Positions 1 through 64,000 of a DNA stretch of 64,000 nt are shown piece by piece. Origin of the DNA: Bacteroidota bacterium (lineage in GTDB: Bacteria > Bacteroidota > Bacteroidia > 2-12-FULL-35-15). The translations under genes and the position numbers were made by a program. The stretch is taken from positions 28,495-92,494 of the forward strand of contig CANJPX010000006.1 in assembly GCA_947476185.1 (NCBI GenBank). Reading direction: 5' to 3'. The notes beneath the pieces are model-generated. The model was not told where the DNA came from. It made no database searches and worked only from the letters and a program-made list of their open reading frames with translations. Position 1 is the stretch's first letter; every line of letters begins with the position of its first letter.

Positions 1-1
1 T

Positions 2-1258
2 CCTGTATTATCCACTACAACTAATTATTATGTAGAGAATTCAGTTGCAGGTGCCTCGCAATATGTCGGACCTTTAAACAATGCAATCGGTGCTGGTGGC
101 TACTTTACCGGGGCAACCTACCATTATTTGAAATTTACTTCGAGTAGTGCATTTAAATTAATTTCAGTTTGGGTGAATGCAAGTACTACTGCAAATAGAA
201 CTATTCAACTGAGAAATAGTGCAGGTACAGTATTGCAATCGACGATAATAAATATTCCTGCTGGATCATCACGTATTACGTTGAATTTTAATGTTCCTGT
301 TGGAACAGATCTGCAACTTGGAGTAGCTGGAGCAAATAATTTATATAGAAATTCTGTCGGTGGAGCATATCCTTATAACTTGAGTGGGGTTGTTTCAATC
401 ACAGGGAACAGTGCTGCTAATCTTGCATATTATTATTATTTTTATGATTGGGAGATTGCTCAATCTTGTATCAGCAACAGAGTAATCGTTTCAGCAATTA
501 TTAATCCAACGGATCCTGTGAGCAATGTTATTTCTTCACCGGATTTTGAAATATGTGCTGGTGATGTTGCATTGTTTAATGCTGCAATTACAAATGGAGG
601 AGGAACTCCTTTTTATCAATGGCAAGTAAATGGAATAAATGCCGGACCAAACAGTAGCACTTTTTCTTCCACCTCTTTAAATAATGGAGATGTAATTACA
701 TGTACTGTGAATTCATCAAATGTATGCGCAATAAATAATCCTGCAGCATCCAATGTAATTAATTTAATTGTTCATCCTTTGCCTACAACGCCAGTAATTA
801 CTTTGGCAGGAACAGGTTTAAATTCAGATGCTTTGACCGGAAATCAATGGTACAGCAGCTCGGGGCTGATCGTTGGTGCTAATGGAATAAGTTATACTCC
901 TACAGTTGATGATGGATATTTTGTAATTGTTACCGATCTGAATGGATGCAGTTCCGACACTTCTAACGTGATCAATTTTATTAGTACAGGAATCGTTTCA
1001 TTTGATGATAAGAGTATTATTCATATGTATCCTAATCCTTGCGGAGAAGAATTATTTATCGATGTGATTTCAAGCAGTAATAAGGAACTTACGGTTGAAA
1101 TAGTTAATCCTTTAGGTGTTTTGATTTTTGCTGAAAAATTCACAGGAAATAAATTAAAGATCAATAGCGGCACTTTTGCAAATGGTATTTATTTTCTAAC
1201 TGTTAAGAATGAAAATGAATTTCATACAGAAAAATTTATTGTAAAAAGAAAAAGTTAG
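2..1258 (+). CDS. T9SS type A sorting domain-containing surface/secreted protein (5' truncated by window)
   Basis: Frame is open from base 2 (PVLSTTTNYYVENSVAGAS...), so the listed TTG start is not real. C-terminus 'IIHMYPNPCGEELFIDV...ANGIYFLTVKNENEFHTEKFIVKRKS' is a typical T9SS C-terminal domain. Confidence 0.85.
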   Translation, partial: PVLSTTTNYYVENSVAGASQYVGPLNNAIGAGGYFTGATYHYLKFTSSSAFKLISVWVNASTTANRTIQLRNSAGTVLQSTIINIPAGSSRITLNFNVPVGTDLQLGVAGANNLYRNSVGGAYPYNLSGVVSITGNSAANLAYYYYFYDWEIAQSCISNRVIVSAIINPTDPVSNVISSPDFEICAGDVALFNAAITNGGGTPFYQWQVNGINAGPNSSTFSSTSLNNGDVITCTVNSSNVCAINNPAASNVINLIVHPLPTTPVITLAGTGLNSDALTGNQWYSSSGLIVGANGISYTPTVDDGYFVIVTDLNGCSSDTSNVINFISTGIVSFDDKSIIHMYPNPCGEELFIDVISSSNKELTVEIVNPLGVLIFAEKFTGNKLKINSGTFANGIYFLTVKNENEFHTEKFIVKRKS

Positions 1259-1266
1259 AAGTCGCT

Positions 1267-2469
1267 TTATTTTAATTTTGAATAAAGTAAAGAGCTGACT
1301 AGCATCATCAGAAGGCTAAATGCGATTAGACTTGTGTTATAGGATGGTATTCCATTCTTGCTCATCCAAATGGCGATGCCTTGTGAAAAAATTAAAAACT
1401 CGCTTGCAAGAAAGCCGATAAGAAATAAATAAATAACTATTCTGAATCGTTTTGAGCTATTAAAATAATCGTTTTCAATGCAAATAAAAACGATTGACAA
1501 AGTTATTACACCTATCAGAAATAAATGTAAATAGCCAATCATGAAATTTCTTATTTCATAGGATAGATTCGCGAAGTATGGAATCGATCCGATACATTGA
1601 AACAGGATTTTTGAAATCAAACAAACGATAATGATCTTTAAAATATTTTTACTGATGGGTTTTGTTTTATAACTCTTAGCATTAATTAGTGTAGAAAATA
1701 ATTTATATAGAAAAAAAAGAAAGATCACTTGCATACAGCTTCCAATTCCTGCCGCTGCATATAATACTCCTGAAGGCTTTGTCCATAAAAAGGATAAAAA
1801 TAATATCAGGAATGTTGAATAAAAAAGTGTTGCAAATACCTTTTTTAAAATACATGTATCGAATATTATTCCTTTTAATTCCATTGATCTCAATACAAAA
1901 GCAAGTATCGAAAATGTGAACCACCCATTGTATTGAAAGTGCAGGTAATAATAGATCGTATTAAAATATTGATTTGATCCGGTTCCGTATAACTTTATCA
2001 TTACAGGTAAGACAAAAGGGCCTACTGATGAAACAATCAAAAATAGAAGGGAAGCATTGGCAAACTTTTTTGTAAGTGTATGGATAGTTGAGTTGCCCTT
2101 AATATCCAAGTATATTGTGCGGGCAAACCAATAATATATTATTATATGAAGTGTAGAAAAGATTATTGAGAATAAAGCATAACCCTGTATGGGAAAAGAT
2201 ATCAGCATGCCTAAATTTACTATCTGAATTGAAATGAATTGTATTCTGTATTTTTTTGATGATTCGAGACTTCCTGTGGAGAAGAGATCAATATAAATTG
2301 CAAAAAGTGCAGAATACACCCATCCGAGAAATGCGATATGAGAGTGCGTATGCAAAATAAACTTGAAATTCAGATGAATGTCTATAAGGGCGAAGGATCG
2401 TAATATAACTCCCAGAATAGCAAGAATAATTAGATAAATATATGCTGTTCTGATATATAATTTATTCAT
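1267..2469 (-). CDS. Multi-pass membrane protein, distantly like heme-copper oxidase subunit I
   Basis: About 12 hydrophobic segments; His-rich motifs 'HTHSHIAFLGWVYSALF', 'YYYLHFQYNGWF', 'IGYLHLFLIGV'. Confidence 0.55.
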   Translation of the reverse strand: MNKLYIRTAYIYLIILAILGVILRSFALIDIHLNFKFILHTHSHIAFLGWVYSALFAIYIDLFSTGSLESSKKYRIQFISIQIVNLGMLISFPIQGYALFSIIFSTLHIIIYYWFARTIYLDIKGNSTIHTLTKKFANASLLFLIVSSVGPFVLPVMIKLYGTGSNQYFNTIYYYLHFQYNGWFTFSILAFVLRSMELKGIIFDTCILKKVFATLFYSTFLILFLSFLWTKPSGVLYAAAGIGSCMQVIFLFFLYKLFSTLINAKSYKTKPISKNILKIIIVCLISKILFQCIGSIPYFANLSYEIRNFMIGYLHLFLIGVITLSIVFICIENDYFNSSKRFRIVIYLFLIGFLASEFLIFSQGIAIWMSKNGIPSYNTSLIAFSLLMMLVSSLLYSKLK

Positions 2470-2596
2470 TTGTTAATGACGAATTTTATTCAAGGTAAAT
2501 TTAATAAAATACATCAGAATTCCGGAGATAAATGGAAGGAGCAATTTTAAAGCAATTTGGAAATTGTAATTGAAAATTTTAAATGAAATGGTTTTC

Positions 2597-3247
2597 TTAA
2601 TTATTCCATTTCTCTATTAAGTCGACAAATTCAGCCTCGATTGATAATCCTTTGTCTTGGGAATACCAGAGGTGTAGATTTTTCACAAATTCATCGTGGG
2701 GAACTGCAGGGTTGTTCGCTTTATATTCTTTAACCATTTTTTGTATTACAATTGGTCTCGGTCCCCATTCTCCGATTATTTCTTTTGAATTGGAATCGAT
2801 ACAAATTAATTTTGGTATTGACTTAGTTCCATTTGTCAAATGCAGATTCATTATTTCTTCGTTTTCATCACGAAGAATAATCTTTAAATTGATAAGCGGA
2901 TTTAACTCTGCGATTTTAGCGATTATTGGACCGTTTTGTGCACCATCTCCGCACCACGACTCCATGAGTAAGATCCAATCCCATTTAGCTGTCACATTTG
3001 CCAAAATGTTTTTGGTGTTTTCGCTATAAGAAAATGTTTTGTAAATTCTTTTTATTCTTTGAGCATTGATCTTTGTCGCTTCAATTCTCTCTGCACTCTC
3101 CTCTCCGGAACTTCTTCCGGATTCGGCAAGCATTGCTACTTTTGATTGGAACTCATGGAAGGAGAAAGGACTATTTAATTTATAGCGTGTTGATTCCATT
3201 TGTTTTTTTTGTTCTTTTATTTCTTTAAAATAAAAGTGTTTTATCAA
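2597..3247 (-). CDS. Thioredoxin family protein
   Basis: 'WILLMESWCGDGAQNGPIIAKIAEL' thioredoxin-like WCGD motif and 'GTKSIPKLICID'. Confidence 0.75.
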   Translation of the reverse strand: MIKHFYFKEIKEQKKQMESTRYKLNSPFSFHEFQSKVAMLAESGRSSGEESAERIEATKINAQRIKRIYKTFSYSENTKNILANVTAKWDWILLMESWCGDGAQNGPIIAKIAELNPLINLKIILRDENEEIMNLHLTNGTKSIPKLICIDSNSKEIIGEWGPRPIVIQKMVKEYKANNPAVPHDEFVKNLHLWYSQDKGLSIEAEFVDLIEKWNN

Positions 3248-3280
3248 TGAGTAGACGGACGTATAATAGCCCTGGTATCC

Positions 3281-3814
3281 TTAAGCAGTTAGTGTGCTTT
3301 TAATTTTAGCTAACCGTTCTTTAAGAGCAACTTTGTTTTTTTCTCCAAGCTCCAAATCAATATCTAAAAATCTGAAATAGATCTTTTCTAATTCATCTTC
3401 ACTGAATTGAGTTCTTGCAATCTCAAATACCTCTTCATTTTCTACAGCGATATGGTCAATCAATGCGTTAACATAAAACTCTAATTTATCTTGCGCATTT
3501 GATAAACTATTATCTTTTGTAAGTTGTTCAATTTCACGAATAAGTTCTCTGAAATCTTCATGATTCTCAAACATTTCCTGAACAACACCGGACTCAAGCA
3601 ATTCATTCGCTTTTACCATTTCAGGGAACAATACTTCTTCTTCTTTATGGTGATGATACTTATCTGCATATTCTCTGAAAAAAGAAATAAGTTGAAATAC
3701 TTGCTCTGAATAAACTTCAGGCTTATCAATTATTTTTCTTAACTCTAATGCTGTATTCGTTGCATCAGTTATTATATCATGTTCATCAAAAAGTAATTTA
3801 ATCGGGTCGTTCAT
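3281..3814 (-). CDS. Hemerythrin (HHE) domain protein
   Basis: 'DEH', 'YHHHKEEEVLFPEM', 'NHEDFR', 'DHIAVENEEVF' pattern of HHE cation-binding proteins; 8 bp downstream of korB. Confidence 0.85.
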   Translation of the reverse strand: MNDPIKLLFDEHDIITDATNTALELRKIIDKPEVYSEQVFQLISFFREYADKYHHHKEEEVLFPEMVKANELLESGVVQEMFENHEDFRELIREIEQLTKDNSLSNAQDKLEFYVNALIDHIAVENEEVFEIARTQFSEDELEKIYFRFLDIDLELGEKNKVALKERLAKIKSTLTA

Positions 3815-3821
3815 TTTCGTT

Positions 3822-4850
3822 TTAGTTTATTGTCCAGGTTTTCTCACCTGATAAAATTTTATTTAATGATATTTTGCCTTTTTTAGCAGTTACAGTATCA
3901 ATCTGGGCTACTAAATTTTCATCGTATACAGGACGTTCATTTGCGTAAATAATTCCAAAAGGACGCGGAAAATGAACGTCATTGAAAGTAGTATCGAAGA
4001 AACGTGAAAGAATATTAGCTTTCGTTTTATCCTTCTCATCGTGTATCCAAAGATCATTTGGTGAAATTTTGCTTTCGCTGATATTCACAATGATAGGAGT
4101 GATTCCTTCAAACTTGATCCCTTTTTCATCATTACTTCCAAAAACCAAAGGCTTATTATGTTCCAATAAAATAGCTTCTTCTTTTTTTGTTTCCTTATCG
4201 GAAAATGCAAAAAATGCAGTATCGTTAAATACCGGACAGTTCTGATACACTTCAACAAACGAAGTTCCTTTGTGAGCATGAGCACGTTTTAAAACGGCTT
4301 GCATGTGTTTAGGATCACGGTCAAGTGTGCGAGCTACAAAACTAGCTTTTGCTCCCAATGCTAATTCAGAAGGATTAAATGGTTCTTCGATGGAACCATA
4401 AGGGCTGGATTTTGTAACTTTTCCTCTTTCAGAAGTTGGGGAATATTGTCCTTTTGTTAAGCTATAGATCTGATTATTAAAAACTAAATAATTTACATCG
4501 AAATTTTTTCGCATCAAGTGGATGAAATGGTTCCCTCCGATTGAAAGCGCATCGCCATCACCGGAAACGATCCAAACACTTAGAGCTGGATTTGCAGCTT
4601 TTACGCCAGAGGCAATTGCTGCCGCTCTTCCATGGATGCTATGCATTCCATAAGTATCCATATAATAAGTGAACCGTGATGAACATCCGATACCTGAAAT
4701 AAACGCAAAATTTTCTTTCGGAATACCAAGATCAGGAAATACCGTTTGAACTTGCTTTAAAATAGAATAGTCTCCACATCCCGGGCACCATTTTACTTCC
4801 ATTTCGGAAGCGTAGTCTTTGGAGGTTAATTTAATTTCTGCTGTTTCCAT
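3822..4850 (-). CDS. korB: 2-oxoacid:ferredoxin oxidoreductase subunit beta
   Basis: 'VKWCPGCGDYSILKQVQ', 'SGIGCSSRF', 'VSGDGDALSIGGNHFIH' TPP-binding motifs. Confidence 0.92.
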   Translation of the reverse strand: METAEIKLTSKDYASEMEVKWCPGCGDYSILKQVQTVFPDLGIPKENFAFISGIGCSSRFTYYMDTYGMHSIHGRAAAIASGVKAANPALSVWIVSGDGDALSIGGNHFIHLMRKNFDVNYLVFNNQIYSLTKGQYSPTSERGKVTKSSPYGSIEEPFNPSELALGAKASFVARTLDRDPKHMQAVLKRAHAHKGTSFVEVYQNCPVFNDTAFFAFSDKETKKEEAILLEHNKPLVFGSNDEKGIKFEGITPIIVNISESKISPNDLWIHDEKDKTKANILSRFFDTTFNDVHFPRPFGIIYANERPVYDENLVAQIDTVTAKKGKISLNKILSGEKTWTIN

Positions 4851-4888
4851 TATATTTATTTTTATGGCTACTGATTGTTAATCGCAAC

Positions 4889-6760
4889 CTATAATAGTTC
4901 TTTAATTTTTGCTTTTAATTCGGGCGTTGTAAACGGCAGTCCCTGAACTTTTGAAAATCCAATCGCAGGTACTAAATATTTTGCTCTGATTAATTGCAAT
5001 AGTTGTCCGCAATTCATTTCAGGGATCAAAACTTTTTCATATCCTTTTAATAGGTCACCCAAATTTTTCGGAAATGGATTGATGTATTTCAAATGAATGT
5101 GTGCAACATCGTTCCCGTCTGCAATTAATTCACGAACGGCCGTTTTAATTGACCCTGCTGTTGAGCCCCAACCTAGAACGAGGACTTTTGCCTTTTCTTT
5201 ACCGCTATCCGGTTTTGCCAGTGGAATATGATCTGCAATTTTTTCAATTTTTGCAGCTCTTAATTTTGTCATTGTTTCATGATTCTTTGGATCATATGAA
5301 ACATTTCCTGTTTCATTTTGTTTTTCCAATCCTCCGATACGATGCTCTAAACCTTTTGTTCCTGGCTTGATCCAAGGACGAACCAAAAGCTCATTTCTTT
5401 TATAAGGTAAAAGAACATCATTATCTGAATTTACTTTATCAAGAAACTTTACTGATATTTTTGCAAGTTTATCTTCTGTTGGAAATAGCCATGGCTCTGA
5501 GCCATTTGCAATATAACCATCTGTCAATAAGATCACCGGAGTCATGTGTTCAACCGAAATTCTGCATGCTTCATAAGCCATTTCGAAACAGTCTGATGGA
5601 GAGGATGCAGCGATCACAGGAATAGGAGCTTCACCATGCCGTCCATGTAAAGCCATTAGCAGATCGGATTGTTCTGTTTTTGTTGGTAATCCTGTGCTGG
5701 GACCGCCTCGTTGAACATTTACTACAACTAATGGAATTTCCAACATTGTAGCCAAACCAAGAGCTTCAGTTTTTAAAGCCATTCCGGGACCGGATGTGGT
5801 TGTTACAGCAAGATTTCCTGCATATGACGCTCCGATAGCGGAACAGATCCCTGCGATCTCATCTTCTGCCTGTAAGGTTTTTACGCCGTTTGCCTTGTAT
5901 TTTGAAAGCTCGTGCAAAATATCAGTTGCAGGAGTGATAGGGTAGGAACCTAAAAATAATGGTAATCCGGATTTTTCTGCAGCAGCAATTAATCCAATGG
6001 CTGTAGCATGATTTCCTGTTATACTTCTATATTCTCCCGCCGGCAGTTTCGCCGCACTAACTTTAAATTGTGTATTGAAAATTTCAGTGTTTTCGCCGTA
6101 GATCCAACCTGCTCTTAATGTTTTTTCATTTGCAAGTGCGACTTCAGGTTTTTTGACGAATTTTTCTTCGATAAATTTCAGCGTATGATCCAATGGTTTA
6201 TCAAACATCCAGAATAGAACACCAAGAACAAACATGTTTTTAGAGCGTTCAATATCTTTTGTACCCAATCCGGAATCTGCAAGAGCTTCTTTTGTAAGTC
6301 TCGTTACATCAACTTGTAAAACAGTGTAATTGCTTAACGTGTCATCTTCCAGCGGATTAATTCCATCATGATATTGTGCTAAACCAAGATTTTTTTTGTC
6401 AAATCCTGCAGTATTTGCAATGATGAAGCCTCCCTTTTTTAAACGTGGAAGATCTACCTTCAAAGCTGCAGCATTCATGGCTACAAGAACATCATATTCG
6501 TCTCCGGAAGTAAATATTTCTTTGCTTCCAAAATGAACCTGGAATCCGGAAACCCCTGCAACAGTGCCTATCGGGGCACGTATTTCAGAAGGATAATCAG
6601 GGAAGGTACTGATATCATTTCCTAAAAAGGCCGCAGTATCAGAAAACTGCATTCCTGTTAATTGCATGCCATCACCTGAATCTCCGGAAAAACGTACAAC
6701 AACACTCTCCGACTCTAAAACTGTAGTTTTTTGAGGCGGAATACTTTTTAATGTATTCAT
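4889..6760 (-). CDS. korA: 2-oxoacid:acceptor oxidoreductase subunit alpha (gamma-alpha fusion)
   Basis: N-terminal gamma domain '[24 protein letters not shown]', then alpha domain '[19 protein letters not shown]', '[18 protein letters not shown]'. Confidence 0.92.
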
Positions 6761-6776
6761 TTAGTTATGAATTTTT

Positions 6777-7124
6777 TTAAGGATGCAAAGAAGTTTTTTT
6801 AGCGAGTAGATCCTCATTTGATTCCACATTGTCAGGGTCTGGTACACAGCAGTCTACAGGACAAACGGAGGCACATTGCGGCTCATCATGAAATCCAACA
6901 CATTCGGTGCATTTATCCGGTACTATATAATAGAAATCATTAGATATTGCAGCGTGTTCAGTGTCTGCATCCGCAGTTATTCCGCTTTTTGAGGTAAAAC
7001 TACCTGTAATTTCAGTTTTGTCAGAGAATCTCCATTCTCCGCCATTTTCGTAAATCGCGCCATTAGGGCATTCTGGTTCGCAGGCTCCGCAATTTATACA
7101 TTCGTCGGTTATTTTAATTGCCAT
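6777..7124 (-). CDS. Dicluster 4Fe-4S ferredoxin (Alvin-like second motif)
   Basis: [12 protein letters not shown] and [18 protein letters not shown] (Cx2Cx8Cx3CP) motifs separated by an insertion; adjacent to korA. Confidence 0.9.
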
Positions 7125-7244
7125 AGTGATTTTTTTTTATAATTTTATGTCGTAAAGGAATAGTAATTTAATTTTATATTCAATGATAGAAGTCATATTT
7201 TATTTACATCTCCGTAGATACTTTTGGCTCTAATAATAAACTGT

Positions 7245-7595
7245 ATGGGTTCAGCCTCTTTAATACTTTTACTTATTTGCGGAGTTGCTTTTGCCGCGGG
7301 CGGTATCCTCCTATCAAAGGCACTAGCAAAAACTTCTACTAATCCCCAAAAAGGAGAAACATACGAGTGTGGTATTCCTACTTCGGGAACATCTTTTATT
7401 CAATTTAATGTTGGTTATTATTTATTTGCACTTGTATTTCTTGTGTTCGATGTGGAACTTGTTTTTATGTATCCATGGGCTGTTGTAGTTAAGGAAATTG
7501 GGATGCCTGCATTTGTTGAAATATTAGTGTTCATGTTTATTTTATTCATGGGCTTGTTGTATGCTTGGAAGAAGGGAGCGCTAAAATGGGTTTAA
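7245..7595 (+). CDS. nuoA: NADH-quinone oxidoreductase subunit A
   Basis: '[42 protein letters not shown]' is the NuoA signature. ATG at 7245 preferred over the TTG at 7224. Confidence 0.93.
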
Positions 7596-8113
7596 AGGAT
7601 AAGCTTGAATTTCCGGGTCAAGTTCACGAAACTCCTGATGGAGGATTTATGATCACTAAACTCGATGATGTAATAAATTGGGCACGTTCTAATTCTATGT
7701 GGCCTTTGGCATTTGGAACTAGTTGTTGTGCGATCGAAATGATGCATACAGTTAATGCTAAATACGATTGGTCTCGTTTTGGATTTGAGGTAATGCGTGC
7801 TACACCGCGTCAAGCAGATCTGATAATTGTTTCAGGAACCATTGTAATGAAAATGGCACCGGTACTTAAGCGATTATATGATCAAATGCCCGAACCAAGA
7901 TATGTTATTGCAATGGGCGCATGTACCATATCAGGTGGTCCATTCTTTTACAATACTTATTCCGTTGTGAAAGGAATTGATCATATTATTCCTGTTGATG
8001 TTTTTGTACCCGGCTGTCCTCCACGTCCGGAGGCTCTTTTACATTCAATGATCGCGTTACAGGAAAAAATTAAGAATGATGCCTATTTCAGAAAACAAGT
8101 AGATAAAAAATAA
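7586..8113 (+). CDS. nuoB: NADH-quinone oxidoreductase subunit B
   Basis: '[18 protein letters not shown]', '[23 protein letters not shown]'. ATG at 7586 overlaps nuoA. Confidence 0.95.
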
Positions 8114-8146
8114 TTGAAAGTAGTGTGTGAAATACACAAATTAAAG

Positions 8147-8602
8147 ATGACCAACGAAGAACTAAAAAATAGCTTTGCACAAATATTTCCAGCAGTCACT
8201 TTTGATGAAACTGGAGAATTTTTGACAGCTTTCATTCCTTCTGAAGCATTACTTCCGGTGATGAAAGAACTTCGTTCAAAAAAAGAACTTTATTTTGATT
8301 ATCTTTTTTGCTTAACATGTGTGGATTGGAAAGACCATTTGATGATGGTATATTTTCTAAATTCGAAAACCCACAATCATACAATTGTTGTAAAAGCAAA
8401 AATTACTGATACCATAAATCCGAAAATTGAATCTGTGTATGATATTTGGAAAACTGCCGAATTGAATGAAGATGAAATATTCGATCTTTTTGGAGTGAAT
8501 TTTTTAAATCATCCAAACTTGCGAAGAATCTTTTTAGAAGATGATTGGGTTGGATATCCATTGCGAAAAAATTATGTTGACGAACACATGATAGAATTAT
8601 AG
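8147..8602 (+). CDS. nuoC: NADH-quinone oxidoreductase subunit C
   Basis: 'WKTAELNEDEIFDLFGVNFLNHPNLRRIFLEDDWVGYPLRKNY'. The ORF track opens at 8114 with TTG; ATG at 8147 preferred. Confidence 0.9.
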   Translation: MTNEELKNSFAQIFPAVTFDETGEFLTAFIPSEALLPVMKELRSKKELYFDYLFCLTCVDWKDHLMMVYFLNSKTHNHTIVVKAKITDTINPKIESVYDIWKTAELNEDEIFDLFGVNFLNHPNLRRIFLEDDWVGYPLRKNYVDEHMIEL

Positions 8603-9724
8603 ATGTTACTAGGAGAAGAAGATCATTTCAACGAAGAAGGCGAATTTGTCATAAACATAGGGCCTCAGCATCCGTCAACACATGGTGTGTTGCGTTTGAA
8701 GGTGTGGCTTGATGGTGAAACAATTAAAAAAGTGGAACCGCATCTTGGTTACATCCATCGTTCCATTGAAAAAATGAGCGAAAGTTTTTCCTATCGTCAA
8801 TTTGGATATATAACTAGCCGGATGGATTATTTGTCGGCACACATGAATAATCAAGCATGTGCTTTAGTAGTTGAAAAAGCTTTACAAGTGGAGGTTCCTG
8901 CACGAGCACAAGTTATCAGGATTATTTTATGTGAGTTATCACGCCTTAGTTCTCATCTTTTATGGTTTGCTTCTGCCGGTCTTGATCTTGGTGGAGTGAC
9001 ACCTTTCTTTTATGCATTCCGCGAACGTGAAGCGATCAACAGCATTATGGAAGAAACTTGCGGAGCAAGGCTTACGCAAAACTTCATGGTTCCGGGTGGA
9101 ATTATTACTGACCTTCAACCCGATTTTCAAAAACGTATTAAGGAAGTGCTAAAACAATTCAAAGATAATTACCACGAGTATAATGAAATATTGATCGGCA
9201 ATGTTATTTTCCAAAATCGTATGAAGGATGTTGGAGTTTTGACAAGAGAAGATGCAATTGCCTTGGGTTGTACCGGTCCGGTAGCAAGAGCTTCAGGATT
9301 AAGCTGTGACATCCGGAAACATTATCCTTATGATGGGTATGAAAAAATTCAATTTGATGAAGTGATTTTAACAGGTGGCGACAGTTGGGCAAGATGTGAG
9401 GTGCGTATGGCTGAAATGTTACAATCGGTGCATATTATAGAGCAACTAATCGACAATATTCCCGAAGGCGATATTGTAGCTAAAACAAAAAATGTAATAA
9501 AATTACCGAAAGGCGAATTTTATCAACGTGTTGAAACAGCCCGTGGTGAATTAGGTGTTTATATTGTAAGTGATGGTGGTTCAACCCCCTATCGTTGCAA
9601 ATATCGTTCACCAAATTTTTCTAACTTAATGGCTATACCACATATTTCAAAAGGACATAAAATAGGTGATCTGATAGCGATCATGGCTACCATCGATTTG
9701 ATCATTCCTGATATTGACAGATAA
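8603..9724 (+). CDS. nuoD: NADH-quinone oxidoreductase subunit D
   Basis: 'NIGPQHPSTHGVLRLKVWLDGE', C-terminus 'DLIAIMATIDLIIPDIDR'. Confidence 0.95.
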   Translation: MLLGEEDHFNEEGEFVINIGPQHPSTHGVLRLKVWLDGETIKKVEPHLGYIHRSIEKMSESFSYRQFGYITSRMDYLSAHMNNQACALVVEKALQVEVPARAQVIRIILCELSRLSSHLLWFASAGLDLGGVTPFFYAFREREAINSIMEETCGARLTQNFMVPGGIITDLQPDFQKRIKEVLKQFKDNYHEYNEILIGNVIFQNRMKDVGVLTREDAIALGCTGPVARASGLSCDIRKHYPYDGYEKIQFDEVILTGGDSWARCEVRMAEMLQSVHIIEQLIDNIPEGDIVAKTKNVIKLPKGEFYQRVETARGELGVYIVSDGGSTPYRCKYRSPNFSNLMAIPHISKGHKIGDLIAIMATIDLIIPDIDR

Positions 9725-9820
9725 AATAGGAAATAGTAAAAAGTAAACAGGGAATAGAATTTATATAAATAAAAATTGAAGACACTATTATCATATAGCT
9801 TTTCGTCACTTGCAACACAC

Positions 9821-10870
9821 ATGCATAATTGGCTAAAGAATGTCATAACAAACGATCTGCTTTTGACAGTGACCGAACTGGTTATTATTGGAGTTTGTTT
9901 GTTGGTGTTCCTGATATTATTGGCTTTCTTCCTTGGATATATGGAACGTAAAGTTGCAGCATTCATGGAGCTTCGTTTAGGACCGAACCGTGTAGGACCA
10001 AAAGGGACTTTGCAAATTGTAGCCGATACAGTAAAGCTTTTGTTCAAAGAAGGTTTTACTCCGGATGCTGCAGATAAATTTTTATTTAATCTTGCTCCTG
10101 GAATTATTATTACTACCGCATTGTTGGCAGTAGCGCCAATAGCTTATGCTAAAGGGTTTCAGCTATGGGACATTAACATTGGTGTGCTTTATATTTCTTC
10201 AGTTTCATCTATGGCGGTCATCGGGATTTTGATGGCAGGTTGGTCAAGCAGCAATAAATATTCATTGATTGGAGCAATGCGTTGTGGTGCTCAAATTGTT
10301 AGTTATGAACTTTCAATTGGCTTGTCACTTATTTCAATCGTTGTACTAACCGGAAGTTTAAGTTTGAATGATATTGTTGAAAGTCAGGCTAACGGATGGT
10401 GGATATTTAAAGGACATATTCCTGTTCTGATATCATTTGTAATATTTGTCGTGGCTTCAACAGCTGAGATCAATCGTGCACCATTCGACTTGGTCGAAGC
10501 AGATCAGGAGCTTACCGGAGGTTTCAATACAGAATATGCAGGTATGAAATTCGCAATGTTCTTGATGGCGGAATACATTAATTTATTTGTTGTATCAGCA
10601 GTAGCAGCAACAATTTTCCTTGGAGGATGGATGCCATTCCATATTGGTGGCCTAACAGGGTTCAATCATATCATGGATTATATTCCATCATCTATTTGGT
10701 TTTTTAGTAAAACATTATTTATCATTTTTATTATTATGCAGTTCCGTTGGACTTTCCCACGTTTGCGTATCGATCAATTATTAAATTTAGAGTGGAAATA
10801 TTTGTTGCCGATAAGTATGGTGAATGTATTGCTTGTTACGTTGATGGCAATTATGGGTTGGCATTTCTAA
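9821..10870 (+). CDS. nuoH: NADH-quinone oxidoreductase subunit H
   Basis: 'ERKVAAFMELRLGPNRVGPKGTLQIVADTVKLLFKE', 'INRAPFDLVEADQELTGGFNTEY'. Start uncertain (TTG 9776 or ATG 9821). Confidence 0.93.
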   Translation: MHNWLKNVITNDLLLTVTELVIIGVCLLVFLILLAFFLGYMERKVAAFMELRLGPNRVGPKGTLQIVADTVKLLFKEGFTPDAADKFLFNLAPGIIITTALLAVAPIAYAKGFQLWDINIGVLYISSVSSMAVIGILMAGWSSSNKYSLIGAMRCGAQIVSYELSIGLSLISIVVLTGSLSLNDIVESQANGWWIFKGHIPVLISFVIFVVASTAEINRAPFDLVEADQELTGGFNTEYAGMKFAMFLMAEYINLFVVSAVAATIFLGGWMPFHIGGLTGFNHIMDYIPSSIWFFSKTLFIIFIIMQFRWTFPRLRIDQLLNLEWKYLLPISMVNVLLVTLMAIMGWHF

Positions 10871-10935
10871 TTCTTCAGTTGAAGAGGTGGCAGTGGAATT
10901 TGTAAGTAGTTTTTAAAATATTATTATAGAATAAG

Positions 10936-11412
10936 ATGTTTTTAAAAGAATATTTCGGGTCAATTTTCAGTTCAATAAAATCCTTATTAACGGGGATGAA
11001 GTTGACGGGATATTATTTCACCCATCATAATAAAATCATTACAGAAGAATATCCGGATAACCGTGCTGCATTAAAGATGCCTGAACGTTTTCGTGGTGAG
11101 GTGATCATGCCACATGACGAAAAAAATGAACATCAATGTACAGGTTGCCAATCATGTGAATTGTCTTGTCCAAATGGCTCAATAAAGATCATCACTAAAC
11201 AGGAGATTCAGCCGGATGGTAAAAAGAAAAAACGTATTGATACATGGGTTTATCATTTAGATATGTGTACGATGTGTGGAATGTGCGTAGAAGCTTGTCC
11301 TACTACAGCAATTCTTATGGGCAATGAATTTGAGCATAGTCAGTACGAGAAAAAATATTTGAAAAAGGTTTTGAATAAACCTGGTTCGAGATTGAAAGAC
11401 GGAGTAGAGTAG
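10936..11412 (+). CDS. nuoI: NADH-quinone oxidoreductase subunit I (2x4Fe-4S)
   Basis: 'CTGCQSCELSCPNGSI', 'CTMCGMCVEACPTTAI' motifs; position between nuoH and nuoJ. Confidence 0.92.
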   Translation: MFLKEYFGSIFSSIKSLLTGMKLTGYYFTHHNKIITEEYPDNRAALKMPERFRGEVIMPHDEKNEHQCTGCQSCELSCPNGSIKIITKQEIQPDGKKKKRIDTWVYHLDMCTMCGMCVEACPTTAILMGNEFEHSQYEKKYLKKVLNKPGSRLKDGVE

Positions 11413-11440
11413 AAATAAAAATTGATAAATAAAAAATAAA

Positions 11441-11986
11441 TTGAGCGCATCATCTGTCATATTTTATATTATCGCTGCTGTAATAATAGGCGGTGGAATT
11501 CTTGCGGTTACATCCCGTAAAATATTCCGTGCGGCTGTTTACCTTTTATTCTCATTACTTGGAATTGCAGCATTGTATTTTTATTTGAATTATGAATTTA
11601 TTGCAGCAGTTCAAATTGTGGTTTACGTTGGGGGAATTGTTGTGCTGATCATTTTCTCTATTTTCTTAACACATGCTTCCGGTGACGAGATGAAAAGACC
11701 TGTGCTATGGAGAACCTTGTTCTCTGGACTTGCGACAATTTTTGCAGCAGCACTTACCTACTTATTTATTACTGATCATAATTTTGTTCCTGTTGGTTAC
11801 GCCTTGGATCACCCTGTTGCACCAAGTGTGAAAAATATTGGATTGCAAATGTTAAGTACAACAGAACATGGTTATATATTACCTTTTGAGGTTGTGAGTA
11901 TGCTTTTATTAGCAGCCCTTATCGGATGTATTGTAATTGCTATCAAAATTAAAGGCCCCACCAACCTCCCCAAAGGGGAGGCTTAA
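11441..11986 (+). CDS. nuoJ: NADH-quinone oxidoreductase subunit J
   Basis: NuoJ-like membrane protein, 'AAVYLLFSLLGIAALYFYLNYEFIAAVQIVVYVGGIVVLIIFSIFLT'; TTG start. Confidence 0.9.
   Translation: MSASSVIFYIIAAVIIGGGILAVTSRKIFRAAVYLLFSLLGIAALYFYLNYEFIAAVQIVVYVGGIVVLIIFSIFLTHASGDEMKRPVLWRTLFSGLATIFAAALTYLFITDHNFVPVGYALDHPVAPSVKNIGLQMLSTTEHGYILPFEVVSMLLLAALIGCIVIAIKIKGPTNLPKGEA
11951..11986. repeat. REP-like palindromic element copy 1 (overlaps the nuoJ 3' end)
   Basis: aaaggccccaccaacctccccaaaggggaggctta contains the palindrome cctcccc-aaa-ggggagg and is an inverted, imperfect copy of the element at 12034-12072. Confidence 0.65.
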
Positions 11987-12033
11987 AGGCTAATTATAAA
12001 AAAACGATTGAATTCGATTAAAATAAATTTTTA

Positions 12034-12072
12034 AAAGTCCTCTCCTTTGGAGAGGATGTAGGAGAGGCCAAA
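12034..12072. repeat. REP-like palindromic element copy 2 (directly upstream of the nuoK ATG)
   Basis: aaaagtcctctcctttggagaggatgtaggagaggccaa contains the palindrome cctctcc-ttt-ggagagg; inverted relative to copy 1. Confidence 0.65.
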
Positions 12073-12387
12073 ATGAACGAGATAGGATTAACACATATTT
12101 TATTTATAAGCACCGCTTTATTTTTTATTGGAGTGTATGGTTTTCTTACCCGGAAGAACCTGATTACCATGCTTATGGCTATTGAATTAATATTGAACAG
12201 TGTTAACATCAATTTTATTGCATTCAATAAATATTTATATGCAGATAAACTTGACGGATTATTTTTTACCATATTCATTATTACCATCGCTGCTGCAGAA
12301 GCTGCTGTGGCAATTGCAATAATAATACATCTGTATCGCAGCTTGAAATCAATTGATGTTGACGATGCAGATATAATGAAATTTTAA
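12073..12387 (+). CDS. nuoK: NADH-quinone oxidoreductase subunit K
   Basis: 'LFFIGVYGFLTRKNLITMLMAIELILNSVNINFIAF', 'IITIAAAEAAVAIAIIIHLYR'. Confidence 0.94.
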   Translation: MNEIGLTHILFISTALFFIGVYGFLTRKNLITMLMAIELILNSVNINFIAFNKYLYADKLDGLFFTIFIITIAAAEAAVAIAIIIHLYRSLKSIDVDDADIMKF

Positions 12388-12389
12388 AT

Positions 12390-14330
12390 ATGTTGAATTC
12401 AAATTATATAGCGCTAATTCCACTTTTACCGATCATCACCTTTTTGATCATTGGTTTATTTGGACGTAGATATTTCCCGAAATTTTCAGGAATACTTGGT
12501 ACCCTTTCGCTATTGGTTGCATTTGTTTTGTCTGCATTTGTTGCATATCAGTATTTCTTTGAAGTTGGTAAAGTGTATGGTGTTTATCAGAAAATAATCG
12601 CGATGAAATATGTTTGGTTGCAGTTTTCGCCAAATGTAGCCATCGATATGGGAATTTTATTGGATCCTATTTCTGTGATGATGATCGTGATCGTTACTTT
12701 CATTTCACTTATGGTTCATATATATAGTATGGGTTATATGCATGGTGAACCTCGCTATGCAACATATTATGCTTTCCTTTCTTTATTTACATTCTCTATG
12801 TTGGGATTAGTACTTTCCACAAATATTTTTCAGATCTATATTTTCTGGGAATTGGTAGGTGTTTCATCTTTCCTTCTTATTGGTTTTTATTACGAAAAAC
12901 CATCTGCAGTAGCGGCATCCAAAAAAGCATTTATTGTCACACGTTTTGCTGATCTTGGATTTTTAATTGGTATCCTGGTGCTTTCATATTTTTCAGGAAC
13001 ATTGGATTTTCAAACATTGATCCAACGATTGACAACGGAAGGAAGTTATTTGAGCAATATTGTTTCATCTTCTTTCCTTGGTGCCTCTGCATTGACATGG
13101 GGTTTATTGCTTGTGTTTGCCGGTGGAGCAGGAAAATCAGCTATGTTCCCTTTCCATATCTGGCTGCCCGATGCGATGGAAGGTCCTACACCTGTTTCAG
13201 CATTGATACATGCTGCTACCATGGTTGTTGCCGGTGTATATTTGGTTGCCAGATTATTTCCGATCTTCTCGAATTCTTGTCCGGGAGCTTTAGATGTAGT
13301 TGCTTACATTGGAATTTTCTCTTCACTTCTCGCTGCAATTATTGCTTGTACACAAACAGATATTAAACGTGTTCTTGCTTATTCAACAATGTCGCAAATC
13401 GGATTTATGATGTTTGCCTTGGGTGTCTCCGGTTTTTATGGAGAAGAGGGAGTAGGATTTATGGGCTCAATGTTCCATTTATTCACGCATTCTATTTTTA
13501 AAGCTTTGTTATTCCTTGGTGCTGGCGCAGTAATACATTATGTGCATAGCAATGAAATGAAAGACATGGGTGGCTTGCGAAAATTAATGCCGATAACACA
13601 CATCACATTTTTATTGGCTTGTTTGGCGATCGCAGGAATTCCTCCATTTGCAGGTTTCTTCAGTAAAGAAGAAATATTATTGGCGTGCTGGAATTCAAAC
13701 AAAATTATTTTTGGTGCAGCCGTATTGACTGCAGGGTTAACAGCATTTTATATGTTCAGATTATATTTCAGTATTTTCTGGAATAAGGAATACAAAACTC
13801 ACGGTAGTCACGATGACCATCATGGTGAAGCTCCGGGTTCCATGCTTCTTCCTTTGATTATTCTGGCCGGACTTTCAGTAGTTGCAGGATTTGTTCCTTT
13901 CAGTCATTTAGTGACTGCCGATGGATTGAGATTTGAAACTGAATTTCATTTGGGTTTTGCAATTGGTCCTGTATTGCTTGCTACGGCAGCGATATTTTTA
14001 GCTTGGTATATGTACGCAAAAGAAAGTCTTTTGCCACAAAAAATGGCTGATAGTTTCAAAAGCTTTTATACTGCGGCTTATAGAAAATTTTATTTTGATG
14101 AAATTTATTTGTTCATCACAAAAAAAATAATTTTCAATTTAATTGGTAGACCTGCTGCATGGATCGATAAAAATATCTTTGATGGTTTTATGAATTTGAT
14201 TGCTTCTGTAACGGAGTTTGTTTCTGAATCTGTAAAATCATTTCAATCCGGTAAAGTTCAGGATTATGCTATTTACTTTTTTGCAGGAACACTAGGATTT
14301 GTTTTATTATTCATTTATTTGTGGATTTAA
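12390..14330 (+). CDS. nuoL: NADH-quinone oxidoreductase subunit L
   Basis: 'GKSAMFPFHIWLPDAMEGPTPVSALIHAATMVVAGVYLVARLFPIF'. Confidence 0.95.
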   Translation: MLNSNYIALIPLLPIITFLIIGLFGRRYFPKFSGILGTLSLLVAFVLSAFVAYQYFFEVGKVYGVYQKIIAMKYVWLQFSPNVAIDMGILLDPISVMMIVIVTFISLMVHIYSMGYMHGEPRYATYYAFLSLFTFSMLGLVLSTNIFQIYIFWELVGVSSFLLIGFYYEKPSAVAASKKAFIVTRFADLGFLIGILVLSYFSGTLDFQTLIQRLTTEGSYLSNIVSSSFLGASALTWGLLLVFAGGAGKSAMFPFHIWLPDAMEGPTPVSALIHAATMVVAGVYLVARLFPIFSNSCPGALDVVAYIGIFSSLLAAIIACTQTDIKRVLAYSTMSQIGFMMFALGVSGFYGEEGVGFMGSMFHLFTHSIFKALLFLGAGAVIHYVHSNEMKDMGGLRKLMPITHITFLLACLAIAGIPPFAGFFSKEEILLACWNSNKIIFGAAVLTAGLTAFYMFRLYFSIFWNKEYKTHGSHDDHHGEAPGSMLLPLIILAGLSVVAGFVPFSHLVTADGLRFETEFHLGFAIGPVLLATAAIFLAWYMYAKESLLPQKMADSFKSFYTAAYRKFYFDEIYLFITKKIIFNLIGRPAAWIDKNIFDGFMNLIASVTEFVSESVKSFQSGKVQDYAIYFFAGTLGFVLLFIYLWI

Positions 14331-14341
14331 AAACTTGACAC

Positions 14342-14743
14342 ATGGTAACAAATGAAATTCGCAATGCCTTGAAACAAGCTTTAACTGAGCTGCATATTGC
14401 GGAATATGAATTGAATCGTCCTCATGAAGATGTTGTAACTATGTCTGTTTGCTATAGCGCGCGGCAGTCATTAATTTCCATGTTACGTCTTTTCTTGATG
14501 AGTAATGACGTTGAATCGGTTAAGAGCAATAATTTGAAAGAGCTGTTAAATCAGTGTATAAAAATAAATAATCAATTCTCAAAAATTGATGTTAGTGATA
14601 TTCTTTGTAAGGAATTGAATCAGGAAGCTTGCGATGGAAAATATTGCCATACAGTTGACAAAGTGGATGAGTGTGTTATTGTTGCAAAAAAATTTAAAAC
14701 ACTTATTCTTGGTATCCTGAAGATTAACGAAAGTGAAATGTAA
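14342..14743 (+). CDS. HEPN-like small helical protein inserted between nuoL and nuoM
   Basis: 'ALTELHIAEYELNRP...VCYSARQSLISMLRLFLMSNDVESVKSNNLKELLNQCIKI' resembles HEPN-type four-helix proteins; Cys-rich C-terminus CDGKYCHTVDKVDEC. Confidence 0.55.
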   Translation: MVTNEIRNALKQALTELHIAEYELNRPHEDVVTMSVCYSARQSLISMLRLFLMSNDVESVKSNNLKELLNQCIKINNQFSKIDVSDILCKELNQEACDGKYCHTVDKVDECVIVAKKFKTLILGILKINESEM

Positions 14744-14750
14744 ATAGAAA

Positions 14751-16253
14751 ATGACGAATTTAACTCTGCTAATAATTGTACCACTTCTTACAGCAATTGC
14801 TGTATTGTCCTGTAGCAAAAGTGCACAGGTTAAGTGGGTATCTTTTATTGGATCAATAATACAACTTGTACTTGCTTCTGCAACTTTGGCGGCTTATATT
14901 TCAGAAAGAGCATTTGGGAATTCTGCTCAAATGCTTTTTCAGCAGCGTTACAGCTGGTTCAAAGCTTTAAATATTGAATATTTTATTGGCATCGATGGTA
15001 TTTCGATTGTAATGATAATGCTTACAGCTTGTGTAGTTGTTGCCGGAATTTTAATTTCATGGAGGGTTGAAACGCTGACAAAAGAATTTTTCTTCTTACT
15101 CTTATTATTAAGTGTTGGTGCATACGGCTTCTTTATTTCCTTGGATCTTTTCACCATGTTCTTCTTCCTGGAGATCGCAGTTATTCCTAAATTCTTATTA
15201 ATTGCAATTTGGGGTAGCGGTAAAAAAGAATACAGTGCAATGAAGCTTGCTTTAATGCTAATGGGAGGCTCTGTTTTTGTATTGATCGGTTTATTAGGTA
15301 CATATTTTAGTACAGATGTTGGAAATGGAGTACATACTTGGGATCTTATACAAATTTCACATTTACATATTCCGCTTCAAACACAAATGTATATTTTCCC
15401 GTTCCTGTTTGTTGGTTTTGGTGTGTTCACTGCATTATTTCCATTCCATACCTGGGTTCCTGATGGTCACTCTTCCGCGCCAACAGCTGCTTCCATGTTT
15501 CTTGCCGGAATTTCTATGAAGCTAGGAGGTTACGGAGCATTACGCGTGGCGATGTATTTAATGCCTGAAGCTGCAAAGGAATATTCATGGCTGATTGTAT
15601 TGTTGGCGACCATTGCTATTATTTATGGTGCTTTTGCTACGTTGATGCAAAAAGATCTGAAATATATGAATGCTTATTCATCTGTTAGTCACTGTGGATT
15701 TATTTTATTGGGTATCGGTATGCTAACTAAAACAGCGATCATAGGTGCCGTTATGCAAATGGTATCTCATGGAGTTATGACTGCACTTTTCTTCGGTGCT
15801 ATAGGAATGATTTATGAACGCACGCATACACGACAAATAAATGAATTGGGTGGATTATTAAAGACACTTCCTTTTATTGGAACAGTGTATATTATCACCG
15901 GTTTATGTTCTTTAGGTTTACCCGGATTAAGTGGTTTTGTTGCTGAAATGACAGTGTTTGTCGGTTCTTGGGAACGACCTGATGCATTTCACCGCATTGC
16001 AACAATTCTTGCTGCCGCATCAATCGTTGTAACAGCTGTGTATATATTGAGAGCCGCAGGAAAGGCTGTGATGGGACCAATTGTAAATGAACATTATCAC
16101 CATTTGAAAGATGCAACATGGAACGAAAAAATCGCTTCTGTTTTATTGATCGTTGCAATTCTTGCAATTGGGATTGCTCCGTTTTGGTTGTATAATTTAA
16201 TTGCACCCGATGCACAAATAATTATGGATAACATTGCAGGAGTGGTAAAGTAA
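14751..16253 (+). CDS. nuoM: NADH-quinone oxidoreductase subunit M
   Basis: 'ALFPFHTWVPDGHSSAPTAASMFLAGISMKLGGYGALR'. Confidence 0.95.
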   Translation: MTNLTLLIIVPLLTAIAVLSCSKSAQVKWVSFIGSIIQLVLASATLAAYISERAFGNSAQMLFQQRYSWFKALNIEYFIGIDGISIVMIMLTACVVVAGILISWRVETLTKEFFFLLLLLSVGAYGFFISLDLFTMFFFLEIAVIPKFLLIAIWGSGKKEYSAMKLALMLMGGSVFVLIGLLGTYFSTDVGNGVHTWDLIQISHLHIPLQTQMYIFPFLFVGFGVFTALFPFHTWVPDGHSSAPTAASMFLAGISMKLGGYGALRVAMYLMPEAAKEYSWLIVLLATIAIIYGAFATLMQKDLKYMNAYSSVSHCGFILLGIGMLTKTAIIGAVMQMVSHGVMTALFFGAIGMIYERTHTRQINELGGLLKTLPFIGTVYIITGLCSLGLPGLSGFVAEMTVFVGSWERPDAFHRIATILAAASIVVTAVYILRAAGKAVMGPIVNEHYHHLKDATWNEKIASVLLIVAILAIGIAPFWLYNLIAPDAQIIMDNIAGVVK

Positions 16254-16260
16254 ATAAGAT

Positions 16261-17667
16261 ATGAGCACTGACTTTTTTATATTAATGAAATCTGAATTGA
16301 GCTTAACGCTCATCATCTTTATTTTACTCATCCTTAAAGTATGGGATGGCATTAAGGATAACACTACCTGGCTTCATATTGTTAACTTCTTGTTGCTTCT
16401 GAATTTTGCTTTAGGGTTCATTTTGAATAGTGATGGCATGCTGTTCAATGGCATGTTCCATACAAACAATATTATTTTCCTTGAAAAATCAATATTGAAT
16501 TTAGGTACACTTATCATTTCGCTTCAGGCGTTTGATTGGTTAAAAACTCATAAACATGTTCCTGAATTTTTTATTCTTTTGTTAACCACATTATTGGGAA
16601 TGTTCTTTATGATCTCCAGTGGAAATTTCTTGATGTTCTATCTTGGTTTAGAACTCGCTTCTATACCACTTGCCGCACTTGCTAACTTTGATCTTGAGAA
16701 AATAAAATCGTCTGAAGCAGCCGTGAAAATGATTTTATTGTCGGCATTTTCATCATGCATCATGTTGTTTGGTATTTCATTGCTATACGGAAGTACCGGA
16801 ACATTGAATTTTGCAGACTTATCTTCGCAGATCGCAAATGGAAATTTGCAAATATTATCTTTGATCTTTGTTTTTGTCGGCTTTGCATTTAAACTTTCAT
16901 CTGTTCCTTTTCATTTATGGACTGCGGATGTGTATGAAGGATCGCCTGTTTCCGTTACCTCTTATCTTTCCGTAATTTCTAAAGCGGCAATTGTTTTTGT
17001 TTTTATCTCCGTGTTAGGTCCTTTGTTTTTAAATTTCAAAGGCATGTGGTACAACATGTTATTCTTGAGTATTATTCTTACAATTACTGTCGGAAATCTT
17101 TTTGCTATTCGTCAGGATAATATTAAACGTTTTCTTGCATTTTCTTCAATTGCTCAAGCCGGTTATATTTTATTAGGATTATCTGCCGGTAATCAGATGG
17201 GATCTACAGCCACCATTTATTTTTTATTAGTTTATGTTTTCTCAAATCTTGGAGCATTTGGTGTGATTGGAATTGTTTCTGCTTATGCTCAAAAAGAAAA
17301 CATAAGTGATTACAAGGGCTTTTATAAAAACAATAAAATGCTCAGTTGGATACTTACAATATCATTGTTTTCATTGGCCGGTATCCCTCCAACAGCAGGC
17401 TTTTTCGGAAAAATGTTTTTGGTAACAGCAGGGGCAAGCCATGGGAATAATATTTTGGTGATCATCGCTTCCTTAAATATGGTAGTCTCGTTGTATTATT
17501 ATTTACGTGTTGTAAAGGCAATCTTTGTTGATCCGAATGATGCACCAATTGCAAAGCTGGACTCAAGTTTTTCATCAAAATTAGGTTTACTCATTTGTAT
17601 GGCGGGTGTGGTATTGACCGGTTTTGCAAGTTGTATTTACGATTATATTAATAGTCTTACCTTTTAA
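16261..17667 (+). CDS. nuoN: NADH-quinone oxidoreductase subunit N
   Basis: 'LSSVPFHLWTADVYEGSPVSVTSYLSVISKAA', 'LFSLAGIPPTAGFFGKMFL'. Confidence 0.94.
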   Translation: MSTDFFILMKSELSLTLIIFILLILKVWDGIKDNTTWLHIVNFLLLLNFALGFILNSDGMLFNGMFHTNNIIFLEKSILNLGTLIISLQAFDWLKTHKHVPEFFILLLTTLLGMFFMISSGNFLMFYLGLELASIPLAALANFDLEKIKSSEAAVKMILLSAFSSCIMLFGISLLYGSTGTLNFADLSSQIANGNLQILSLIFVFVGFAFKLSSVPFHLWTADVYEGSPVSVTSYLSVISKAAIVFVFISVLGPLFLNFKGMWYNMLFLSIILTITVGNLFAIRQDNIKRFLAFSSIAQAGYILLGLSAGNQMGSTATIYFLLVYVFSNLGAFGVIGIVSAYAQKENISDYKGFYKNNKMLSWILTISLFSLAGIPPTAGFFGKMFLVTAGASHGNNILVIIASLNMVVSLYYYLRVVKAIFVDPNDAPIAKLDSSFSSKLGLLICMAGVVLTGFASCIYDYINSLTF

Positions 17668-17696
17668 GATATTAAAAAATAAATAAAAAAGAACAA

Positions 17697-18080
17697 ATGT
17701 CATTAAATGCAAATTATTTATTTGAAGAACTTGGGGAAATAAAATGCTCCATTATCGAAAAAAATTGCAGTCCTGAACGTGTTGAATTTTTAAAAAAACT
17801 GTTGCAATTCAATGGCTTAACTGTTGTTGTTGTAAATAGTCCTCCTCCAAAAACTGCTGCTAAACCAGTAGCTGCAGATGCAGCCGAAGTTCTTGTTGAA
17901 ACAGCTCCTCCCGCTCCTACAACATTTACTGTTGGTGTTACCGATCTGACCTTTAATCCTGTTAATGGTGTATACAACCGCCAATTAAAAAATGAAGCAG
18001 GAAAATTTGTTACCCCGAGATATTGGAATCAGATAGACACAGAATCGCAGGATGAAGTGTGGTATTGGAAACAAAAATAA
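17697..18080 (+). CDS. Conserved hypothetical protein downstream of nuoN
   Basis: 127 aa ORF with Ala/Pro-rich linker and C-terminal 'VTPRYWNQIDTESQDEVWYWKQK'; codirectional and close to nuoN. Confidence 0.5.
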   Translation: MSLNANYLFEELGEIKCSIIEKNCSPERVEFLKKLLQFNGLTVVVVNSPPPKTAAKPVAADAAEVLVETAPPAPTTFTVGVTDLTFNPVNGVYNRQLKNEAGKFVTPRYWNQIDTESQDEVWYWKQK

Positions 18081-18177
18081 ATATTGTAGAATTGTTCTAT
18101 TTATAAAATAACAAAATCTAGAATTGTGAAATTATTCCTTTGGAGTTGTGGGGATTTTCGCTTGGTTGTTATTGATG

Positions 18178-19449
18178 TCATATTTTTCCTAAAACTTTAT
18201 ACGCCTCAATTTCCAAATTTTCTCTATGCATTGGGTGAGCAATATCGATCAATAATTTCGCTCGTTGTTTCAAATTTTTGGCATACAGATCAGCAATACC
18301 ATATTCGGTAACGACATACCTGGCATGAGCACGAGTTGTAACCACTGCTGCGCCATGTTTAAGGAAGTTTACAATTTTTGATTCGCCCTTATTCGTTTCT
18401 GATGGCAAGGCGATGATTGGTTTTCCGCCTTCCGATAGCATAGCGCCTCGCATAAAATCCATTTGTCCGCCAACGCCAGAATATTGCAACAAACCAATAG
18501 AATCCGCACAAATTTGTCCGAACATATCTACTTCTATTGCTGAATTAATGGCTGTAACTTTTGGATTTTGTCTGATAACAGCAGTATCATTTACATAGCC
18601 AATATCGAGCATGGCTATTTGTTGATTATCATCGATAAAATCATATAACTTTTTTGAACCCATCACTAAGCCGGAAACGATTCTTCCTCTGTGATTTTTT
18701 TTAAATTTTCCTGTGATAACTCCTTTTTGAGTTAATTTCATTAAACCATCCGAAAACATTTCGGTATGTATTCCAAGGTTTTTATGATTAGTAAGACAAC
18801 TTAACACACAGTTAGGAATGCCGCCAACACCCATTTGTAAAGTCGCTCCATCTTCAATTATAGAAGCCACATTTTTACCTATTTGCATTTCTATTTCGGT
18901 TGGTTCGCCATAAATAACCTCATAAATGGGATCATTTACTTCTACAGCATAATCTATTTTACTTATATGAACAACTCCGTCACCGTGCGTTCGAGGCATG
19001 TTGTGATTGATTTGGGCGATAACTATTTTAGCTGATTGCATCGCTGCAAGGCTGCATTCTACAGATACTCCCAGAGAACAATTCCCATGTTTATCAGGAG
19101 GTGATAGATGCATCAATGCAACATCTAGTGGGATTATACCGTTACGAAAGACTCTAGGAATCTCACTATAAAAAATGGGGATATAATCAGCTAAACCACT
19201 TTGCACTGCCTTTCGCACATTATTACTAACAAATAATGCATGATCTTTAAAGTTTTTTTGATACAAAGGGTTTGTAAACGCCGCTTTCCCCTCGATGTGC
19301 ATGTGATATAAATTTACATTTTCTAATTCTGTGTGACGCGCAACCATTGCATCTACTAATCTCTCGGGAGTTGCTACAGCTGAATGTAGGTATACATTAT
19401 CATTTGATTTAATAACTTTTACAGCTTCTTCTGCACTAACAATTTTCAT
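18178..19449 (-). CDS. Acetyl-CoA hydrolase/4-hydroxybutyrate CoA-transferase family protein (class I CoA-transferase)
   Basis: 'LMHLSPPDKHGNCSLGVSVECS', 'GATLQMGVGGIPNCVL', 'GVGGQMDFMRGAMLSEGGKPIIALPS'. Confidence 0.88.
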   Translation of the reverse strand: MKIVSAEEAVKVIKSNDNVYLHSAVATPERLVDAMVARHTELENVNLYHMHIEGKAAFTNPLYQKNFKDHALFVSNNVRKAVQSGLADYIPIFYSEIPRVFRNGIIPLDVALMHLSPPDKHGNCSLGVSVECSLAAMQSAKIVIAQINHNMPRTHGDGVVHISKIDYAVEVNDPIYEVIYGEPTEIEMQIGKNVASIIEDGATLQMGVGGIPNCVLSCLTNHKNLGIHTEMFSDGLMKLTQKGVITGKFKKNHRGRIVSGLVMGSKKLYDFIDDNQQIAMLDIGYVNDTAVIRQNPKVTAINSAIEVDMFGQICADSIGLLQYSGVGGQMDFMRGAMLSEGGKPIIALPSETNKGESKIVNFLKHGAAVVTTRAHARYVVTEYGIADLYAKNLKQRAKLLIDIAHPMHRENLEIEAYKVLGKI

Positions 19450-19629
19450 AAAATATAATTTTAATTGTTTGATTCTATTTTAATACAAAGTAACTGAAAA
19501 TATGCGTTATTAAATCGTAAAATTGCATTTTTGAAATACAATTATTGTTCATTTGCGTTATATTTTTTCAAGTTTATGAATTCGCATAATATTGCGATAT
19601 TTGCTAAATAATTTCATCAATATTTTAGC

Positions 19630-20736
19630 ATGAAGGTTGAAGGGGAAAATTACAGAACAATTTGGTTGAATCATGAAGATAATAACATAGTTAGTGTTAT
19701 TGATCAACGTTTTTTACCTCATAAATTTATTATTGAAAATTTATCTTCTGTAAATCAAGTTGCTACTGCATTAATCGATATGCATGTTAGAGGAGCCGGA
19801 CTAATAGGAGCTGTGGCTGCCTATGGAATGTATCTTGCTGCAATCGAATCAAAAGGATCTCCGGATTTCACAAAAAATCTAATTCGTTGTGCAATTGTTT
19901 TAAAATCTACGAGGCCCACTGCCGTTAATTTAGAATGGGCTGTTGATCGTCAATTGCTGGCAATTTCCAAAGGAACATCAGCTGACGAAAAAATTTCAAT
20001 TGCAAAAGCTACTGCCTTACTTATTGCCGATGAAGATGTTGACCATTGCAAAAGCATTGGTGAGCATGGCGTGAATATTATAGATACGATCAGTAAAGCA
20101 AAGAAGGGGGCGGTTGTAAATATTTTAACACATTGCAATGCAGGTTGGTTGGCATTTGTAGATCATGGATCTGCGACTTCGCCTATTTATGAAGCTCAGA
20201 AGCGAGGGATCAAGGTTCATGTATGGGTTGATGAAACGCGGCCACGCAACCAGGGTGCTAGTTTAACCGCTTGGGAGTTGTTACAACAAGGAATACCACA
20301 TACAGTTATTGCTGATAATACTGGCGGACATTTAATGCAGCATGGGTTTGTTGATATGGTAATTACCGGTGCCGACAGAGTGACCAGAGCAGGTGATGCA
20401 GCAAATAAAATTGGCACTTATTTAAAAGCTTTAGCAGCGTCAGATAATAAAATACCTTTTTATGTCGCATTGCCATCTTCAACTTTCGATTGGAATATCC
20501 GTGACGGAATGAAAGATATTCAAATAGAACAAAGAAATTCAGATGAGGTAAAATATATGCAAGGATTGTGTGATGGAGAATTGAAAACTATTTTAGTTAC
20601 CCCTTTTGATAGTCCGGCTATTAATTATGGTTTTGATGTTACCCCTGCACGCCTTATCACCGGATTAATTACGGAGCGAGGGATTTGTGAAGCGAAAGAA
20701 AAGTCTATTTTGGATCTATTTCCTGAAAAATTATAG
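19630..20736 (+). CDS. mtnA: S-methyl-5-thioribose-1-phosphate isomerase family protein (eIF2B-like)
   Basis: 'MHVRGAGLIGAVAAYGMYLAA', 'ILTHCNAGWLAFVDHGSATSPIYEA', 'VDMVITGADRVTRAGDAANKIGTYLKA'. Confidence 0.9.
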   Translation: MKVEGENYRTIWLNHEDNNIVSVIDQRFLPHKFIIENLSSVNQVATALIDMHVRGAGLIGAVAAYGMYLAAIESKGSPDFTKNLIRCAIVLKSTRPTAVNLEWAVDRQLLAISKGTSADEKISIAKATALLIADEDVDHCKSIGEHGVNIIDTISKAKKGAVVNILTHCNAGWLAFVDHGSATSPIYEAQKRGIKVHVWVDETRPRNQGASLTAWELLQQGIPHTVIADNTGGHLMQHGFVDMVITGADRVTRAGDAANKIGTYLKALAASDNKIPFYVALPSSTFDWNIRDGMKDIQIEQRNSDEVKYMQGLCDGELKTILVTPFDSPAINYGFDVTPARLITGLITERGICEAKEKSILDLFPEKL

Positions 20737-20737
20737 A

Positions 20738-21328
20738 ATGAAAGAAACAGGAGTTGTAAAATTTAATTGTTCTTGGATAAAAGACGCTCCTTTGAGTTCG
20801 GAATTATTAGCGGACTTGAATTTGTGGCGTGATAAAATGTATGGTCTTGGTTTTATAGGTGTGTATGATGATGGTATCGGATATGGAAACATGAGTGTTC
20901 GTGCCGAAGGAAAACAATTTATTATAACCGGATCCGGAACAGGTAAATATAAAAGTCTTTCAAATGAACACTATACTAAAGTTGTCGATTACGATTTAGA
21001 GAAAAACAGTTTAACTGCAGTCGGTCCGGTCATAGCCTCTTCTGAGTCATTGTCTCATGCTATTATTTATGAAAGAAATAAAAATGTAAATGCAGTAATT
21101 CATATTCACAATTTATTTTTGTGGAAGAAATTATTAGATAAGATTCCTACAACTAATAAAAGTATTGAATATGGTACTCCTGACATGGCAAAAGAGATCC
21201 TGCGATTATTTGATGAAACAAAAGTTGCCGAAATACAAATGTTGGTTATGGCGGGACATGAAGAAGGATTAATTTCTTTTGGAAAGGATTTACATGAAGC
21301 CGGCAATCAACTATTAAATGTACTTTGA
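20738..21328 (+). CDS. Class II aldolase/adducin family protein
   Basis: 'GIGYGNMSVRAEGKQFIITGSGTGK', 'AVIHIHNLFLW', 'MAGHEEGLISFGKDLHEAGNQLL'; metal-ligand His residues retained. Confidence 0.85.
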   Translation: MKETGVVKFNCSWIKDAPLSSELLADLNLWRDKMYGLGFIGVYDDGIGYGNMSVRAEGKQFIITGSGTGKYKSLSNEHYTKVVDYDLEKNSLTAVGPVIASSESLSHAIIYERNKNVNAVIHIHNLFLWKKLLDKIPTTNKSIEYGTPDMAKEILRLFDETKVAEIQMLVMAGHEEGLISFGKDLHEAGNQLLNVL

Positions 21329-22269
21329 TGCTTTTTCCTGGCAATAGATCATATAATGATTATAGTTCATTTATTAAAAGAAATTTTGATCAACGTGTTC
21401 AGAAAATTTCTTTAAATACAGGATTTACTTGTCCGAACAGAGATGGAACAAAAGGTATAGGCGGGTGTACTTATTGTAATAATAATACATTTAGTCCTGA
21501 TTATTGTAAGCCAGCAAAATCTATTACACAGCAGATGGAGGAGGGCATTTCTTTTTTTTCAAAAAAATACAAAACACAAAAATATTTTGCTTATTTCCAA
21601 TCTTACACAAATACATATTCGGATATTGACCTGTTGAGAAGGATGTATTTGGAAGCCGTTGATTATCCAGGTGTCATAGGCTTGGTTATTGGCACCAGAC
21701 CGGATTGTATCAATGAAGAAATTGTGGATATACTTTCTGAAATATCCAAAAAGGTTTTTGTCTCACTCGAATTTGGTGTTGAAAGTACATTAAACAGGAC
21801 TTTGAGTTTAATAAACAGATGTCATACCTTTGAGGAAACCGCTGCTGCTTATGAATTAGCTTCAAATAAGGGACTGCATTTAGGAGCGCATATGATCCTG
21901 AATCTGCCTGGAGAAAGTAGAGAAGATATCCTAAATCATGCAAAAGAATTATCAAAGCTTCCTATCAATACTTTGAAGATTCACCAATTGCAGATTGTGA
22001 AACATACCGTAATGGCGATTCAGTTTAAAGAAACTCCAGAAATGTTTAACCTTTTGAATTTGGAGGAATATGTTGAATTGATTTCAAATTTTGTTGGTCT
22101 TTTACGTCCGGATATCATCATAGATAGATTTATAAGTGAGTCTCCAAAACATTTACTGATCGCTCCTGATTGGGGTGGGATAAAAAACTTTGAAATAGTT
22201 GATAAAATTGAAAAGAAACTTTTGGAAAAGAATTCGTGGCAAGGGAAATATTATTCTCCTGTTAATTGA
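21328..22269 (+). CDS. TIGR01212-type (YhcC/YtqA) radical SAM protein
   Basis: 'ISLNTGFTCPNRDGTKGIGGCTYCNNNTFSPDYC', 'YFAYFQSYTNTYS', 'GLVIGTRPDCI'; TGATG overlap with the upstream aldolase. Confidence 0.88.
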   Translation: MLFPGNRSYNDYSSFIKRNFDQRVQKISLNTGFTCPNRDGTKGIGGCTYCNNNTFSPDYCKPAKSITQQMEEGISFFSKKYKTQKYFAYFQSYTNTYSDIDLLRRMYLEAVDYPGVIGLVIGTRPDCINEEIVDILSEISKKVFVSLEFGVESTLNRTLSLINRCHTFEETAAAYELASNKGLHLGAHMILNLPGESREDILNHAKELSKLPINTLKIHQLQIVKHTVMAIQFKETPEMFNLLNLEEYVELISNFVGLLRPDIIIDRFISESPKHLLIAPDWGGIKNFEIVDKIEKKLLEKNSWQGKYYSPVN

Positions 22270-22305
22270 TAATTTTATTATTTGTAATCTGTGTAAAAAA
22301 TAATT

Positions 22306-23160
22306 ATGAAAAATAGTAGAGCAGAGATATTTAATTATGTTTTTATCGTATTCGGAAGCTTTTTTTTAGCTTTTGGTGTTGCCGGATTTTTATCTCCGAA
22401 TAATATTGCAACAGGAGGTACAGCTGGTTTAGCAATTGTTTTGCACCATGTCATTAAATTACCTATTGGTGTATTGATGGCTTTAATTAATATTCCATTG
22501 CTTCTTGTAAGTTTAAAGTTCTTAGGTAAAAATTTTGCAATTAAATCTATTGTTTGCATTTTTTTTATTGTCGTTTTTGTTGATTTTTTATCTGAAATAA
22601 TTCATTTGCCGAATTTTAGTAATGATCTTTTATTAGCTACGCTTTATGGTGGAGTAATAATCGGAATTGGATTGGGATTGATATTTAAAGGTGGTGCATC
22701 AGCTGGCGGAGGAACGATATTAGCAAAAATTGTTGCGTCAAAAACAGACATAAAGACCAGTACTGTTGTGCTTATTTTAGATGCCTTGGTGGTAGCTTCT
22801 GCAGGGTTTGTTTTTAGGAGTATTGAGCTTGCGTTATGGAGTTTGATAAGCATCTATGTTGCTTCCAAATTGATTGATACTATTTTAATTGGTGCTCATA
22901 ACCAAAAAATTGTTCACATTTCATCCTCGAAAAATCTGAATGAACTTAGCCATTTAATATCAGAATCTTTAGGTATTTCTGGCACCTTGGTGAATGGCAA
23001 TAGTCTTGGAGCAACCGAAAACAAGGATATTATTTTTATTATGATCGATAAAAATAGGGTGAATGCCTTAAAACAAATAGTGGCAGCTTATGATGAAAAT
23101 GTAAAAATGATCGTGATGGAGGCAACTGAAATATTGGGTAAGGAGAGTAATAGTATTTAA
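22306..23160 (+). CDS. YitT family membrane protein (DUF2179 C-terminus)
   Basis: 'GVAGFLSPNNIATGGTAGLAIVLHH', 'GLGLIFKGGASAGGGTILAKI', C-terminal soluble domain. Confidence 0.85.
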   Translation: MKNSRAEIFNYVFIVFGSFFLAFGVAGFLSPNNIATGGTAGLAIVLHHVIKLPIGVLMALINIPLLLVSLKFLGKNFAIKSIVCIFFIVVFVDFLSEIIHLPNFSNDLLLATLYGGVIIGIGLGLIFKGGASAGGGTILAKIVASKTDIKTSTVVLILDALVVASAGFVFRSIELALWSLISIYVASKLIDTILIGAHNQKIVHISSSKNLNELSHLISESLGISGTLVNGNSLGATENKDIIFIMIDKNRVNALKQIVAAYDENVKMIVMEATEILGKESNSI

Positions 23161-23201
23161 TCTGCTTTTAAAATAATATTAATACTATTCTTTTCTGAAT
23201 T

Positions 23202-24380
23202 TTATATCTTTTCAATTTCAATATTGTAATAAGTTCCTTTCGAAGTTTTTTCTTTTTCTATCTTACCGTTAAGCTGTTCCACTAAACTTAATATCAATTG
23301 AAATCCTAAGGTCGTGATATCATTTGCGACAAAGTTGTTTTTATATCCTATACCGTTATCGCCTATGCGCAAGGTCAGTTTCATATCACTTTTCTTCTTA
23401 ATACTGATACTGATCTCTCCCTTTTCATTTCCTTTAATGCCGTGCTTTAATGAATTTGTAACGATTTCATTAATTAGTAATCCCAGTGGAATAGCGGTAT
23501 TTATTGTAAAAAATTTCTCTTCGATAACGAGTTTTAATTTGATATTGTTTTCAGGTCCTTTTGTAGAAAATATCAAGGTGTCGATCAACTCAGGTATATA
23601 GGTCGAGAAGTTTATTTTAGACATATCATTTGTCTTATAAAGCATTTCATGGATCTTAGCCATTGATTCAATTCTGTATTTGCTTTGTTGTAATATTTGT
23701 TTTAAAGTCTCATTATTTACAGCTGACGATTGTAGATTTAAGAGACTGCAAATGATTTGCAAATTATTTTTTACTCTGTGATGAATTTCTTTCAGAAGGA
23801 TCTCCTTTTCAGTGATATTCTTCAGGATTACATTTTCAGCTTTCTTTTTTTCTGTAAGATCTCTCCAGATGCAATTGATTAGTGTTTTTCCACTGTGCTT
23901 TAAAGAACATAGCCATACTTCAACCGGAAATTCTTCGTTATTAGATCTTTTATGGATCCATTCAAAATGATTACTCCCATTTTTTATTGCAAGAGCCATC
24001 ATTTCTTCGGCTTTTTCAAAAGATAATCTCCCATCAGGTTGCTTTAGTGGAGACAATTCAGAAGGGTGAGTGTTTAACAGTTCTTTTTTATTTTTATAGC
24101 CAAGCATTTTGACAACAGCTTTGTTGCAGTCAACAAACGTTTCATTCTCTATCACAAGTATTGCATCCCCCGACATTTCGAAGAGTGAACGATATTTGGA
24201 TTCGCTATCTTTTTTAGTTAGATGAGAATTCTTTAAGTGTTTGTTTTCTTTTTTTAGCTTGGATAGCTGCTCTTTAAGGGTGCGAAATTTTACCTCCGCT
24301 TTTCTTTCGGAAATAGAAATCTTCTCTTTTCTTTTTTTAAGAGTGTTTTTCTTTACTTGTTTTTTCATTAATAATTGCAC
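23202..24380 (-). CDS. PAS domain sensor histidine kinase (HisKA_2 type)
   Basis: PAS region 'SLFEMSGDAILVIENETFVDCNKAVVKMLGY'; 'LLKEIHHRVKNNLQIICSLLNLQSS'; HATPase 'NEIVTNSLKHGI'. Confidence 0.88.
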   Translation of the reverse strand: MQLLMKKQVKKNTLKKRKEKISISERKAEVKFRTLKEQLSKLKKENKHLKNSHLTKKDSESKYRSLFEMSGDAILVIENETFVDCNKAVVKMLGYKNKKELLNTHPSELSPLKQPDGRLSFEKAEEMMALAIKNGSNHFEWIHKRSNNEEFPVEVWLCSLKHSGKTLINCIWRDLTEKKKAENVILKNITEKEILLKEIHHRVKNNLQIICSLLNLQSSAVNNETLKQILQQSKYRIESMAKIHEMLYKTNDMSKINFSTYIPELIDTLIFSTKGPENNIKLKLVIEEKFFTINTAIPLGLLINEIVTNSLKHGIKGNEKGEISISIKKKSDMKLTLRIGDNGIGYKNNFVANDITTLGFQLILSLVEQLNGKIEKEKTSKGTYYNIEIEKI

Positions 24381-24407
24381 AAATCTTTTTATTCTTGAAC
24401 TCTCATT

Positions 24408-27400
24408 CTATAAAGATTTTAATGCATTTAGACGTTCCCAGTGGTCGCTAATACCTTGCTCTGCAAGTGCTAACAATTTTTCTGCGTTTTCAGGATCTTG
24501 TCTTGTTAAAATACTGAAACGGGTTTCGTTGTAAAGGAATTCTTTTAACGGTAAGGAAGGTTCTTTACAATCAATTGTAAATCTTTCTCCTCTAGCTTTT
24601 AAAGGGTTGTAACGGAACAATGGCCAGTATCCTGATTTTACAGCATTTACCTGATGTTCTGCACCATGTACCATGTCGTAACCATGCGCGATACAATGGC
24701 TATATGCTATGATAATTGATGTTCCTGGAAATGCTTCTGCTTCCTGAATTGTTTTAATTGTATGCGCATCATTTGCGCCCATTGCTATCTGAGCAACAAA
24801 AGCGGAGCCATGGGCAATTGCTTGTAATGCTAAGTCTTTTTTGCCATTTGCTTTTCCATTTACAGAAAACTTTGCACTCGCTCCAATTGGTGTTGACTTG
24901 GATTTTTGTCCGCCTGTATTTGAATACACTTCAGTATCAAGAACAATGATATTTACGTTTTCACCTGTTGACAGTACATGGTCTAAGCCGCCAAAACCAA
25001 TATCATAGGCCCAGCCGTCGCCGCCAATTATCCAATGTGATTTTTTTGCTAAATGATCTGCAAGGAAAGTTAATTGTTTCATTGCAAAATTTGTATTAGG
25101 AGCAATACGTTCACGAAGAATTTTTATTCTCTCTCTTTGTTGGCGTACTCCATCTTCACTGCTTTGGTCAGCATTTAATATTTCATCCACAAAACTTTCT
25201 CCAACTGTGTTCCGAATACTATTTAAAAGTGTTTTTGCTATATCGGACTTTTTGTCGTAAGCCATCTTTATTCCAAGACCAAATTCTGCATTGTCTTCAA
25301 ATAATGAATTAGCCCATGCCGGCCCACAGCCATCATTGTTGGTAGCCCAAGGAGTACTTGGTAAATTTCCTCCGTATATCGAAGAACATCCTGTTGCATT
25401 TGCAACTACCATTTTGTCACCATATAGTTGTGATAATAATTTTACATAAGGTGTTTCACCACAACCGGAACAAGCACCTGAAAACTCAAACAATGGTTGT
25501 AATAATTGTGTTCCTTTTACTGTATTTTTATTTACACGTGAACGATCGATCTCCGGAAGTGATAAAAAGAAATCCCAATTTTTGATTTCTTGTTCTTTTA
25601 TCGGAAGTTGATGAACCATATTGATCGCTTTATGTCCCGGTGCAGTTTTACTTTCAATAGGACAATACTCTACGCATAAATTACATCCTGTGCAATCTTC
25701 AACAGCTACTTGTAACGTGTAGGCCTCGTTTTCTTTCACAAATTCTTTTCCGATAGGAGGAATGTGCTTGAAATCTACTGGTGCGCTTGATAATTTATCT
25801 TTATCATAAACTTTACAACGTATGGCTGCATGCGGACAGATCAAGAAACATTTTCCACATTGAGAGCATAATTCTGCATCCCATTCCGGAACTTTATCCG
25901 CAATATTTCTTTTTTCCCATTGAGTTGTTGCCACGGGATAAGTTCCATCTATTGGGAAAGCACTTACTGGCAATTCATCTCCTTGAAATGACATTATTTT
26001 TGCTAATACATCTTTAACAAAAGTTGGTGCATTATCGGCTACCATTTTTTCACTTTCGATGTTACCTGTTTTATATTGCGAATAATCAATTTGGTGAAGA
26101 TTTTCAATTGCTTTGTCAACAGCCTCATAATTTTTCAAGACAACTTTTTCTCCTTTGTCTGAATATGTCTTTTTGATGGCATCTTTGATTCGTTGAATGG
26201 CATCTTCTTTGGTAAGAATTCCGGCAATAGCGAAGAAACAAGTTTGTAAAATTGTATTTACTCTGTTTCCCATTCCTGCTTCACGTGCTACTTTCGATGC
26301 ATCTACTACATAGAAATTTATTTTTTTTGTGATGATCTCTTCCTGAATATGCTTAGGTAGTTTTTGCCATACATCTTCTTTAGCGAATGGTGCGTTCAAT
26401 AAAAATGTAGCCCCTTCTTCAGCATCTTTTAATATGTCGTATTTGTTGATGAAGTTAAATTGGTGACATGCAATAAAATTTGCGGAGCTGACCAAATAAG
26501 TAGAAAGTATTGGGTTTTTACCGAATCGTAAATGTGATACTGTAAGTGAACCTGATTTTTTAGAATCGTAAACAAAATATCCTTGAACATAATTATCGGT
26601 TGTTTCACCAATTATTTTGATTGAATTTTTATTTGCACTCACTGTTCCATCTGCTCCTAAACCGTAAAATAATCCGCGGAATAAATGTTGTTTTTCTAAG
26701 GAGAATGTTTTGTCGTACCCCAAACTTAAATTGGTAATATCATCTTCAATACCAACGGTAAAATGTTTTTTAGAAATACTTTCATTCAATTCATTATAAA
26801 TTGCGTGCACCATGGATGGTGTGAATTCTTTTGATGCAAGTCCATAACGACCACCAATTATTTTCAATTTTTCTCCTGTCCATTCTTCAGCGATCGCTGA
26901 AACTACATCCAGATATAAAGGTTCTCCTATACTTCCTGGTTCTTTGCAACGATCGAGCACTGCAATTTTTTTCACTGATTTCGGAATAGCATTTACAAAG
27001 GCTTTTGCATCCAAGGGACGAAACAACCTTACGTACACATATCCTACTTTTTCTCCTTTGGTGTTTAAATGGTCCATCATTTCATGAACAGTGTTTGCAC
27101 CGGAACCCATAATAACAATGATGCGGTCAGGAGTTGCATGCCCGAAATATTCATAGAGTTTATATTCTCTTCCGGTAAGTTCTGCAAAATGTTTCATTGC
27201 GTCATTCACAGCAATTGGTACATTTAAATAATATTTATTTGAGGCTTCACGCCCTTGGAAAAATACATCCGGATTTTGTGCTGTTCCCCTGATAGAAGGG
27301 TTTTCTGTTGACATAGCACGACTGCGAAGGGTTAAAAGATCGCCTTCATCAATCATGTTTAAAATTACTTCATCAGGTATTACATTAACCTTCATCAGTT

Positions 27401-27941
27401 CATGAGAAGTTCTGAAACCATCAAAGATATTCATGAAAGGAACTTTTGATCGGAGCGAAGAAGTTTGCGCGATCATTGCCATATCCATTGCTTCTTGCGC
27501 ATTGCGACCGAAAAGCATTCCCCAGCCTGTTTGACGAACTGACATAACATCGGAGTGATCACCAAAAATTGAAAGGGCATGTGTTGCTAAAGTACGCGCT
27601 GCAATTTGAAAAACTGTCGGAGTTAATTCACCTGCAATTTTGTACATATTTGGGATCATTAACAATAACCCTTGTGAGCAAGTAAATGTGGATGCCAGAG
27701 CTCCTCCTTGTAATGCACCATGAACAGCACCTGCGGCACCTGCTTCACTTTGCATTTCCATTATTCTAGGCACTTCTCCAAATATATTTTTCTGCCCATC
27801 TGCTGACCATTCATCACAAAATTCGCCCATCGTTGATGAAGGAGTGATAGGGTAAATAGCGCAAACTTCACTCGTTTTATAAGCAATATAGGCGGCAGCC
27901 TCGTTGCCATCCATTATTTTTGTTTTCACTTTCATAATCAT
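24408..27941 (-). CDS. nifJ: Pyruvate:ferredoxin (flavodoxin) oxidoreductase
   Basis: 1177 aa; 'MDGNEAAAYIAYKTSEVCAIYPITPSSTMGE', internal 2x4Fe-4S 'CSQCGKCFLICPHAAIRC' and 'CTGCNLCVEYCP', 'GGDGWAYDIGFGGLDHVL'. Confidence 0.96.
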   Translation of the reverse strand: MIMKVKTKIMDGNEAAAYIAYKTSEVCAIYPITPSSTMGEFCDEWSADGQKNIFGEVPRIMEMQSEAGAAGAVHGALQGGALASTFTCSQGLLLMIPNMYKIAGELTPTVFQIAARTLATHALSIFGDHSDVMSVRQTGWGMLFGRNAQEAMDMAMIAQTSSLRSKVPFMNIFDGFRTSHELMKVNVIPDEVILNMIDEGDLLTLRSRAMSTENPSIRGTAQNPDVFFQGREASNKYYLNVPIAVNDAMKHFAELTGREYKLYEYFGHATPDRIIVIMGSGANTVHEMMDHLNTKGEKVGYVYVRLFRPLDAKAFVNAIPKSVKKIAVLDRCKEPGSIGEPLYLDVVSAIAEEWTGEKLKIIGGRYGLASKEFTPSMVHAIYNELNESISKKHFTVGIEDDITNLSLGYDKTFSLEKQHLFRGLFYGLGADGTVSANKNSIKIIGETTDNYVQGYFVYDSKKSGSLTVSHLRFGKNPILSTYLVSSANFIACHQFNFINKYDILKDAEEGATFLLNAPFAKEDVWQKLPKHIQEEIITKKINFYVVDASKVAREAGMGNRVNTILQTCFFAIAGILTKEDAIQRIKDAIKKTYSDKGEKVVLKNYEAVDKAIENLHQIDYSQYKTGNIESEKMVADNAPTFVKDVLAKIMSFQGDELPVSAFPIDGTYPVATTQWEKRNIADKVPEWDAELCSQCGKCFLICPHAAIRCKVYDKDKLSSAPVDFKHIPPIGKEFVKENEAYTLQVAVEDCTGCNLCVEYCPIESKTAPGHKAINMVHQLPIKEQEIKNWDFFLSLPEIDRSRVNKNTVKGTQLLQPLFEFSGACSGCGETPYVKLLSQLYGDKMVVANATGCSSIYGGNLPSTPWATNNDGCGPAWANSLFEDNAEFGLGIKMAYDKKSDIAKTLLNSIRNTVGESFVDEILNADQSSEDGVRQQRERIKILRERIAPNTNFAMKQLTFLADHLAKKSHWIIGGDGWAYDIGFGGLDHVLSTGENVNIIVLDTEVYSNTGGQKSKSTPIGASAKFSVNGKANGKKDLALQAIAHGSAFVAQIAMGANDAHTIKTIQEAEAFPGTSIIIAYSHCIAHGYDMVHGAEHQVNAVKSGYWPLFRYNPLKARGERFTIDCKEPSLPLKEFLYNETRFSILTRQDPENAEKLLALAEQGISDHWERLNALKSL

Positions 27942-28006
27942 TTTATTTTAAACAAATTCTATTCTTTGTGCATTATATTTTTCTGTCAGCACTTTTCAGT
28001 TATTCA

Positions 28007-28534
28007 TTATTTTGAACTTATTTTCTTGATCAGCTTGGTGATATCATTTTGCAATTTTTTCTTTTTCCCATATTTTTCATCCAGTTTAATAAAAGATTTT
28101 GCAACAGATTTTAATTCTTTTTCATCTAATAGGTAAGAAAGGTTTTTAATTAGAATGATGTTTTCTTTCCAGATATGTTTAAATAGCAGATTGATGTATT
28201 TATCAACTGCTTTTTTTAGTTTATTGTTTTCGTTTTCAATAAAATATTGCTCTACCAATATTATAAGCTCATCTAGCTCATCGTGATTGCCTGATATCTC
28301 ATTCAATATTTTATTGTCGATGTTTTTGGCGTGTTTTAAAATTCTTTTGTAAAGAATTGTTTCTTCTTTTGGATGGTGGTAGATCTCCGTGAAATCTTTG
28401 AAAAACGAAATAAAATTAATTATTAGTTTTCTGTATAATTCAACATCCTTGACTTTTTGAACTTTTTTTGTTGCCTCGATAGCATCAAAAAGTGTTTTAT
28501 GTTCATCCAATAATATTTCTGCAGCTGTATTCAT
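28007..28534 (-). CDS. Hemerythrin (HHE) domain protein
   Basis: 'LLDEHKTLFDA', 'YHHPKEETILY', 'GNHDELDEL', 'KHIWKENIIL'; 2 bp downstream of the FAD-subunit gene. Confidence 0.8.
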   Translation of the reverse strand: MNTAAEILLDEHKTLFDAIEATKKVQKVKDVELYRKLIINFISFFKDFTEIYHHPKEETILYKRILKHAKNIDNKILNEISGNHDELDELIILVEQYFIENENNKLKKAVDKYINLLFKHIWKENIILIKNLSYLLDEKELKSVAKSFIKLDEKYGKKKKLQNDITKLIKKISSK

Positions 28535-28535
28535 T

Positions 28536-29477
28536 TTATTTACCTAGTTCTTTAAAACTTCTGTTCAAATAAACACTTATCATTTCTTTTCTGTACTCTC
28601 TTGAATAAACATCGTTGTCTACGATGCGAGCCTTTTTTACAGCTTTCGTTATCAATGACTGAAGGTCATCCTTTATTGTTCCAACAATTAAAATGGGTTT
28701 AGGATCAACGCCACCCAATGCAATTCTAATTTCTCCTAATTTATCGATCGTTACCGATGTTGTCAGTGAACTGAATTCTAAACTTTCGCGTTGACGTAAT
28801 TTTTTGTAAACTCCTTTATATCCATTATTCGTTGGAATATGAATTGATTTGATAATGGAGGTCTTATTGAAATTACGCGGACTTACTCCGTCTCCTGTGT
28901 AAATACTTTCAAGCGGAATAATGGAGGTAGTATTGTTTTCAAATATTTCAATACTTGCATTCAAGCTTATTAATGCAACAGCTGTATCTGCAACAAATTT
29001 TGAAAAACAATTTTTCTTTCCGCCTGTAGCTATGCAAATATCGCCTTCACATTTTAAGCAATATCCAACTGCTTCTCTCCACCATTCTGTTTGATTATAA
29101 AAAGAACAACGATTTTCACAAAGTAAATTTCCTCCAAGGGTAGCCGTTTTTCTAATCATTGGAGAAGCAACTGAATGTGCCGCTTCCAGCAATATCGGAA
29201 AGTTGTCTGCAATTATTTTATGTTTTTGCAGATCATCTAAAGTAACCAATGAACCTATTTCAATATGATTTTCTGCAGTAACTACATTCTTTAATTCTTT
29301 AATTCCGGATATGTCGATCAAGTAGGTTGATTCATCATTTCCTTGAAATTTATTTACGATAACATCAGTTCCTCCGGCAATGTACCGGAAACTATCAGGA
29401 TGACCATTTGCTTCATAAATGGCCTGTTCCAAGCTTTCTGCTTTTAGATATAATTTTTCTGCTATCATTTTAGGCAA
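28536..29477 (-). CDS. Molybdenum hydroxylase FAD subunit, 4-hydroxybenzoyl-CoA reductase beta-like, with extra 4Fe-4S insertion
   Basis: 'YIAGGTDVIVNKFQG', 'TATLGGNLLCENRC-SFYNQTEWWREAVGY-C-LKCEGDI-C-IATGGKKN-C': Cys spacing 16/8/9 as in HcrB-type subunits. Confidence 0.88.
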   Translation of the reverse strand: MPKMIAEKLYLKAESLEQAIYEANGHPDSFRYIAGGTDVIVNKFQGNDESTYLIDISGIKELKNVVTAENHIEIGSLVTLDDLQKHKIIADNFPILLEAAHSVASPMIRKTATLGGNLLCENRCSFYNQTEWWREAVGYCLKCEGDICIATGGKKNCFSKFVADTAVALISLNASIEIFENNTTSIIPLESIYTGDGVSPRNFNKTSIIKSIHIPTNNGYKGVYKKLRQRESLEFSSLTTSVTIDKLGEIRIALGGVDPKPILIVGTIKDDLQSLITKAVKKARIVDNDVYSREYRKEMISVYLNRSFKELGK

Positions 29478-32289
29478 GACTTTTTTCTTTAGATAATTTA
29501 TTAGCTTTTATTTGATTCAATACATCTTCTGCACTGATCGGTAATTTTGTAATGCGAACACCTACTGCATTAAATACGGCATTTGCTATTGCAGGAAGTA
29601 CCGGATGAATAGCTCCTTCTCCTGCTTCCTTTGCACCGAAAGGTCCTTCCGGATCATTTGTTTCTATGATATTTGCATGGATAGGAGGAGTGTCTAATGT
29701 TGTCGGGATCTTATAATCAAGGAAATTATTGTTCACCAAAAGTCCATTGTAGTATTTCATTTGTTCACTCATTGCCTGTCCGATACCCATGTGCCATGAG
29801 CCTTCCAATTGTCCTTCAACAGCCAATGGATTTAATGCCTTTCCACAATCGTGTGCACCCCATACATTCAGTATTTTTACTTGTCCTGTTTCAGTATCCA
29901 CATCAACTTCTGCAACCACAGCACCGAATGTATAGGACGGACTTAAACCTGCTCCGGAACCTTTAAAATCTCCACCTAATTTTGGAGAAATGTATTTTCC
30001 GCTAACACTTACTGCACCTCGTTTTGCTGTTAATATATCAACTACCTCTAACCAGGATAGGTCAACTTTTTTATCGTTGCTGAATACACGGCTATCAGCA
30101 AAATTCAATTCTTCAGCTGAGATCTCTTTCACTTTTATGATCGCATCAATGATCTCTTTTTTTAAATTTTCGGCAGCATCTTTTGCTGCATTACCTGCCA
30201 TGAATGTTACGCGACTTGAGTAACTTCCAAAATCAACTGGGGTAATTAATGTATCGGCAGCAAGTACAAATAATTTATCCATGCCTAGTCCTAATACTTC
30301 CGAAACAATTATTGCAAGCATGGTATCACTTCCTTGTCCGATATCACTCGCTCCGGAGGTAATCAATACCCTTCCATCAAAATCAAGTTTTAAATGAACA
30401 ACCGATTGAGGCAATTCATTCCAGATGATTGGTAAAGCGCTTCCGCTGATAAAAAATCCGCATCCGACGCCAAGGCCATGACCGGTTTTTAATTTACCAT
30501 AGCGTTTTTTCCATTCCGATTGTTCCATTACTTTTTGTAATGATTCGCGACTTCCGTTTGAGGTGATGCGGTAATGTCCTACCGTTAAAGTGTTTGAATC
30601 AAGAAAATTTTTCATCCTCAATTCACATGGATCCATTTTAATTTTATTTGCCAGTTCATCGATCATCGACTCTACTGCAAAGCGAGTGTTAACAGCTCCA
30701 TGTCCGCGCATAGCACCACATTGTGGTTTATTGGTATAAACACGATAGGTGCGGAATCCAAAATTATCTAATTTATACGGAGCTTGCAATAACACTCCGT
30801 TGTAATAAGATGTAACAACACCAAAACTTCCGTAAGCTCCACCATCAATAGCAACATCTGCGTCTAACACTTTCATGAAACCATCCTTGGAAATACCCAT
30901 CTGAACAGTAAGTTTAGAAGGGTGTCGTCCATGATTGGTCAGGAAAACTTCCTCACGTGTCAATCGAACGCGTACAGGTCGACCTGTTTTTCTAGCGATA
31001 TGTGAAACAATAACTTCATGTGGAAAAGGATCGCTCTTCCCACCAAAACCACCACCAAGATAGGGTTTGATGACACGAACTCTGCTTAAAGGTACTTCCA
31101 TTACTTTCGCCAATGCACGATGTAAGTAGTGTGGAACTTGTGTTGCTGTGGTTATCGTTAATCCGTTTTCATCCCAAAATGCTGTGGCAGCATGTGGTTC
31201 TGTAAATCCGTGATTGATCCCTTCAAACTCAAACGACATTTTGCTTGTTACATCGGCATCAAGTAAACCTTGTTGCTGATCACCAAAACGAAGCTCTGCT
31301 TTTTTATGAATGTTGTTATTGAATTTTCCGTATTCATGGATCTTTTCATTTTCTCCAACATCATTCAATGAATCATCAATTTGTAAAAATTCCTTGATAC
31401 GCTTATATTGTACTTTTATCAGCTTACATGCTTCCGCGGCAATATCTTCGCTGTCAGCTGCAACTGCTGCAACTATTTCTCCTATGTAGCGGACCTTTTC
31501 AACTGCCATTGCTGTTTCATCCTGAGAAATGGGAAGTACTCCAAATTTGATCGGCAACTCTTTTCCGGTTGCGATGTAATGAACACCTTCCAGTTTTAAT
31601 GCTTCTGTAAGATCGATATTTTCGATTTTTGCATGCGGATAAATACTCCTTAAAAATTTGCAGTGCAATGCATTTTTTGAAACGATATCATCAGCATAAT
31701 CTGCCGATCCTTTTACTTTTTTCTCTGCTTCAATGTATGGTCTGCCAACGCCAACTGCACCGGATATCGTTTTGTAATTCGATTTCCCTTTTTCAGAAAC
31801 AGGTTTTAATCCATGTTTTTCCAATGCATATTCAGCAACTGCTTCAATGATTTTTTTGTAGCCTGTGCATCTGCATAAATTACCCGACAAGCCATCTTTT
31901 ATTTGATGGATTATTGATTCGACACCATCTTCTTTTTTTAAAGTTGGAACGAGACTCAATGATGTCATGACCATTCCTGGTGTACAAAAGCCACATTGAA
32001 TGGCTCCTTTTTCAACAAATTTCTCTTGAAGTTCGTGAAGTTCGCCATCTTTTGCGATTGCTTCGATGGTTGTAATTTCAGCATTGTCGAATCGTAATGC
32101 AGGCGTGATGCAACTCAAAACGGGTTCTTTATTTACCAATACAGTACAGGCTCCACAACTTCCCTGATCACATCCCACTTTTGTTCCTGTCAATCCAACT
32201 TTTTCCCGGATCACACTCGATAACATCTCATGATTATTAACCAATAGATCGTACTGTTTGCCGTTTATTTTTAATTTAATTTGTTTCAT
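29470..32289 (-). CDS. Molybdenum hydroxylase: fused 2Fe-2S (gamma) and Moco (alpha) subunits, xanthine dehydrogenase/4-HBCR family
   Basis: N-terminal '[22 protein letters not shown]...QCGFCTPGMVM...GNLCRCTGY', then Moco domain 'GGGFGGKSDPFPHE', 'DIGQGSDTML', 'GPFGAKEAGEGAIHPVLPAIANA'. Confidence 0.9.
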   Translation of the reverse strand: MKQIKLKINGKQYDLLVNNHEMLSSVIREKVGLTGTKVGCDQGSCGACTVLVNKEPVLSCITPALRFDNAEITTIEAIAKDGELHELQEKFVEKGAIQCGFCTPGMVMTSLSLVPTLKKEDGVESIIHQIKDGLSGNLCRCTGYKKIIEAVAEYALEKHGLKPVSEKGKSNYKTISGAVGVGRPYIEAEKKVKGSADYADDIVSKNALHCKFLRSIYPHAKIENIDLTEALKLEGVHYIATGKELPIKFGVLPISQDETAMAVEKVRYIGEIVAAVAADSEDIAAEACKLIKVQYKRIKEFLQIDDSLNDVGENEKIHEYGKFNNNIHKKAELRFGDQQQGLLDADVTSKMSFEFEGINHGFTEPHAATAFWDENGLTITTATQVPHYLHRALAKVMEVPLSRVRVIKPYLGGGFGGKSDPFPHEVIVSHIARKTGRPVRVRLTREEVFLTNHGRHPSKLTVQMGISKDGFMKVLDADVAIDGGAYGSFGVVTSYYNGVLLQAPYKLDNFGFRTYRVYTNKPQCGAMRGHGAVNTRFAVESMIDELANKIKMDPCELRMKNFLDSNTLTVGHYRITSNGSRESLQKVMEQSEWKKRYGKLKTGHGLGVGCGFFISGSALPIIWNELPQSVVHLKLDFDGRVLITSGASDIGQGSDTMLAIIVSEVLGLGMDKLFVLAADTLITPVDFGSYSSRVTFMAGNAAKDAAENLKKEIIDAIIKVKEISAEELNFADSRVFSNDKKVDLSWLEVVDILTAKRGAVSVSGKYISPKLGGDFKGSGAGLSPSYTFGAVVAEVDVDTETGQVKILNVWGAHDCGKALNPLAVEGQLEGSWHMGIGQAMSEQMKYYNGLLVNNNFLDYKIPTTLDTPPIHANIIETNDPEGPFGAKEAGEGAIHPVLPAIANAVFNAVGVRITKLPISAEDVLNQIKANKLSKEKSLA

Positions 32290-32436
32290 TGAAATTGATG
32301 TAATGGTTTTTCAGTGATTAAAAAATCAGTTATTATGTTGATCAAAAGTGGTGAGTTTATTGGAAAAAAAATATGATTTATGTCACTTGTGATGTGCATA
32401 CTTTTTTGTTGAAAACTTGCTAAAAATGTGGATTTG

Positions 32437-33177
32437 CTATATTCCTGCGCCAATGCTTTTCCCACCATCGACATAAATGGTTTGGCCGGTAATAAAATTG
32501 GTTGCATCAGAAGCCAAAAAGGCTACTGCATTAGCTATATCGGAAGGTTTTCCCATCGTCCGCGTAGGTTGGGCCTCAATCAGTTTTTGTAACACATCCG
32601 CTTCTAGTTTTTGGGTCAACGGGGTGTCTATTAATCCTGGTGCCACAGCATTAACACAAACATTGTACTTTCCTAGTTCAAGTGCCAGAACACGTGTTAA
32701 ACTGACTACTCCGGCTTTTGAGGCAGAGTAATTACTTTGTCCGCGATTACCCAGCCAGGCTCTTGAGGCGATGTTTACAATACGTCCGAAATTTTGCTGT
32801 TTCATCATTTTTGCAGCCTCTTTGCAAAGGAGCCAGGTGCCTTTTAAATTTATGTTGAGAACCATGTCAAAATCTTCCACCGGCATATTCCAGATCATGT
32901 TGTCTCGGATGATCCCAGCATTATTTACAAGGACATTTAATTGCTTGTGGTCCGTTTGGATCTTAATAAACAAGTCATGCATTTCTTTTTCATTGCAGAT
33001 ATCCGCTTTTACAAAAAGTACTTTTGAGGAGCCGTATTCGTCTGTTAATAATTTACCGCTCACATCGTCTACATCTACTGCAATTACAAAATAATTATCG
33101 GAAACAAATCTTTCTACGATAGCTTTTCCTATGCCTTTTGCTGCACCTGTTATCAGGGCAATTTTTTTCTCGCTCAT
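32437..33177 (-). CDS. SDR family oxidoreductase (3-oxoacyl-ACP/3-hydroxyacyl-CoA reductase-like)
   Basis: 'LITGAAKGIGKAIVERF', 'VNNAGIIRDNM', 'NIASRAWLGNRGQSNYSASKAG', 'FITGQTIYVDGG'. Confidence 0.92.
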   Translation of the reverse strand: MSEKKIALITGAAKGIGKAIVERFVSDNYFVIAVDVDDVSGKLLTDEYGSSKVLFVKADICNEKEMHDLFIKIQTDHKQLNVLVNNAGIIRDNMIWNMPVEDFDMVLNINLKGTWLLCKEAAKMMKQQNFGRIVNIASRAWLGNRGQSNYSASKAGVVSLTRVLALELGKYNVCVNAVAPGLIDTPLTQKLEADVLQKLIEAQPTRTMGKPSDIANAVAFLASDATNFITGQTIYVDGGKSIGAGI

Positions 33178-33941
33178 TTTAATTTTGTGTATTTAGTTTC
33201 GATTAGTTTTGCCAGTATACTGATTGCAATTTCTTCAGGACTTTCCGATTTGATATCAATGCCCATGGGCATATCAACCGAGTTTAATTCTTCGGCAGTA
33301 GCTATTCCTGCTTCTGAGAACATTTTTTTTGTGAGTTCCACTTTCCTTGAACTTCCTATCATTCCGAGGTATGCACGCGGCTTTTTAATGCAATAGGCCA
33401 GAATATTTCTGTCAATTGCATGGTCGTAACTCATGATTGCAACGAACGTTTGTTCGTCAAATGGTAATAAGGTTAGTGCTTGACTAAAATCTAATGGCAT
33501 TTTATTTATTTCCGGTTGCGAAATTTGATCCAGATATTCTTTTCTATCGTCAATTACAACCGTTTCAAAATCCATATCGATCGCATATTTTGCAAGTGCT
33601 TGTCCAGTATGTCCGGCACCAAAAATATACAGTTTGTTTTTTTTCATGATAGGTTCTATATATATATCTATTGTCCCTCCACAGCACATATTGTGTTGAT
33701 TTAATAAATCGTGTCGAAATGTTTTCGGTTTCTTTTCTTTGAGAACAATTAAGGCATTTTCAATTACTTTCTTCTCGAGGGCGCCACCACCGATCGATCC
33801 AAATATTTTACCTTCTTTTGTAACCAACATTTTTGCCCCGACTTTTCGAGGGGTGGAACCTTTTGTTCCGATTATTACGCACAATGCCAAAGGGCCTTTT
33901 TCCGATTGTTGAATTGTATTTATGTCGGCTAAATTGAACAC
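33174..33941 (-). CDS. xdhC: XdhC family protein (Moco sulfuration/insertion chaperone)
   Basis: 'GTKGSTPRKVGAKMLVTKEGKIFGSIGGGALEKKV', 'LYIFGAGHTGQALAKYAIDMDFETVVIDDR', 'YLGMIGSSRKV'. Confidence 0.9.
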   Translation of the reverse strand: MFNLADINTIQQSEKGPLALCVIIGTKGSTPRKVGAKMLVTKEGKIFGSIGGGALEKKVIENALIVLKEKKPKTFRHDLLNQHNMCCGGTIDIYIEPIMKKNKLYIFGAGHTGQALAKYAIDMDFETVVIDDRKEYLDQISQPEINKMPLDFSQALTLLPFDEQTFVAIMSYDHAIDRNILAYCIKKPRAYLGMIGSSRKVELTKKMFSEAGIATAEELNSVDMPMGIDIKSESPEEIAISILAKLIETKYTKLK

Positions 33942-34546
33942 TATTTTGTTTTTGTATTTAATAAAATTTTGGATTCAATATAATTATTCCAGTCATCAGG
34001 TGTATTGAGATTCAATAAGACATTCGTTTCTCCAGCATCGACCTCAAGCCTTTTAAATAATTTTAATTCATCTTTTAAGATCCAATTATCTGATGTCAGG
34101 TTTTTAAGATGATTTACAATATTTTTTCCCAATAAAATTGGATGTCCACCATGTTCATCTTTCACAGGAACAACAAAACTATTGTCCTCTATTATGCTTG
34201 ACATTTTATGCAATAATTCCACATTAATTTCTGGGTTGTCGATATTTTGAATGAAACAATTGGAATTGTTAGCAATTTTTGATAAGCCTAATTGAATGGA
34301 GTATGTTCTTCCTTTTTCCGGGAAATCGTTTTTTAGGATTATGGTTTTGCTCTTTATCGCTTTCATTTTATCCTTCCACTTGTTTTGAAATAAAGTGTGG
34401 TTAAAAACAATTATTGGATGGTTGATTTCTGCAAATATGTATGTGTTACAAAGTGTTTCAACCAATGAGATTCCCTTGATGCTTAAAAATGCTTTCGGGG
34501 AATTCATCCGCGATGAATTCCCTCCACTTAGGATCAATACTTCCAT
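33941..34546 (-). CDS. MocA/MobA-like nucleotidyltransferase (Mo-cofactor cytidylyltransferase-like)
   Basis: 'LILSGGNSSRMNSPKAFL', 'QNIDNPEINVELLHKM', 'VPVKDEHGGHPILLGKNIV'; adjacent to xdhC. Confidence 0.82.
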   Translation of the reverse strand: MEVLILSGGNSSRMNSPKAFLSIKGISLVETLCNTYIFAEINHPIIVFNHTLFQNKWKDKMKAIKSKTIILKNDFPEKGRTYSIQLGLSKIANNSNCFIQNIDNPEINVELLHKMSSIIEDNSFVVPVKDEHGGHPILLGKNIVNHLKNLTSDNWILKDELKLFKRLEVDAGETNVLLNLNTPDDWNNYIESKILLNTKTK

Positions 34547-34587
34547 TTAATAGTTTGCATTCAAGATGATTATATCTATTGCGAATT

Positions 34588-34633
34588 TCTATCCTATCGA
34601 TTACGAAAACTATGACAATTATCATAGGATAGA
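34588..34633. promoter_or_regulatory. Perfect 10-bp inverted repeat with 26-nt spacer in a divergent intergenic region
   Basis: tctatcctat (34588-34597) and ataggataga (34624-34633), between the minus-strand mocA start and the plus-strand catabolic operon start. Confidence 0.35.
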
Positions 34634-34769
34634 CTATTTTGGATTGTTTTATTCGTATACGATTTGGCAATCACCTGCTACATAGAGTTATATAATAAAG
34701 TATGATTGGAGTCATGATTTTTTTTATGCTTTCAAATTATATTTGCTTAAACTAAAAATGAATTGAATT

Positions 34770-36788
34770 ATGGCCTATAATTTTAAAGATAGAGAGATCA
34801 CAAAGATCTCTGTAATTGGTGCTGGACAGATTGGTCCAGACATTGCATTGCATTTTGCAAAATCACTTTCACCATTCGGTGTAGTTATAAATGTTATTGA
34901 TATTTCTCCTGAGGCATTGGAGAAAGCGAAAGCGAAAGCACATAAAAAAATTCAGAAAGGGTTAGAGTCGGGTGCGTTTAAGCCTGAACTGGCTGAAAAG
35001 ATAAAGAACGCCTTGGTATTTTCTGCTGATTACGAAAATGTACGCGGCTCACAAATTGTTGTGGAAGCAGCAACTGAAGATGAAAATATCAAAGACAAAA
35101 TTTTTAGACAGGTAGAATCACTTACTGATGATAAATGTATTTATCTTTCTAACTCTTCGCATATGCAGCCGGAAGTCATATTCCGGAATATTAAAAATAA
35201 ATCCCGCAGTTTAGTGGCACATTATTTTTTTCCTGCAGAAATAAATTTAGTTGTTGAATTGGTTCCCGGTAAAGAAACAGATGCTGATCTGGTAAATCTA
35301 TTACTTGGATTTTATGAGGCGATCGGAAAGGTTCCTATCAAAGTAAAAAGTTCTTACGGCTATGCCATAGATCCTGTTTTTGAAGGTATTTGTCAAACTG
35401 CCATCATGTGTTTGGAAAAGGGTTGGGGAACTGAAAAGGAAATTGATACTGCTGCAGTGAAATCTTTAGGCTTGGGCATTGGGCCTTTTACTGCCTTAAA
35501 TCTTACAGGAGGAAATCCTATTACTGCACATGGATTGGATGAATTGGGGAAATTAGTAATGCCTTGGTTCAAAACCCCGAATATTCTTCACGAAAAAAAT
35601 AAGAGTAAAGAACTTTGGAACACTGCTCAACGTGGTGAAAAAGTTGAACTGTCTCCTGAGAAAGAAGAAAAATTAGTAAAAGAATTTCAAGGTGCATTCT
35701 TTGCATTAACATCTTTTATTTTAGATCTGGATATCGTTGATATTAATGATTTTAATATGGCGTGTGAGATGTCACTTGTTATCCGGGCACCATTCTCATT
35801 TATGAATAAAGTGGGCATCGATAAGTCTTACGGATTGGTTAAAGATTTTTGTGCAACACATCCGACTTTTACATTCCCGAAAATCTTGGATAAAGCAAAA
35901 GCAGCTGGAGTTTGGAAATTACAGGACATTATTGCTACTAAACTCGATGGTGTTTGTGTGCTGACAATCCGCAGACCGAAAGTTTTAAATGCACTGAATC
36001 TCGAAGTGCTTGGTCAGATAAAAAATGAATTGGAGAATGTGAAGAATGATGATTCTGTTAAAGCTGTTGTTATTACCGGATTTGGAACTAAAGCATTTGT
36101 GTCCGGTGCCGATTTGAATATGCTTGCATCTTTAAAAACTCCCGAAGAAGGATATAATAATTCTCATACTTTTCAATCTGTGTTGAATTATGTTGAAAGC
36201 TTTGCTAAACCAGTAGTGTGTGCTATGAACGGTTTTGCATTTGGTGGTGGAAATGAATTAGCAATGTCTTGTACGGCACGTATTTGTAAGAAAGGCTTGC
36301 CTGTTTTGGTTTGTCAACCTGAAGTGAACTTAGGATTTATTCCGGGTGCAGGTGGAACCCAACGTCTACCGCGTATTGTAGGAGTTGAAAAAGCTGCTGA
36401 AATATTGCGTACGGCTAGAAATGTTTCGGCAAAAGAAGCAGCTGAGATTGGATTAGTATACAAAGAGGTGGAAGGGGATCTGGTTGATGAAGCAGTAAAA
36501 TTTGCAAAACAAATTGCATCCGGTGATGTTAAAGTGAAAACAATTCCGCAGGATGCTATCTCGACAAATGGAAACCCAATACAACTGGAGATAGGACATT
36601 TGAGCAAAAAAATTGATGAGATAATTGTAAAAGCGATCTATGAAGGTTCTCACTTGAGTTTGAAGGATGGTCTTGAATTAGAATCACGGATGTTCGGAGA
36701 ATGTCTTTTAACAGAGGATATGAAAATTGGTTTGGAAAATTTCAAATCGAACGGACCAAAAGCTAAAGCGAATTTTATTCATAAATAG
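34770..36788 (+). CDS. Bifunctional 3-hydroxyacyl-CoA dehydrogenase/enoyl-CoA hydratase (HCDH-ECH order)
   Basis: N-term '[16 protein letters not shown]', '[17 protein letters not shown]'; C-term ECH '[12 protein letters not shown]', '[19 protein letters not shown]'. Confidence 0.9.
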
Positions 36789-36789
36789 A

Positions 36790-38922
36790 ATGAAGTATAA
36801 TGTAGGTATTGATATTGGTGGAACCTTTACAGATCTTATCTGTGTTTCATCTGACGGTAGGACCATTGTTCATAAAACACTTTCTACTCCGCATGATTCT
36901 TCTGTTGGATTCATAAATGGTATCCGCGAAGTTGCAGAAATGACAGGAGAAACTTTTGAGAAATTTGTTTCTTCAATTGATACAATTGTTCATGGAACAA
37001 CGGTTGCAACAAATGCACTGTTGACCTTGAAAGGAGCAAAAACTGCACTTGTAACGACTAAAGGTTTTCGTGATGCATTGGAAATGAGAAGAGGTATCCG
37101 TGAGGAACAGTTTAATAATCATTATAAAAATGTTGTTCCCTTAGCGCCACGTTATTTGCGATTTACGGTAGACGAACGAATTGATTCTGAAGGAAAGATT
37201 TTGAAGAAATTTTCTGAGAAAGAACTTCTTCCGATCATTAAAAAGATCAAGGATGAAAAAGTAGAATCTGTTGCAGTTTGCTTCATGAATTCTTACAAGA
37301 ATTCATCACATGAAAAACAAGCATTAAAATTTCTTCGTAAAAATCTGAAAGGAATTTTTGTTACGGCTTCCTTTGAAGTACTTCCTTCAATTCGCTTTTA
37401 TGAAAGAATTAGTACAACAACCGTTAGTGCTTTTGTCGGACCTATTGTAGCGAAGTATTTGGATAATCTTACTCAGAAATTAGAAAGCATAAATTACAAA
37501 GGCACACTATTGATCATGCAATCAAATGGTGGTGTGGTTGTTCCTGATCAGGTAAAGAAAAATCCGGCTGTAACGGTTTTATCAGGGCCTGCTGCTGCTC
37601 CGACTGCTGGTGCATTTTATTCCAAATTACTTGGATTTAAAAATTGTATCACCGCTGATATGGGTGGAACAAGTTTTGATGCTGCCATCGTTATCGATAA
37701 TCAATGTGTAACCAGTACCGAAGGAAATATCAATCGTTATCGTATTGCTCTTCCTTCTCTTGATATTATTACAATTGGTGCAGGTGGCGGAAGTATCGGT
37801 TGGATAAATGAAGGAGGATTGTTGCAGATGGGTCCGCAAAGTGCCGGTGCAATGCCTGGTCCGGTATGTTACGAACGTGGTGGATCTGTTCCTACTTGTA
37901 CGGATGCCGATATTATTCTTGGTTATCTTAATCCTGATTTTTTTGCCGGAGGGAAATTAAAACTAAATAAAGCAAAAGCAGAGAAAGCAATAAAAACGGA
38001 TCTGGCCGCAAAACTTGGATTGTCTGTATTGGAAACTGCTGCCGGAATGTTTCGTATCATCAATAGCAATATGGCTCAAGGTGTTCGCGAAATTTCTGTT
38101 GAACGAGGTTATGATCCGAGAGAATTTTTATTTATTGTGGCAGGTGGTGCCGGCTCAATTCACTCTTCCGAAATATGCAAGGAATTGGAAATTCCGATGT
38201 TCCTTGTACCAAATGTCTCTTCTATTTTTTGTGCTGCAGGAATGTTATTGGGTGATCTGAAACATGACTATATCCGCTCTTATTTTACCTCATTTACGAA
38301 TCTTGATAGAAAAAAATTTATTTCTCTGTATAATGAAATGAAGGAGGATGGAATTCATGCATTGGTTGATGAAGAAGGAGTTTCACGTGAAAAGATTTCT
38401 TTTTCTCCGATTCTTGATATGCGTTATCTAGGTCAATACCACGAAGTGCAAATGGAAGCATCCTGGGATGATGTAATGAATTTTGATCTTAAAAAAATAT
38501 TTGAATTATTCCATAAAGAACACAATCGTCAGTTTGGATATTCCTTGAAAGAGGAAGGGACAGAAATGGAACTCATCAATGTTCGTTTGCGTGTTGTTGG
38601 AAAAACGGAGCGCCCAAGGTTTCTTTCAGAAAATAATAATTCTGTTACAGCTGAATCGGCTATTAAGGAGTATAGAGAAGTTTATATTCCTGAACTGAAT
38701 AAGATGAAAAAAGTTCCGATCTATGATGGCGACAAACCTATTTTCGGATCAAAGATAAATGGACCTTGTGTAATTGAAAAGATTACCACTTCTGTATTTA
38801 TCAGCGAAAACTACGACTGTGAGGTGGATAGTTTTGGTTCATTTATAGTATATGAAAAGAAAAAATTTCCAAACGGATTTCAATTGAAACAAAAACTTAC
38901 TGAAGTAAATGAAAGTAGATAA
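36790..38922 (+). CDS. hyuA: Hydantoinase/oxoprolinase family protein, subunit A (ATP-dependent)
   Basis: 'YNVGIDIGGTFTDLICVSSDGR', 'LMQSNGGVVVPDQ', 'ITADMGGTSFDAAIV', 'REISVERGYDPREFLFIVAGGAG'. ATG at 36790. Confidence 0.92.
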   Translation: MKYNVGIDIGGTFTDLICVSSDGRTIVHKTLSTPHDSSVGFINGIREVAEMTGETFEKFVSSIDTIVHGTTVATNALLTLKGAKTALVTTKGFRDALEMRRGIREEQFNNHYKNVVPLAPRYLRFTVDERIDSEGKILKKFSEKELLPIIKKIKDEKVESVAVCFMNSYKNSSHEKQALKFLRKNLKGIFVTASFEVLPSIRFYERISTTTVSAFVGPIVAKYLDNLTQKLESINYKGTLLIMQSNGGVVVPDQVKKNPAVTVLSGPAAAPTAGAFYSKLLGFKNCITADMGGTSFDAAIVIDNQCVTSTEGNINRYRIALPSLDIITIGAGGGSIGWINEGGLLQMGPQSAGAMPGPVCYERGGSVPTCTDADIILGYLNPDFFAGGKLKLNKAKAEKAIKTDLAAKLGLSVLETAAGMFRIINSNMAQGVREISVERGYDPREFLFIVAGGAGSIHSSEICKELEIPMFLVPNVSSIFCAAGMLLGDLKHDYIRSYFTSFTNLDRKKFISLYNEMKEDGIHALVDEEGVSREKISFSPILDMRYLGQYHEVQMEASWDDVMNFDLKKIFELFHKEHNRQFGYSLKEEGTEMELINVRLRVVGKTERPRFLSENNNSVTAESAIKEYREVYIPELNKMKKVPIYDGDKPIFGSKINGPCVIEKITTSVFISENYDCEVDSFGSFIVYEKKKFPNGFQLKQKLTEVNESR

Positions 38923-40582
38923 AATATTAGTTTCCATTTTTCAACGTGCCTTCAAATCCATCACGGATGAGATGAGCATCTCATTGACAAAAACTACACG
39001 CTCTCCGATCTTATGTGAAGCAAAAGATTTTGTGACAGGTCTTTACGATGCAAAAGGCCAAATGCTTGAGCAAACAGAGAACCTTCCTATTCTTTCTTTT
39101 TCTTTAGGACCTGTTTGTAAAGTGATATTGGAGCAATATGGAAAAGAGATCCACGAAGGCGATGTGATCATTCACAACGACGTTTTCACCATGGGAAATC
39201 AGAACAATGATGTGGCGATCTTTAAACCTATTTTTCACGAAAATGAATTAGTTGGATGGTCTGCTGCAAAAGGTCATCAAGCTGATATTGGCGGAGCCGT
39301 TCAAGGTGGATACAATCCGAATGCAACTGAAGTTTGGCAGGAAGCAATACGGATTCCTGCTGTGAAATTATATGAAAAAGGAAACTTTCGTAAAGATGTT
39401 TGGAATTTGATCTTTGCGAATATCCGTCTTCAAATGGTTCAGGAAGATATAAAAGCACAAATTGGTGCATGTACACTTGGTGAACGGAGATTACAGGCAT
39501 TTGTCGCAAAATATGGATTGGAAGTTTTTGAAGCGCACAAAATAGCATTGTTCGATTCTACAGAAAAAATGATGCGCGCGGAAATTAAAAATATTCCAAA
39601 CGGTGTATATAAAGGCGGTAGTACTGTGTATTATGATGGTAAACACAAAGGAAGTAAATTCCCTATTCGTACCGAGATCACTGTAAGGAATGAAGATATC
39701 ACTTTTGATTTTTCAAAATCATCGCCACAAACAAAAGGATTTGTTAACGGGATATATACTTCAACGTGCTCTGCAATCACCCTTACTTTCTTGCAGATGA
39801 TTAATCCGAATATTCCACACAATGAAGGAATGATAAAACCTTTAAAATATATCGTACCTGAAGGAACAATTCTGAATGCTTCTTATCCTGCAGCGACAAC
39901 ATTTGGAAATCATCTTTGTCCGCAAATAGCTGATGCTATTTTTAAGGCACTCGGTCCTGCAGTTCCTGAAAGGATTACAGCCGGTTGGAATCACTTATTG
40001 TGTTCCCTCTTCACGGGTAATCATCCGCGTACAGGTAAAAAATATGTGGACATCTGTTTCCTTGGATTAAAGGGTGGCAGTGGTGCAATGAAAAATGATG
40101 ATGGTTATGATCACATTGGAATGATTGATGCTTCCGGTGGTGTGCTGGATCAGGATTATGAAATGTATGAACAGCAAACGCCCCATTTAATTGTGCAACA
40201 CGAATATTTATGTGACTCCGGTGGAGCAGGTCAGTGGCGCGGTGGATTAGGTACCTCAACTCAAATCATGCTTCGTGGTGACGATACCACAATGGTTGTT
40301 TTTGGTGATGGAGATGTGGAAACCAATTATGGTTTATTTGGTGGTAAGGGCAGCGTCCTTAATAAGATCGAGTTAAAATATAAAAATGGAAAAAAAGTTA
40401 TTCCTATGAGTAAAGATATGATTCATGGAATTCCTAATAACACCTTGTACCATCAAATAGCCAGTGGTGGCGGCGGATATGGAAATCCGAAAAAGCGCGA
40501 TAGGGAAAAGTTGAAACAAGATGTGAAGAATGAAGTCGTTTCAAAAAAAGTTGCTGAAAAAATTTATGGTCTAAAAAAATAA
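38909..40582 (+). CDS. hyuB: Hydantoinase B/oxoprolinase family protein
   Basis: 'SISLTKTTRSPILCEAKDFVTGLYDAKGQMLEQTE', 'EGDVIIHNDVF', 'GGAGQWRGGLGTSTQIML'; overlaps hyuA by 14 bp. Confidence 0.92.
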   Translation: MKVDKILVSIFQRAFKSITDEMSISLTKTTRSPILCEAKDFVTGLYDAKGQMLEQTENLPILSFSLGPVCKVILEQYGKEIHEGDVIIHNDVFTMGNQNNDVAIFKPIFHENELVGWSAAKGHQADIGGAVQGGYNPNATEVWQEAIRIPAVKLYEKGNFRKDVWNLIFANIRLQMVQEDIKAQIGACTLGERRLQAFVAKYGLEVFEAHKIALFDSTEKMMRAEIKNIPNGVYKGGSTVYYDGKHKGSKFPIRTEITVRNEDITFDFSKSSPQTKGFVNGIYTSTCSAITLTFLQMINPNIPHNEGMIKPLKYIVPEGTILNASYPAATTFGNHLCPQIADAIFKALGPAVPERITAGWNHLLCSLFTGNHPRTGKKYVDICFLGLKGGSGAMKNDDGYDHIGMIDASGGVLDQDYEMYEQQTPHLIVQHEYLCDSGGAGQWRGGLGTSTQIMLRGDDTTMVVFGDGDVETNYGLFGGKGSVLNKIELKYKNGKKVIPMSKDMIHGIPNNTLYHQIASGGGGYGNPKKRDREKLKQDVKNEVVSKKVAEKIYGLKK

Positions 40583-40585
40583 ATT

Positions 40586-40987
40586 ATGAATCACGAAATA
40601 ATTTTGCCTGATGGCTGGCCGATTCCTAAAGGTTATTCAAATGGAATTCTTGCTGCAAAAGGAAGAACACTTTTTCTGGCAGGGCAAGTTGGTTGGACAC
40701 CTGAGGAAAAATTTGCGAGTGATAAATTGGTACCTCAGTTTGAGCAGGCACTGAAAAATATTGTTGCAATTGTAAGCAAAGCTGGTGGTAAACCTGAACA
40801 CATCTGCAAGATGACCTGTTTCTGCAAAGACCGAGAGCAATATTTAGCCAACAGAAGAGAGTTAGGAAAGATCTGGAAGGAAATAATTGGCAATCATTAT
40901 CCATGTATGAGTATGATCTTTATAGTTGATCTTTTAGATCATCCCGCAGTTATTGAAATTGAAGCCACAGCTGTTATACCTGAATAA
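40586..40987 (+). CDS. Rid (RidA/YjgF) family protein
   Basis: 'ILAAKGRTLFLAGQVGWTPEEKF', 'QALKNIVAIVSKAGGKPEHICKMTCFCKDREQY', 'PAVIEIEATAVIPE'. Confidence 0.88.
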   Translation: MNHEIILPDGWPIPKGYSNGILAAKGRTLFLAGQVGWTPEEKFASDKLVPQFEQALKNIVAIVSKAGGKPEHICKMTCFCKDREQYLANRRELGKIWKEIIGNHYPCMSMIFIVDLLDHPAVIEIEATAVIPE

Positions 40988-42117
40988 TGGATTTTGAACT
41001 AAGTGATATACAAAAACAAATACAACTGACTTTTCGCGATTTTGTGGATAGGCGCGTGAAGCCTGTTGCGGGCAAGTTAGATGAAGAGAAGAAATTCCCA
41101 ACAGAACTTTTTAAGGAAGTGGGTGATATGGGTTTTTTTGGAATGCGTTATCCCGAAAATGCTGGTGGTAGTGGATTAGATATTGTTTCATACTCCCTTG
41201 CTGTGATCGAAATGGCTCGAGGTTCTCTTTCTCTTGCAGCTGCTTGCACAATGCAATCGTTGATGGGAACTTATTTTTTATATCGTTTTGGCGATAAAGA
41301 AATTAAAGAGAATTATTTTGATGAAGCATTGAAAGGAAATAAGATCGGTGGAATATGCATGACGGAGCCCAATGCAGGAAGTGATCTGATGGCAATAAAA
41401 ACAATTGCGAAAGTTACTGAAGATGGTTTTATTTTAAACGGACAAAAGACCTGGGTTACATCAGCCCCCGTGGCTGACTTTTTTACTGTGCTTGCAAGAA
41501 CAGATAATCACGAACAACTTTCCATATTTTTTGTTCCTTCCAATTTAAAAGGAGTACTAATAGGAAAGAGTATTGAAAAGATGGGGGTTCGCGCCTCTGT
41601 TACCAGTGAAGTTTCTTTCAGTGATGTGAAGCTTCCAAAAAAATATTTACTTGGAGAAATTGGTGGCGGGACAAAATGTCTGAAAGAAATTCTTGCTGAA
41701 ATAAGAATTATGACTGCTGCTCTTGCAATAGGCGTTGCTACAGCGGCCTATGAAGATGCATTAAAATATGCCAATGAACGTTCTCAATTCGGAAAACCAA
41801 TCGGGAAATTCCAGGCGGTGCAAATGAAGTTTGCAGACATGGCTGTTCAGTTAGAAACAGCGAAACTTTATGTTTTTTTTGCTGCAACTTTAAGTGATCA
41901 GAATAAACCGCGACAAAAAGAAGCTATGATCGCAAAATTATATGCCTCTGAAATTGCAAATACTATTTGTGATGAAGCTTCCCGTGTGTTGGCATCATAC
42001 GGTTATGCAGTTGAATATAACATTGAGAGATATTTGCGTGATGCCCGATTTACACTTATTGGCGGTGGTACTTCAGAAATATTGAAAATAAATATTGCAA
42101 AAGAATTAGGATTATGA
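40987..42117 (+). CDS. Acyl-CoA dehydrogenase family protein
   Basis: 'GGICMTEPNAGSDLMAIKT', 'ERSQFGKPIGKFQAVQMKFADM', 'YNIERYLRDARFTLIGGGTSEILKINIAKEL'. Confidence 0.93.
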   Translation: MDFELSDIQKQIQLTFRDFVDRRVKPVAGKLDEEKKFPTELFKEVGDMGFFGMRYPENAGGSGLDIVSYSLAVIEMARGSLSLAAACTMQSLMGTYFLYRFGDKEIKENYFDEALKGNKIGGICMTEPNAGSDLMAIKTIAKVTEDGFILNGQKTWVTSAPVADFFTVLARTDNHEQLSIFFVPSNLKGVLIGKSIEKMGVRASVTSEVSFSDVKLPKKYLLGEIGGGTKCLKEILAEIRIMTAALAIGVATAAYEDALKYANERSQFGKPIGKFQAVQMKFADMAVQLETAKLYVFFAATLSDQNKPRQKEAMIAKLYASEIANTICDEASRVLASYGYAVEYNIERYLRDARFTLIGGGTSEILKINIAKELGL

Positions 42118-43238
42118 GCGTTGAAATAAAAGAGAACCAACTGATCATGGATGGTTCAGAACTTATCATAGAATCATTGGCCCGATCGGGTGCAGACGTT
42201 TTTATAGGCTATCCGATAACACCGGCAAATTTACTTTATTCCAATTCGCTTGAACGTTTTCCATCATTCTTTGCTGCCCCTGATGAGATTTCAGCGCTTC
42301 AATGGATGTGTGGTTTTTCCACCACTGGAAAGTTTCCGGTGACTGCTACATCATTTCCCGGTTTTGCTTTGATGCTGGAATCTGTAAATATGGCGTATAT
42401 GATGGAATTGCCAATGTTGATCATTCTTGTACAACGACTTGGACCCGCAACTGGAAGTGCTACATGTGGTGCACAAGGTGATCTTGCATTACTGACCGGA
42501 GCAATATCAGGTGGATTTTCTTTACCGGTTATAAGTGTCAGCAGTATGAAAGATTGTTGGGAATTATCCCACAACGCTATGAAAATGGCGATTGATCTCA
42601 GGACACCTGTTGTTTTGTTAACTTCAAAAGAAGAGATCATGACGCTTGCTAGTTTTGCGATCTCACAACTTTCAGAAATTAATTTGCTTGAACGAAAACA
42701 GTATTCAGGAGCAGAAACTTTTGTTCCTTATAAAACAAATGAAACGTTAGTTCCTGATTTTTTACCGGTAGGTGACAAGAAAAATCAGGTTCGTTATACT
42801 GCATCAACACATGATCAGAAAGGAATAATTCAAAACACTTCAAAAGAGGCGATCGATAATACCAAGCGATTGGAGTTGAAACATCAAAAAAATCTAAAAC
42901 ATCATTTATATTACGAATATGATGGTGAAAAAGGAGCAAATACACTTTTGATCTCCTATGGGATAACGGCTTCTGCAAGCAGAGAAGCTGTTAAAAATTT
43001 AAGGGAGCAAGGAGAAAAAGTTTCTCTTTTGATACCAAAAACTTTATTGCCTGTTGCACCCGAATATTTCGATATAATTGAGAAATACAATAAAATAGTG
43101 ATCGCAGAAGAAAATTTATCCGGGCAGTATAGGAAAATTCTTTTTGGAGAATTTGGAAATAAAAAAGTATCGGGTGTAAATGGAATTGCGGAAATGATCA
43201 CACCCGACAGGATAACGGAAGTGGTTTTGTCTAAATAA
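42114..43238 (+). CDS. 2-oxoacid:acceptor oxidoreductase subunit alpha
   Basis: 'GADVFIGYPITPANLLYSNSLERF', 'FSTTGKFPVTATSFPGFALMLESVNMAYMMELPMLIILVQR'. Confidence 0.88.
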   Translation: MSVEIKENQLIMDGSELIIESLARSGADVFIGYPITPANLLYSNSLERFPSFFAAPDEISALQWMCGFSTTGKFPVTATSFPGFALMLESVNMAYMMELPMLIILVQRLGPATGSATCGAQGDLALLTGAISGGFSLPVISVSSMKDCWELSHNAMKMAIDLRTPVVLLTSKEEIMTLASFAISQLSEINLLERKQYSGAETFVPYKTNETLVPDFLPVGDKKNQVRYTASTHDQKGIIQNTSKEAIDNTKRLELKHQKNLKHHLYYEYDGEKGANTLLISYGITASASREAVKNLREQGEKVSLLIPKTLLPVAPEYFDIIEKYNKIVIAEENLSGQYRKILFGEFGNKKVSGVNGIAEMITPDRITEVVLSK

Positions 43239-43253
43239 TTTTTTGCAAGAAAA

Positions 43254-44582
43254 ATGGAACTAGAAAAGAAAAAATTTTTAACGGATGCTGATCTGCCTTT
43301 CTGCAAAGGATGTGGACACAACCATATTGCCGCTAATACTGAGAAAGCGCTTCAACTTTTGGGATACGATCCAATGAATGTTGTTCTTGTAACAGATATT
43401 GGCTGTCACGGAATTATTGACAAATCATTTTTAACACATACTGTTCACGGACTTCATGGTCGATCTGTGGCATTGGCGACAGGCGTTTCTGCGGCTTTGA
43501 ATAATCCTGAAAAAAAGGTGATCGTTTTTATTGGTGATGGTGGAGCAACAATTGGAATGCAACATTTAATTGATGCAGCTCATAATGGATTTAATATGAC
43601 TGTGGTGATCCATAATAATATGCTTTATGGAATGACCGGCGGACAACCGAGTGAATTTACACCGGCAGGATTTAAAACACCGACATTACCTGATGGAGGA
43701 AAAAAGACCGGCTATGATATTTGCAAATTAATAGCTGCTGTTGAAGGGGCATCTTATGTTTGCCGTCTGGAAGGGATTTCTGATTTCTCGGAACAGTTGG
43801 CTGAAGCCTTTTCGAAAAAAGGTTTTTCATTGGTTGAAGTGATGGAAATTTGTCCGAGCTATGGAGTAAAATCCAATCCGGGAATGAAGCTTTCTAAAGT
43901 GATAGAAAACGCAGGACTTATCATAAATAAATTTGTAGATAGAGAAGTTGATAATTATAAAACAGAAGTTAAAACCGAGTTCAGATCACTTTTCAGCGAG
44001 AGCGATGCTATTCAAACAAAATTCCCTTCGAAGTTAGAAAAGCCTGTCCGGTTGATGCTTTGCGGTTCTGCCGGTGAAGGAGTTCAAGCTGCAGCTGAAT
44101 TTATTTTGAAGGCAGGAATAACCTCCGGTTTGAATGGAACAAAAAAAGGAAGTTATCCTGTTACAGTTGGTGTCGGATTTTCGGCAGCTGAAATTATTCT
44201 TTCTTCAGAAGAAATTCTATATACTGGATCACCCAATCCTGATGTGATCTGCGTTACTTCCTCAGATGGTTTGGAGTATGCACGAAAAACACTTGCAAAT
44301 ATGAAAGGAGGGAAATTGTTTATTGATAGTTCTCTCAAAGCTCCTGACACAAAAGCAGAAGTTATTTATTTTCCATTTCGTGAAAGAGGCGGTGCAAAAA
44401 ATTCATCGATATATAGCATCTTTTATTTTTTGACGAAAACTCAATTGTTTCCTATGGATTCACTGCTAAGTGTTTTTAATGAAAATAAAATTGCCAAAAA
44501 GTTTGATCAGGATAAAATGTTTCAGGCTTTAAATGAGCCTTTTGTTGATGGATTGACAGATAACAAAAAAGTAATTGTATAA
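43254..44582 (+). CDS. 2-oxoacid:acceptor oxidoreductase, fused beta-gamma subunit
   Basis: Beta 'LPFCKGCGHNHIAANTEKA', 'VFIGDGGATIGMQHLIDA', 'MLYGMTGGQPSEFTP'; gamma 'LMLCGSAGEGVQAAAEFILKAGITSG'. Confidence 0.88.
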   Translation: MELEKKKFLTDADLPFCKGCGHNHIAANTEKALQLLGYDPMNVVLVTDIGCHGIIDKSFLTHTVHGLHGRSVALATGVSAALNNPEKKVIVFIGDGGATIGMQHLIDAAHNGFNMTVVIHNNMLYGMTGGQPSEFTPAGFKTPTLPDGGKKTGYDICKLIAAVEGASYVCRLEGISDFSEQLAEAFSKKGFSLVEVMEICPSYGVKSNPGMKLSKVIENAGLIINKFVDREVDNYKTEVKTEFRSLFSESDAIQTKFPSKLEKPVRLMLCGSAGEGVQAAAEFILKAGITSGLNGTKKGSYPVTVGVGFSAAEIILSSEEILYTGSPNPDVICVTSSDGLEYARKTLANMKGGKLFIDSSLKAPDTKAEVIYFPFRERGGAKNSSIYSIFYFLTKTQLFPMDSLLSVFNENKIAKKFDQDKMFQALNEPFVDGLTDNKKVIV

Positions 44583-45950
44583 ATGAGTTATATTAAATCA
44601 TACGGAATTGCATTGCCTCATTTCAGAGTTGAGGACAGCACACTTCATCCTTCGGGTAAAAAGGGGGGTATGAAAGCTGTTTGTTTTGCCGATGAAGATA
44701 TCATTACATTGGCTTTTGAGGCATCATGTAATATAAATAAAGAAGGTGTCGATGGAATATTTTTTGCAACATCATCCTCTGTTTTTAATAATCGTTATCA
44801 CGCTTCTTTTCTTGCAGATCTGTTAAATCTTTCTCAAGGAATTTTAGCACTTGATTTTACGAACTCCGCCCGAAGCGGAACAGATGCTCTTCTTTTAGCA
44901 AATGATTTGATCGGTTCAGGTAAATACAAAAATATTTTAGTCGTGTCAGCAGATGTGAATTTTCCGAAAATAGGTAAAGAAAGATCAACACCTTTTGGTC
45001 ATGCAGCTTGCGCCATACTATTAAGTAAAGAAAAAGGAATTGCAGAGATCACAAGTTCCGGATCGTATAGTTCTTCTTTGGCAGAAGAATTCTCTTATAA
45101 ATCAAATACAATACAAAATGATCCACGGTACAGTCGTGATGCAGGATTCAAAAATAATATTACAACTACTATAAAGAGGATTGTTTCGAAGCCGGATTCT
45201 TTTGATGCTATTATTCTTAATTCACTTTATGCACGAATGGCAGGTGGGATTTTTGCAAAAGCAGGGTATACGGAAACCCAATTTGCAAAAGATTCTCTTA
45301 CTTCTAAAATTGGTAATACGGGTTCCACGCATGCACTTCTGCTGCTTATTAATGAATTAGAGAATGGAAAGAAAAGTATTTTACTGGCAGATTATACTAA
45401 CGGAACAAATTTGTTTGAAATAAAAACATTTACGTTTCCTGAAAATAAATGTTTACAAGAACAACTGAGTAAATATGATCTGATCAATTGTTATCAGGAT
45501 TATTTGCTTTTAAGAAAAGCAGGGAATTTTGGATCTTTCACATACACTACGAAAGAAATGTTTTCATCTGAAATGATGCATGAAAGAGAGAAAGATACAT
45601 TGCAATATTTAAAAGGATTGAAATGTGATATGTGTGGAACAATCTATTACCTGAAAGCTGCAAGATGTAAAAAATGCAAGTGTGAAACTTTTTCAACGGT
45701 CCAACTTTCAAAAACAGGTAACGTTTATGCCTTTACTTCTGAACATTATTTCCCTTCCTCTTTTCCTCCAATTACCTTGGTAATCGTTGATCTTGATGGA
45801 GGAGGAAGAATGACTGTTCAGCAAACTGATACGTTACTACCTGAAAAAAATAAAATGGAAATAGGTGTAAATGTGAAATTGGTTTTGAGGAAAATGATTG
45901 AAAATGATGCAAAACCAAATTATTTCTGGAAAGCAAAACAAAATGGGTAA
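44583..45950 (+). CDS. KAS III/HMG-CoA synthase-fold protein fused to C-terminal DUF35 Zn-ribbon/OB domain (predicted non-catalytic)
   Basis: 'LALDFTNSARSGTDALLLANDLI' (Ala where the nucleophile Cys is expected); C-terminal 'CDMCGTIYYLKAARCKKCKCETFSTVQLSKTGNVYAFT'. Confidence 0.8.
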   Translation: MSYIKSYGIALPHFRVEDSTLHPSGKKGGMKAVCFADEDIITLAFEASCNINKEGVDGIFFATSSSVFNNRYHASFLADLLNLSQGILALDFTNSARSGTDALLLANDLIGSGKYKNILVVSADVNFPKIGKERSTPFGHAACAILLSKEKGIAEITSSGSYSSSLAEEFSYKSNTIQNDPRYSRDAGFKNNITTTIKRIVSKPDSFDAIILNSLYARMAGGIFAKAGYTETQFAKDSLTSKIGNTGSTHALLLLINELENGKKSILLADYTNGTNLFEIKTFTFPENKCLQEQLSKYDLINCYQDYLLLRKAGNFGSFTYTTKEMFSSEMMHEREKDTLQYLKGLKCDMCGTIYYLKAARCKKCKCETFSTVQLSKTGNVYAFTSEHYFPSSFPPITLVIVDLDGGGRMTVQQTDTLLPEKNKMEIGVNVKLVLRKMIENDAKPNYFWKAKQNG

Positions 45951-47127
45951 GCAAACAGATATAGCAATCATAGGAATCGGTGTTACAAAATTCGGTGAAT
46001 TGTTTCATCAGAGTTATGATGACCTGGTTCGTGATGCAGCATTACAAGCTGTTGCTGATGCGAAAATTTCCTTGGATGATATTGGGGCGGCGTGGTTATC
46101 AACTGCTTTTCCGGAAATAGGAGTTTTCAAAGGAAGAAGCGGAATGGATCTTAGCGAGCCGCTTTCATTATATAATATACCTGTAACGCGGGTTTCAAAT
46201 TTTTGTGCTTCCGGTGCTGATGCTATTCGTAATGCCATTAATGCTTTACGTGCAGGAGAGTGTGATGTGGCAATGGCACTTGGTGTTGAAAAACTTCGTG
46301 ATCGTCAGCCTCAGGATAGCATTGTAAAAATGATGGTGGAATATGGTCACCCCTTTTTGCAAAAAGGATTTACTGCTGCAGGCACTTTTGCTGTTTATGC
46401 GAATAGGATGATGAAAGAATTTGGTCTGACTCGGGAAGATATTTCAAATGTTTCTGTGAAGAATCATTTTCACGGCTCCTTAAATGATAAAGCTTTTTAT
46501 CGTAAACCTTGTACTCTTGAAGAAGTGATGCGGTCTCAAATGGTTGCAGATCCTCTGACTGTTTTGGATAGCTGCCCGACAACGGATGGAGCTGCCTGTG
46601 TAATTATGGTTCGTGCTGAAGATGTTGATAAGAAAAAGCATAATCCTGTTTTTGTTAAAGGCCTTGGTTTGTCTGTTTCTACCGGATGGGATCTGCCTTT
46701 TTTCGATCCGAATCATGATTTCCTTTCTTTCGAAGCAACCCGTAATGCGGCAAAAATGGCTTACAAACAAGCTGGAATTACTGATCCGATCGAAGAACTT
46801 GATCTGGTTGAAGTGCATGATTGTTTTTCAATAGTGGAATTACTTACGTATGAAGATCTTGGTTTATGTAAACAAGGGGAGTCAAAAGATTTGATTCGCG
46901 GTAAGGAAACACAACTTGGTGGAAAAATTCCGGTAAATGTTAGTGGAGGACTTTTATCATGCGGTCATCCTGTTGGAGCAACAGGAATAAGAATGGTAGT
47001 TGAAGTTTCAAATCATTTGCGTGGTAATGCCGGTGAACGACAAGTTAAAAATGCAAAGAGAGGATTAACACATAACATTGGTGGTCCCGGTGCTATTGCA
47101 TCAGTTATAGTTTTAGAAAAATATTAA
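45943..47127 (+). CDS. Thiolase (SCP-x/acetyl-CoA acetyltransferase-like)
   Basis: 'VSNFCASGADAIRNAINALRAGECDVAMALGVEKL', 'VEVHDCFSIVELLTYEDLGL', 'VNVSGGLLSCGHPVGATGIR'. ATG at 45943 overlaps the upstream stop. Confidence 0.9.
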   Translation: MGKQTDIAIIGIGVTKFGELFHQSYDDLVRDAALQAVADAKISLDDIGAAWLSTAFPEIGVFKGRSGMDLSEPLSLYNIPVTRVSNFCASGADAIRNAINALRAGECDVAMALGVEKLRDRQPQDSIVKMMVEYGHPFLQKGFTAAGTFAVYANRMMKEFGLTREDISNVSVKNHFHGSLNDKAFYRKPCTLEEVMRSQMVADPLTVLDSCPTTDGAACVIMVRAEDVDKKKHNPVFVKGLGLSVSTGWDLPFFDPNHDFLSFEATRNAAKMAYKQAGITDPIEELDLVEVHDCFSIVELLTYEDLGLCKQGESKDLIRGKETQLGGKIPVNVSGGLLSCGHPVGATGIRMVVEVSNHLRGNAGERQVKNAKRGLTHNIGGPGAIASVIVLEKY

Positions 47128-47140
47128 ACATTGAAATATA

Positions 47141-48100
47141 ATGAGAATTTTTAAACTTACTTTTTTAATATTAATGTTTGCCTCTGTTAAAGTTGCGGCA
47201 CAAGTCATTCCTGAAAATACTTTAGGCACTACGGTTTCATCTGAAAAATCGAAAATTGATAATGTAGAGACCAACCAAATTTTCAAGCGTAAAGGAAATC
47301 TTTATTTTTCTTGGGGATACAATCGTGCATTTTTCGGTAAAAGTGATATACATTTTACCGGTGATGGTTATGATTTTACGATCACTGATATTACAGCCAG
47401 AGATGAACCGGGTGGGCACGATTTCGTTACCTATGTAAAACCAAATACATTTACTATTCCTCAGTTCAATTGGCGCTTTGGTTATTTTATTAATGATAAA
47501 ACCTATATCACTTTAGGTCATGATCACATGAAATATACAATGGATAAGCAAGCGACACTTTTGAGTGGAACAATTTCTACAGGAGTTAATGATGGAATTT
47601 ATGATAACACAGAAGTACTTGTAGGCGATGCTGCTGAAGCGGGTGTGTATCAATCTAAATTTGTGGACTCATTGCCAAGTGGTTTTGTTTCTGAATTCGA
47701 ACACTGTGACGGATTAAATGATGTTAGTTTTGAATTGGGCCGATTGGAACAATTGTGGATCTCGAATAATAACAAGCATGCTTTTTCGGTTCATGGAACT
47801 ATCGGAGCCGGAATGTTGATACCGGATAGTGATACAGATGTTCTCGGACAAGAACCTAAGCATGATATGACAGCAGGAAAAAAAGCATATCATCTTGCAG
47901 GATATAGTGTTTCAGCAAGTCTTGGATTACAGTTTGATTTCTGCAAACATTTTTTTCTGTTAGGAAAATTAAAAGCCGGATACATTAATATGCCGGATAT
48001 AAATACAACTGTTGGTGGTGGAAAAGCGAGTCAGCATTTCAATTTTGTTGAGCCCATGGTTCTAATTGGATATTCTCATTCTATTGGCAGAAATAAATAA
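47141..48100 (+). CDS. Predicted outer-membrane beta-barrel/secreted protein
   Basis: Signal peptide 'MRIFKLTFLILMFASVKVAAQ', alternating beta-rich sequence, terminal 'FVEPMVLIGYSHSIG'. Confidence 0.6.
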   Translation: MRIFKLTFLILMFASVKVAAQVIPENTLGTTVSSEKSKIDNVETNQIFKRKGNLYFSWGYNRAFFGKSDIHFTGDGYDFTITDITARDEPGGHDFVTYVKPNTFTIPQFNWRFGYFINDKTYITLGHDHMKYTMDKQATLLSGTISTGVNDGIYDNTEVLVGDAAEAGVYQSKFVDSLPSGFVSEFEHCDGLNDVSFELGRLEQLWISNNNKHAFSVHGTIGAGMLIPDSDTDVLGQEPKHDMTAGKKAYHLAGYSVSASLGLQFDFCKHFFLLGKLKAGYINMPDINTTVGGGKASQHFNFVEPMVLIGYSHSIGRNK

Positions 48101-48155
48101 TTACGAAAGTTCAAAGAATAAACATTAAGTGTAATAATTTTTAAATAATAATATT

Positions 48156-48380
48156 ATGGCAACGGTAAAAGGTGAAATTATAGTAAACACCGAAAGGTGT
48201 AAAGGTTGTGAATTGTGTGTTCCTGTTTGTAAGGAAAAAACAATTGCAATGTCAGTAAATTTAAATAGTAAAGGATATCACTTTGCCTCAAGTATCAATG
48301 CCGATTGTAACGGCTGTACGAATTGTGCATTGGTTTGTCCTGATGGTGCAATTACAGTTTATAGAGTGAAAGTAAATTAA
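48156..48380 (+). CDS. 2x4Fe-4S ferredoxin (OFOR delta subunit)
   Basis: 'CKGCELCVPVCKEKTIAM', 'CNGCTNCALVCPDGAITV'; directly upstream of OFOR alpha/beta/gamma genes. Confidence 0.9.
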   Translation: MATVKGEIIVNTERCKGCELCVPVCKEKTIAMSVNLNSKGYHFASSINADCNGCTNCALVCPDGAITVYRVKVN

Positions 48381-48398
48381 TTATAAAAAATATTAAAC

Positions 48399-49505
48399 AT
48401 GAAGGATATCAGATTAATGAAAGGTAACGAAGCTATTGCTGAAGGCGTTATTCGTGCCGGATGTGATGGTTATTTCGGATATCCAATAACTCCGCAATCG
48501 GAAGTATTGGAATATTTAATGGCTAATAAAACAAAGGAACGAACAGGTATGATCGTTTTGCAGGCTGAAAGTGAAATAGCCTCTATTCACATGGTTTATG
48601 GTGGTGCCGCTGCCGGAAAAAGAGTAATGACATCTTCTTCCAGTCCCGGAATCAGCTTGATGCAAGAAGGTATTTCTTTCATGGCGGGAACAGAACTTCC
48701 TTGCTTATTGTTGAACGTTGTCCGTGGTGGTCCGGGATTAGGAACAATCCAGCCTTCACAGTCCGATTATTTCCAAACAGTAAAAGGTGGTGGTCATGGC
48801 GATTATAAAATGATCGTTCTTGCTCCTGCTTCTGTTCAGGAAATGTATGACTTTGCAAAACTGGGATTCGAACTCGCTTTCAAACATCGCATCCAGGTTA
48901 TGGTTTTATCTGATGGAGCAATTGGTCAAATGATGGAAAAGGTTGAACTGGATGAGCAAGTACCTCGTTGGACTGATGCCGAAATTAAAATAAAATCTCC
49001 TTGGGCTACAACGGGAAAAACTCCTGACAGAGAACGTAATATTATTACTTCTTTGGATTTGAATCCGGTGAAACAAGAAATTATCAATATCAATCTGCAG
49101 AAAAAATTTAAGCATATTCAGGATACAGAAGTTCGTTTTGAACGGATACAATGTGATGATGCTGAATATTTATTTGTTGCATATGGATCAAGCGCACGTA
49201 TCTGCCAGAAGGCTGTTTTGCTTGGAAGAGAGCGTGGTATTAAAGTCGGATTATTACGTCCAATTACACTTTTCCCTTTCCCTACTATTGAATTGGCGAA
49301 ATTGGCAAAGCAAGTAAAAGGGATGTTGTCTGTTGAAATGAGTGCCGGACAAATGGTAGAAGACGTTCGGCTAGCGGTAAATGGTGTAGTGCCTGTTGAA
49401 CATTATGGCCGCCTTGGTGGAATTATGCCGGCACCGGACGAAGTATTAAATATTCTAGAAAAAAACTTTATAAAAGAAAAAAGCTATGAGCCACATACCA
49501 ACTAA
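48399..49505 (+). CDS. 2-oxoacid:ferredoxin oxidoreductase alpha subunit (VorB/KorA-like)
   Basis: 'MKGNEAIAEGVIRAGCDGYFGYPITPQSEVLEYL', 'SSSSPGISLMQEGISFMAGTELPCLLLNVVRGGPGLG'. Confidence 0.92.
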   Translation: MKDIRLMKGNEAIAEGVIRAGCDGYFGYPITPQSEVLEYLMANKTKERTGMIVLQAESEIASIHMVYGGAAAGKRVMTSSSSPGISLMQEGISFMAGTELPCLLLNVVRGGPGLGTIQPSQSDYFQTVKGGGHGDYKMIVLAPASVQEMYDFAKLGFELAFKHRIQVMVLSDGAIGQMMEKVELDEQVPRWTDAEIKIKSPWATTGKTPDRERNIITSLDLNPVKQEIININLQKKFKHIQDTEVRFERIQCDDAEYLFVAYGSSARICQKAVLLGRERGIKVGLLRPITLFPFPTIELAKLAKQVKGMLSVEMSAGQMVEDVRLAVNGVVPVEHYGRLGGIMPAPDEVLNILEKNFIKEKSYEPHTN

Positions 49506-50262
49506 AGATGAAATTTGTGAACCTGAAAATATGGTTTACTCCAGAACGTGTTTGTTAACTGACAACGCGCTTTCGTATTGTCCAGGTTGTGGACATGGAA
49601 CTGCACATCGATTAATAATGGAAGTTATTGAAGAAATGAATTTGCAAGCAGATACTATCGGGGTTGCTCCTGTTGGATGTTCGGTACTTGCCTATGATTT
49701 TATGAATATCGATATGCAGCAGGCAGCACACGGAAGAGCGCCGGCTGTAGCAACAGGAATAAAAAGACTTTATCCTGATAAATTCGTATTCACCTATCAG
49801 GGTGATGGCGATCTTGCAGCTATCGGAACCGGAGAAACAATTCATGTTTGTAACAGAGGAGAAAACATTACGGTGTTTTTTGTGAACAATGGAATTTATG
49901 GAATGACCGGCGGACAAATGGCTCCGACAACGCTTCCGAATATGAAGACTGCCACGTCACCTTTTGGGCGTGATACAGAAACAATGGGACATCCATTGAA
50001 AATTACAGAATTGATCGCAAATCTTCCGGGAACATATTTTGTTTCCCGTCAATCTGTTCATACACCTGCGAATGTGCGTAAAGCAAAAAAAGCAATTGAA
50101 AAAGCAATTTCATACCAAAAATTAAACAAAGGATTATGCTTTGTAGAAATTGTTTCAAATTGTAATTCAGGTTGGAAAATGACACCGTTGGAATCAAATA
50201 AATGGATGGAAGATAATATGTTCCCTTATTATCCTCTTGGTGATATTAAAGTACCGAAGTAA
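49486..50262 (+). CDS. 2-oxoacid:ferredoxin oxidoreductase beta subunit
   Basis: 'LSYCPGCGHGTAHRLIMEVIEE', 'TYQGDGDLAAIGTGETIHVCNRGENITVFFVNNGIYGMTGGQMAPTTL'. Confidence 0.92.
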   Translation: MSHIPTKDEICEPENMVYSRTCLLTDNALSYCPGCGHGTAHRLIMEVIEEMNLQADTIGVAPVGCSVLAYDFMNIDMQQAAHGRAPAVATGIKRLYPDKFVFTYQGDGDLAAIGTGETIHVCNRGENITVFFVNNGIYGMTGGQMAPTTLPNMKTATSPFGRDTETMGHPLKITELIANLPGTYFVSRQSVHTPANVRKAKKAIEKAISYQKLNKGLCFVEIVSNCNSGWKMTPLESNKWMEDNMFPYYPLGDIKVPK

Positions 50263-50317
50263 TAAAAAATAATGTTGTGTACATTTTCAAATTGTTTAAT
50301 ATTCAAATTATAAAGAT

Positions 50318-50872
50318 ATGACTGAAGAAATTATTATTGCCGGATTTGGTGGTCAAGGTGTTTTGTCTATGGGGAAAATTCTTGCTTACTCAGGAATGAT
50401 GCAAAATAAAGAGGTGAGCTGGTTCCCTTCTTATGGACCTGAAATGCGTGGTGGAACAGCCAATGTTACTGTGATCATAAGTGATGAACGTATTAGTTCT
50501 CCTATTTTAAACAAGTTTGATACGGCCATCATTTTGAATCAGCAATCAATGGATAAGTTTGAGAACTCCGTTAAGAAAGGTGGCGTTTTGATCTATGATC
50601 CAAATGGAATTGTTCGTCATCCTGAAAGAAAGGATATCAATATTTATACTATCGATGCAGCTGATGAGGCTGCTAGATTAGGTTTAGCAAAAGTTTTTAA
50701 TATGCTTGTATTAGGAGCATTCTTAAAACTTAAACCATTGATCGAACCTGAATATATGCGTAAAGGACTTGAAAAATCTTTACCGCTGCGTCATCACAAT
50801 TCAATTCCTGAAAATGAAAAAGCAATTGAAAGAGGAAAAGAAATTGTGAAGGAGATTCATTTAGCAAATTAA
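50318..50872 (+). CDS. 2-oxoacid:ferredoxin oxidoreductase gamma subunit
   Basis: 'IIIAGFGGQGVLSMGKILAYSGMMQNKEVSWFPSYGPEMRGGTANVTVIIS'. Confidence 0.93.
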   Translation: MTEEIIIAGFGGQGVLSMGKILAYSGMMQNKEVSWFPSYGPEMRGGTANVTVIISDERISSPILNKFDTAIILNQQSMDKFENSVKKGGVLIYDPNGIVRHPERKDINIYTIDAADEAARLGLAKVFNMLVLGAFLKLKPLIEPEYMRKGLEKSLPLRHHNSIPENEKAIERGKEIVKEIHLAN

Positions 50873-50903
50873 TTATTTTAAACAGAATCAAAAATTTATT
50901 GCA

Positions 50904-51287
50904 ATGAAAGTTCTTTTAGCAAAGCCCGGTCTTGATGGCCACGATGTTGGAGTTAAAGTATTAGCTCATGGATTAATAGAAGCTGGATTTAAAGTAGTTT
51001 ATACCGGACTCAGAAAAACAATTGAAGAGATCGTAGATATGGCGACTGAAAATAAAGTTGATATTATCGGGATGTCAATTCTTTCAGGAACACATTTGGT
51101 TCTTGCAAAAAAAATGAAGGAAGTAATGGACGAAAGAAAATTAAATATTCCTTGGTTTGTTGGAGGAAATATTCCTGCAAAAGATATTGATGAGTTAAAA
51201 AAAATCGGGGCAGCACAAGCTTTTCCTACCGGAAGCAAAGTGATGGATGTGGTGGCCTATTTTAATGCAATAAAAATAACAGCATAA
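50904..51287 (+). CDS. B12-binding subunit of acyl-CoA mutase (methylmalonyl-CoA mutase C-terminal domain family)
   Basis: 'KVLLAKPGLDGHDVGVKVLAHGLIEAGFKVVYTGLRKTIEEIV' with the DxHxxG cobalamin motif; stand-alone. Confidence 0.94.
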   Translation: MKVLLAKPGLDGHDVGVKVLAHGLIEAGFKVVYTGLRKTIEEIVDMATENKVDIIGMSILSGTHLVLAKKMKEVMDERKLNIPWFVGGNIPAKDIDELKKIGAAQAFPTGSKVMDVVAYFNAIKITA

Positions 51288-51313
51288 TTAAATTATTAAA
51301 ATTTTCAACAATC

Positions 51314-52948
51314 ATGGCTGATGCAAAAATAAAATCTATGAAAGGTAAAACTGCGAAGGAGTTAAATGTAAAGCCGGTTTTTCTTGAATCCGGATTAGAA
51401 GTGAATCCTGTTTATACTGCAGAAGATTTGAATGCAACAAGTAGTACTCATGAGATGCCGGGCGAATATCCTTTCACCCGTGGTATTCATCCTACAATGT
51501 ATCGCAATAAACCATTTACTATTCGTCAATATGCCGGATTTGCATCTCCTGAAGAAACCAATGAACGATTTCAATTTTTAATAAAAAACGGACAATCAGG
51601 ATTAAATGTTGCTTTTGATCTTCCAACACAATGCGGACTCGATTCCGATGATCCACGGGCTTTTGGTGAAGTTGGAAGAGTTGGGATGTCGATTGACACA
51701 TTACATGATTTTGAAATTGCATTTAAAAATATTGACCTTGATAAGATAACAGTTTCAATGACAATTAATGGAACTGCAATTATTCTGATTGCCATGTATA
51801 TCGCTATGGCAGAAAAAGCAGGATATGATATTTCTACACTTCGAGGGACTGCTCAAAATGATATATTGAAAGAATTTATCGGTAGAGGAACCTGGATCTT
51901 TCCCGTTGATAAATCCGTTAAATTGGTGGTTGATACAATCGAATATTGCGCTAAGCATGTTCCTAAATATAGTCCTGTTAGTGTCTGCGGATATCATATC
52001 AGAGAAAGTGGAGCTAACCCGATCCAGGAAATGGCATATGCTTTCTGTATCGCAAAGGCTTATACTGATGGAGCATTGAGCAGAGGAATTACAATCGATG
52101 ATTTTGCATCACGACTGTCATTCAATTTTGATATTTATGGAAATCTTTTTGAACAGGTTGCAAAATTCCGTGGAGGAAGAAGATTGTGGGCGAAAATAAT
52201 CCGTGAAGAGTATGGTGCAAAAAAAGACAGTTCTTGTTGGTTGAGAATGATCGCTGGTGGAGGTGGAGGAGGATTAACAAAAGAACAACCTGAAAATAAT
52301 ATTGTACGAAGTGCCTACTATGCATTGATAAGTGCGCTTTCCGGGACGCAAACAATGGCTCTTTGTAGTTATGATGAAGCGTATACAATTCCTACAGAAC
52401 ATTCTGCCGAAATTTCTTTGCGTACCATGCAGATCATGATCCATGAAATGGGCATATGTGATACAGTTGATCCTTTAGGCGGTTCTTATTATGTAGAAGC
52501 ATTGACTGATAAATTTGAGGAAGAAATTAAAAAAGAAATGAAAACGGTTGAGAAGTGGGATGGAATAATTAATGCAGTTGCAACCGGAAAGATTCAGGAG
52601 TCTGTTTCTAAACAAGCATATGTGAGAGAAATGGGAATGCAGACCGGTAAAGTTCCTAAAGTAGGTGTAAATATTTATACCAGAGAAGAAGAAGCAAAAG
52701 ATGTTGAATTTCATCCCTACAATTTAAAAGCAGCAAATGCTCAAATAGGGGAATTGAAAACAACAAAAGCAGCAAGAGATTCTGAAAAGGTAAAAGCGTG
52801 TTTGGCATTGGTAAAACAAGATGCAATAGAGGATAAAAATTTAATGCCCTCGATAATTGCTGCAGTAAAAGAATATTGTACAGTGGGTGAAATTGTTTCT
52901 GCAATGAAAGAAGTGTATGGAGAATTTAAAGAACCAATATTTTTTTAA
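51314..52948 (+). CDS. Coenzyme B12-dependent acyl-CoA mutase large subunit (MCM family, noncanonical substrate loop)
   Basis: 'GEYPFTRGIHPTMYRNKPFTIRQYAGFASPEETNERF', 'LRGTAQNDILKEFIGRGTWIFP', 'VCGYHIRESGA', 'LRMIAGGGGGGLTKEQPENNIVR'. Confidence 0.92.
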   Translation: MADAKIKSMKGKTAKELNVKPVFLESGLEVNPVYTAEDLNATSSTHEMPGEYPFTRGIHPTMYRNKPFTIRQYAGFASPEETNERFQFLIKNGQSGLNVAFDLPTQCGLDSDDPRAFGEVGRVGMSIDTLHDFEIAFKNIDLDKITVSMTINGTAIILIAMYIAMAEKAGYDISTLRGTAQNDILKEFIGRGTWIFPVDKSVKLVVDTIEYCAKHVPKYSPVSVCGYHIRESGANPIQEMAYAFCIAKAYTDGALSRGITIDDFASRLSFNFDIYGNLFEQVAKFRGGRRLWAKIIREEYGAKKDSSCWLRMIAGGGGGGLTKEQPENNIVRSAYYALISALSGTQTMALCSYDEAYTIPTEHSAEISLRTMQIMIHEMGICDTVDPLGGSYYVEALTDKFEEEIKKEMKTVEKWDGIINAVATGKIQESVSKQAYVREMGMQTGKVPKVGVNIYTREEEAKDVEFHPYNLKAANAQIGELKTTKAARDSEKVKACLALVKQDAIEDKNLMPSIIAAVKEYCTVGEIVSAMKEVYGEFKEPIFF

Positions 52949-52954
52949 ATAGCA

Positions 52955-54160
52955 ATGCGAACAAAAAAAGATATTATTGTATTATCACTTGAGCAAGCTC
53001 TGGCACTGCCATTTGCAACACAACGAATGGTGCATCAGGGGTGGCGTGTGATCCGGCTTGAGACTCCTGCAGAAGACGGTGGAGGAAATCCCGGTGATCC
53101 GAATAGATACATTGGTGCTGATCTTGGTTATCATGATCTGCATTCCTATTACATCGCTCCTAATATCGGAAAGGAAGCGATCACCATTAATTTAAAAAAG
53201 AAAGAAGGTCAGGAGCTTCTCTTGAAACTAATAAAAGAATTAGAAGTTGATGTATTCATGTGCAATACTTTGCCAAAACGTTACAAACAACTTGGAATTG
53301 ATTTTGAAACATTAAAACAAGCTAATCCAAATATCATTTGGTGCGGTATTTCTGCCATGGGGCCTGATTATCCGGATCGTGCAGGTTATGACCCGGCATT
53401 GCAAGCATTGATGGGTTATACTTATTTAACCGGAGAGTCGGATGGAAAACCTGTTCCCTCTGGAATTCCGATAATTGACTTGAAGGCTGGCGATGAAGCA
53501 TTTACGCAGGTTATTCTTGCGATGTTAGATCAGAAAGCGGGTGGAAAAGAAATACATATTTCTATGGCACAATGTGCTGCCAGTTGGTTAATAACAGCAT
53601 TGCCTCAATTGGAATTTGTGAAAAATGAAAATGAACTTTTCACAAGAAGTGGAAATGAGCATCGCAGTTTTATTCCATGTAACGTTTATCCAACAAAAGA
53701 TGGAATGGTATATCTTGCAATTGGAAATGATTCTCAATGGGCAAAATTTTCTTCACATGTCGGATTCGAAAAATTAGCATGTGAGAGCAGAAGAACAAAT
53801 GCGGGAAGGATGATTGAAAAAGAGAATATCTATAAAGAGATCGGTGAATGCACAAAAGAATATTCTACGAAGGAATTTGTGGACCTGTGTTTAAAAATAA
53901 ATCTCGCTGTTTCTCCTGTAAATACTACCAAAGACGTTGCTTCACTTGATTTTGTATCTAAGGAATTAATTAAAACAGTTTTGCCAAGCGGTAAAACTGT
54001 TGCACTTTTTCCGTCCTCAGTTGAAACGGATTTTTTGAAAGAAAACAATAATGTGCTTTCATTTGCTCCTCGTTTAGGGGAACAAAATAAGATAGTTTTT
54101 TCTGAGGCAGGTTTTTCTGAGACAGACATTAATGAGATGGCAAAAAATAATGTGATATAA
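52955..54160 (+). CDS. CaiB/BaiF (type III) CoA-transferase
   Basis: 'ALALPFATQRMVHQGWRVIRLETPAEDGGGNPGD', 'NLKKKEGQELLLKLIKELEVDVFMCNTLPKRYKQLGIDFETLKQANPNIIWCGISAMGP'. Confidence 0.92.
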   Translation: MRTKKDIIVLSLEQALALPFATQRMVHQGWRVIRLETPAEDGGGNPGDPNRYIGADLGYHDLHSYYIAPNIGKEAITINLKKKEGQELLLKLIKELEVDVFMCNTLPKRYKQLGIDFETLKQANPNIIWCGISAMGPDYPDRAGYDPALQALMGYTYLTGESDGKPVPSGIPIIDLKAGDEAFTQVILAMLDQKAGGKEIHISMAQCAASWLITALPQLEFVKNENELFTRSGNEHRSFIPCNVYPTKDGMVYLAIGNDSQWAKFSSHVGFEKLACESRRTNAGRMIEKENIYKEIGECTKEYSTKEFVDLCLKINLAVSPVNTTKDVASLDFVSKELIKTVLPSGKTVALFPSSVETDFLKENNNVLSFAPRLGEQNKIVFSEAGFSETDINEMAKNNVI

Positions 54161-54161
54161 T

Positions 54162-57100
54162 ATGATAGAGCGCACGATAAATATTTTAACAGCTCATTCT
54201 TCAGAACACAAGACTTGTGTAATGGGGAATGAAGGAATAGCTCGTGCCGCAATTGAAGCAGGTGTTGATGGCGTTTTTTCTTATCCCGGTACTCCTTCAA
54301 CAGAGATCTCTGAAATTTTTAATCACGTAAATAATTTTCAAAGCGAAACTTCTAACAAAGAGAAATATCCTGAACAAACATACCATCCAATTTATTTTGA
54401 ATACAGTATAAATGAAAAAATTGCTTTAGAAAAGGCCATTGCTTTTTCTATAGGAAACAAAAGTGCTTTGTGTGTGATGAAGAATGTTGGAATGAATGTA
54501 GCCAGCGATCCTTTGATGTCGGTTACGTATCAAACCATCGTTGCTCCTTTGGTTATTGTTGTTTGCGATGACCCGGGTTGTCATTCAAGTTCAAATGAAC
54601 AGGATTCCAGATATTGGGGGCCAATGGCATCTGTTCCGATTTTTAATCCCGCAACTCCTGATGATGCATTTAAAATGATCAAGCAGGCTTTTGAACTTTC
54701 AGATAAAATAAAATTACCTGTTATTGTTCGCACTACTACTCGCGTTTCACATACACGTGGGATCGTAACTTATGGAAATGTGTTTTATAGATCACGCGAT
54801 GCTCACTTTGACCGGTTACCGGAACATATTAATATTCCGGCAAGAACAGCAACTGCACATACACGATTGCTGGATAAATTAAGATCAGAAAATGTTCTTG
54901 CATTATTGAAACATAATAGCAAAACAATTCTTGATGGTGAAGGTGCTAAGTTGGGAATAATAAGTAGTGGTGTTGCAACATCCTATGTAACAGAAATTCT
55001 TTTTCAGAATGATCTTTCACATAAAGTAAATCTTCTTGATTTAGGTTTAATACATCCATTTCCTGAAAAGGAGGTTGTGGATTTTCTGAAAAAAGGTTTT
55101 GAGAAAATTCTGATTCTGGAAGAATTAGATGCTTTTGTTGAATCGGCAGTTCGCAATGTAGCGCAGCGGAATGGACTCAATGTATCTATTTTAGGAAAGG
55201 GTTTTTCAGAAATTGCTTTGACAGGTGAATTTTCTATTGATATTATCACAAAAGTGCTAGAAGATTTTTCGGGCAGTTCTTTTGAAAAGAATAAAAATGA
55301 GCCTTTGCAAAATGCCGATAAATTTCTGGATAAACTACCTCCTCGTCCTCCAACTCTTTGTGCCGGTTGTCCGCATCGTGCTACTTTTTATCTTTTGAAA
55401 CTTGCTATTCCTCGTGAACAAAGTGAATTGATCATGTGTGGAGATATCGGTTGTTTTGGGTTGGGTGCACTTCCTCCTTTGAAAATGATTGATACGATCA
55501 ATCATATGGGTATGAGTATTTCGATGGCTCAGGGATTATATGAATCATTTCATTCATCTGAAAAAAGTAAAAAGGTTGTTGCTCTTTTGGGAGACGGAAC
55601 TTTCTTTCATAGTGGCTTGGCCTCTCTTGTGAATGCAGTTTATACACGTGCAAATATTTTGGTTATCATATTTGATAACAGAACTACCGGAATGACCGGT
55701 CATCAGCCACACCCTGGAGCTTCTCGCACATCAAAATATCATGAAATTGACCTTCCTCCATTGCTTAAAGGTTTAGGAATAGAAGTTGTTGAAACGATCA
55801 ACCCTTTTAATGTAAACGAAAGTTTTGAAAAGGTCAATAAAGCGATGGAACATGAAGGTGTGTCAGTTCTCGTTTCGAGAGCCCCTTGTATTTTTCTTCC
55901 GGATTTCAAAGATAAGATCGATAAGAGAATGAAAATTGTCGTGGATCCGAATCGTTGTAATACTTGCGAAAATCACGAAGATATTTCTCTTTCTTGCTCA
56001 CGGTGTTATGCTCCAAAAAGTAATTTATCCAGAGCTAAGGCAAAATTGGTTGCTGAATTTTCTATTGCCGGTTCGGAACAACTTTGTCCTGCAAATATTT
56101 GTAACCATGGCTTTTTTAATTCCGTGCTTGAAAGTGAATTTAAATCAGCAATAGAAATTGTTCGTGATAAAATATTGTTTGCCCGTACCTGTGGCGATAT
56201 TTGTCACCGACCATGCGAATTTTTCTCTAAAGAGGAAAATGTTATTCCGATAAAACTGATCAAAAAAACTGTATCCTCTTTTGATGAATTGTTTCTCGAT
56301 TTTTCTGCTCCTATAAAAAGAGCGAAAGAGGCTCCGAAAAAAAATAAAACGGTCGCTATTATTGGTGCTGGTCCGGCAGGTCTAAGTGCTGCTTATGATC
56401 TGATTCAAGCCGGATATAATGTTAGTATTTTTGAAAAAGAAAGTAAGGCCGGAGGGATGGTCACTTTTGCAATTCCGTATTTCAGAATGGATAAATCGGG
56501 TTTTGATACCGAAGCAATGCAGTTGGAAAAGATGGGTGTTAAATTTCATTTCAACAGATCTCTAGGAAAAGATTTCACCTTAGAAAAATTGGAGAAAGAA
56601 TTTGACTCCGTTATTCTTGCAATTGGAATGAATAGTTCCAAAACACTCGACATCATTGAAAAAAGTATTCCTTCATCAAAAAAGAGTGACGCATTGTCTT
56701 TTCTAAAAATGTTCAATCATCAGGAAAATAATATTAAAGAAAATTCAACAATTTTAATTATCGGTGGTGGAAATAGTGCTATTGATGCGGCTAGATCTGC
56801 GAAAAAAATGCATCCTGAGAATAGGGTCATTGTGTCTTGCATTGAAACGGAAAGTACAATGCCTGCTTTTGTTGAGGAAGTTAAACACGCTGCTGATGAA
56901 GGTGTGAAATTTATTTTTGATAGTTATGTGGAGAAGGTTTCGGTTGGAAAGAATGAACAAATAAATATTGTTCTGAATTCCTTCAGCGATAAAAAAGAAT
57001 TGTCTAATTTCCATTGTGATCATGTGATTACGGCCATCGGACAAACTGCTGAAGAAGCTGTTATCGGAGCACTTCAAAAGGATGAAAGTACAAGAGTGAA

Positions 57101-57524
57101 AAGTGAAAATAGTTATACAGGCTACGGAAATGTTTTTGCTGCCGGTGATATCAGCTCCGGAAATAACATTAGTGTGATCGGAGCAATCGCCTCCGGGAAA
57201 AAGGCTGCAATAGGGGTCCGTAAACTTTTGGAGAATTATAAATTTGAGTATGAAGGCGAAGAAGCATTGGAGCGTTTAAATACTCAAACACTTCCAACTA
57301 GAAATTCTCTTGCTCAAAATACGGATGTTGAAATTGAGAAGTTTGACCTGTATCAATCCTGCAAAAAATGTAATCATTGTATCGATAATTTTGGTTGTCC
57401 TGCAATGGTAAAAGTAAATGGGAAAGTCCAAATAGATATGAGTCGTTGTAACTTATGCGGTTTGTGTATTGATGTTTGTCCGAACAATGCGATCAGTTGG
57501 GAAGCAGAAACCGTGATAAATTAG
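54162..57524 (+). CDS. iorA: Indolepyruvate:ferredoxin oxidoreductase alpha-like subunit fused to GltD-like FAD/NAD(P) module and 4Fe-4S domain
   Basis: IorA-like 'MGNEGIARAAIEAGVDGVFSYPGTPSTEISEIF', 'RPPTLCAGCPHRATFYLLK', 'LGDGTFFHSGLASLVNAVY'; GltD-like 'VAIIGAGPAGLSAAYDLIQAGYNVSIFEKESKAGGM', 'IIGGGNSAIDAARSAKKM'; C-term 'CNLCGLCIDVCPNNAI'. Confidence 0.88.
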   Translation: MIERTINILTAHSSEHKTCVMGNEGIARAAIEAGVDGVFSYPGTPSTEISEIFNHVNNFQSETSNKEKYPEQTYHPIYFEYSINEKIALEKAIAFSIGNKSALCVMKNVGMNVASDPLMSVTYQTIVAPLVIVVCDDPGCHSSSNEQDSRYWGPMASVPIFNPATPDDAFKMIKQAFELSDKIKLPVIVRTTTRVSHTRGIVTYGNVFYRSRDAHFDRLPEHINIPARTATAHTRLLDKLRSENVLALLKHNSKTILDGEGAKLGIISSGVATSYVTEILFQNDLSHKVNLLDLGLIHPFPEKEVVDFLKKGFEKILILEELDAFVESAVRNVAQRNGLNVSILGKGFSEIALTGEFSIDIITKVLEDFSGSSFEKNKNEPLQNADKFLDKLPPRPPTLCAGCPHRATFYLLKLAIPREQSELIMCGDIGCFGLGALPPLKMIDTINHMGMSISMAQGLYESFHSSEKSKKVVALLGDGTFFHSGLASLVNAVYTRANILVIIFDNRTTGMTGHQPHPGASRTSKYHEIDLPPLLKGLGIEVVETINPFNVNESFEKVNKAMEHEGVSVLVSRAPCIFLPDFKDKIDKRMKIVVDPNRCNTCENHEDISLSCSRCYAPKSNLSRAKAKLVAEFSIAGSEQLCPANICNHGFFNSVLESEFKSAIEIVRDKILFARTCGDICHRPCEFFSKEENVIPIKLIKKTVSSFDELFLDFSAPIKRAKEAPKKNKTVAIIGAGPAGLSAAYDLIQAGYNVSIFEKESKAGGMVTFAIPYFRMDKSGFDTEAMQLEKMGVKFHFNRSLGKDFTLEKLEKEFDSVILAIGMNSSKTLDIIEKSIPSSKKSDALSFLKMFNHQENNIKENSTILIIGGGNSAIDAARSAKKMHPENRVIVSCIETESTMPAFVEEVKHAADEGVKFIFDSYVEKVSVGKNEQINIVLNSFSDKKELSNFHCDHVITAIGQTAEEAVIGALQKDESTRVKSENSYTGYGNVFAAGDISSGNNISVIGAIASGKKAAIGVRKLLENYKFEYEGEEALERLNTQTLPTRNSLAQNTDVEIEKFDLYQSCKKCNHCIDNFGCPAMVKVNGKVQIDMSRCNLCGLCIDVCPNNAISWEAETVIN

Positions 57525-57525
57525 A

Positions 57526-57942
57526 ATGTTGAAAAGTTGGCCCTATAATATTACCCCTAACAAAGTAATTTCTACCGAAATTGGTGATATATTTATCGAT
57601 GAAAATGGTGTCTTGGTCATGCGGTATACAAGCGATCTTGATTTTGGGCTGGAAATGGCTAAGTCTGCTATCAAAATCTGTGAGGATATAGTTGGTGATC
57701 ATAAGGTTCCGGTTATGGTAATTACCGGAGAATTTGGTAGTATGTCGACCGAGACTCGTGAATATCTTTCAGGTAAAGAAGTTGCAAAACACAGAAAGGC
57801 TGTTGCTCTGGTTGTCAATAATTTATCTCATAGATTAATAGCACAGTTTATCATTAAAATGAGGAATAAATATTATCCAACACAAGTTTTCAAAAATGAA
57901 GAAGAAGCCTTAATTTGGCTAAATAAAATAAATGAATCATAA
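57526..57942 (+). CDS. Small STAS/SpoIIAA-like protein between iorA and iorB
   Basis: 138 aa, 'VPVMVITGEFGSMSTETREYLSGKEVAKHRKAVALVVNNLSHRLIAQFIIKM' alpha/beta pattern; 2 bp after iorA and overlapping iorB. Confidence 0.5.
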   Translation: MLKSWPYNITPNKVISTEIGDIFIDENGVLVMRYTSDLDFGLEMAKSAIKICEDIVGDHKVPVMVITGEFGSMSTETREYLSGKEVAKHRKAVALVVNNLSHRLIAQFIIKMRNKYYPTQVFKNEEEALIWLNKINES

Positions 57943-58531
57943 GTGTAAAAAAATACTGATTGCAGGTGTTGGCGGACAAGGAATTGTCTATCTCAGCAAT
58001 ATCATTGTGGAGGCTGCAATGCTATCCGGTATTCCTGTCAGTGTTAGTGAAATTCATGGACTTTCGCAACGTGGGGGAGTTGTTACTTCCGGAATTGGAT
58101 TAGGGGAAAATTGCTCCGGATTTTATGGAAAAGCAGGGATTGATATTCTTATTGGTCTCGAGCCTTTAGAAACACAAAGATGTTTAAGCTATCTGCATAA
58201 GAATAGTAGTGTGATTTTCGGAAATTACCGAGTTCAACCTTATGCAGTTAATGCTCAGATGGCAGAGTATCCAGAGGTTAATGATTTTGTAGCTTATATA
58301 AGTGAGCAATGCAAGGAAGTTGTCTATATAGAGAAGTTTCCCGAAAATATTGATTCTGTTCTGTATAATGTTTTTCTTCTTGGAAGAGCCACCAGGATGC
58401 AGGATTTTCCGCTTTCTGCAAATAAAATTGAAGAAGCTATAAATGCCACTGTTTTGGGATATTTTAAAGAGAAAACATTAAAAGCGTTTACCTTGGGATT
58501 GGAATTTGAATTGAACAAATTATCTGTATAA
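57932..58531 (+). CDS. iorB: Indolepyruvate oxidoreductase beta subunit (2-oxoacid:acceptor oxidoreductase gamma family)
   Basis: '[52 protein letters not shown]'. Confidence 0.9.
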
Positions 58532-58545
58532 TATCTTTTATAAAA

Positions 58546-59070
58546 ATGAAAAAAGATAAATTAAAAAAAGAAATACTTCATAATGTTTCCTTTTTATTAA
58601 ATGAGAAAAAAGTAAACTGTGAAATCAAAGCATCAACTATTTTGCTTGATCTGATCCGTGATGTGTTTGAATTGAAAGGGACAAAGCCTGGTTGTCATGA
58701 AGGTGAATGTGGAGCATGCACTGTTCTTGTTGATGGGGCACCTGTTAATTCATGCCTTTTTCTTGCGATTAATGCAAATGGAAAGAGCATTACTACCATT
58801 GAAGGTTTAATAAATAATGATGGTTCTTTGCATCCGATTCAAGAAGCACTTGTAGAAAAAGGTGCAGTACAGTGCGGTTTTTGTACTTCGGGAATGGCAA
58901 TGTCCATGAAAGCAATGTTGAATCAGTACGAAAATACACAACACGTTCCCGGTGAAGTAGTTCAGGACTTGCCAACAAGGGATGAAATAAAAAAATATTT
59001 AGAAGGTAACCTTTGCCGATGTACTGGTTATACAAAGATCATTGATGCTGCTGAAGAATTATTTAAATAA
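58546..59070 (+). CDS. Molybdenum hydroxylase 2Fe-2S subunit
   Basis: '[22 protein letters not shown]', '[17 protein letters not shown]', '[18 protein letters not shown]'. Confidence 0.94.
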
Positions 59071-59085
59071 GAATAACATTTTACA

Positions 59086-61407
59086 ATGGCTAAGAAATTA
59101 AAGGTTATTGGAACACCGGTTCCTAAGCAGGATGCAAATATCCGTGTAACCGGGAAAGCTGTTTACGGGCATGATATCAAATTGCCTAATATGCTGTATG
59201 GAGCTATATTACGCACAGAACACCCTTCTGCAATTATTCAATCTATTGATCTTTCGGAAGCAAAAAAACTTCCGGGGGTTGTTTGTATAATCACTGCTGA
59301 TGATGTGGATGTAAATAATATTGGTTACAAACGTGATCATCCTATTTTGAAAAAAGGGGAAGCGAATTGTACACGTGATGAAATAGCTGCTGTTGCTGCC
59401 GAAACTAAAGAGATTGCAAAACAAGCTTTGAAATTGATCAAAGTAAAATATAAGGTTAGAAAAGGAATTTATGATGCGAATGAAGCTTTAAAGGATAGTG
59501 CTCCGCAGATAAATAAGTTCATTAGTGGAAAGTTTGAAAATAAAAATATTGCAGAAACTTTTCATTATGAACATGGCGATCTGGAAGCAGCAAAAAAGAA
59601 CAGTGCACACATTGTTTCCAGGCGATTCACTTTGCCGCGCATGACACATGCATGTATGGCGACAAGCAATGTTACCGCAAGTTTTAATAAGGTTGATAAA
59701 AAATTATTAATGTATAGCTCAACCCAGGTGCCTTTCTTGTACCAACGGGATATGGCGCATGCACTAAAAATGAGTCCTTCTGATATTAGGGTTATTCAAC
59801 CAATTATCGGTGGAGGCTTTGGAAGTAAGTTGGATATCCATCCGTTTGAGCCTATTTGTGCTTTGCTTTCAATGAAGACCGGCAGACCTGTTCAGATACT
59901 TTTTTCACGTGAAGAAGAGTTTATCGCTTCTCCTATCCGTCAACCTATGGTAATTGATCTTACCGCAGGTGTAGATAAGAAAGGGAATTTTACTTTCAGG
60001 GAAATAAATATCGTAAAGGATAATGGCGCTTATACATCCTGGGGTGCAACTACACCATTTGTTATCATGCAGTCATTTTCCTCGCTTTATAAATTGAAAG
60101 CATGTAAGTTCAATGCTACAGCAGTATATACAAATAATGTTTTTGCCGGATCCTTCAGAGGTTATGGAAATCCTCAGGCAACTTTTGCCTTAGAACGAGT
60201 AATTGATCTGCTGGCGGATAAAATCGGGATGGATAAAGCTGAAATACGTTTGTTGAATGCAAACGAAAAAGGCGAGGTAACAGGGCAGGGTTTACACTTT
60301 GATACTTGCGGCCATAAAGAATGTTTGGAAACTGTTATCAAGAAAAGTAATTACAATAAAAAGGTAAATGCTAAGCAGGATGCAAGATTCAAGAAAGGCA
60401 TTGGTCTGGCTTCCATGTTACATGTTGGAGGTGGAGCGAAAATATATCGTTCGGATGGATGCGGAACAACCTTGAAAATTGATCCATACGGGTATTGCAC
60501 CATCATTAGCGGGTCAAATGAAATTGGTCAGGGATCAGAAACTGTTTTAGCAATGATGGCGGCTGAAGAATTGGGAATTGACCTGAAGAAAATAAAAGTA
60601 ATTAATACAGATACTGATGTAAAACCTTGGGATGTGGGTGTTCATGCCTCCAGAACAAGTTTTGTGGCCGGTAACTCTTTGTTGGGTGCGATCAAAATAT
60701 TAAAAGAAAAACTCAGCAAAAAGGCTTCTGAATTAATGAATGTCGATTATTCTGATTTCGATTATGAGAACGGGCAAATTAGTTCGGTAAAATCAAAAGA
60801 TAGCATTGCACTGGATAAAGTGGTTCGCGAGATGCATTTTTCTGAGCCGAATGAACTTGCAATTGCTTCTTTTTTTTATGAGCCATCAAGTAAATTTCAG
60901 GATAAAAACTTTAAAGGAAATGTTTCCGGTTCTTATGCATTTGCTTCGCAGGCGATAGAAGTGGAAGTTGATGCATACACAGGGAATGTGAAAGTACTTG
61001 ATATTTATGTTGCACAGGATGTAGGAAAAGTTTTAAATCCACTGTTGCTTGGAGGTCAGATTGAAGGTGGATTATTACAAGGTGTTGGTTATGCATTGAC
61101 AGAAGAATTATTGATGCATGAAGGGAAGATCCTGAATCCTAATTTTCATAATTATAAAATGCTGACAGCCTCCGATATACCTGAGATTCATTTTTTTCCA
61201 ATTGAGACAAATGATAAGGAAGGTCCATATGGTGCAAAAGGTGTTGGTGAAGCTCCTTTGATTCCAACTGCAGCAGCTATTGCAAATGCTGTATGTAATG
61301 CACTTGGTGTTGAGTTTATTGAATTGCCGCTTACTCCTGAAAGAATTTTAAAAGCAATCTCATTGGGGAATGGGAACAAGCAAAAAACTACACTATTAAC
61401 TCCCTAA
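59086..61407 (+). CDS. Molybdenum hydroxylase Moco (large) subunit, xanthine dehydrogenase family
   Basis: 'IGGGFGSKLDIHPFEPICALLSMKTGRPVQILFSREEEF', 'NEIGQGSETVLAMMAAEELG', 'GPYGAKGVGEAPLIPTAAAIANAV'. Confidence 0.94.
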   Translation: MAKKLKVIGTPVPKQDANIRVTGKAVYGHDIKLPNMLYGAILRTEHPSAIIQSIDLSEAKKLPGVVCIITADDVDVNNIGYKRDHPILKKGEANCTRDEIAAVAAETKEIAKQALKLIKVKYKVRKGIYDANEALKDSAPQINKFISGKFENKNIAETFHYEHGDLEAAKKNSAHIVSRRFTLPRMTHACMATSNVTASFNKVDKKLLMYSSTQVPFLYQRDMAHALKMSPSDIRVIQPIIGGGFGSKLDIHPFEPICALLSMKTGRPVQILFSREEEFIASPIRQPMVIDLTAGVDKKGNFTFREINIVKDNGAYTSWGATTPFVIMQSFSSLYKLKACKFNATAVYTNNVFAGSFRGYGNPQATFALERVIDLLADKIGMDKAEIRLLNANEKGEVTGQGLHFDTCGHKECLETVIKKSNYNKKVNAKQDARFKKGIGLASMLHVGGGAKIYRSDGCGTTLKIDPYGYCTIISGSNEIGQGSETVLAMMAAEELGIDLKKIKVINTDTDVKPWDVGVHASRTSFVAGNSLLGAIKILKEKLSKKASELMNVDYSDFDYENGQISSVKSKDSIALDKVVREMHFSEPNELAIASFFYEPSSKFQDKNFKGNVSGSYAFASQAIEVEVDAYTGNVKVLDIYVAQDVGKVLNPLLLGGQIEGGLLQGVGYALTEELLMHEGKILNPNFHNYKMLTASDIPEIHFFPIETNDKEGPYGAKGVGEAPLIPTAAAIANAVCNALGVEFIELPLTPERILKAISLGNGNKQKTTLLTP

Positions 61408-61445
61408 TTTTTAATTGACAAATTTACGTTGAGGTAGAAAAGAGT

Positions 61446-62921
61446 ATGAAGAATTATTTTTTAAAATACAGAAATAACATAATTGGAATAGATCAAAAAA
61501 TTTCTACACCTTATCACAATTCTATCAGGTTAATCTATGCTGATTGGACTGGTAGTGGCCGTAGTTTCCTGCCTATAGAGAAAAGAATACAAGAAGAAAT
61601 CCTTCCTTTTGTTGCAAATACGCATACTGAAGTAAATGCAACTGGCATGGGGATGACCTATGCTTACCATAAAGCAAGGGAAATTATAAAAAGACATGTC
61701 AATGCAAATACAGATGATATACTCATCTTATCCGGTTCCGGTACAACAGGTGCTGTAAACAAATTTCAAAGGCTGCTTGGATTGAAGATCCATGAAAAGC
61801 TGAAGGATAAAATAACATTGACCGAGGAGGACCGACCGATAATTTTTGTGACACATATGGAACATCATTCTAACCAAACAAGTTGGTTGGAAACTATTGG
61901 TGAAGTAAAAATAATTGAACCTTCATCCGATGGATTAGTTGATTTGGATAATTTCAAAAAGTTACTGAAAGAATATAAATCAAGAAAAATTAAAATTGCA
62001 GCTGTTACAGCCTGTTCAAATGTTACAGGGATATTTTCACCCTACCAAGAAATTGCAAAGATCATTCATGCGGAAAATGGATTTTGTTTTGTTGATTTCG
62101 CCTGCGCTGCCCCTTATGTGAAAATTGATATGCACCCTTCAGATAAGGAAACATATTTGGATGCTATTTATTTCTCTCCACATAAATTTTTAGGCGGGCC
62201 GGGATCATCTGGTGTTCTTGTTTTCAATAAAAAATTGTATTCCAATTCTGTTCCTGATGAACCGGGTGGAGGTACTGTTGATTGGACAAACCCTTGGGGT
62301 GAGCATAAATATCATAGTAATATTGAAGAAAGAGAAGACGGGGGAACTCCTCCATTTATCCAAACGATAAGAGTTGCATTATGCCTCAAGTTGAAAGATG
62401 AGATGGGAGTTGAAAATATTTTGAAGAGAGAAAAAGAGTTATTGGAAATTTTATGGAGCAGGCTTTCAAAAATAAAACAACTACATATTCTTGCTCCTGA
62501 ACATAAAGAACGATTGGGGATAATATCTTTTTATATCGAAGGTCTCCATCATAATGTTGGTGTAAAATTGCTGAATGATAGATTTGGAATTCAAACCCGT
62601 GGTGGTTGTTCTTGTGCCGGAACATACGGACATTGTTTGCTAAATGTAAGTCAGGAACTATCGAAAGAAATAACGAATCTTATTAATGTAAACGATTTGT
62701 CAAAAAAGCCGGGCTGGATCAGAATTTCTTTGCACCCAACCATGACCGATGAAGAGGTTTTATTCATAGCTGATTGCGTAGAATCGCTTGCATGTAATCA
62801 TATGGAGTGGAGCAAAGATTATGTCATTGATAAAGTAAAGGATACCATTGCATTTAATGGTAAAAAAGGAATTGTATCCATTACTGATCTTATTGACTCT
62901 TCTTTGGAAAGAAAATTTTAG
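61446..62921 (+). CDS. Class V aminotransferase/cysteine desulfurase-like protein
   Basis: 'YADWTGSGRSFLPIEKRIQEEILPF', 'HMEHHSNQTSWLE', 'DAIYFSPHKFLGGPGSSGVLVF', 'RGGCSCAGTYGH' (possible persulfide Cys). Confidence 0.85.
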   Translation: MKNYFLKYRNNIIGIDQKISTPYHNSIRLIYADWTGSGRSFLPIEKRIQEEILPFVANTHTEVNATGMGMTYAYHKAREIIKRHVNANTDDILILSGSGTTGAVNKFQRLLGLKIHEKLKDKITLTEEDRPIIFVTHMEHHSNQTSWLETIGEVKIIEPSSDGLVDLDNFKKLLKEYKSRKIKIAAVTACSNVTGIFSPYQEIAKIIHAENGFCFVDFACAAPYVKIDMHPSDKETYLDAIYFSPHKFLGGPGSSGVLVFNKKLYSNSVPDEPGGGTVDWTNPWGEHKYHSNIEEREDGGTPPFIQTIRVALCLKLKDEMGVENILKREKELLEILWSRLSKIKQLHILAPEHKERLGIISFYIEGLHHNVGVKLLNDRFGIQTRGGCSCAGTYGHCLLNVSQELSKEITNLINVNDLSKKPGWIRISLHPTMTDEEVLFIADCVESLACNHMEWSKDYVIDKVKDTIAFNGKKGIVSITDLIDSSLERKF

Positions 62922-62944
62922 TTCACCATAAAAATATCTTAGTA

Positions 62945-63808
62945 ATGGAATTTAATATTGTAAGTCCAAAATCCAGATCCGAACTATTGGAGGCTATTCG
63001 CAAAGAAAAAAACTTTCGTTTTGGCGCTGGCTACACGGATCTTTTGATGGAGCTCAAAAAAAAGCCTCACGATAATTTAACCGTGATTAATCTTTCACAG
63101 ATCAAAGATGTTCAGTTATCCGGGATAAAAAAATCTGCAAAAGGTTTACGTTTGGGAGCTATGTTCACTGCTCATAAAATGGTCATGAACGAAGAGATCC
63201 GGAATAGTTATACAGCTCTTCATGAATCAGCTTTTAATCTGGCCTCTACACAGATCCGGCAGGTTGCAACAGTTGGAGGGAATTTGTGTACAGCTTCACC
63301 TTCCGGAGATATCGCATGTGCGCTGGTTGCTTTGGATGCAACGTGTGAACTTCTTTCAACTTCAGGAAAAAGTCGGAATATTCACATCACTGATTTTTTT
63401 ACAGGAGTGAGAAAAACGGCACTCAAAAAAAATGAAGTTTTGTATGGTATCTCTGTGCCATCAAAAAATAAAGACACAAAAAATATTTTTTCGAATTTTA
63501 TTAAAGTTGGGACAAGGCGCTCAATGGAATGCTCTGTTGTTTCTTTGGCATATCATATACAAGTAAATAAGAGCGGTGAGATCGTAAAGGCAGGTGTTGC
63601 GATAGGCGCTTCTGCTCCAACGGTGAGGTTTGCCGAGTCAGCGTGTAAATTTTTGATCGGGAAAAAGTATAAGTCTATTTCTGAAAAAGAGAAAGAAGAA
63701 TTTGCAAAAAAAGTACTTTCTTACGCCTCTCCGATCACAGATATTCGAGCAACAGCATGGTATAGAAAAGAAGTTTTGTTTAATATCAGTAAGAGCATTT
63801 TTTACTAA
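62945..63808 (+). CDS. Molybdenum hydroxylase FAD subunit
   Basis: 'FRFGAGYTDLLMELKKK', 'STQIRQVATVGGNLCTASPSGDIACALVALDA'; no HcrB-type Cys insertion. Confidence 0.92.
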   Translation: MEFNIVSPKSRSELLEAIRKEKNFRFGAGYTDLLMELKKKPHDNLTVINLSQIKDVQLSGIKKSAKGLRLGAMFTAHKMVMNEEIRNSYTALHESAFNLASTQIRQVATVGGNLCTASPSGDIACALVALDATCELLSTSGKSRNIHITDFFTGVRKTALKKNEVLYGISVPSKNKDTKNIFSNFIKVGTRRSMECSVVSLAYHIQVNKSGEIVKAGVAIGASAPTVRFAESACKFLIGKKYKSISEKEKEEFAKKVLSYASPITDIRATAWYRKEVLFNISKSIFY

Positions 63809-64000
63809 TGGAAATGAAAGTTGTAAAATTATCGGCTAACGAAAATTGCTATGGTTGTTCGCCCTTAGCGCTTGAGGCGATACTTAACAAATATAAAGAT
63901 GTTCATTTATATCCGGAAGTAAATCCCATTGCACTCAAAGAAAAACTGGCAGAGAAATTTAGTGTCAGGACAAATAATATTATTGTTGGAGCAGGATCTG
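63808..64000 (+). CDS. Class I/II (HisC-like) aminotransferase, 3' truncated by window
   Basis: My translation from ATG 63808: MEMKVVKLSANENCYGCSPLALEAILNKYKDVHLYPEVNPIALKEKLAEKFSVRTNNIIVGAGS; 'LSANEN-x-YG-x-SP' is typical of HisC-type enzymes. Confidence 0.82.
   Translation, partial: MEMKVVKLSANENCYGCSPLALEAILNKYKDVHLYPEVNPIALKEKLAEKFSVRTNNIIVGAGS

Follow-up and report, generated by a model that had tools for sequence, protein, structure and literature searches.

A fused, catalytically dead HMG-CoA-synthase-like/DUF35 protein encoded beside an intact thiolase in an iaa-type gene cluster of a Bacteroidota genome

The fused gene and its neighbors

The window, by which we mean the whole stretch of 64,000 nucleotides that was analyzed, carries at positions 44583-45950 an ORF of 455 residues that joins in one chain a fold of the HMG-CoA-synthase (HMGCS)/KAS III type and a DUF35 domain. 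The next gene, which encodes a thiolase, shares its first 8 bp with the end of the fused ORF, and the two genes stand among others that resemble the iaa genes of indoleacetate degradation (Table 1). Two separate 2-oxoacid:ferredoxin oxidoreductase sets (42114-44582 and 48399-50872) flank the pair, each of them found in only some orthologous loci. A gene for a probable outer-membrane or secreted protein (47141-48100) directly follows the thiolase and recurs in several orthologous clusters (L048, L049, L051, L052, and L063).

Table 1. Features of the fused gene, the adjacent thiolase and the surrounding cluster (window coordinates).
Feature	Coordinates	Strand	Basis
Fused 3-hydroxyacyl-CoA dehydrogenase/enoyl-CoA hydratase	34770..36788	+	Reading of translated ORF; syntenic in orthologous loci
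Hydantoinase A/B pair, IaaC/IaaE-like	36796..40582	+	Domain matches, synteny, iaa operon comparison
RidA-like protein	40586..40987	+	Domain match, synteny
IaaF-like benzylmalonyl-CoA dehydrogenase, GGG motif (LIGGGTSEI)	40987..42117	+	Motif; 54-57% to betaproteobacterial IaaF
HMG-CoA-synthase/KAS III-like domain, residues 1-310, catalytic residues gone	44583..45512	+	Profile and fold matches
Ser64, facing HMGCS catalytic Glu	44772..44774	+	Alignment
Ala96 (codon GCC), nucleophile position	44868..44870	+	Alignment
Asn213, facing HMGCS catalytic His; invariant in orthologues	45219..45221	+	Alignment
DUF35 domain (zinc ribbon and OB fold), residues 325-455, C-terminal	45555..45947	+	Pfam PF01796, PDB profile matches, AF2 fold
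Zinc-ribbon Cys4: C348, C351, C362, C365	45624..45677	+	Invariant in 29/29 orthologues
Partner thiolase, SCP2/archaeal acetoacetyl-CoA thiolase type, intact Cys88, His292, Cys294, His342	45943..47127	+	
B12 mutase, small and large subunits, IaaGH-like	50904..52948	+	Domain matches, synteny, iaa operon comparison
Family III CoA transferase, IaaL-like	52955..54160	+	ORF reading; iaa operon orthologue at 44-48%
Indolepyruvate:ferredoxin oxidoreductase genes	54162..58531	+	ORF reading; kept in orthologous clusters

An earlier note, made from the sequence alone, had read the ORF as a fusion of a catalytically dead KAS/HMGCS fold to DUF35, and the profile, Pfam and fold matches agree with this. The C-terminal part matched Pfam PF01796 with 33.5 bits (cut-off 27.1), and its PDB profile matches were the DUF35 parts of 6esq, PhlB, BbsA and ChsH2. 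The AF2 models, all of monomers, reached moderate confidence, with a mean pLDDT of 73 for the full chain and 69 for the C-terminal part; the separate model of the C-terminal part gave Z scores of 9.6-10.2 to the same four proteins, and fold matches to PhlA, archaeal HMGCS 6esq and MucA/MucABC were tied at Z about 30-31. The N-terminal domain reached 91.6 bits with ncbifam PRK04262, under the cut-off of 244, and the fused ORF scored 50 against a cut-off of 353 with the HMG-CoA synthase model TIGR00748.

Alignment to the archaeal HMGCS of 6esq indicated what has been lost. Residue 96, within LDFTNSARSGTDAL, is Ala and faces the Cys of 6esq ('EFACKAG'), and Asn213, within 'ILNSLYARM', lies opposite the catalytic His. 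The earlier note had placed Ala at the nucleophile position and had seen no His-Pro-type motif at 'ILNSLYARM'; its coordinates, reading frame and motifs were right. The replacement of Cys, Glu and His by Ala96, Ser64 and Asn213, together with the below-cut-off scores to curated models, excluded an active HMGCS or KAS III as the identity of this protein. BbsA was also rejected, as the DUF35 part is fused to an HMGCS-like domain and does not stand alone, and as the score with the curated BbsA model NF053627 was 39.1 against 250 bits.

Conservation of the fused protein and its thiolase

Orthologues were collected from related genomes (8) and from a scan of GTDB species genomes (31), two overlapping sets from which 32 sequences, mostly from metagenome assemblies, were analyzed. 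They are 49-98% identical and belong to Bacteroidota wherever the record names a group. Position 96 was occupied by A, S, T, N, P, H, Y, V or R and by Cys in none of the 32, so that the loss read from a single sequence is fixed among the homologues. In the orthologue alignment this position is among the most variable sites (rank 266 of 280), whereas D91, R97, G99 and D101 around it are invariant, as are N213 and H250. The HMGCS Glu, Cys and His were all absent in the 29/29 orthologues included in the tree. Five stand-alone HMGCS of archaeal type from other genomes of the phylum served as a positive control and retained Glu, Cys, His and Asn. These stand-alone proteins with full catalytic residues are encoded in G116, G148, G160, G172 and G255 (L005, L006, L015, L010 and L008, respectively), and a separate DUF35 gene lies nearby in G116, G148, G172 and G255.

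We considered whether the fused protein could still catalyze condensation with a different nucleophile, such as a Ser or Thr at position 96 or a displaced Cys. Ser or Thr does occupy this position in 14/32 orthologues; however, the others have Ala, Asn, Pro, His, Tyr, Val or Arg, the catalytic Glu and His are gone too, and the alignment held no conserved Cys within the HMGCS-like part (residues 1-300), where the earlier note had allowed that one might be found. We regard this explanation as highly improbable.

The motifs of the partner thiolase that the earlier note had called intact (NFCASG, EVHDCF and SCGHPVG) were all found, and Cys88, His292, Cys294 and His342 were invariant in the 27/27 partner thiolases aligned. 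Of 59 related genomes, the same 9 carried both the fused gene and the thiolase, and the other 50 carried neither (Fisher p = 8e-11, a value that overstates independence because the genomes are related). Wherever an orthologous locus was of sufficient length, the thiolase was the next recognized gene. A further thiolase residue, Cys340 (codon 46960-46962), which precedes the His of the GHP motif by two positions, was invariant in the 27 orthologous thiolases; the position holds Phe or Lys in 11 distant partners and Ala in 6esq.

The absence of all catalytic residues, and a rate of change faster than that of the core-cluster neighbors, could be taken to mean that the fused protein is a functionless, decaying remnant of an HMG-CoA synthase. 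The conservation data contradict this. The HMGCS-DUF35 fusion was present in all complete orthologues, full-length and across several Bacteroidota groups; the zinc-ribbon Cys residues are invariant; and co-occurrence with the thiolase is perfect. The fused gene is under purifying selection, with dN of about 0.12-0.15 against dS >1 and dN/dS of about 0.1-0.2, the dS values being near saturation for most pairs. Its dN is approximately three times that of the thiolase (0.04-0.05 at similar dS). Together, the 32 orthologues, the purifying selection and the lack of Cys at position 96 in any of them indicate neither chance nor decay, and we give the remnant explanation almost no credence.

Distant fusions and phylogeny

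By profile, the closest solved structures were PhlA (3.5e-21 and 9.8e-19) and MucA (7e-15), followed by archaeal HMGCS 6esq (4e-12). More distant fusions, at approximately 21-25% identity, were found on plasmid records of Sphingomonas, Novosphingobium, Variovorax, Rhodococcus, Mycobacterium, Streptomyces, Sphingopyxis, Sphingobium, Azoarcus and Haladaptatus. These distant plasmid homologues adjoined a thiolase gene in 12/12 cases and none had Cys at the nucleophile position, so that the dead fusion beside thiolases reaches Pseudomonadota, Actinomycetota and haloarchaea. Some proteobacterial fusions (L096 and L101) have lost zinc-ribbon Cys residues that the orthologues of the window protein keep invariant. 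In haloarchaeal loci (L102 and L117) the order is reversed, with the thiolase upstream of the fused gene and UbiD-type decarboxylases adjoining.

A maximum-likelihood tree built from the HMGCS-like part placed the fusions in one group (97/88), sister to PhlA and MucA (98/93), with the intact HMGCS separate from both (100/99). This topology fits a single loss of catalysis followed by a single fusion; that order of events is tentative, owing to small sampling, some long branches and partial PhlA/MucA rows. The earlier note had likened the pairing to archaeal thiolase/HMGCS/DUF35 complexes and to BbsAB; the nearest kin by profile and tree are instead PhlA and MucA. As these are dead subunits of known multicomponent acyltransferases, the arrangement is neither unprecedented nor limited to this genome. 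Two points had thus been missed: dead HMGCS subunits in thiolase/DUF35 complexes are already known (PhlA of PhlABC), and the dead fusion is distributed more widely than Bacteroidota.

The pattern of conservation raises another explanation, namely that the HMGCS-like domain has acquired a new chemistry or ligand role, with Asp91, Arg97, Asp101, Asn213 and His250 binding or transforming a CoA ester in what would be a two-site enzyme. These five residues are invariant while the Cys position drifts, and a GxxGAAH-like motif occurs in most of the distant fusions. However, the invariance may reflect a structural role of these residues, the HMGCS-like domain changes more quickly than the thiolase does, and PhlA, the nearest relative of the domain, is non-catalytic: it has neither the catalytic Cys (Gly115 in its place) nor the Glu, and PhlC alone is catalytic (PMC6392133). 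We therefore regard a new chemistry in this domain as unlikely.

The iaa-type cluster and a proposed role for the pair

Indoleacetate is a plant hormone and a product of tryptophan. The orthologous loci share a conserved gene order, which runs 3-hydroxyacyl-CoA dehydrogenase/enoyl-CoA hydratase, hydantoinase A, hydantoinase B, RidA, acyl-CoA dehydrogenase, in some a 2-oxoacid oxidoreductase, fused gene and thiolase, and continues with B12 mutase, CoA transferase, indolepyruvate oxidoreductase and a xanthine-dehydrogenase-type hydroxylase. In indoleacetate degradation, the benzylmalonyl-CoA dehydrogenase IaaF is distinguished by a GGG motif in place of YEG (PMC8360864). The window has an IaaF with GGG, and the hydantoinase pair, mutase and CoA transferase are in one cluster with it. 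Neither a classical thiolase nor a CoA ligase was seen among the window ORFs; the window instead carries the SCP2-type thiolase with its fused partner, and indolepyruvate oxidoreductase genes, which are the likely source of indoleacetyl-CoA. One of the latter (54162-57524; 1120 residues) reads as an indolepyruvate oxidoreductase alpha fused to a GltD-like FAD/NAD(P) domain and to ferredoxin-like Cys motifs, and may supply indoleacetyl-CoA directly, replacing the CoA ligase.

The same assembly encodes subunits of a benzoyl-CoA reductase and downstream enzymes, which fits an anaerobic fate of the aromatic product. On the contig stretch concerned (G000:C39:1-20000, L130), which is possibly a contaminating contig, bcrC and bcrB were above the NCBIfam cut-offs and A and D below; 6-hydroxycyclohex-1-ene-1-carbonyl-CoA dehydrogenase was above its cut-off, cyclohexadienecarbonyl-CoA hydratase was below, and a classical thiolase was also present.

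An IaaF search identified five Burkholderiales genomes with a canonical iaa operon. In 5/5 of these operons the mutase genes come immediately after IaaF, and neither a fused gene nor a DUF35-type thiolase intervenes. One operon examined in detail (L109) has a classical thiolase (TIGR01930-type) and a CoA ligase upstream, presumably iaaA and iaaB from the gene order. The adjacency of IaaF and mutase and the classical thiolase in L109 suggest that in Bacteroidota the thiolase step has apparently been taken over by the fused protein and its thiolase. A search of 250 Burkholderiales genomes for fused homologues (E 1e-40) returned only one (L118), which adjoins a thiolase and has Gln at the Cys position. 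The partner thiolase had no match in 399 Burkholderiales genomes at E 1e-90, a result that carries no weight alone, and the plasmid search with IaaF found generic acyl-CoA dehydrogenases only. The open-access literature searched gave no description of this fused protein in iaa clusters.

Based on these observations, we consider it likely that the fused protein is non-catalytic and serves the adjacent thiolase as an obligate partner in the cleavage of 2-aminobenzoylacetyl-CoA, as a single-chain counterpart of PhlA plus PhlB. In the anaerobic degradation of indoleacetate/tryptophan, the pair would carry out the terminal thiolysis (2-aminobenzoylacetyl-CoA to 2-aminobenzoyl-CoA and acetyl-CoA) and would stand in for the classical thiolase found in the betaproteobacterial operons. 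This substrate, predicted from the iaa-type cluster, is in keeping with the aromatic 3-oxoacyl-CoA context that the earlier note had suggested. Adjacency and homology point to a physical complex of the two proteins, in which the chemistry would be performed by thiolase residues only, DUF35 would attach the fused protein to the thiolase dimer, and the HMGCS-like part, itself empty, may close a shared substrate/CoA cavity and stabilize the assembly. The substrate channelling or CoA binding that the earlier note had proposed is a putative function of the fused protein. Classical thiolases are also encoded elsewhere in the genome, one of them beside the bcr genes, and could do the thiolysis, which makes the substrate assignment of the pair uncertain.

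A further explanation is that the pair is a C-acyltransferase of the PhlABC type, acting on an aromatic acceptor rather than in the iaa pathway. The closest dead subunits are indeed those of PhlABC and MucABC. The thiolase, however, matches PhlC (1e-26) less closely than it does archaeal acetoacetyl-CoA thiolase (5e-59) or BbsB (1e-52), with a score to the curated BbsB model far below its cut-off (199 against 750), and it belongs to a catabolic cluster in which the thiolase step would otherwise be missing. An acyltransferase is consequently quite improbable, in our estimate.

If the thiolysis proposal is correct, the dead PhlA subunit would be no isolated curiosity, being one case of a general pattern in which a synthase without chemistry is kept as partner of a degradative thiolase, now as one protein. 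The proposal makes testable why DUF35 thiolases need partners, and it offers a two-gene unit that should be simple to reconstitute. It also predicts that Bacteroidota break down indoleacetate/tryptophan anaerobically by a version of the pathway with the thiolase step replaced. A wider speculation, possible but doubtful, is that single chains of dead HMGCS plus DUF35 form an apparently unnamed class of pseudoenzymes, obligate partners of a CoA-thiolase branch in Bacteroidota, Pseudomonadota, Actinomycetota and haloarchaea, that in the iaa pathway of Bacteroidota the classical thiolase gave way to this two-gene unit, and that Arg97, Asp101, Asn213 and His250 were re-used for acyl-CoA binding.

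Among known systems, the classical thiolase of the betaproteobacterial iaa operons likely acts at the same pathway step, with no fused partner at the equivalent place. PhlABC (PpATase 5m3k/5mg5 and CsATase 9skh) is the nearest in the profile search and in the tree and one of the best fold matches, and likewise combines a dead HMGCS-like subunit, a DUF35 protein and a catalytic thiolase-fold subunit. In homologues, DUF35 binds to dimers of the thiolase fold, and the three parts of PhlABC together line one continuous cavity (PMC6392133; PMC12329534); functional PhlABC was obtained only when the whole operon phlABC was expressed (PMC6392133). In PhlABC, however, the HMGCS-like and DUF35 parts are separate chains, whereas the window protein is one chain, and the window thiolase is nearer to acetoacetyl-CoA/BbsB-type thiolases than to PhlC. 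PhlABC also serves antibiotic synthesis through CoA-independent C-acyl transfer to a phenol, unlike thiolysis, for which the catabolic iaa context of the window pair argues. MucABC of Streptococcus macacae (9vbo/9vbt), which adds an acetyl group in natural-product synthesis (PMC10161427), has the same three-part composition, with Glu aligned at the Cys position of MucA, and again consists of separate chains, unlike the fusion. The archaeal thiolase/HMGCS/DUF35 complex (6esq) is alike in folds and gene set, but its HMGCS is catalytic, with Cys, Glu and His, all of which the window protein has lost while becoming fused to DUF35. Finally, the benzoylsuccinyl-CoA thiolase BbsAB (7pxp and 7pyt) similarly consists of a thiolase and a DUF35 protein and acts in the anaerobic degradation of aromatic compounds, although BbsA is without the HMGCS-like domain that the window protein has.

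Follow-up and report, generated by a model that had tools for sequence, protein, structure and literature searches.

Background

Indolepyruvate oxidoreductases of the Pyrococcus furiosus type (IorAB; TIGR03336/TIGR03334) combine a TPP core and a C-terminal 2[4Fe-4S] domain with an IorB subunit encoded by a separate gene. Azoarcus evansii is said to possess both a 2-oxoglutarate:NADP+ oxidoreductase (KorABC) and a phenylglyoxylate:NAD+ oxidoreductase (PadEFGHI), each with a GltD-like FAD/NAD(P) subunit, and KorABC, in which the FAD subunit is separate, has reportedly been linked to aromatic ring reduction. Free-standing 2-oxoacid oxidoreductases that turn indolepyruvate into indoleacetyl-CoA have also been documented (PMC13290082). 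Here we describe a protein encoded in a 64,000-nucleotide stretch of a Bacteroidota genome (GCA_947476185.1; hereafter the window), which shares with IorAB the TPP core, the C-terminal 2[4Fe-4S] domain and a neighboring separate IorB-like gene, but which differs from it in carrying a GltD module ahead of the ferredoxin domain, in scoring below the equivalog cut-off and probably in using NAD+ as its acceptor.

Domain architecture of the fused protein

The gene at 54162..57524 (+) was found by ORF analysis to be a single frame of 1120 aa with an ATG start and no internal stops, and its profile matches place the TPP core of IorA first, followed by a GltD-like FAD/NAD(P) module that begins with a Cys domain and, last, a 2[4Fe-4S] ferredoxin domain. 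This is the IorA-GltD-ferredoxin triple fusion that the initial annotation had put forward, and a domain search recovered all of its components (TIGR03336, PRK12771 and Fer4) in the intact frame. The TPP core (aa 17-612; 54210..55997, +) was matched by the NCBIfam IorA profile TIGR03336 with 611.1 bits, under the equivalog cut-off of 650.9, and has the conserved GDG (477-479) and DN (505-506) motifs; among the 44 full-length fusions described below, GD, DN and YPGTP are each retained in 44/44 and G479 in 43/44. The GltD-ferredoxin profile PRK12771 matches aa 638-1112. At the start of this part lies a Cys-rich stretch (aa 599-685; 55956..56216, +) that the initial annotation took for a linker. 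It is instead the two-cluster domain with which a GltD module normally begins, and it has eight conserved cysteines, with C599, C602, C612, C642, C647, C677, C681 and C685 kept in 44/44 fusions.

The FAD/NAD domains that follow (aa 730-1040; 56349..57281, +) contain the two expected Rossmann motifs, GAGPAG (735-740) and GGGNSA (868-873), and the glycines of the former and GGGN of the latter are invariant across the 44 fusions, as are all 16 cluster cysteines. The region hence displays the N-terminal two-cluster domain, the GxGxxG FAD motif and the second Rossmann motif of a GltD module, and an initial concern that nucleotide-binding residues might be missing is not borne out by the alignment of the 44 proteins, in which these motifs are all in place. 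The terminal ferredoxin domain (C1067-C1106; 57360..57479, +; Pfam Fer4), which had been credited with a single 4Fe-4S site, comprises two [4Fe-4S] motifs (C1067, C1070, C1073, C1079 and C1096, C1099, C1102, C1106), with the eight cysteines present in 44/44. Because it has two such motifs, like that of ordinary IorA, the flavin module looks to have been inserted between the IorA core and the ferredoxin domain. A predicted structure of the fused protein (pLDDT 79.6, pTM 0.58) models the TPP region poorly (mean pLDDT 63 over aa 371-590), and inter-cluster distances lie beyond its reach; in a structure search with this model the GltD part alone was matched among the best 50 hits.

Phyletic distribution and origin of the fusion

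A genome scan recovered 75 loci, which together with the window supplied 44 full-length fused proteins from independent assemblies; as the sampling was seeded from fused peptides, close relatives are over-represented in this family. Most of them come from Bacteroidota MAGs; Gammaproteobacteria, Ignavibacteriales, Armatimonadetes and Hatepunaea contribute a few. In phylogenetic analysis the 47 fused sequences (the 44 of full length and three broken or cut frames) form one clade with a support of 100/100, and dN/dS, where computable, is about 0.03-0.09, a value that is indicative only given the saturation of dS. The fusion is real and conserved, and it is apparently unreported, a literature search having found an IorA-GltD fusion in no report; each of its parts has known counterparts. 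It is also uncommon, because in a phylum-wide sample of 396 genomes the sole match was the window's own genome, while samples of its own genus and class were richer. Among plasmid records the best matches were ordinary IorA or TPP-enzyme genes, none of them covering 80% of the query.

In two loci, L052 and L068, equivalent modules are encoded by two adjacent genes, and the IorA protein there is devoid of its own ferredoxin domain. This arrangement suggests that the fusion arose by the joining of a pre-existing pair of adjacent genes. A 752-aa PorC/KorC-GltD-ferredoxin fusion, adjoining genes for KorA and KorB (L012:2320-4575), is a second, parallel case in which a 2-oxoacid oxidoreductase has been joined with a GltD module. 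Several assemblies showed peculiarities of their own. In L041 (10001-13392) and L045 (10001-13416) the fused gene is broken, its two parts lying in frames that overlap or adjoin. L044 is labelled Competibacteraceae, yet its fused protein clusters with those of Bacteroidota and the label is probably wrong; the class search around its genome returned a genome (G064) with the same contig place as a Bacteroidetes genome (G039).

Conserved gene neighborhood

The fused gene is embedded in an operon, and the genes listed next lie on the + strand. Upstream of it, profile scans identified genes for the hydantoinase/oxoprolinase subunits HyuA (36727..38922) and HyuB (38909..40582), a RidA-family protein (40586..40987), an HMG-CoA-synthase-like protein with a C-terminal OB fold (44583..45950) and a lipid-transfer/BbsB-like thiolase (45898..47127), along with an acyl-CoA dehydrogenase (40987..42114), the small, B12-binding (50904..51287) and the large, methylmalonyl-CoA-mutase-like (51314..52948; IaaG/H-like, with an RGIH motif) subunits of a mutase, and an IaaL-like class III CoA transferase of the CaiB type (52955..54160). 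Downstream are the IorB-like gamma subunit that is the expected partner of the fused protein (57932..58531; NF005323/TIGR03334, under cut-offs), the 2Fe-2S (58546..59070), molybdopterin (59086..61407) and FAD (62945..63808) subunits of a Mo hydroxylase, and the 5' end of a HisC-like aminotransferase gene (63808..64000), whose remainder lies on another contig of the same genome (G000:C39:1-786).

This entire set, from HyuA/B through RidA, the dehydrogenase, the HMG-CoA-synthase-like protein, the thiolase, the mutase pair, the CoA transferase, the fused protein and IorB to the Mo hydroxylase and the HisC-like protein, is conserved across loci. An IorB/KorC-type gene is found in 44 of the 47 fused loci, a CaiB-type CoA transferase in 40/47 and a HisC-like aminotransferase in 31/47 as well as at the window end; the RGIH motif of the mutase large subunit is present in 39/39. 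A GGG in place of YEG is diagnostic of IaaF (PMC8360864), and we observed it in the window dehydrogenase (IGGGTSE) and in all 25 relatives in the loci. HyuAB, the Mo hydroxylase, the B12 mutase and the class III CoA transferase give the neighborhood the hallmarks of an iaa (indoleacetate-degradation) operon, and no IaaB-type acyl-CoA ligase is among the genes annotated in the window's copy.

Further genes of these neighborhoods are a DUF7793 ORF (57526-57942) between the fused gene and IorB, with no matching family in the other clustered loci; a class V aminotransferase-like gene (61446-62921) between the Mo hydroxylase subunits; and a 319-aa ORF (47141-48100) with no Pfam match, which lies inside the operon in four loci. 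One contig (G042:C13; L107 and L108) carries the iaa operon twice, head to head and with identical scores, which either reflects a genuine duplication or is a palindrome created by the assembly. TrpB2-like genes were found inside or beside the operon in L026, L031, L042, L071 and L036 (four iaa operons; adjoining the fused gene and IorB in L036), which suggests that indole may enter by way of tryptophan.

Predicted function in indoleacetyl-CoA formation

The IorA and IorB matches fall under the NCBIfam equivalog cut-offs, and the profiles therefore do not fix the substrate. Of 395 Bacteroidia genomes, 22 possess the mutase and 21 the fusion, and every one with the fusion also has the mutase (p = 6e-34, a value inflated by relatedness). 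When Gammaproteobacteria were searched by means of the mutase for an operon of the Aromatoleum type, one new genome emerged (G851), in which the iaa operon contains two AMP-forming acyl-CoA ligases and the fusion is absent (a single ligase-type operon). Taken together, the operon, the co-occurrence, the TrpB2 genes and these ligases point to conversion of tryptophan-derived indolepyruvate to indoleacetyl-CoA without IaaB.

As to the acceptor, the YRR motif of NfnB binds the phosphate of NADP and also marks the NADP-using DsrL-2, and in DsrL its loss accompanies the use of NAD(H) (PMC7596348). Anchoring on the MPA that comes after this site, we found CIE at the YRR position of the window protein, which thus lacks the signature of the NADP subgroup. 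Cys and Glu replace the Tyr and second Arg in 43/44 fusions, mostly as C-[I/L/V]-E, and the protein of L040 alone retains YRR. Because the motif is replaced so widely, and because its loss tracks NAD(H) use in DsrL, NAD+ rather than NADP+ is likely to be the acceptor.

The sequence itself shows that the chain is fused and conserved, which cofactor motifs it contains and in what operon its gene lies; from this we infer a substrate, an acceptor, an electron path, binding of a partner and a pathway order. We consider it probable that the fused protein is the alpha subunit of a CoA-acylating, decarboxylating indolepyruvate:NAD+ oxidoreductase, which acts with the IorB-like partner and feeds the iaa pathway in place of IaaB. 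The aminotransferase of the operon would convert tryptophan to indolepyruvate, which TPP in the IorA core would decarboxylate; electrons would then leave singly by way of the [4Fe-4S] pair of the C-terminal domain, cross to the cluster pair at the N-terminus of the GltD module and reach FAD, which would reduce NAD+ by hydride transfer. By analogy with dihydropyrimidine dehydrogenase (DPD), the order TPP, C-terminal clusters, GltD clusters, FAD and NAD+ would be a natural one (PMC8097209). The net reaction would be indolepyruvate + CoA + NAD+ -> indoleacetyl-CoA + CO2 + NADH, and the product could go straight into the iaa pathway, to be carried on to 2-aminobenzoyl-CoA, with the fused enzyme standing in for the ATP-consuming indoleacetate-CoA ligase IaaB and so saving its ATP. 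The built-in flavin/NAD module probably lets the enzyme make NADH directly without relying on ferredoxin. The initial annotation's suggestion of direct electron transfer from arylpyruvate to NAD(P)+ thus survives as the best reading, narrowed to indolepyruvate by the operon and to NAD+ by the change from YRR to C-I-E, and its suggestion of Nfn-type bifurcation or confurcation finds no support, neither the chain nor the profile-scanned operon genes having shown an NfnA-like domain.

These observations offer a concrete, testable example of gene fusion switching a 2-oxoacid oxidoreductase from ferredoxin to NAD. They also point to a whole route of tryptophan/auxin degradation in uncultured Bacteroidota, ending at benzoyl-CoA reductase, of which we found no report in the literature.

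Host redox background and alternative explanations

On contig C39 of the window's genome the remainder of the aminotransferase gene is followed by bcrCBAD-like genes (L122:1139-6057), whose BcrB and BcrC exceed the NCBIfam cut-offs; through this inferred contig link, the genes probably come after the window operon. The genome also has COX1-family genes alongside class I benzoyl-CoA reductase genes and PFOR, and two KorAB sets lie within the window. Because of the COX1-family genes and PFOR, the host probably lives both with and without oxygen and also uses ferredoxin. PFOR, the KorAB sets and the benzoyl-CoA reductase genes imply that ferredoxin is in use and that NAD+ need not be the sole acceptor. 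This raises the possibility, which we rate as rather unlikely, that electrons go to both NAD+ and a free ferredoxin feeding benzoyl-CoA reductase, with the GltD module balancing the two pools. The probable position of the bcrCBAD-like genes would fit such a role, as would the presence of BcrB in 22/22 fusion-bearing Bacteroidia (the 21 above and the window genome) against 43/340 in the class sample, and the reported link of KorABC of A. evansii, with its separate FAD subunit, to aromatic ring reduction; however, the separate KorAB sets could themselves provide the ferredoxin. It is likewise unlikely, and slightly more so, that the fusion controls how electrons are divided between NAD+ and ferredoxin, both starting tryptophan breakdown and helping to power the terminal benzoyl-CoA reductase, and this in Bacteroidota with genes for oxygen respiration as well.

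Aromatic 2-oxoacid oxidoreductases can take several arylpyruvates (PMC13285125, PMC13290082), and phenylpyruvate, 4-hydroxyphenylpyruvate or some other 2-oxoacid might be the substrate instead, with an incidental operon link; this is unlikely given that the fusion occurs almost exclusively together with the iaa mutase, and given the aminotransferase and TrpB2 genes beside it. We regard as highly improbable a flavin-based bifurcation or confurcation in which the GltD FAD, as in NfnB, divides electrons between low- and high-potential acceptors. The module is indeed near NfnB/NfnL in fold and sequence, but an NfnA-like second-flavin domain is absent from the chain and from the profile-scanned operon genes, StnC exemplifies a GltD module that has lost bifurcation (PMC10482914), and the low-potential oxidation of a 2-oxoacid can run downhill to NAD+ with no need of bifurcation. 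A conserved Arg of the FRMDK motif, R775, probably corresponds to R201 of NfnB, and it decides nothing here because the non-bifurcating StnC has an equivalent Arg too (PMC10482914). Finally, a sequencing or assembly frameshift joining two genes, which the initial annotation had raised and which the broken frames of L041 and L045 might recall, can be dismissed, given the intact window frame and the continuous fusion in 44 full-length homologs from independent assemblies with all 16 cysteines invariant.

Comparison with known systems

The preferred reading, an indolepyruvate:NAD+ oxidoreductase, has parallels in several systems. KorABC and PadEFGHI of A. evansii are, as reported, similarly composed of a 2-oxoacid oxidoreductase and a GltD-like FAD/NAD(P) part, but their flavin module is said to be a separate subunit and their catalytic core not of the IorA type. 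The Fraserbacteria operon of L052 (IorA, GltD-ferredoxin and IorB) and the Acetothermia pair of L068 (IorA and GltD-ferredoxin, with no IorB called adjoining it) share their modules with the fusion; they differ in comprising two chains, in retaining the NADP-type YRR and in having no iaa operon in the stretch seen. In DPD and NfnB/StnC, [4Fe-4S] clusters likewise link a GltD module with another catalytic unit (PMC8097209), but the catalytic domains are different and the nucleotide is NADP(H). The iaa operon of Aromatoleum aromaticum (PMC8360864) resembles that of the window in the GGG motif of IaaF and in its counterparts of the IaaGH-like mutase and the IaaL-like CoA transferase. A. aromaticum activates indoleacetate by the ligase IaaB (PMC8360864), whereas here that place would be held by the fused oxidoreductase.
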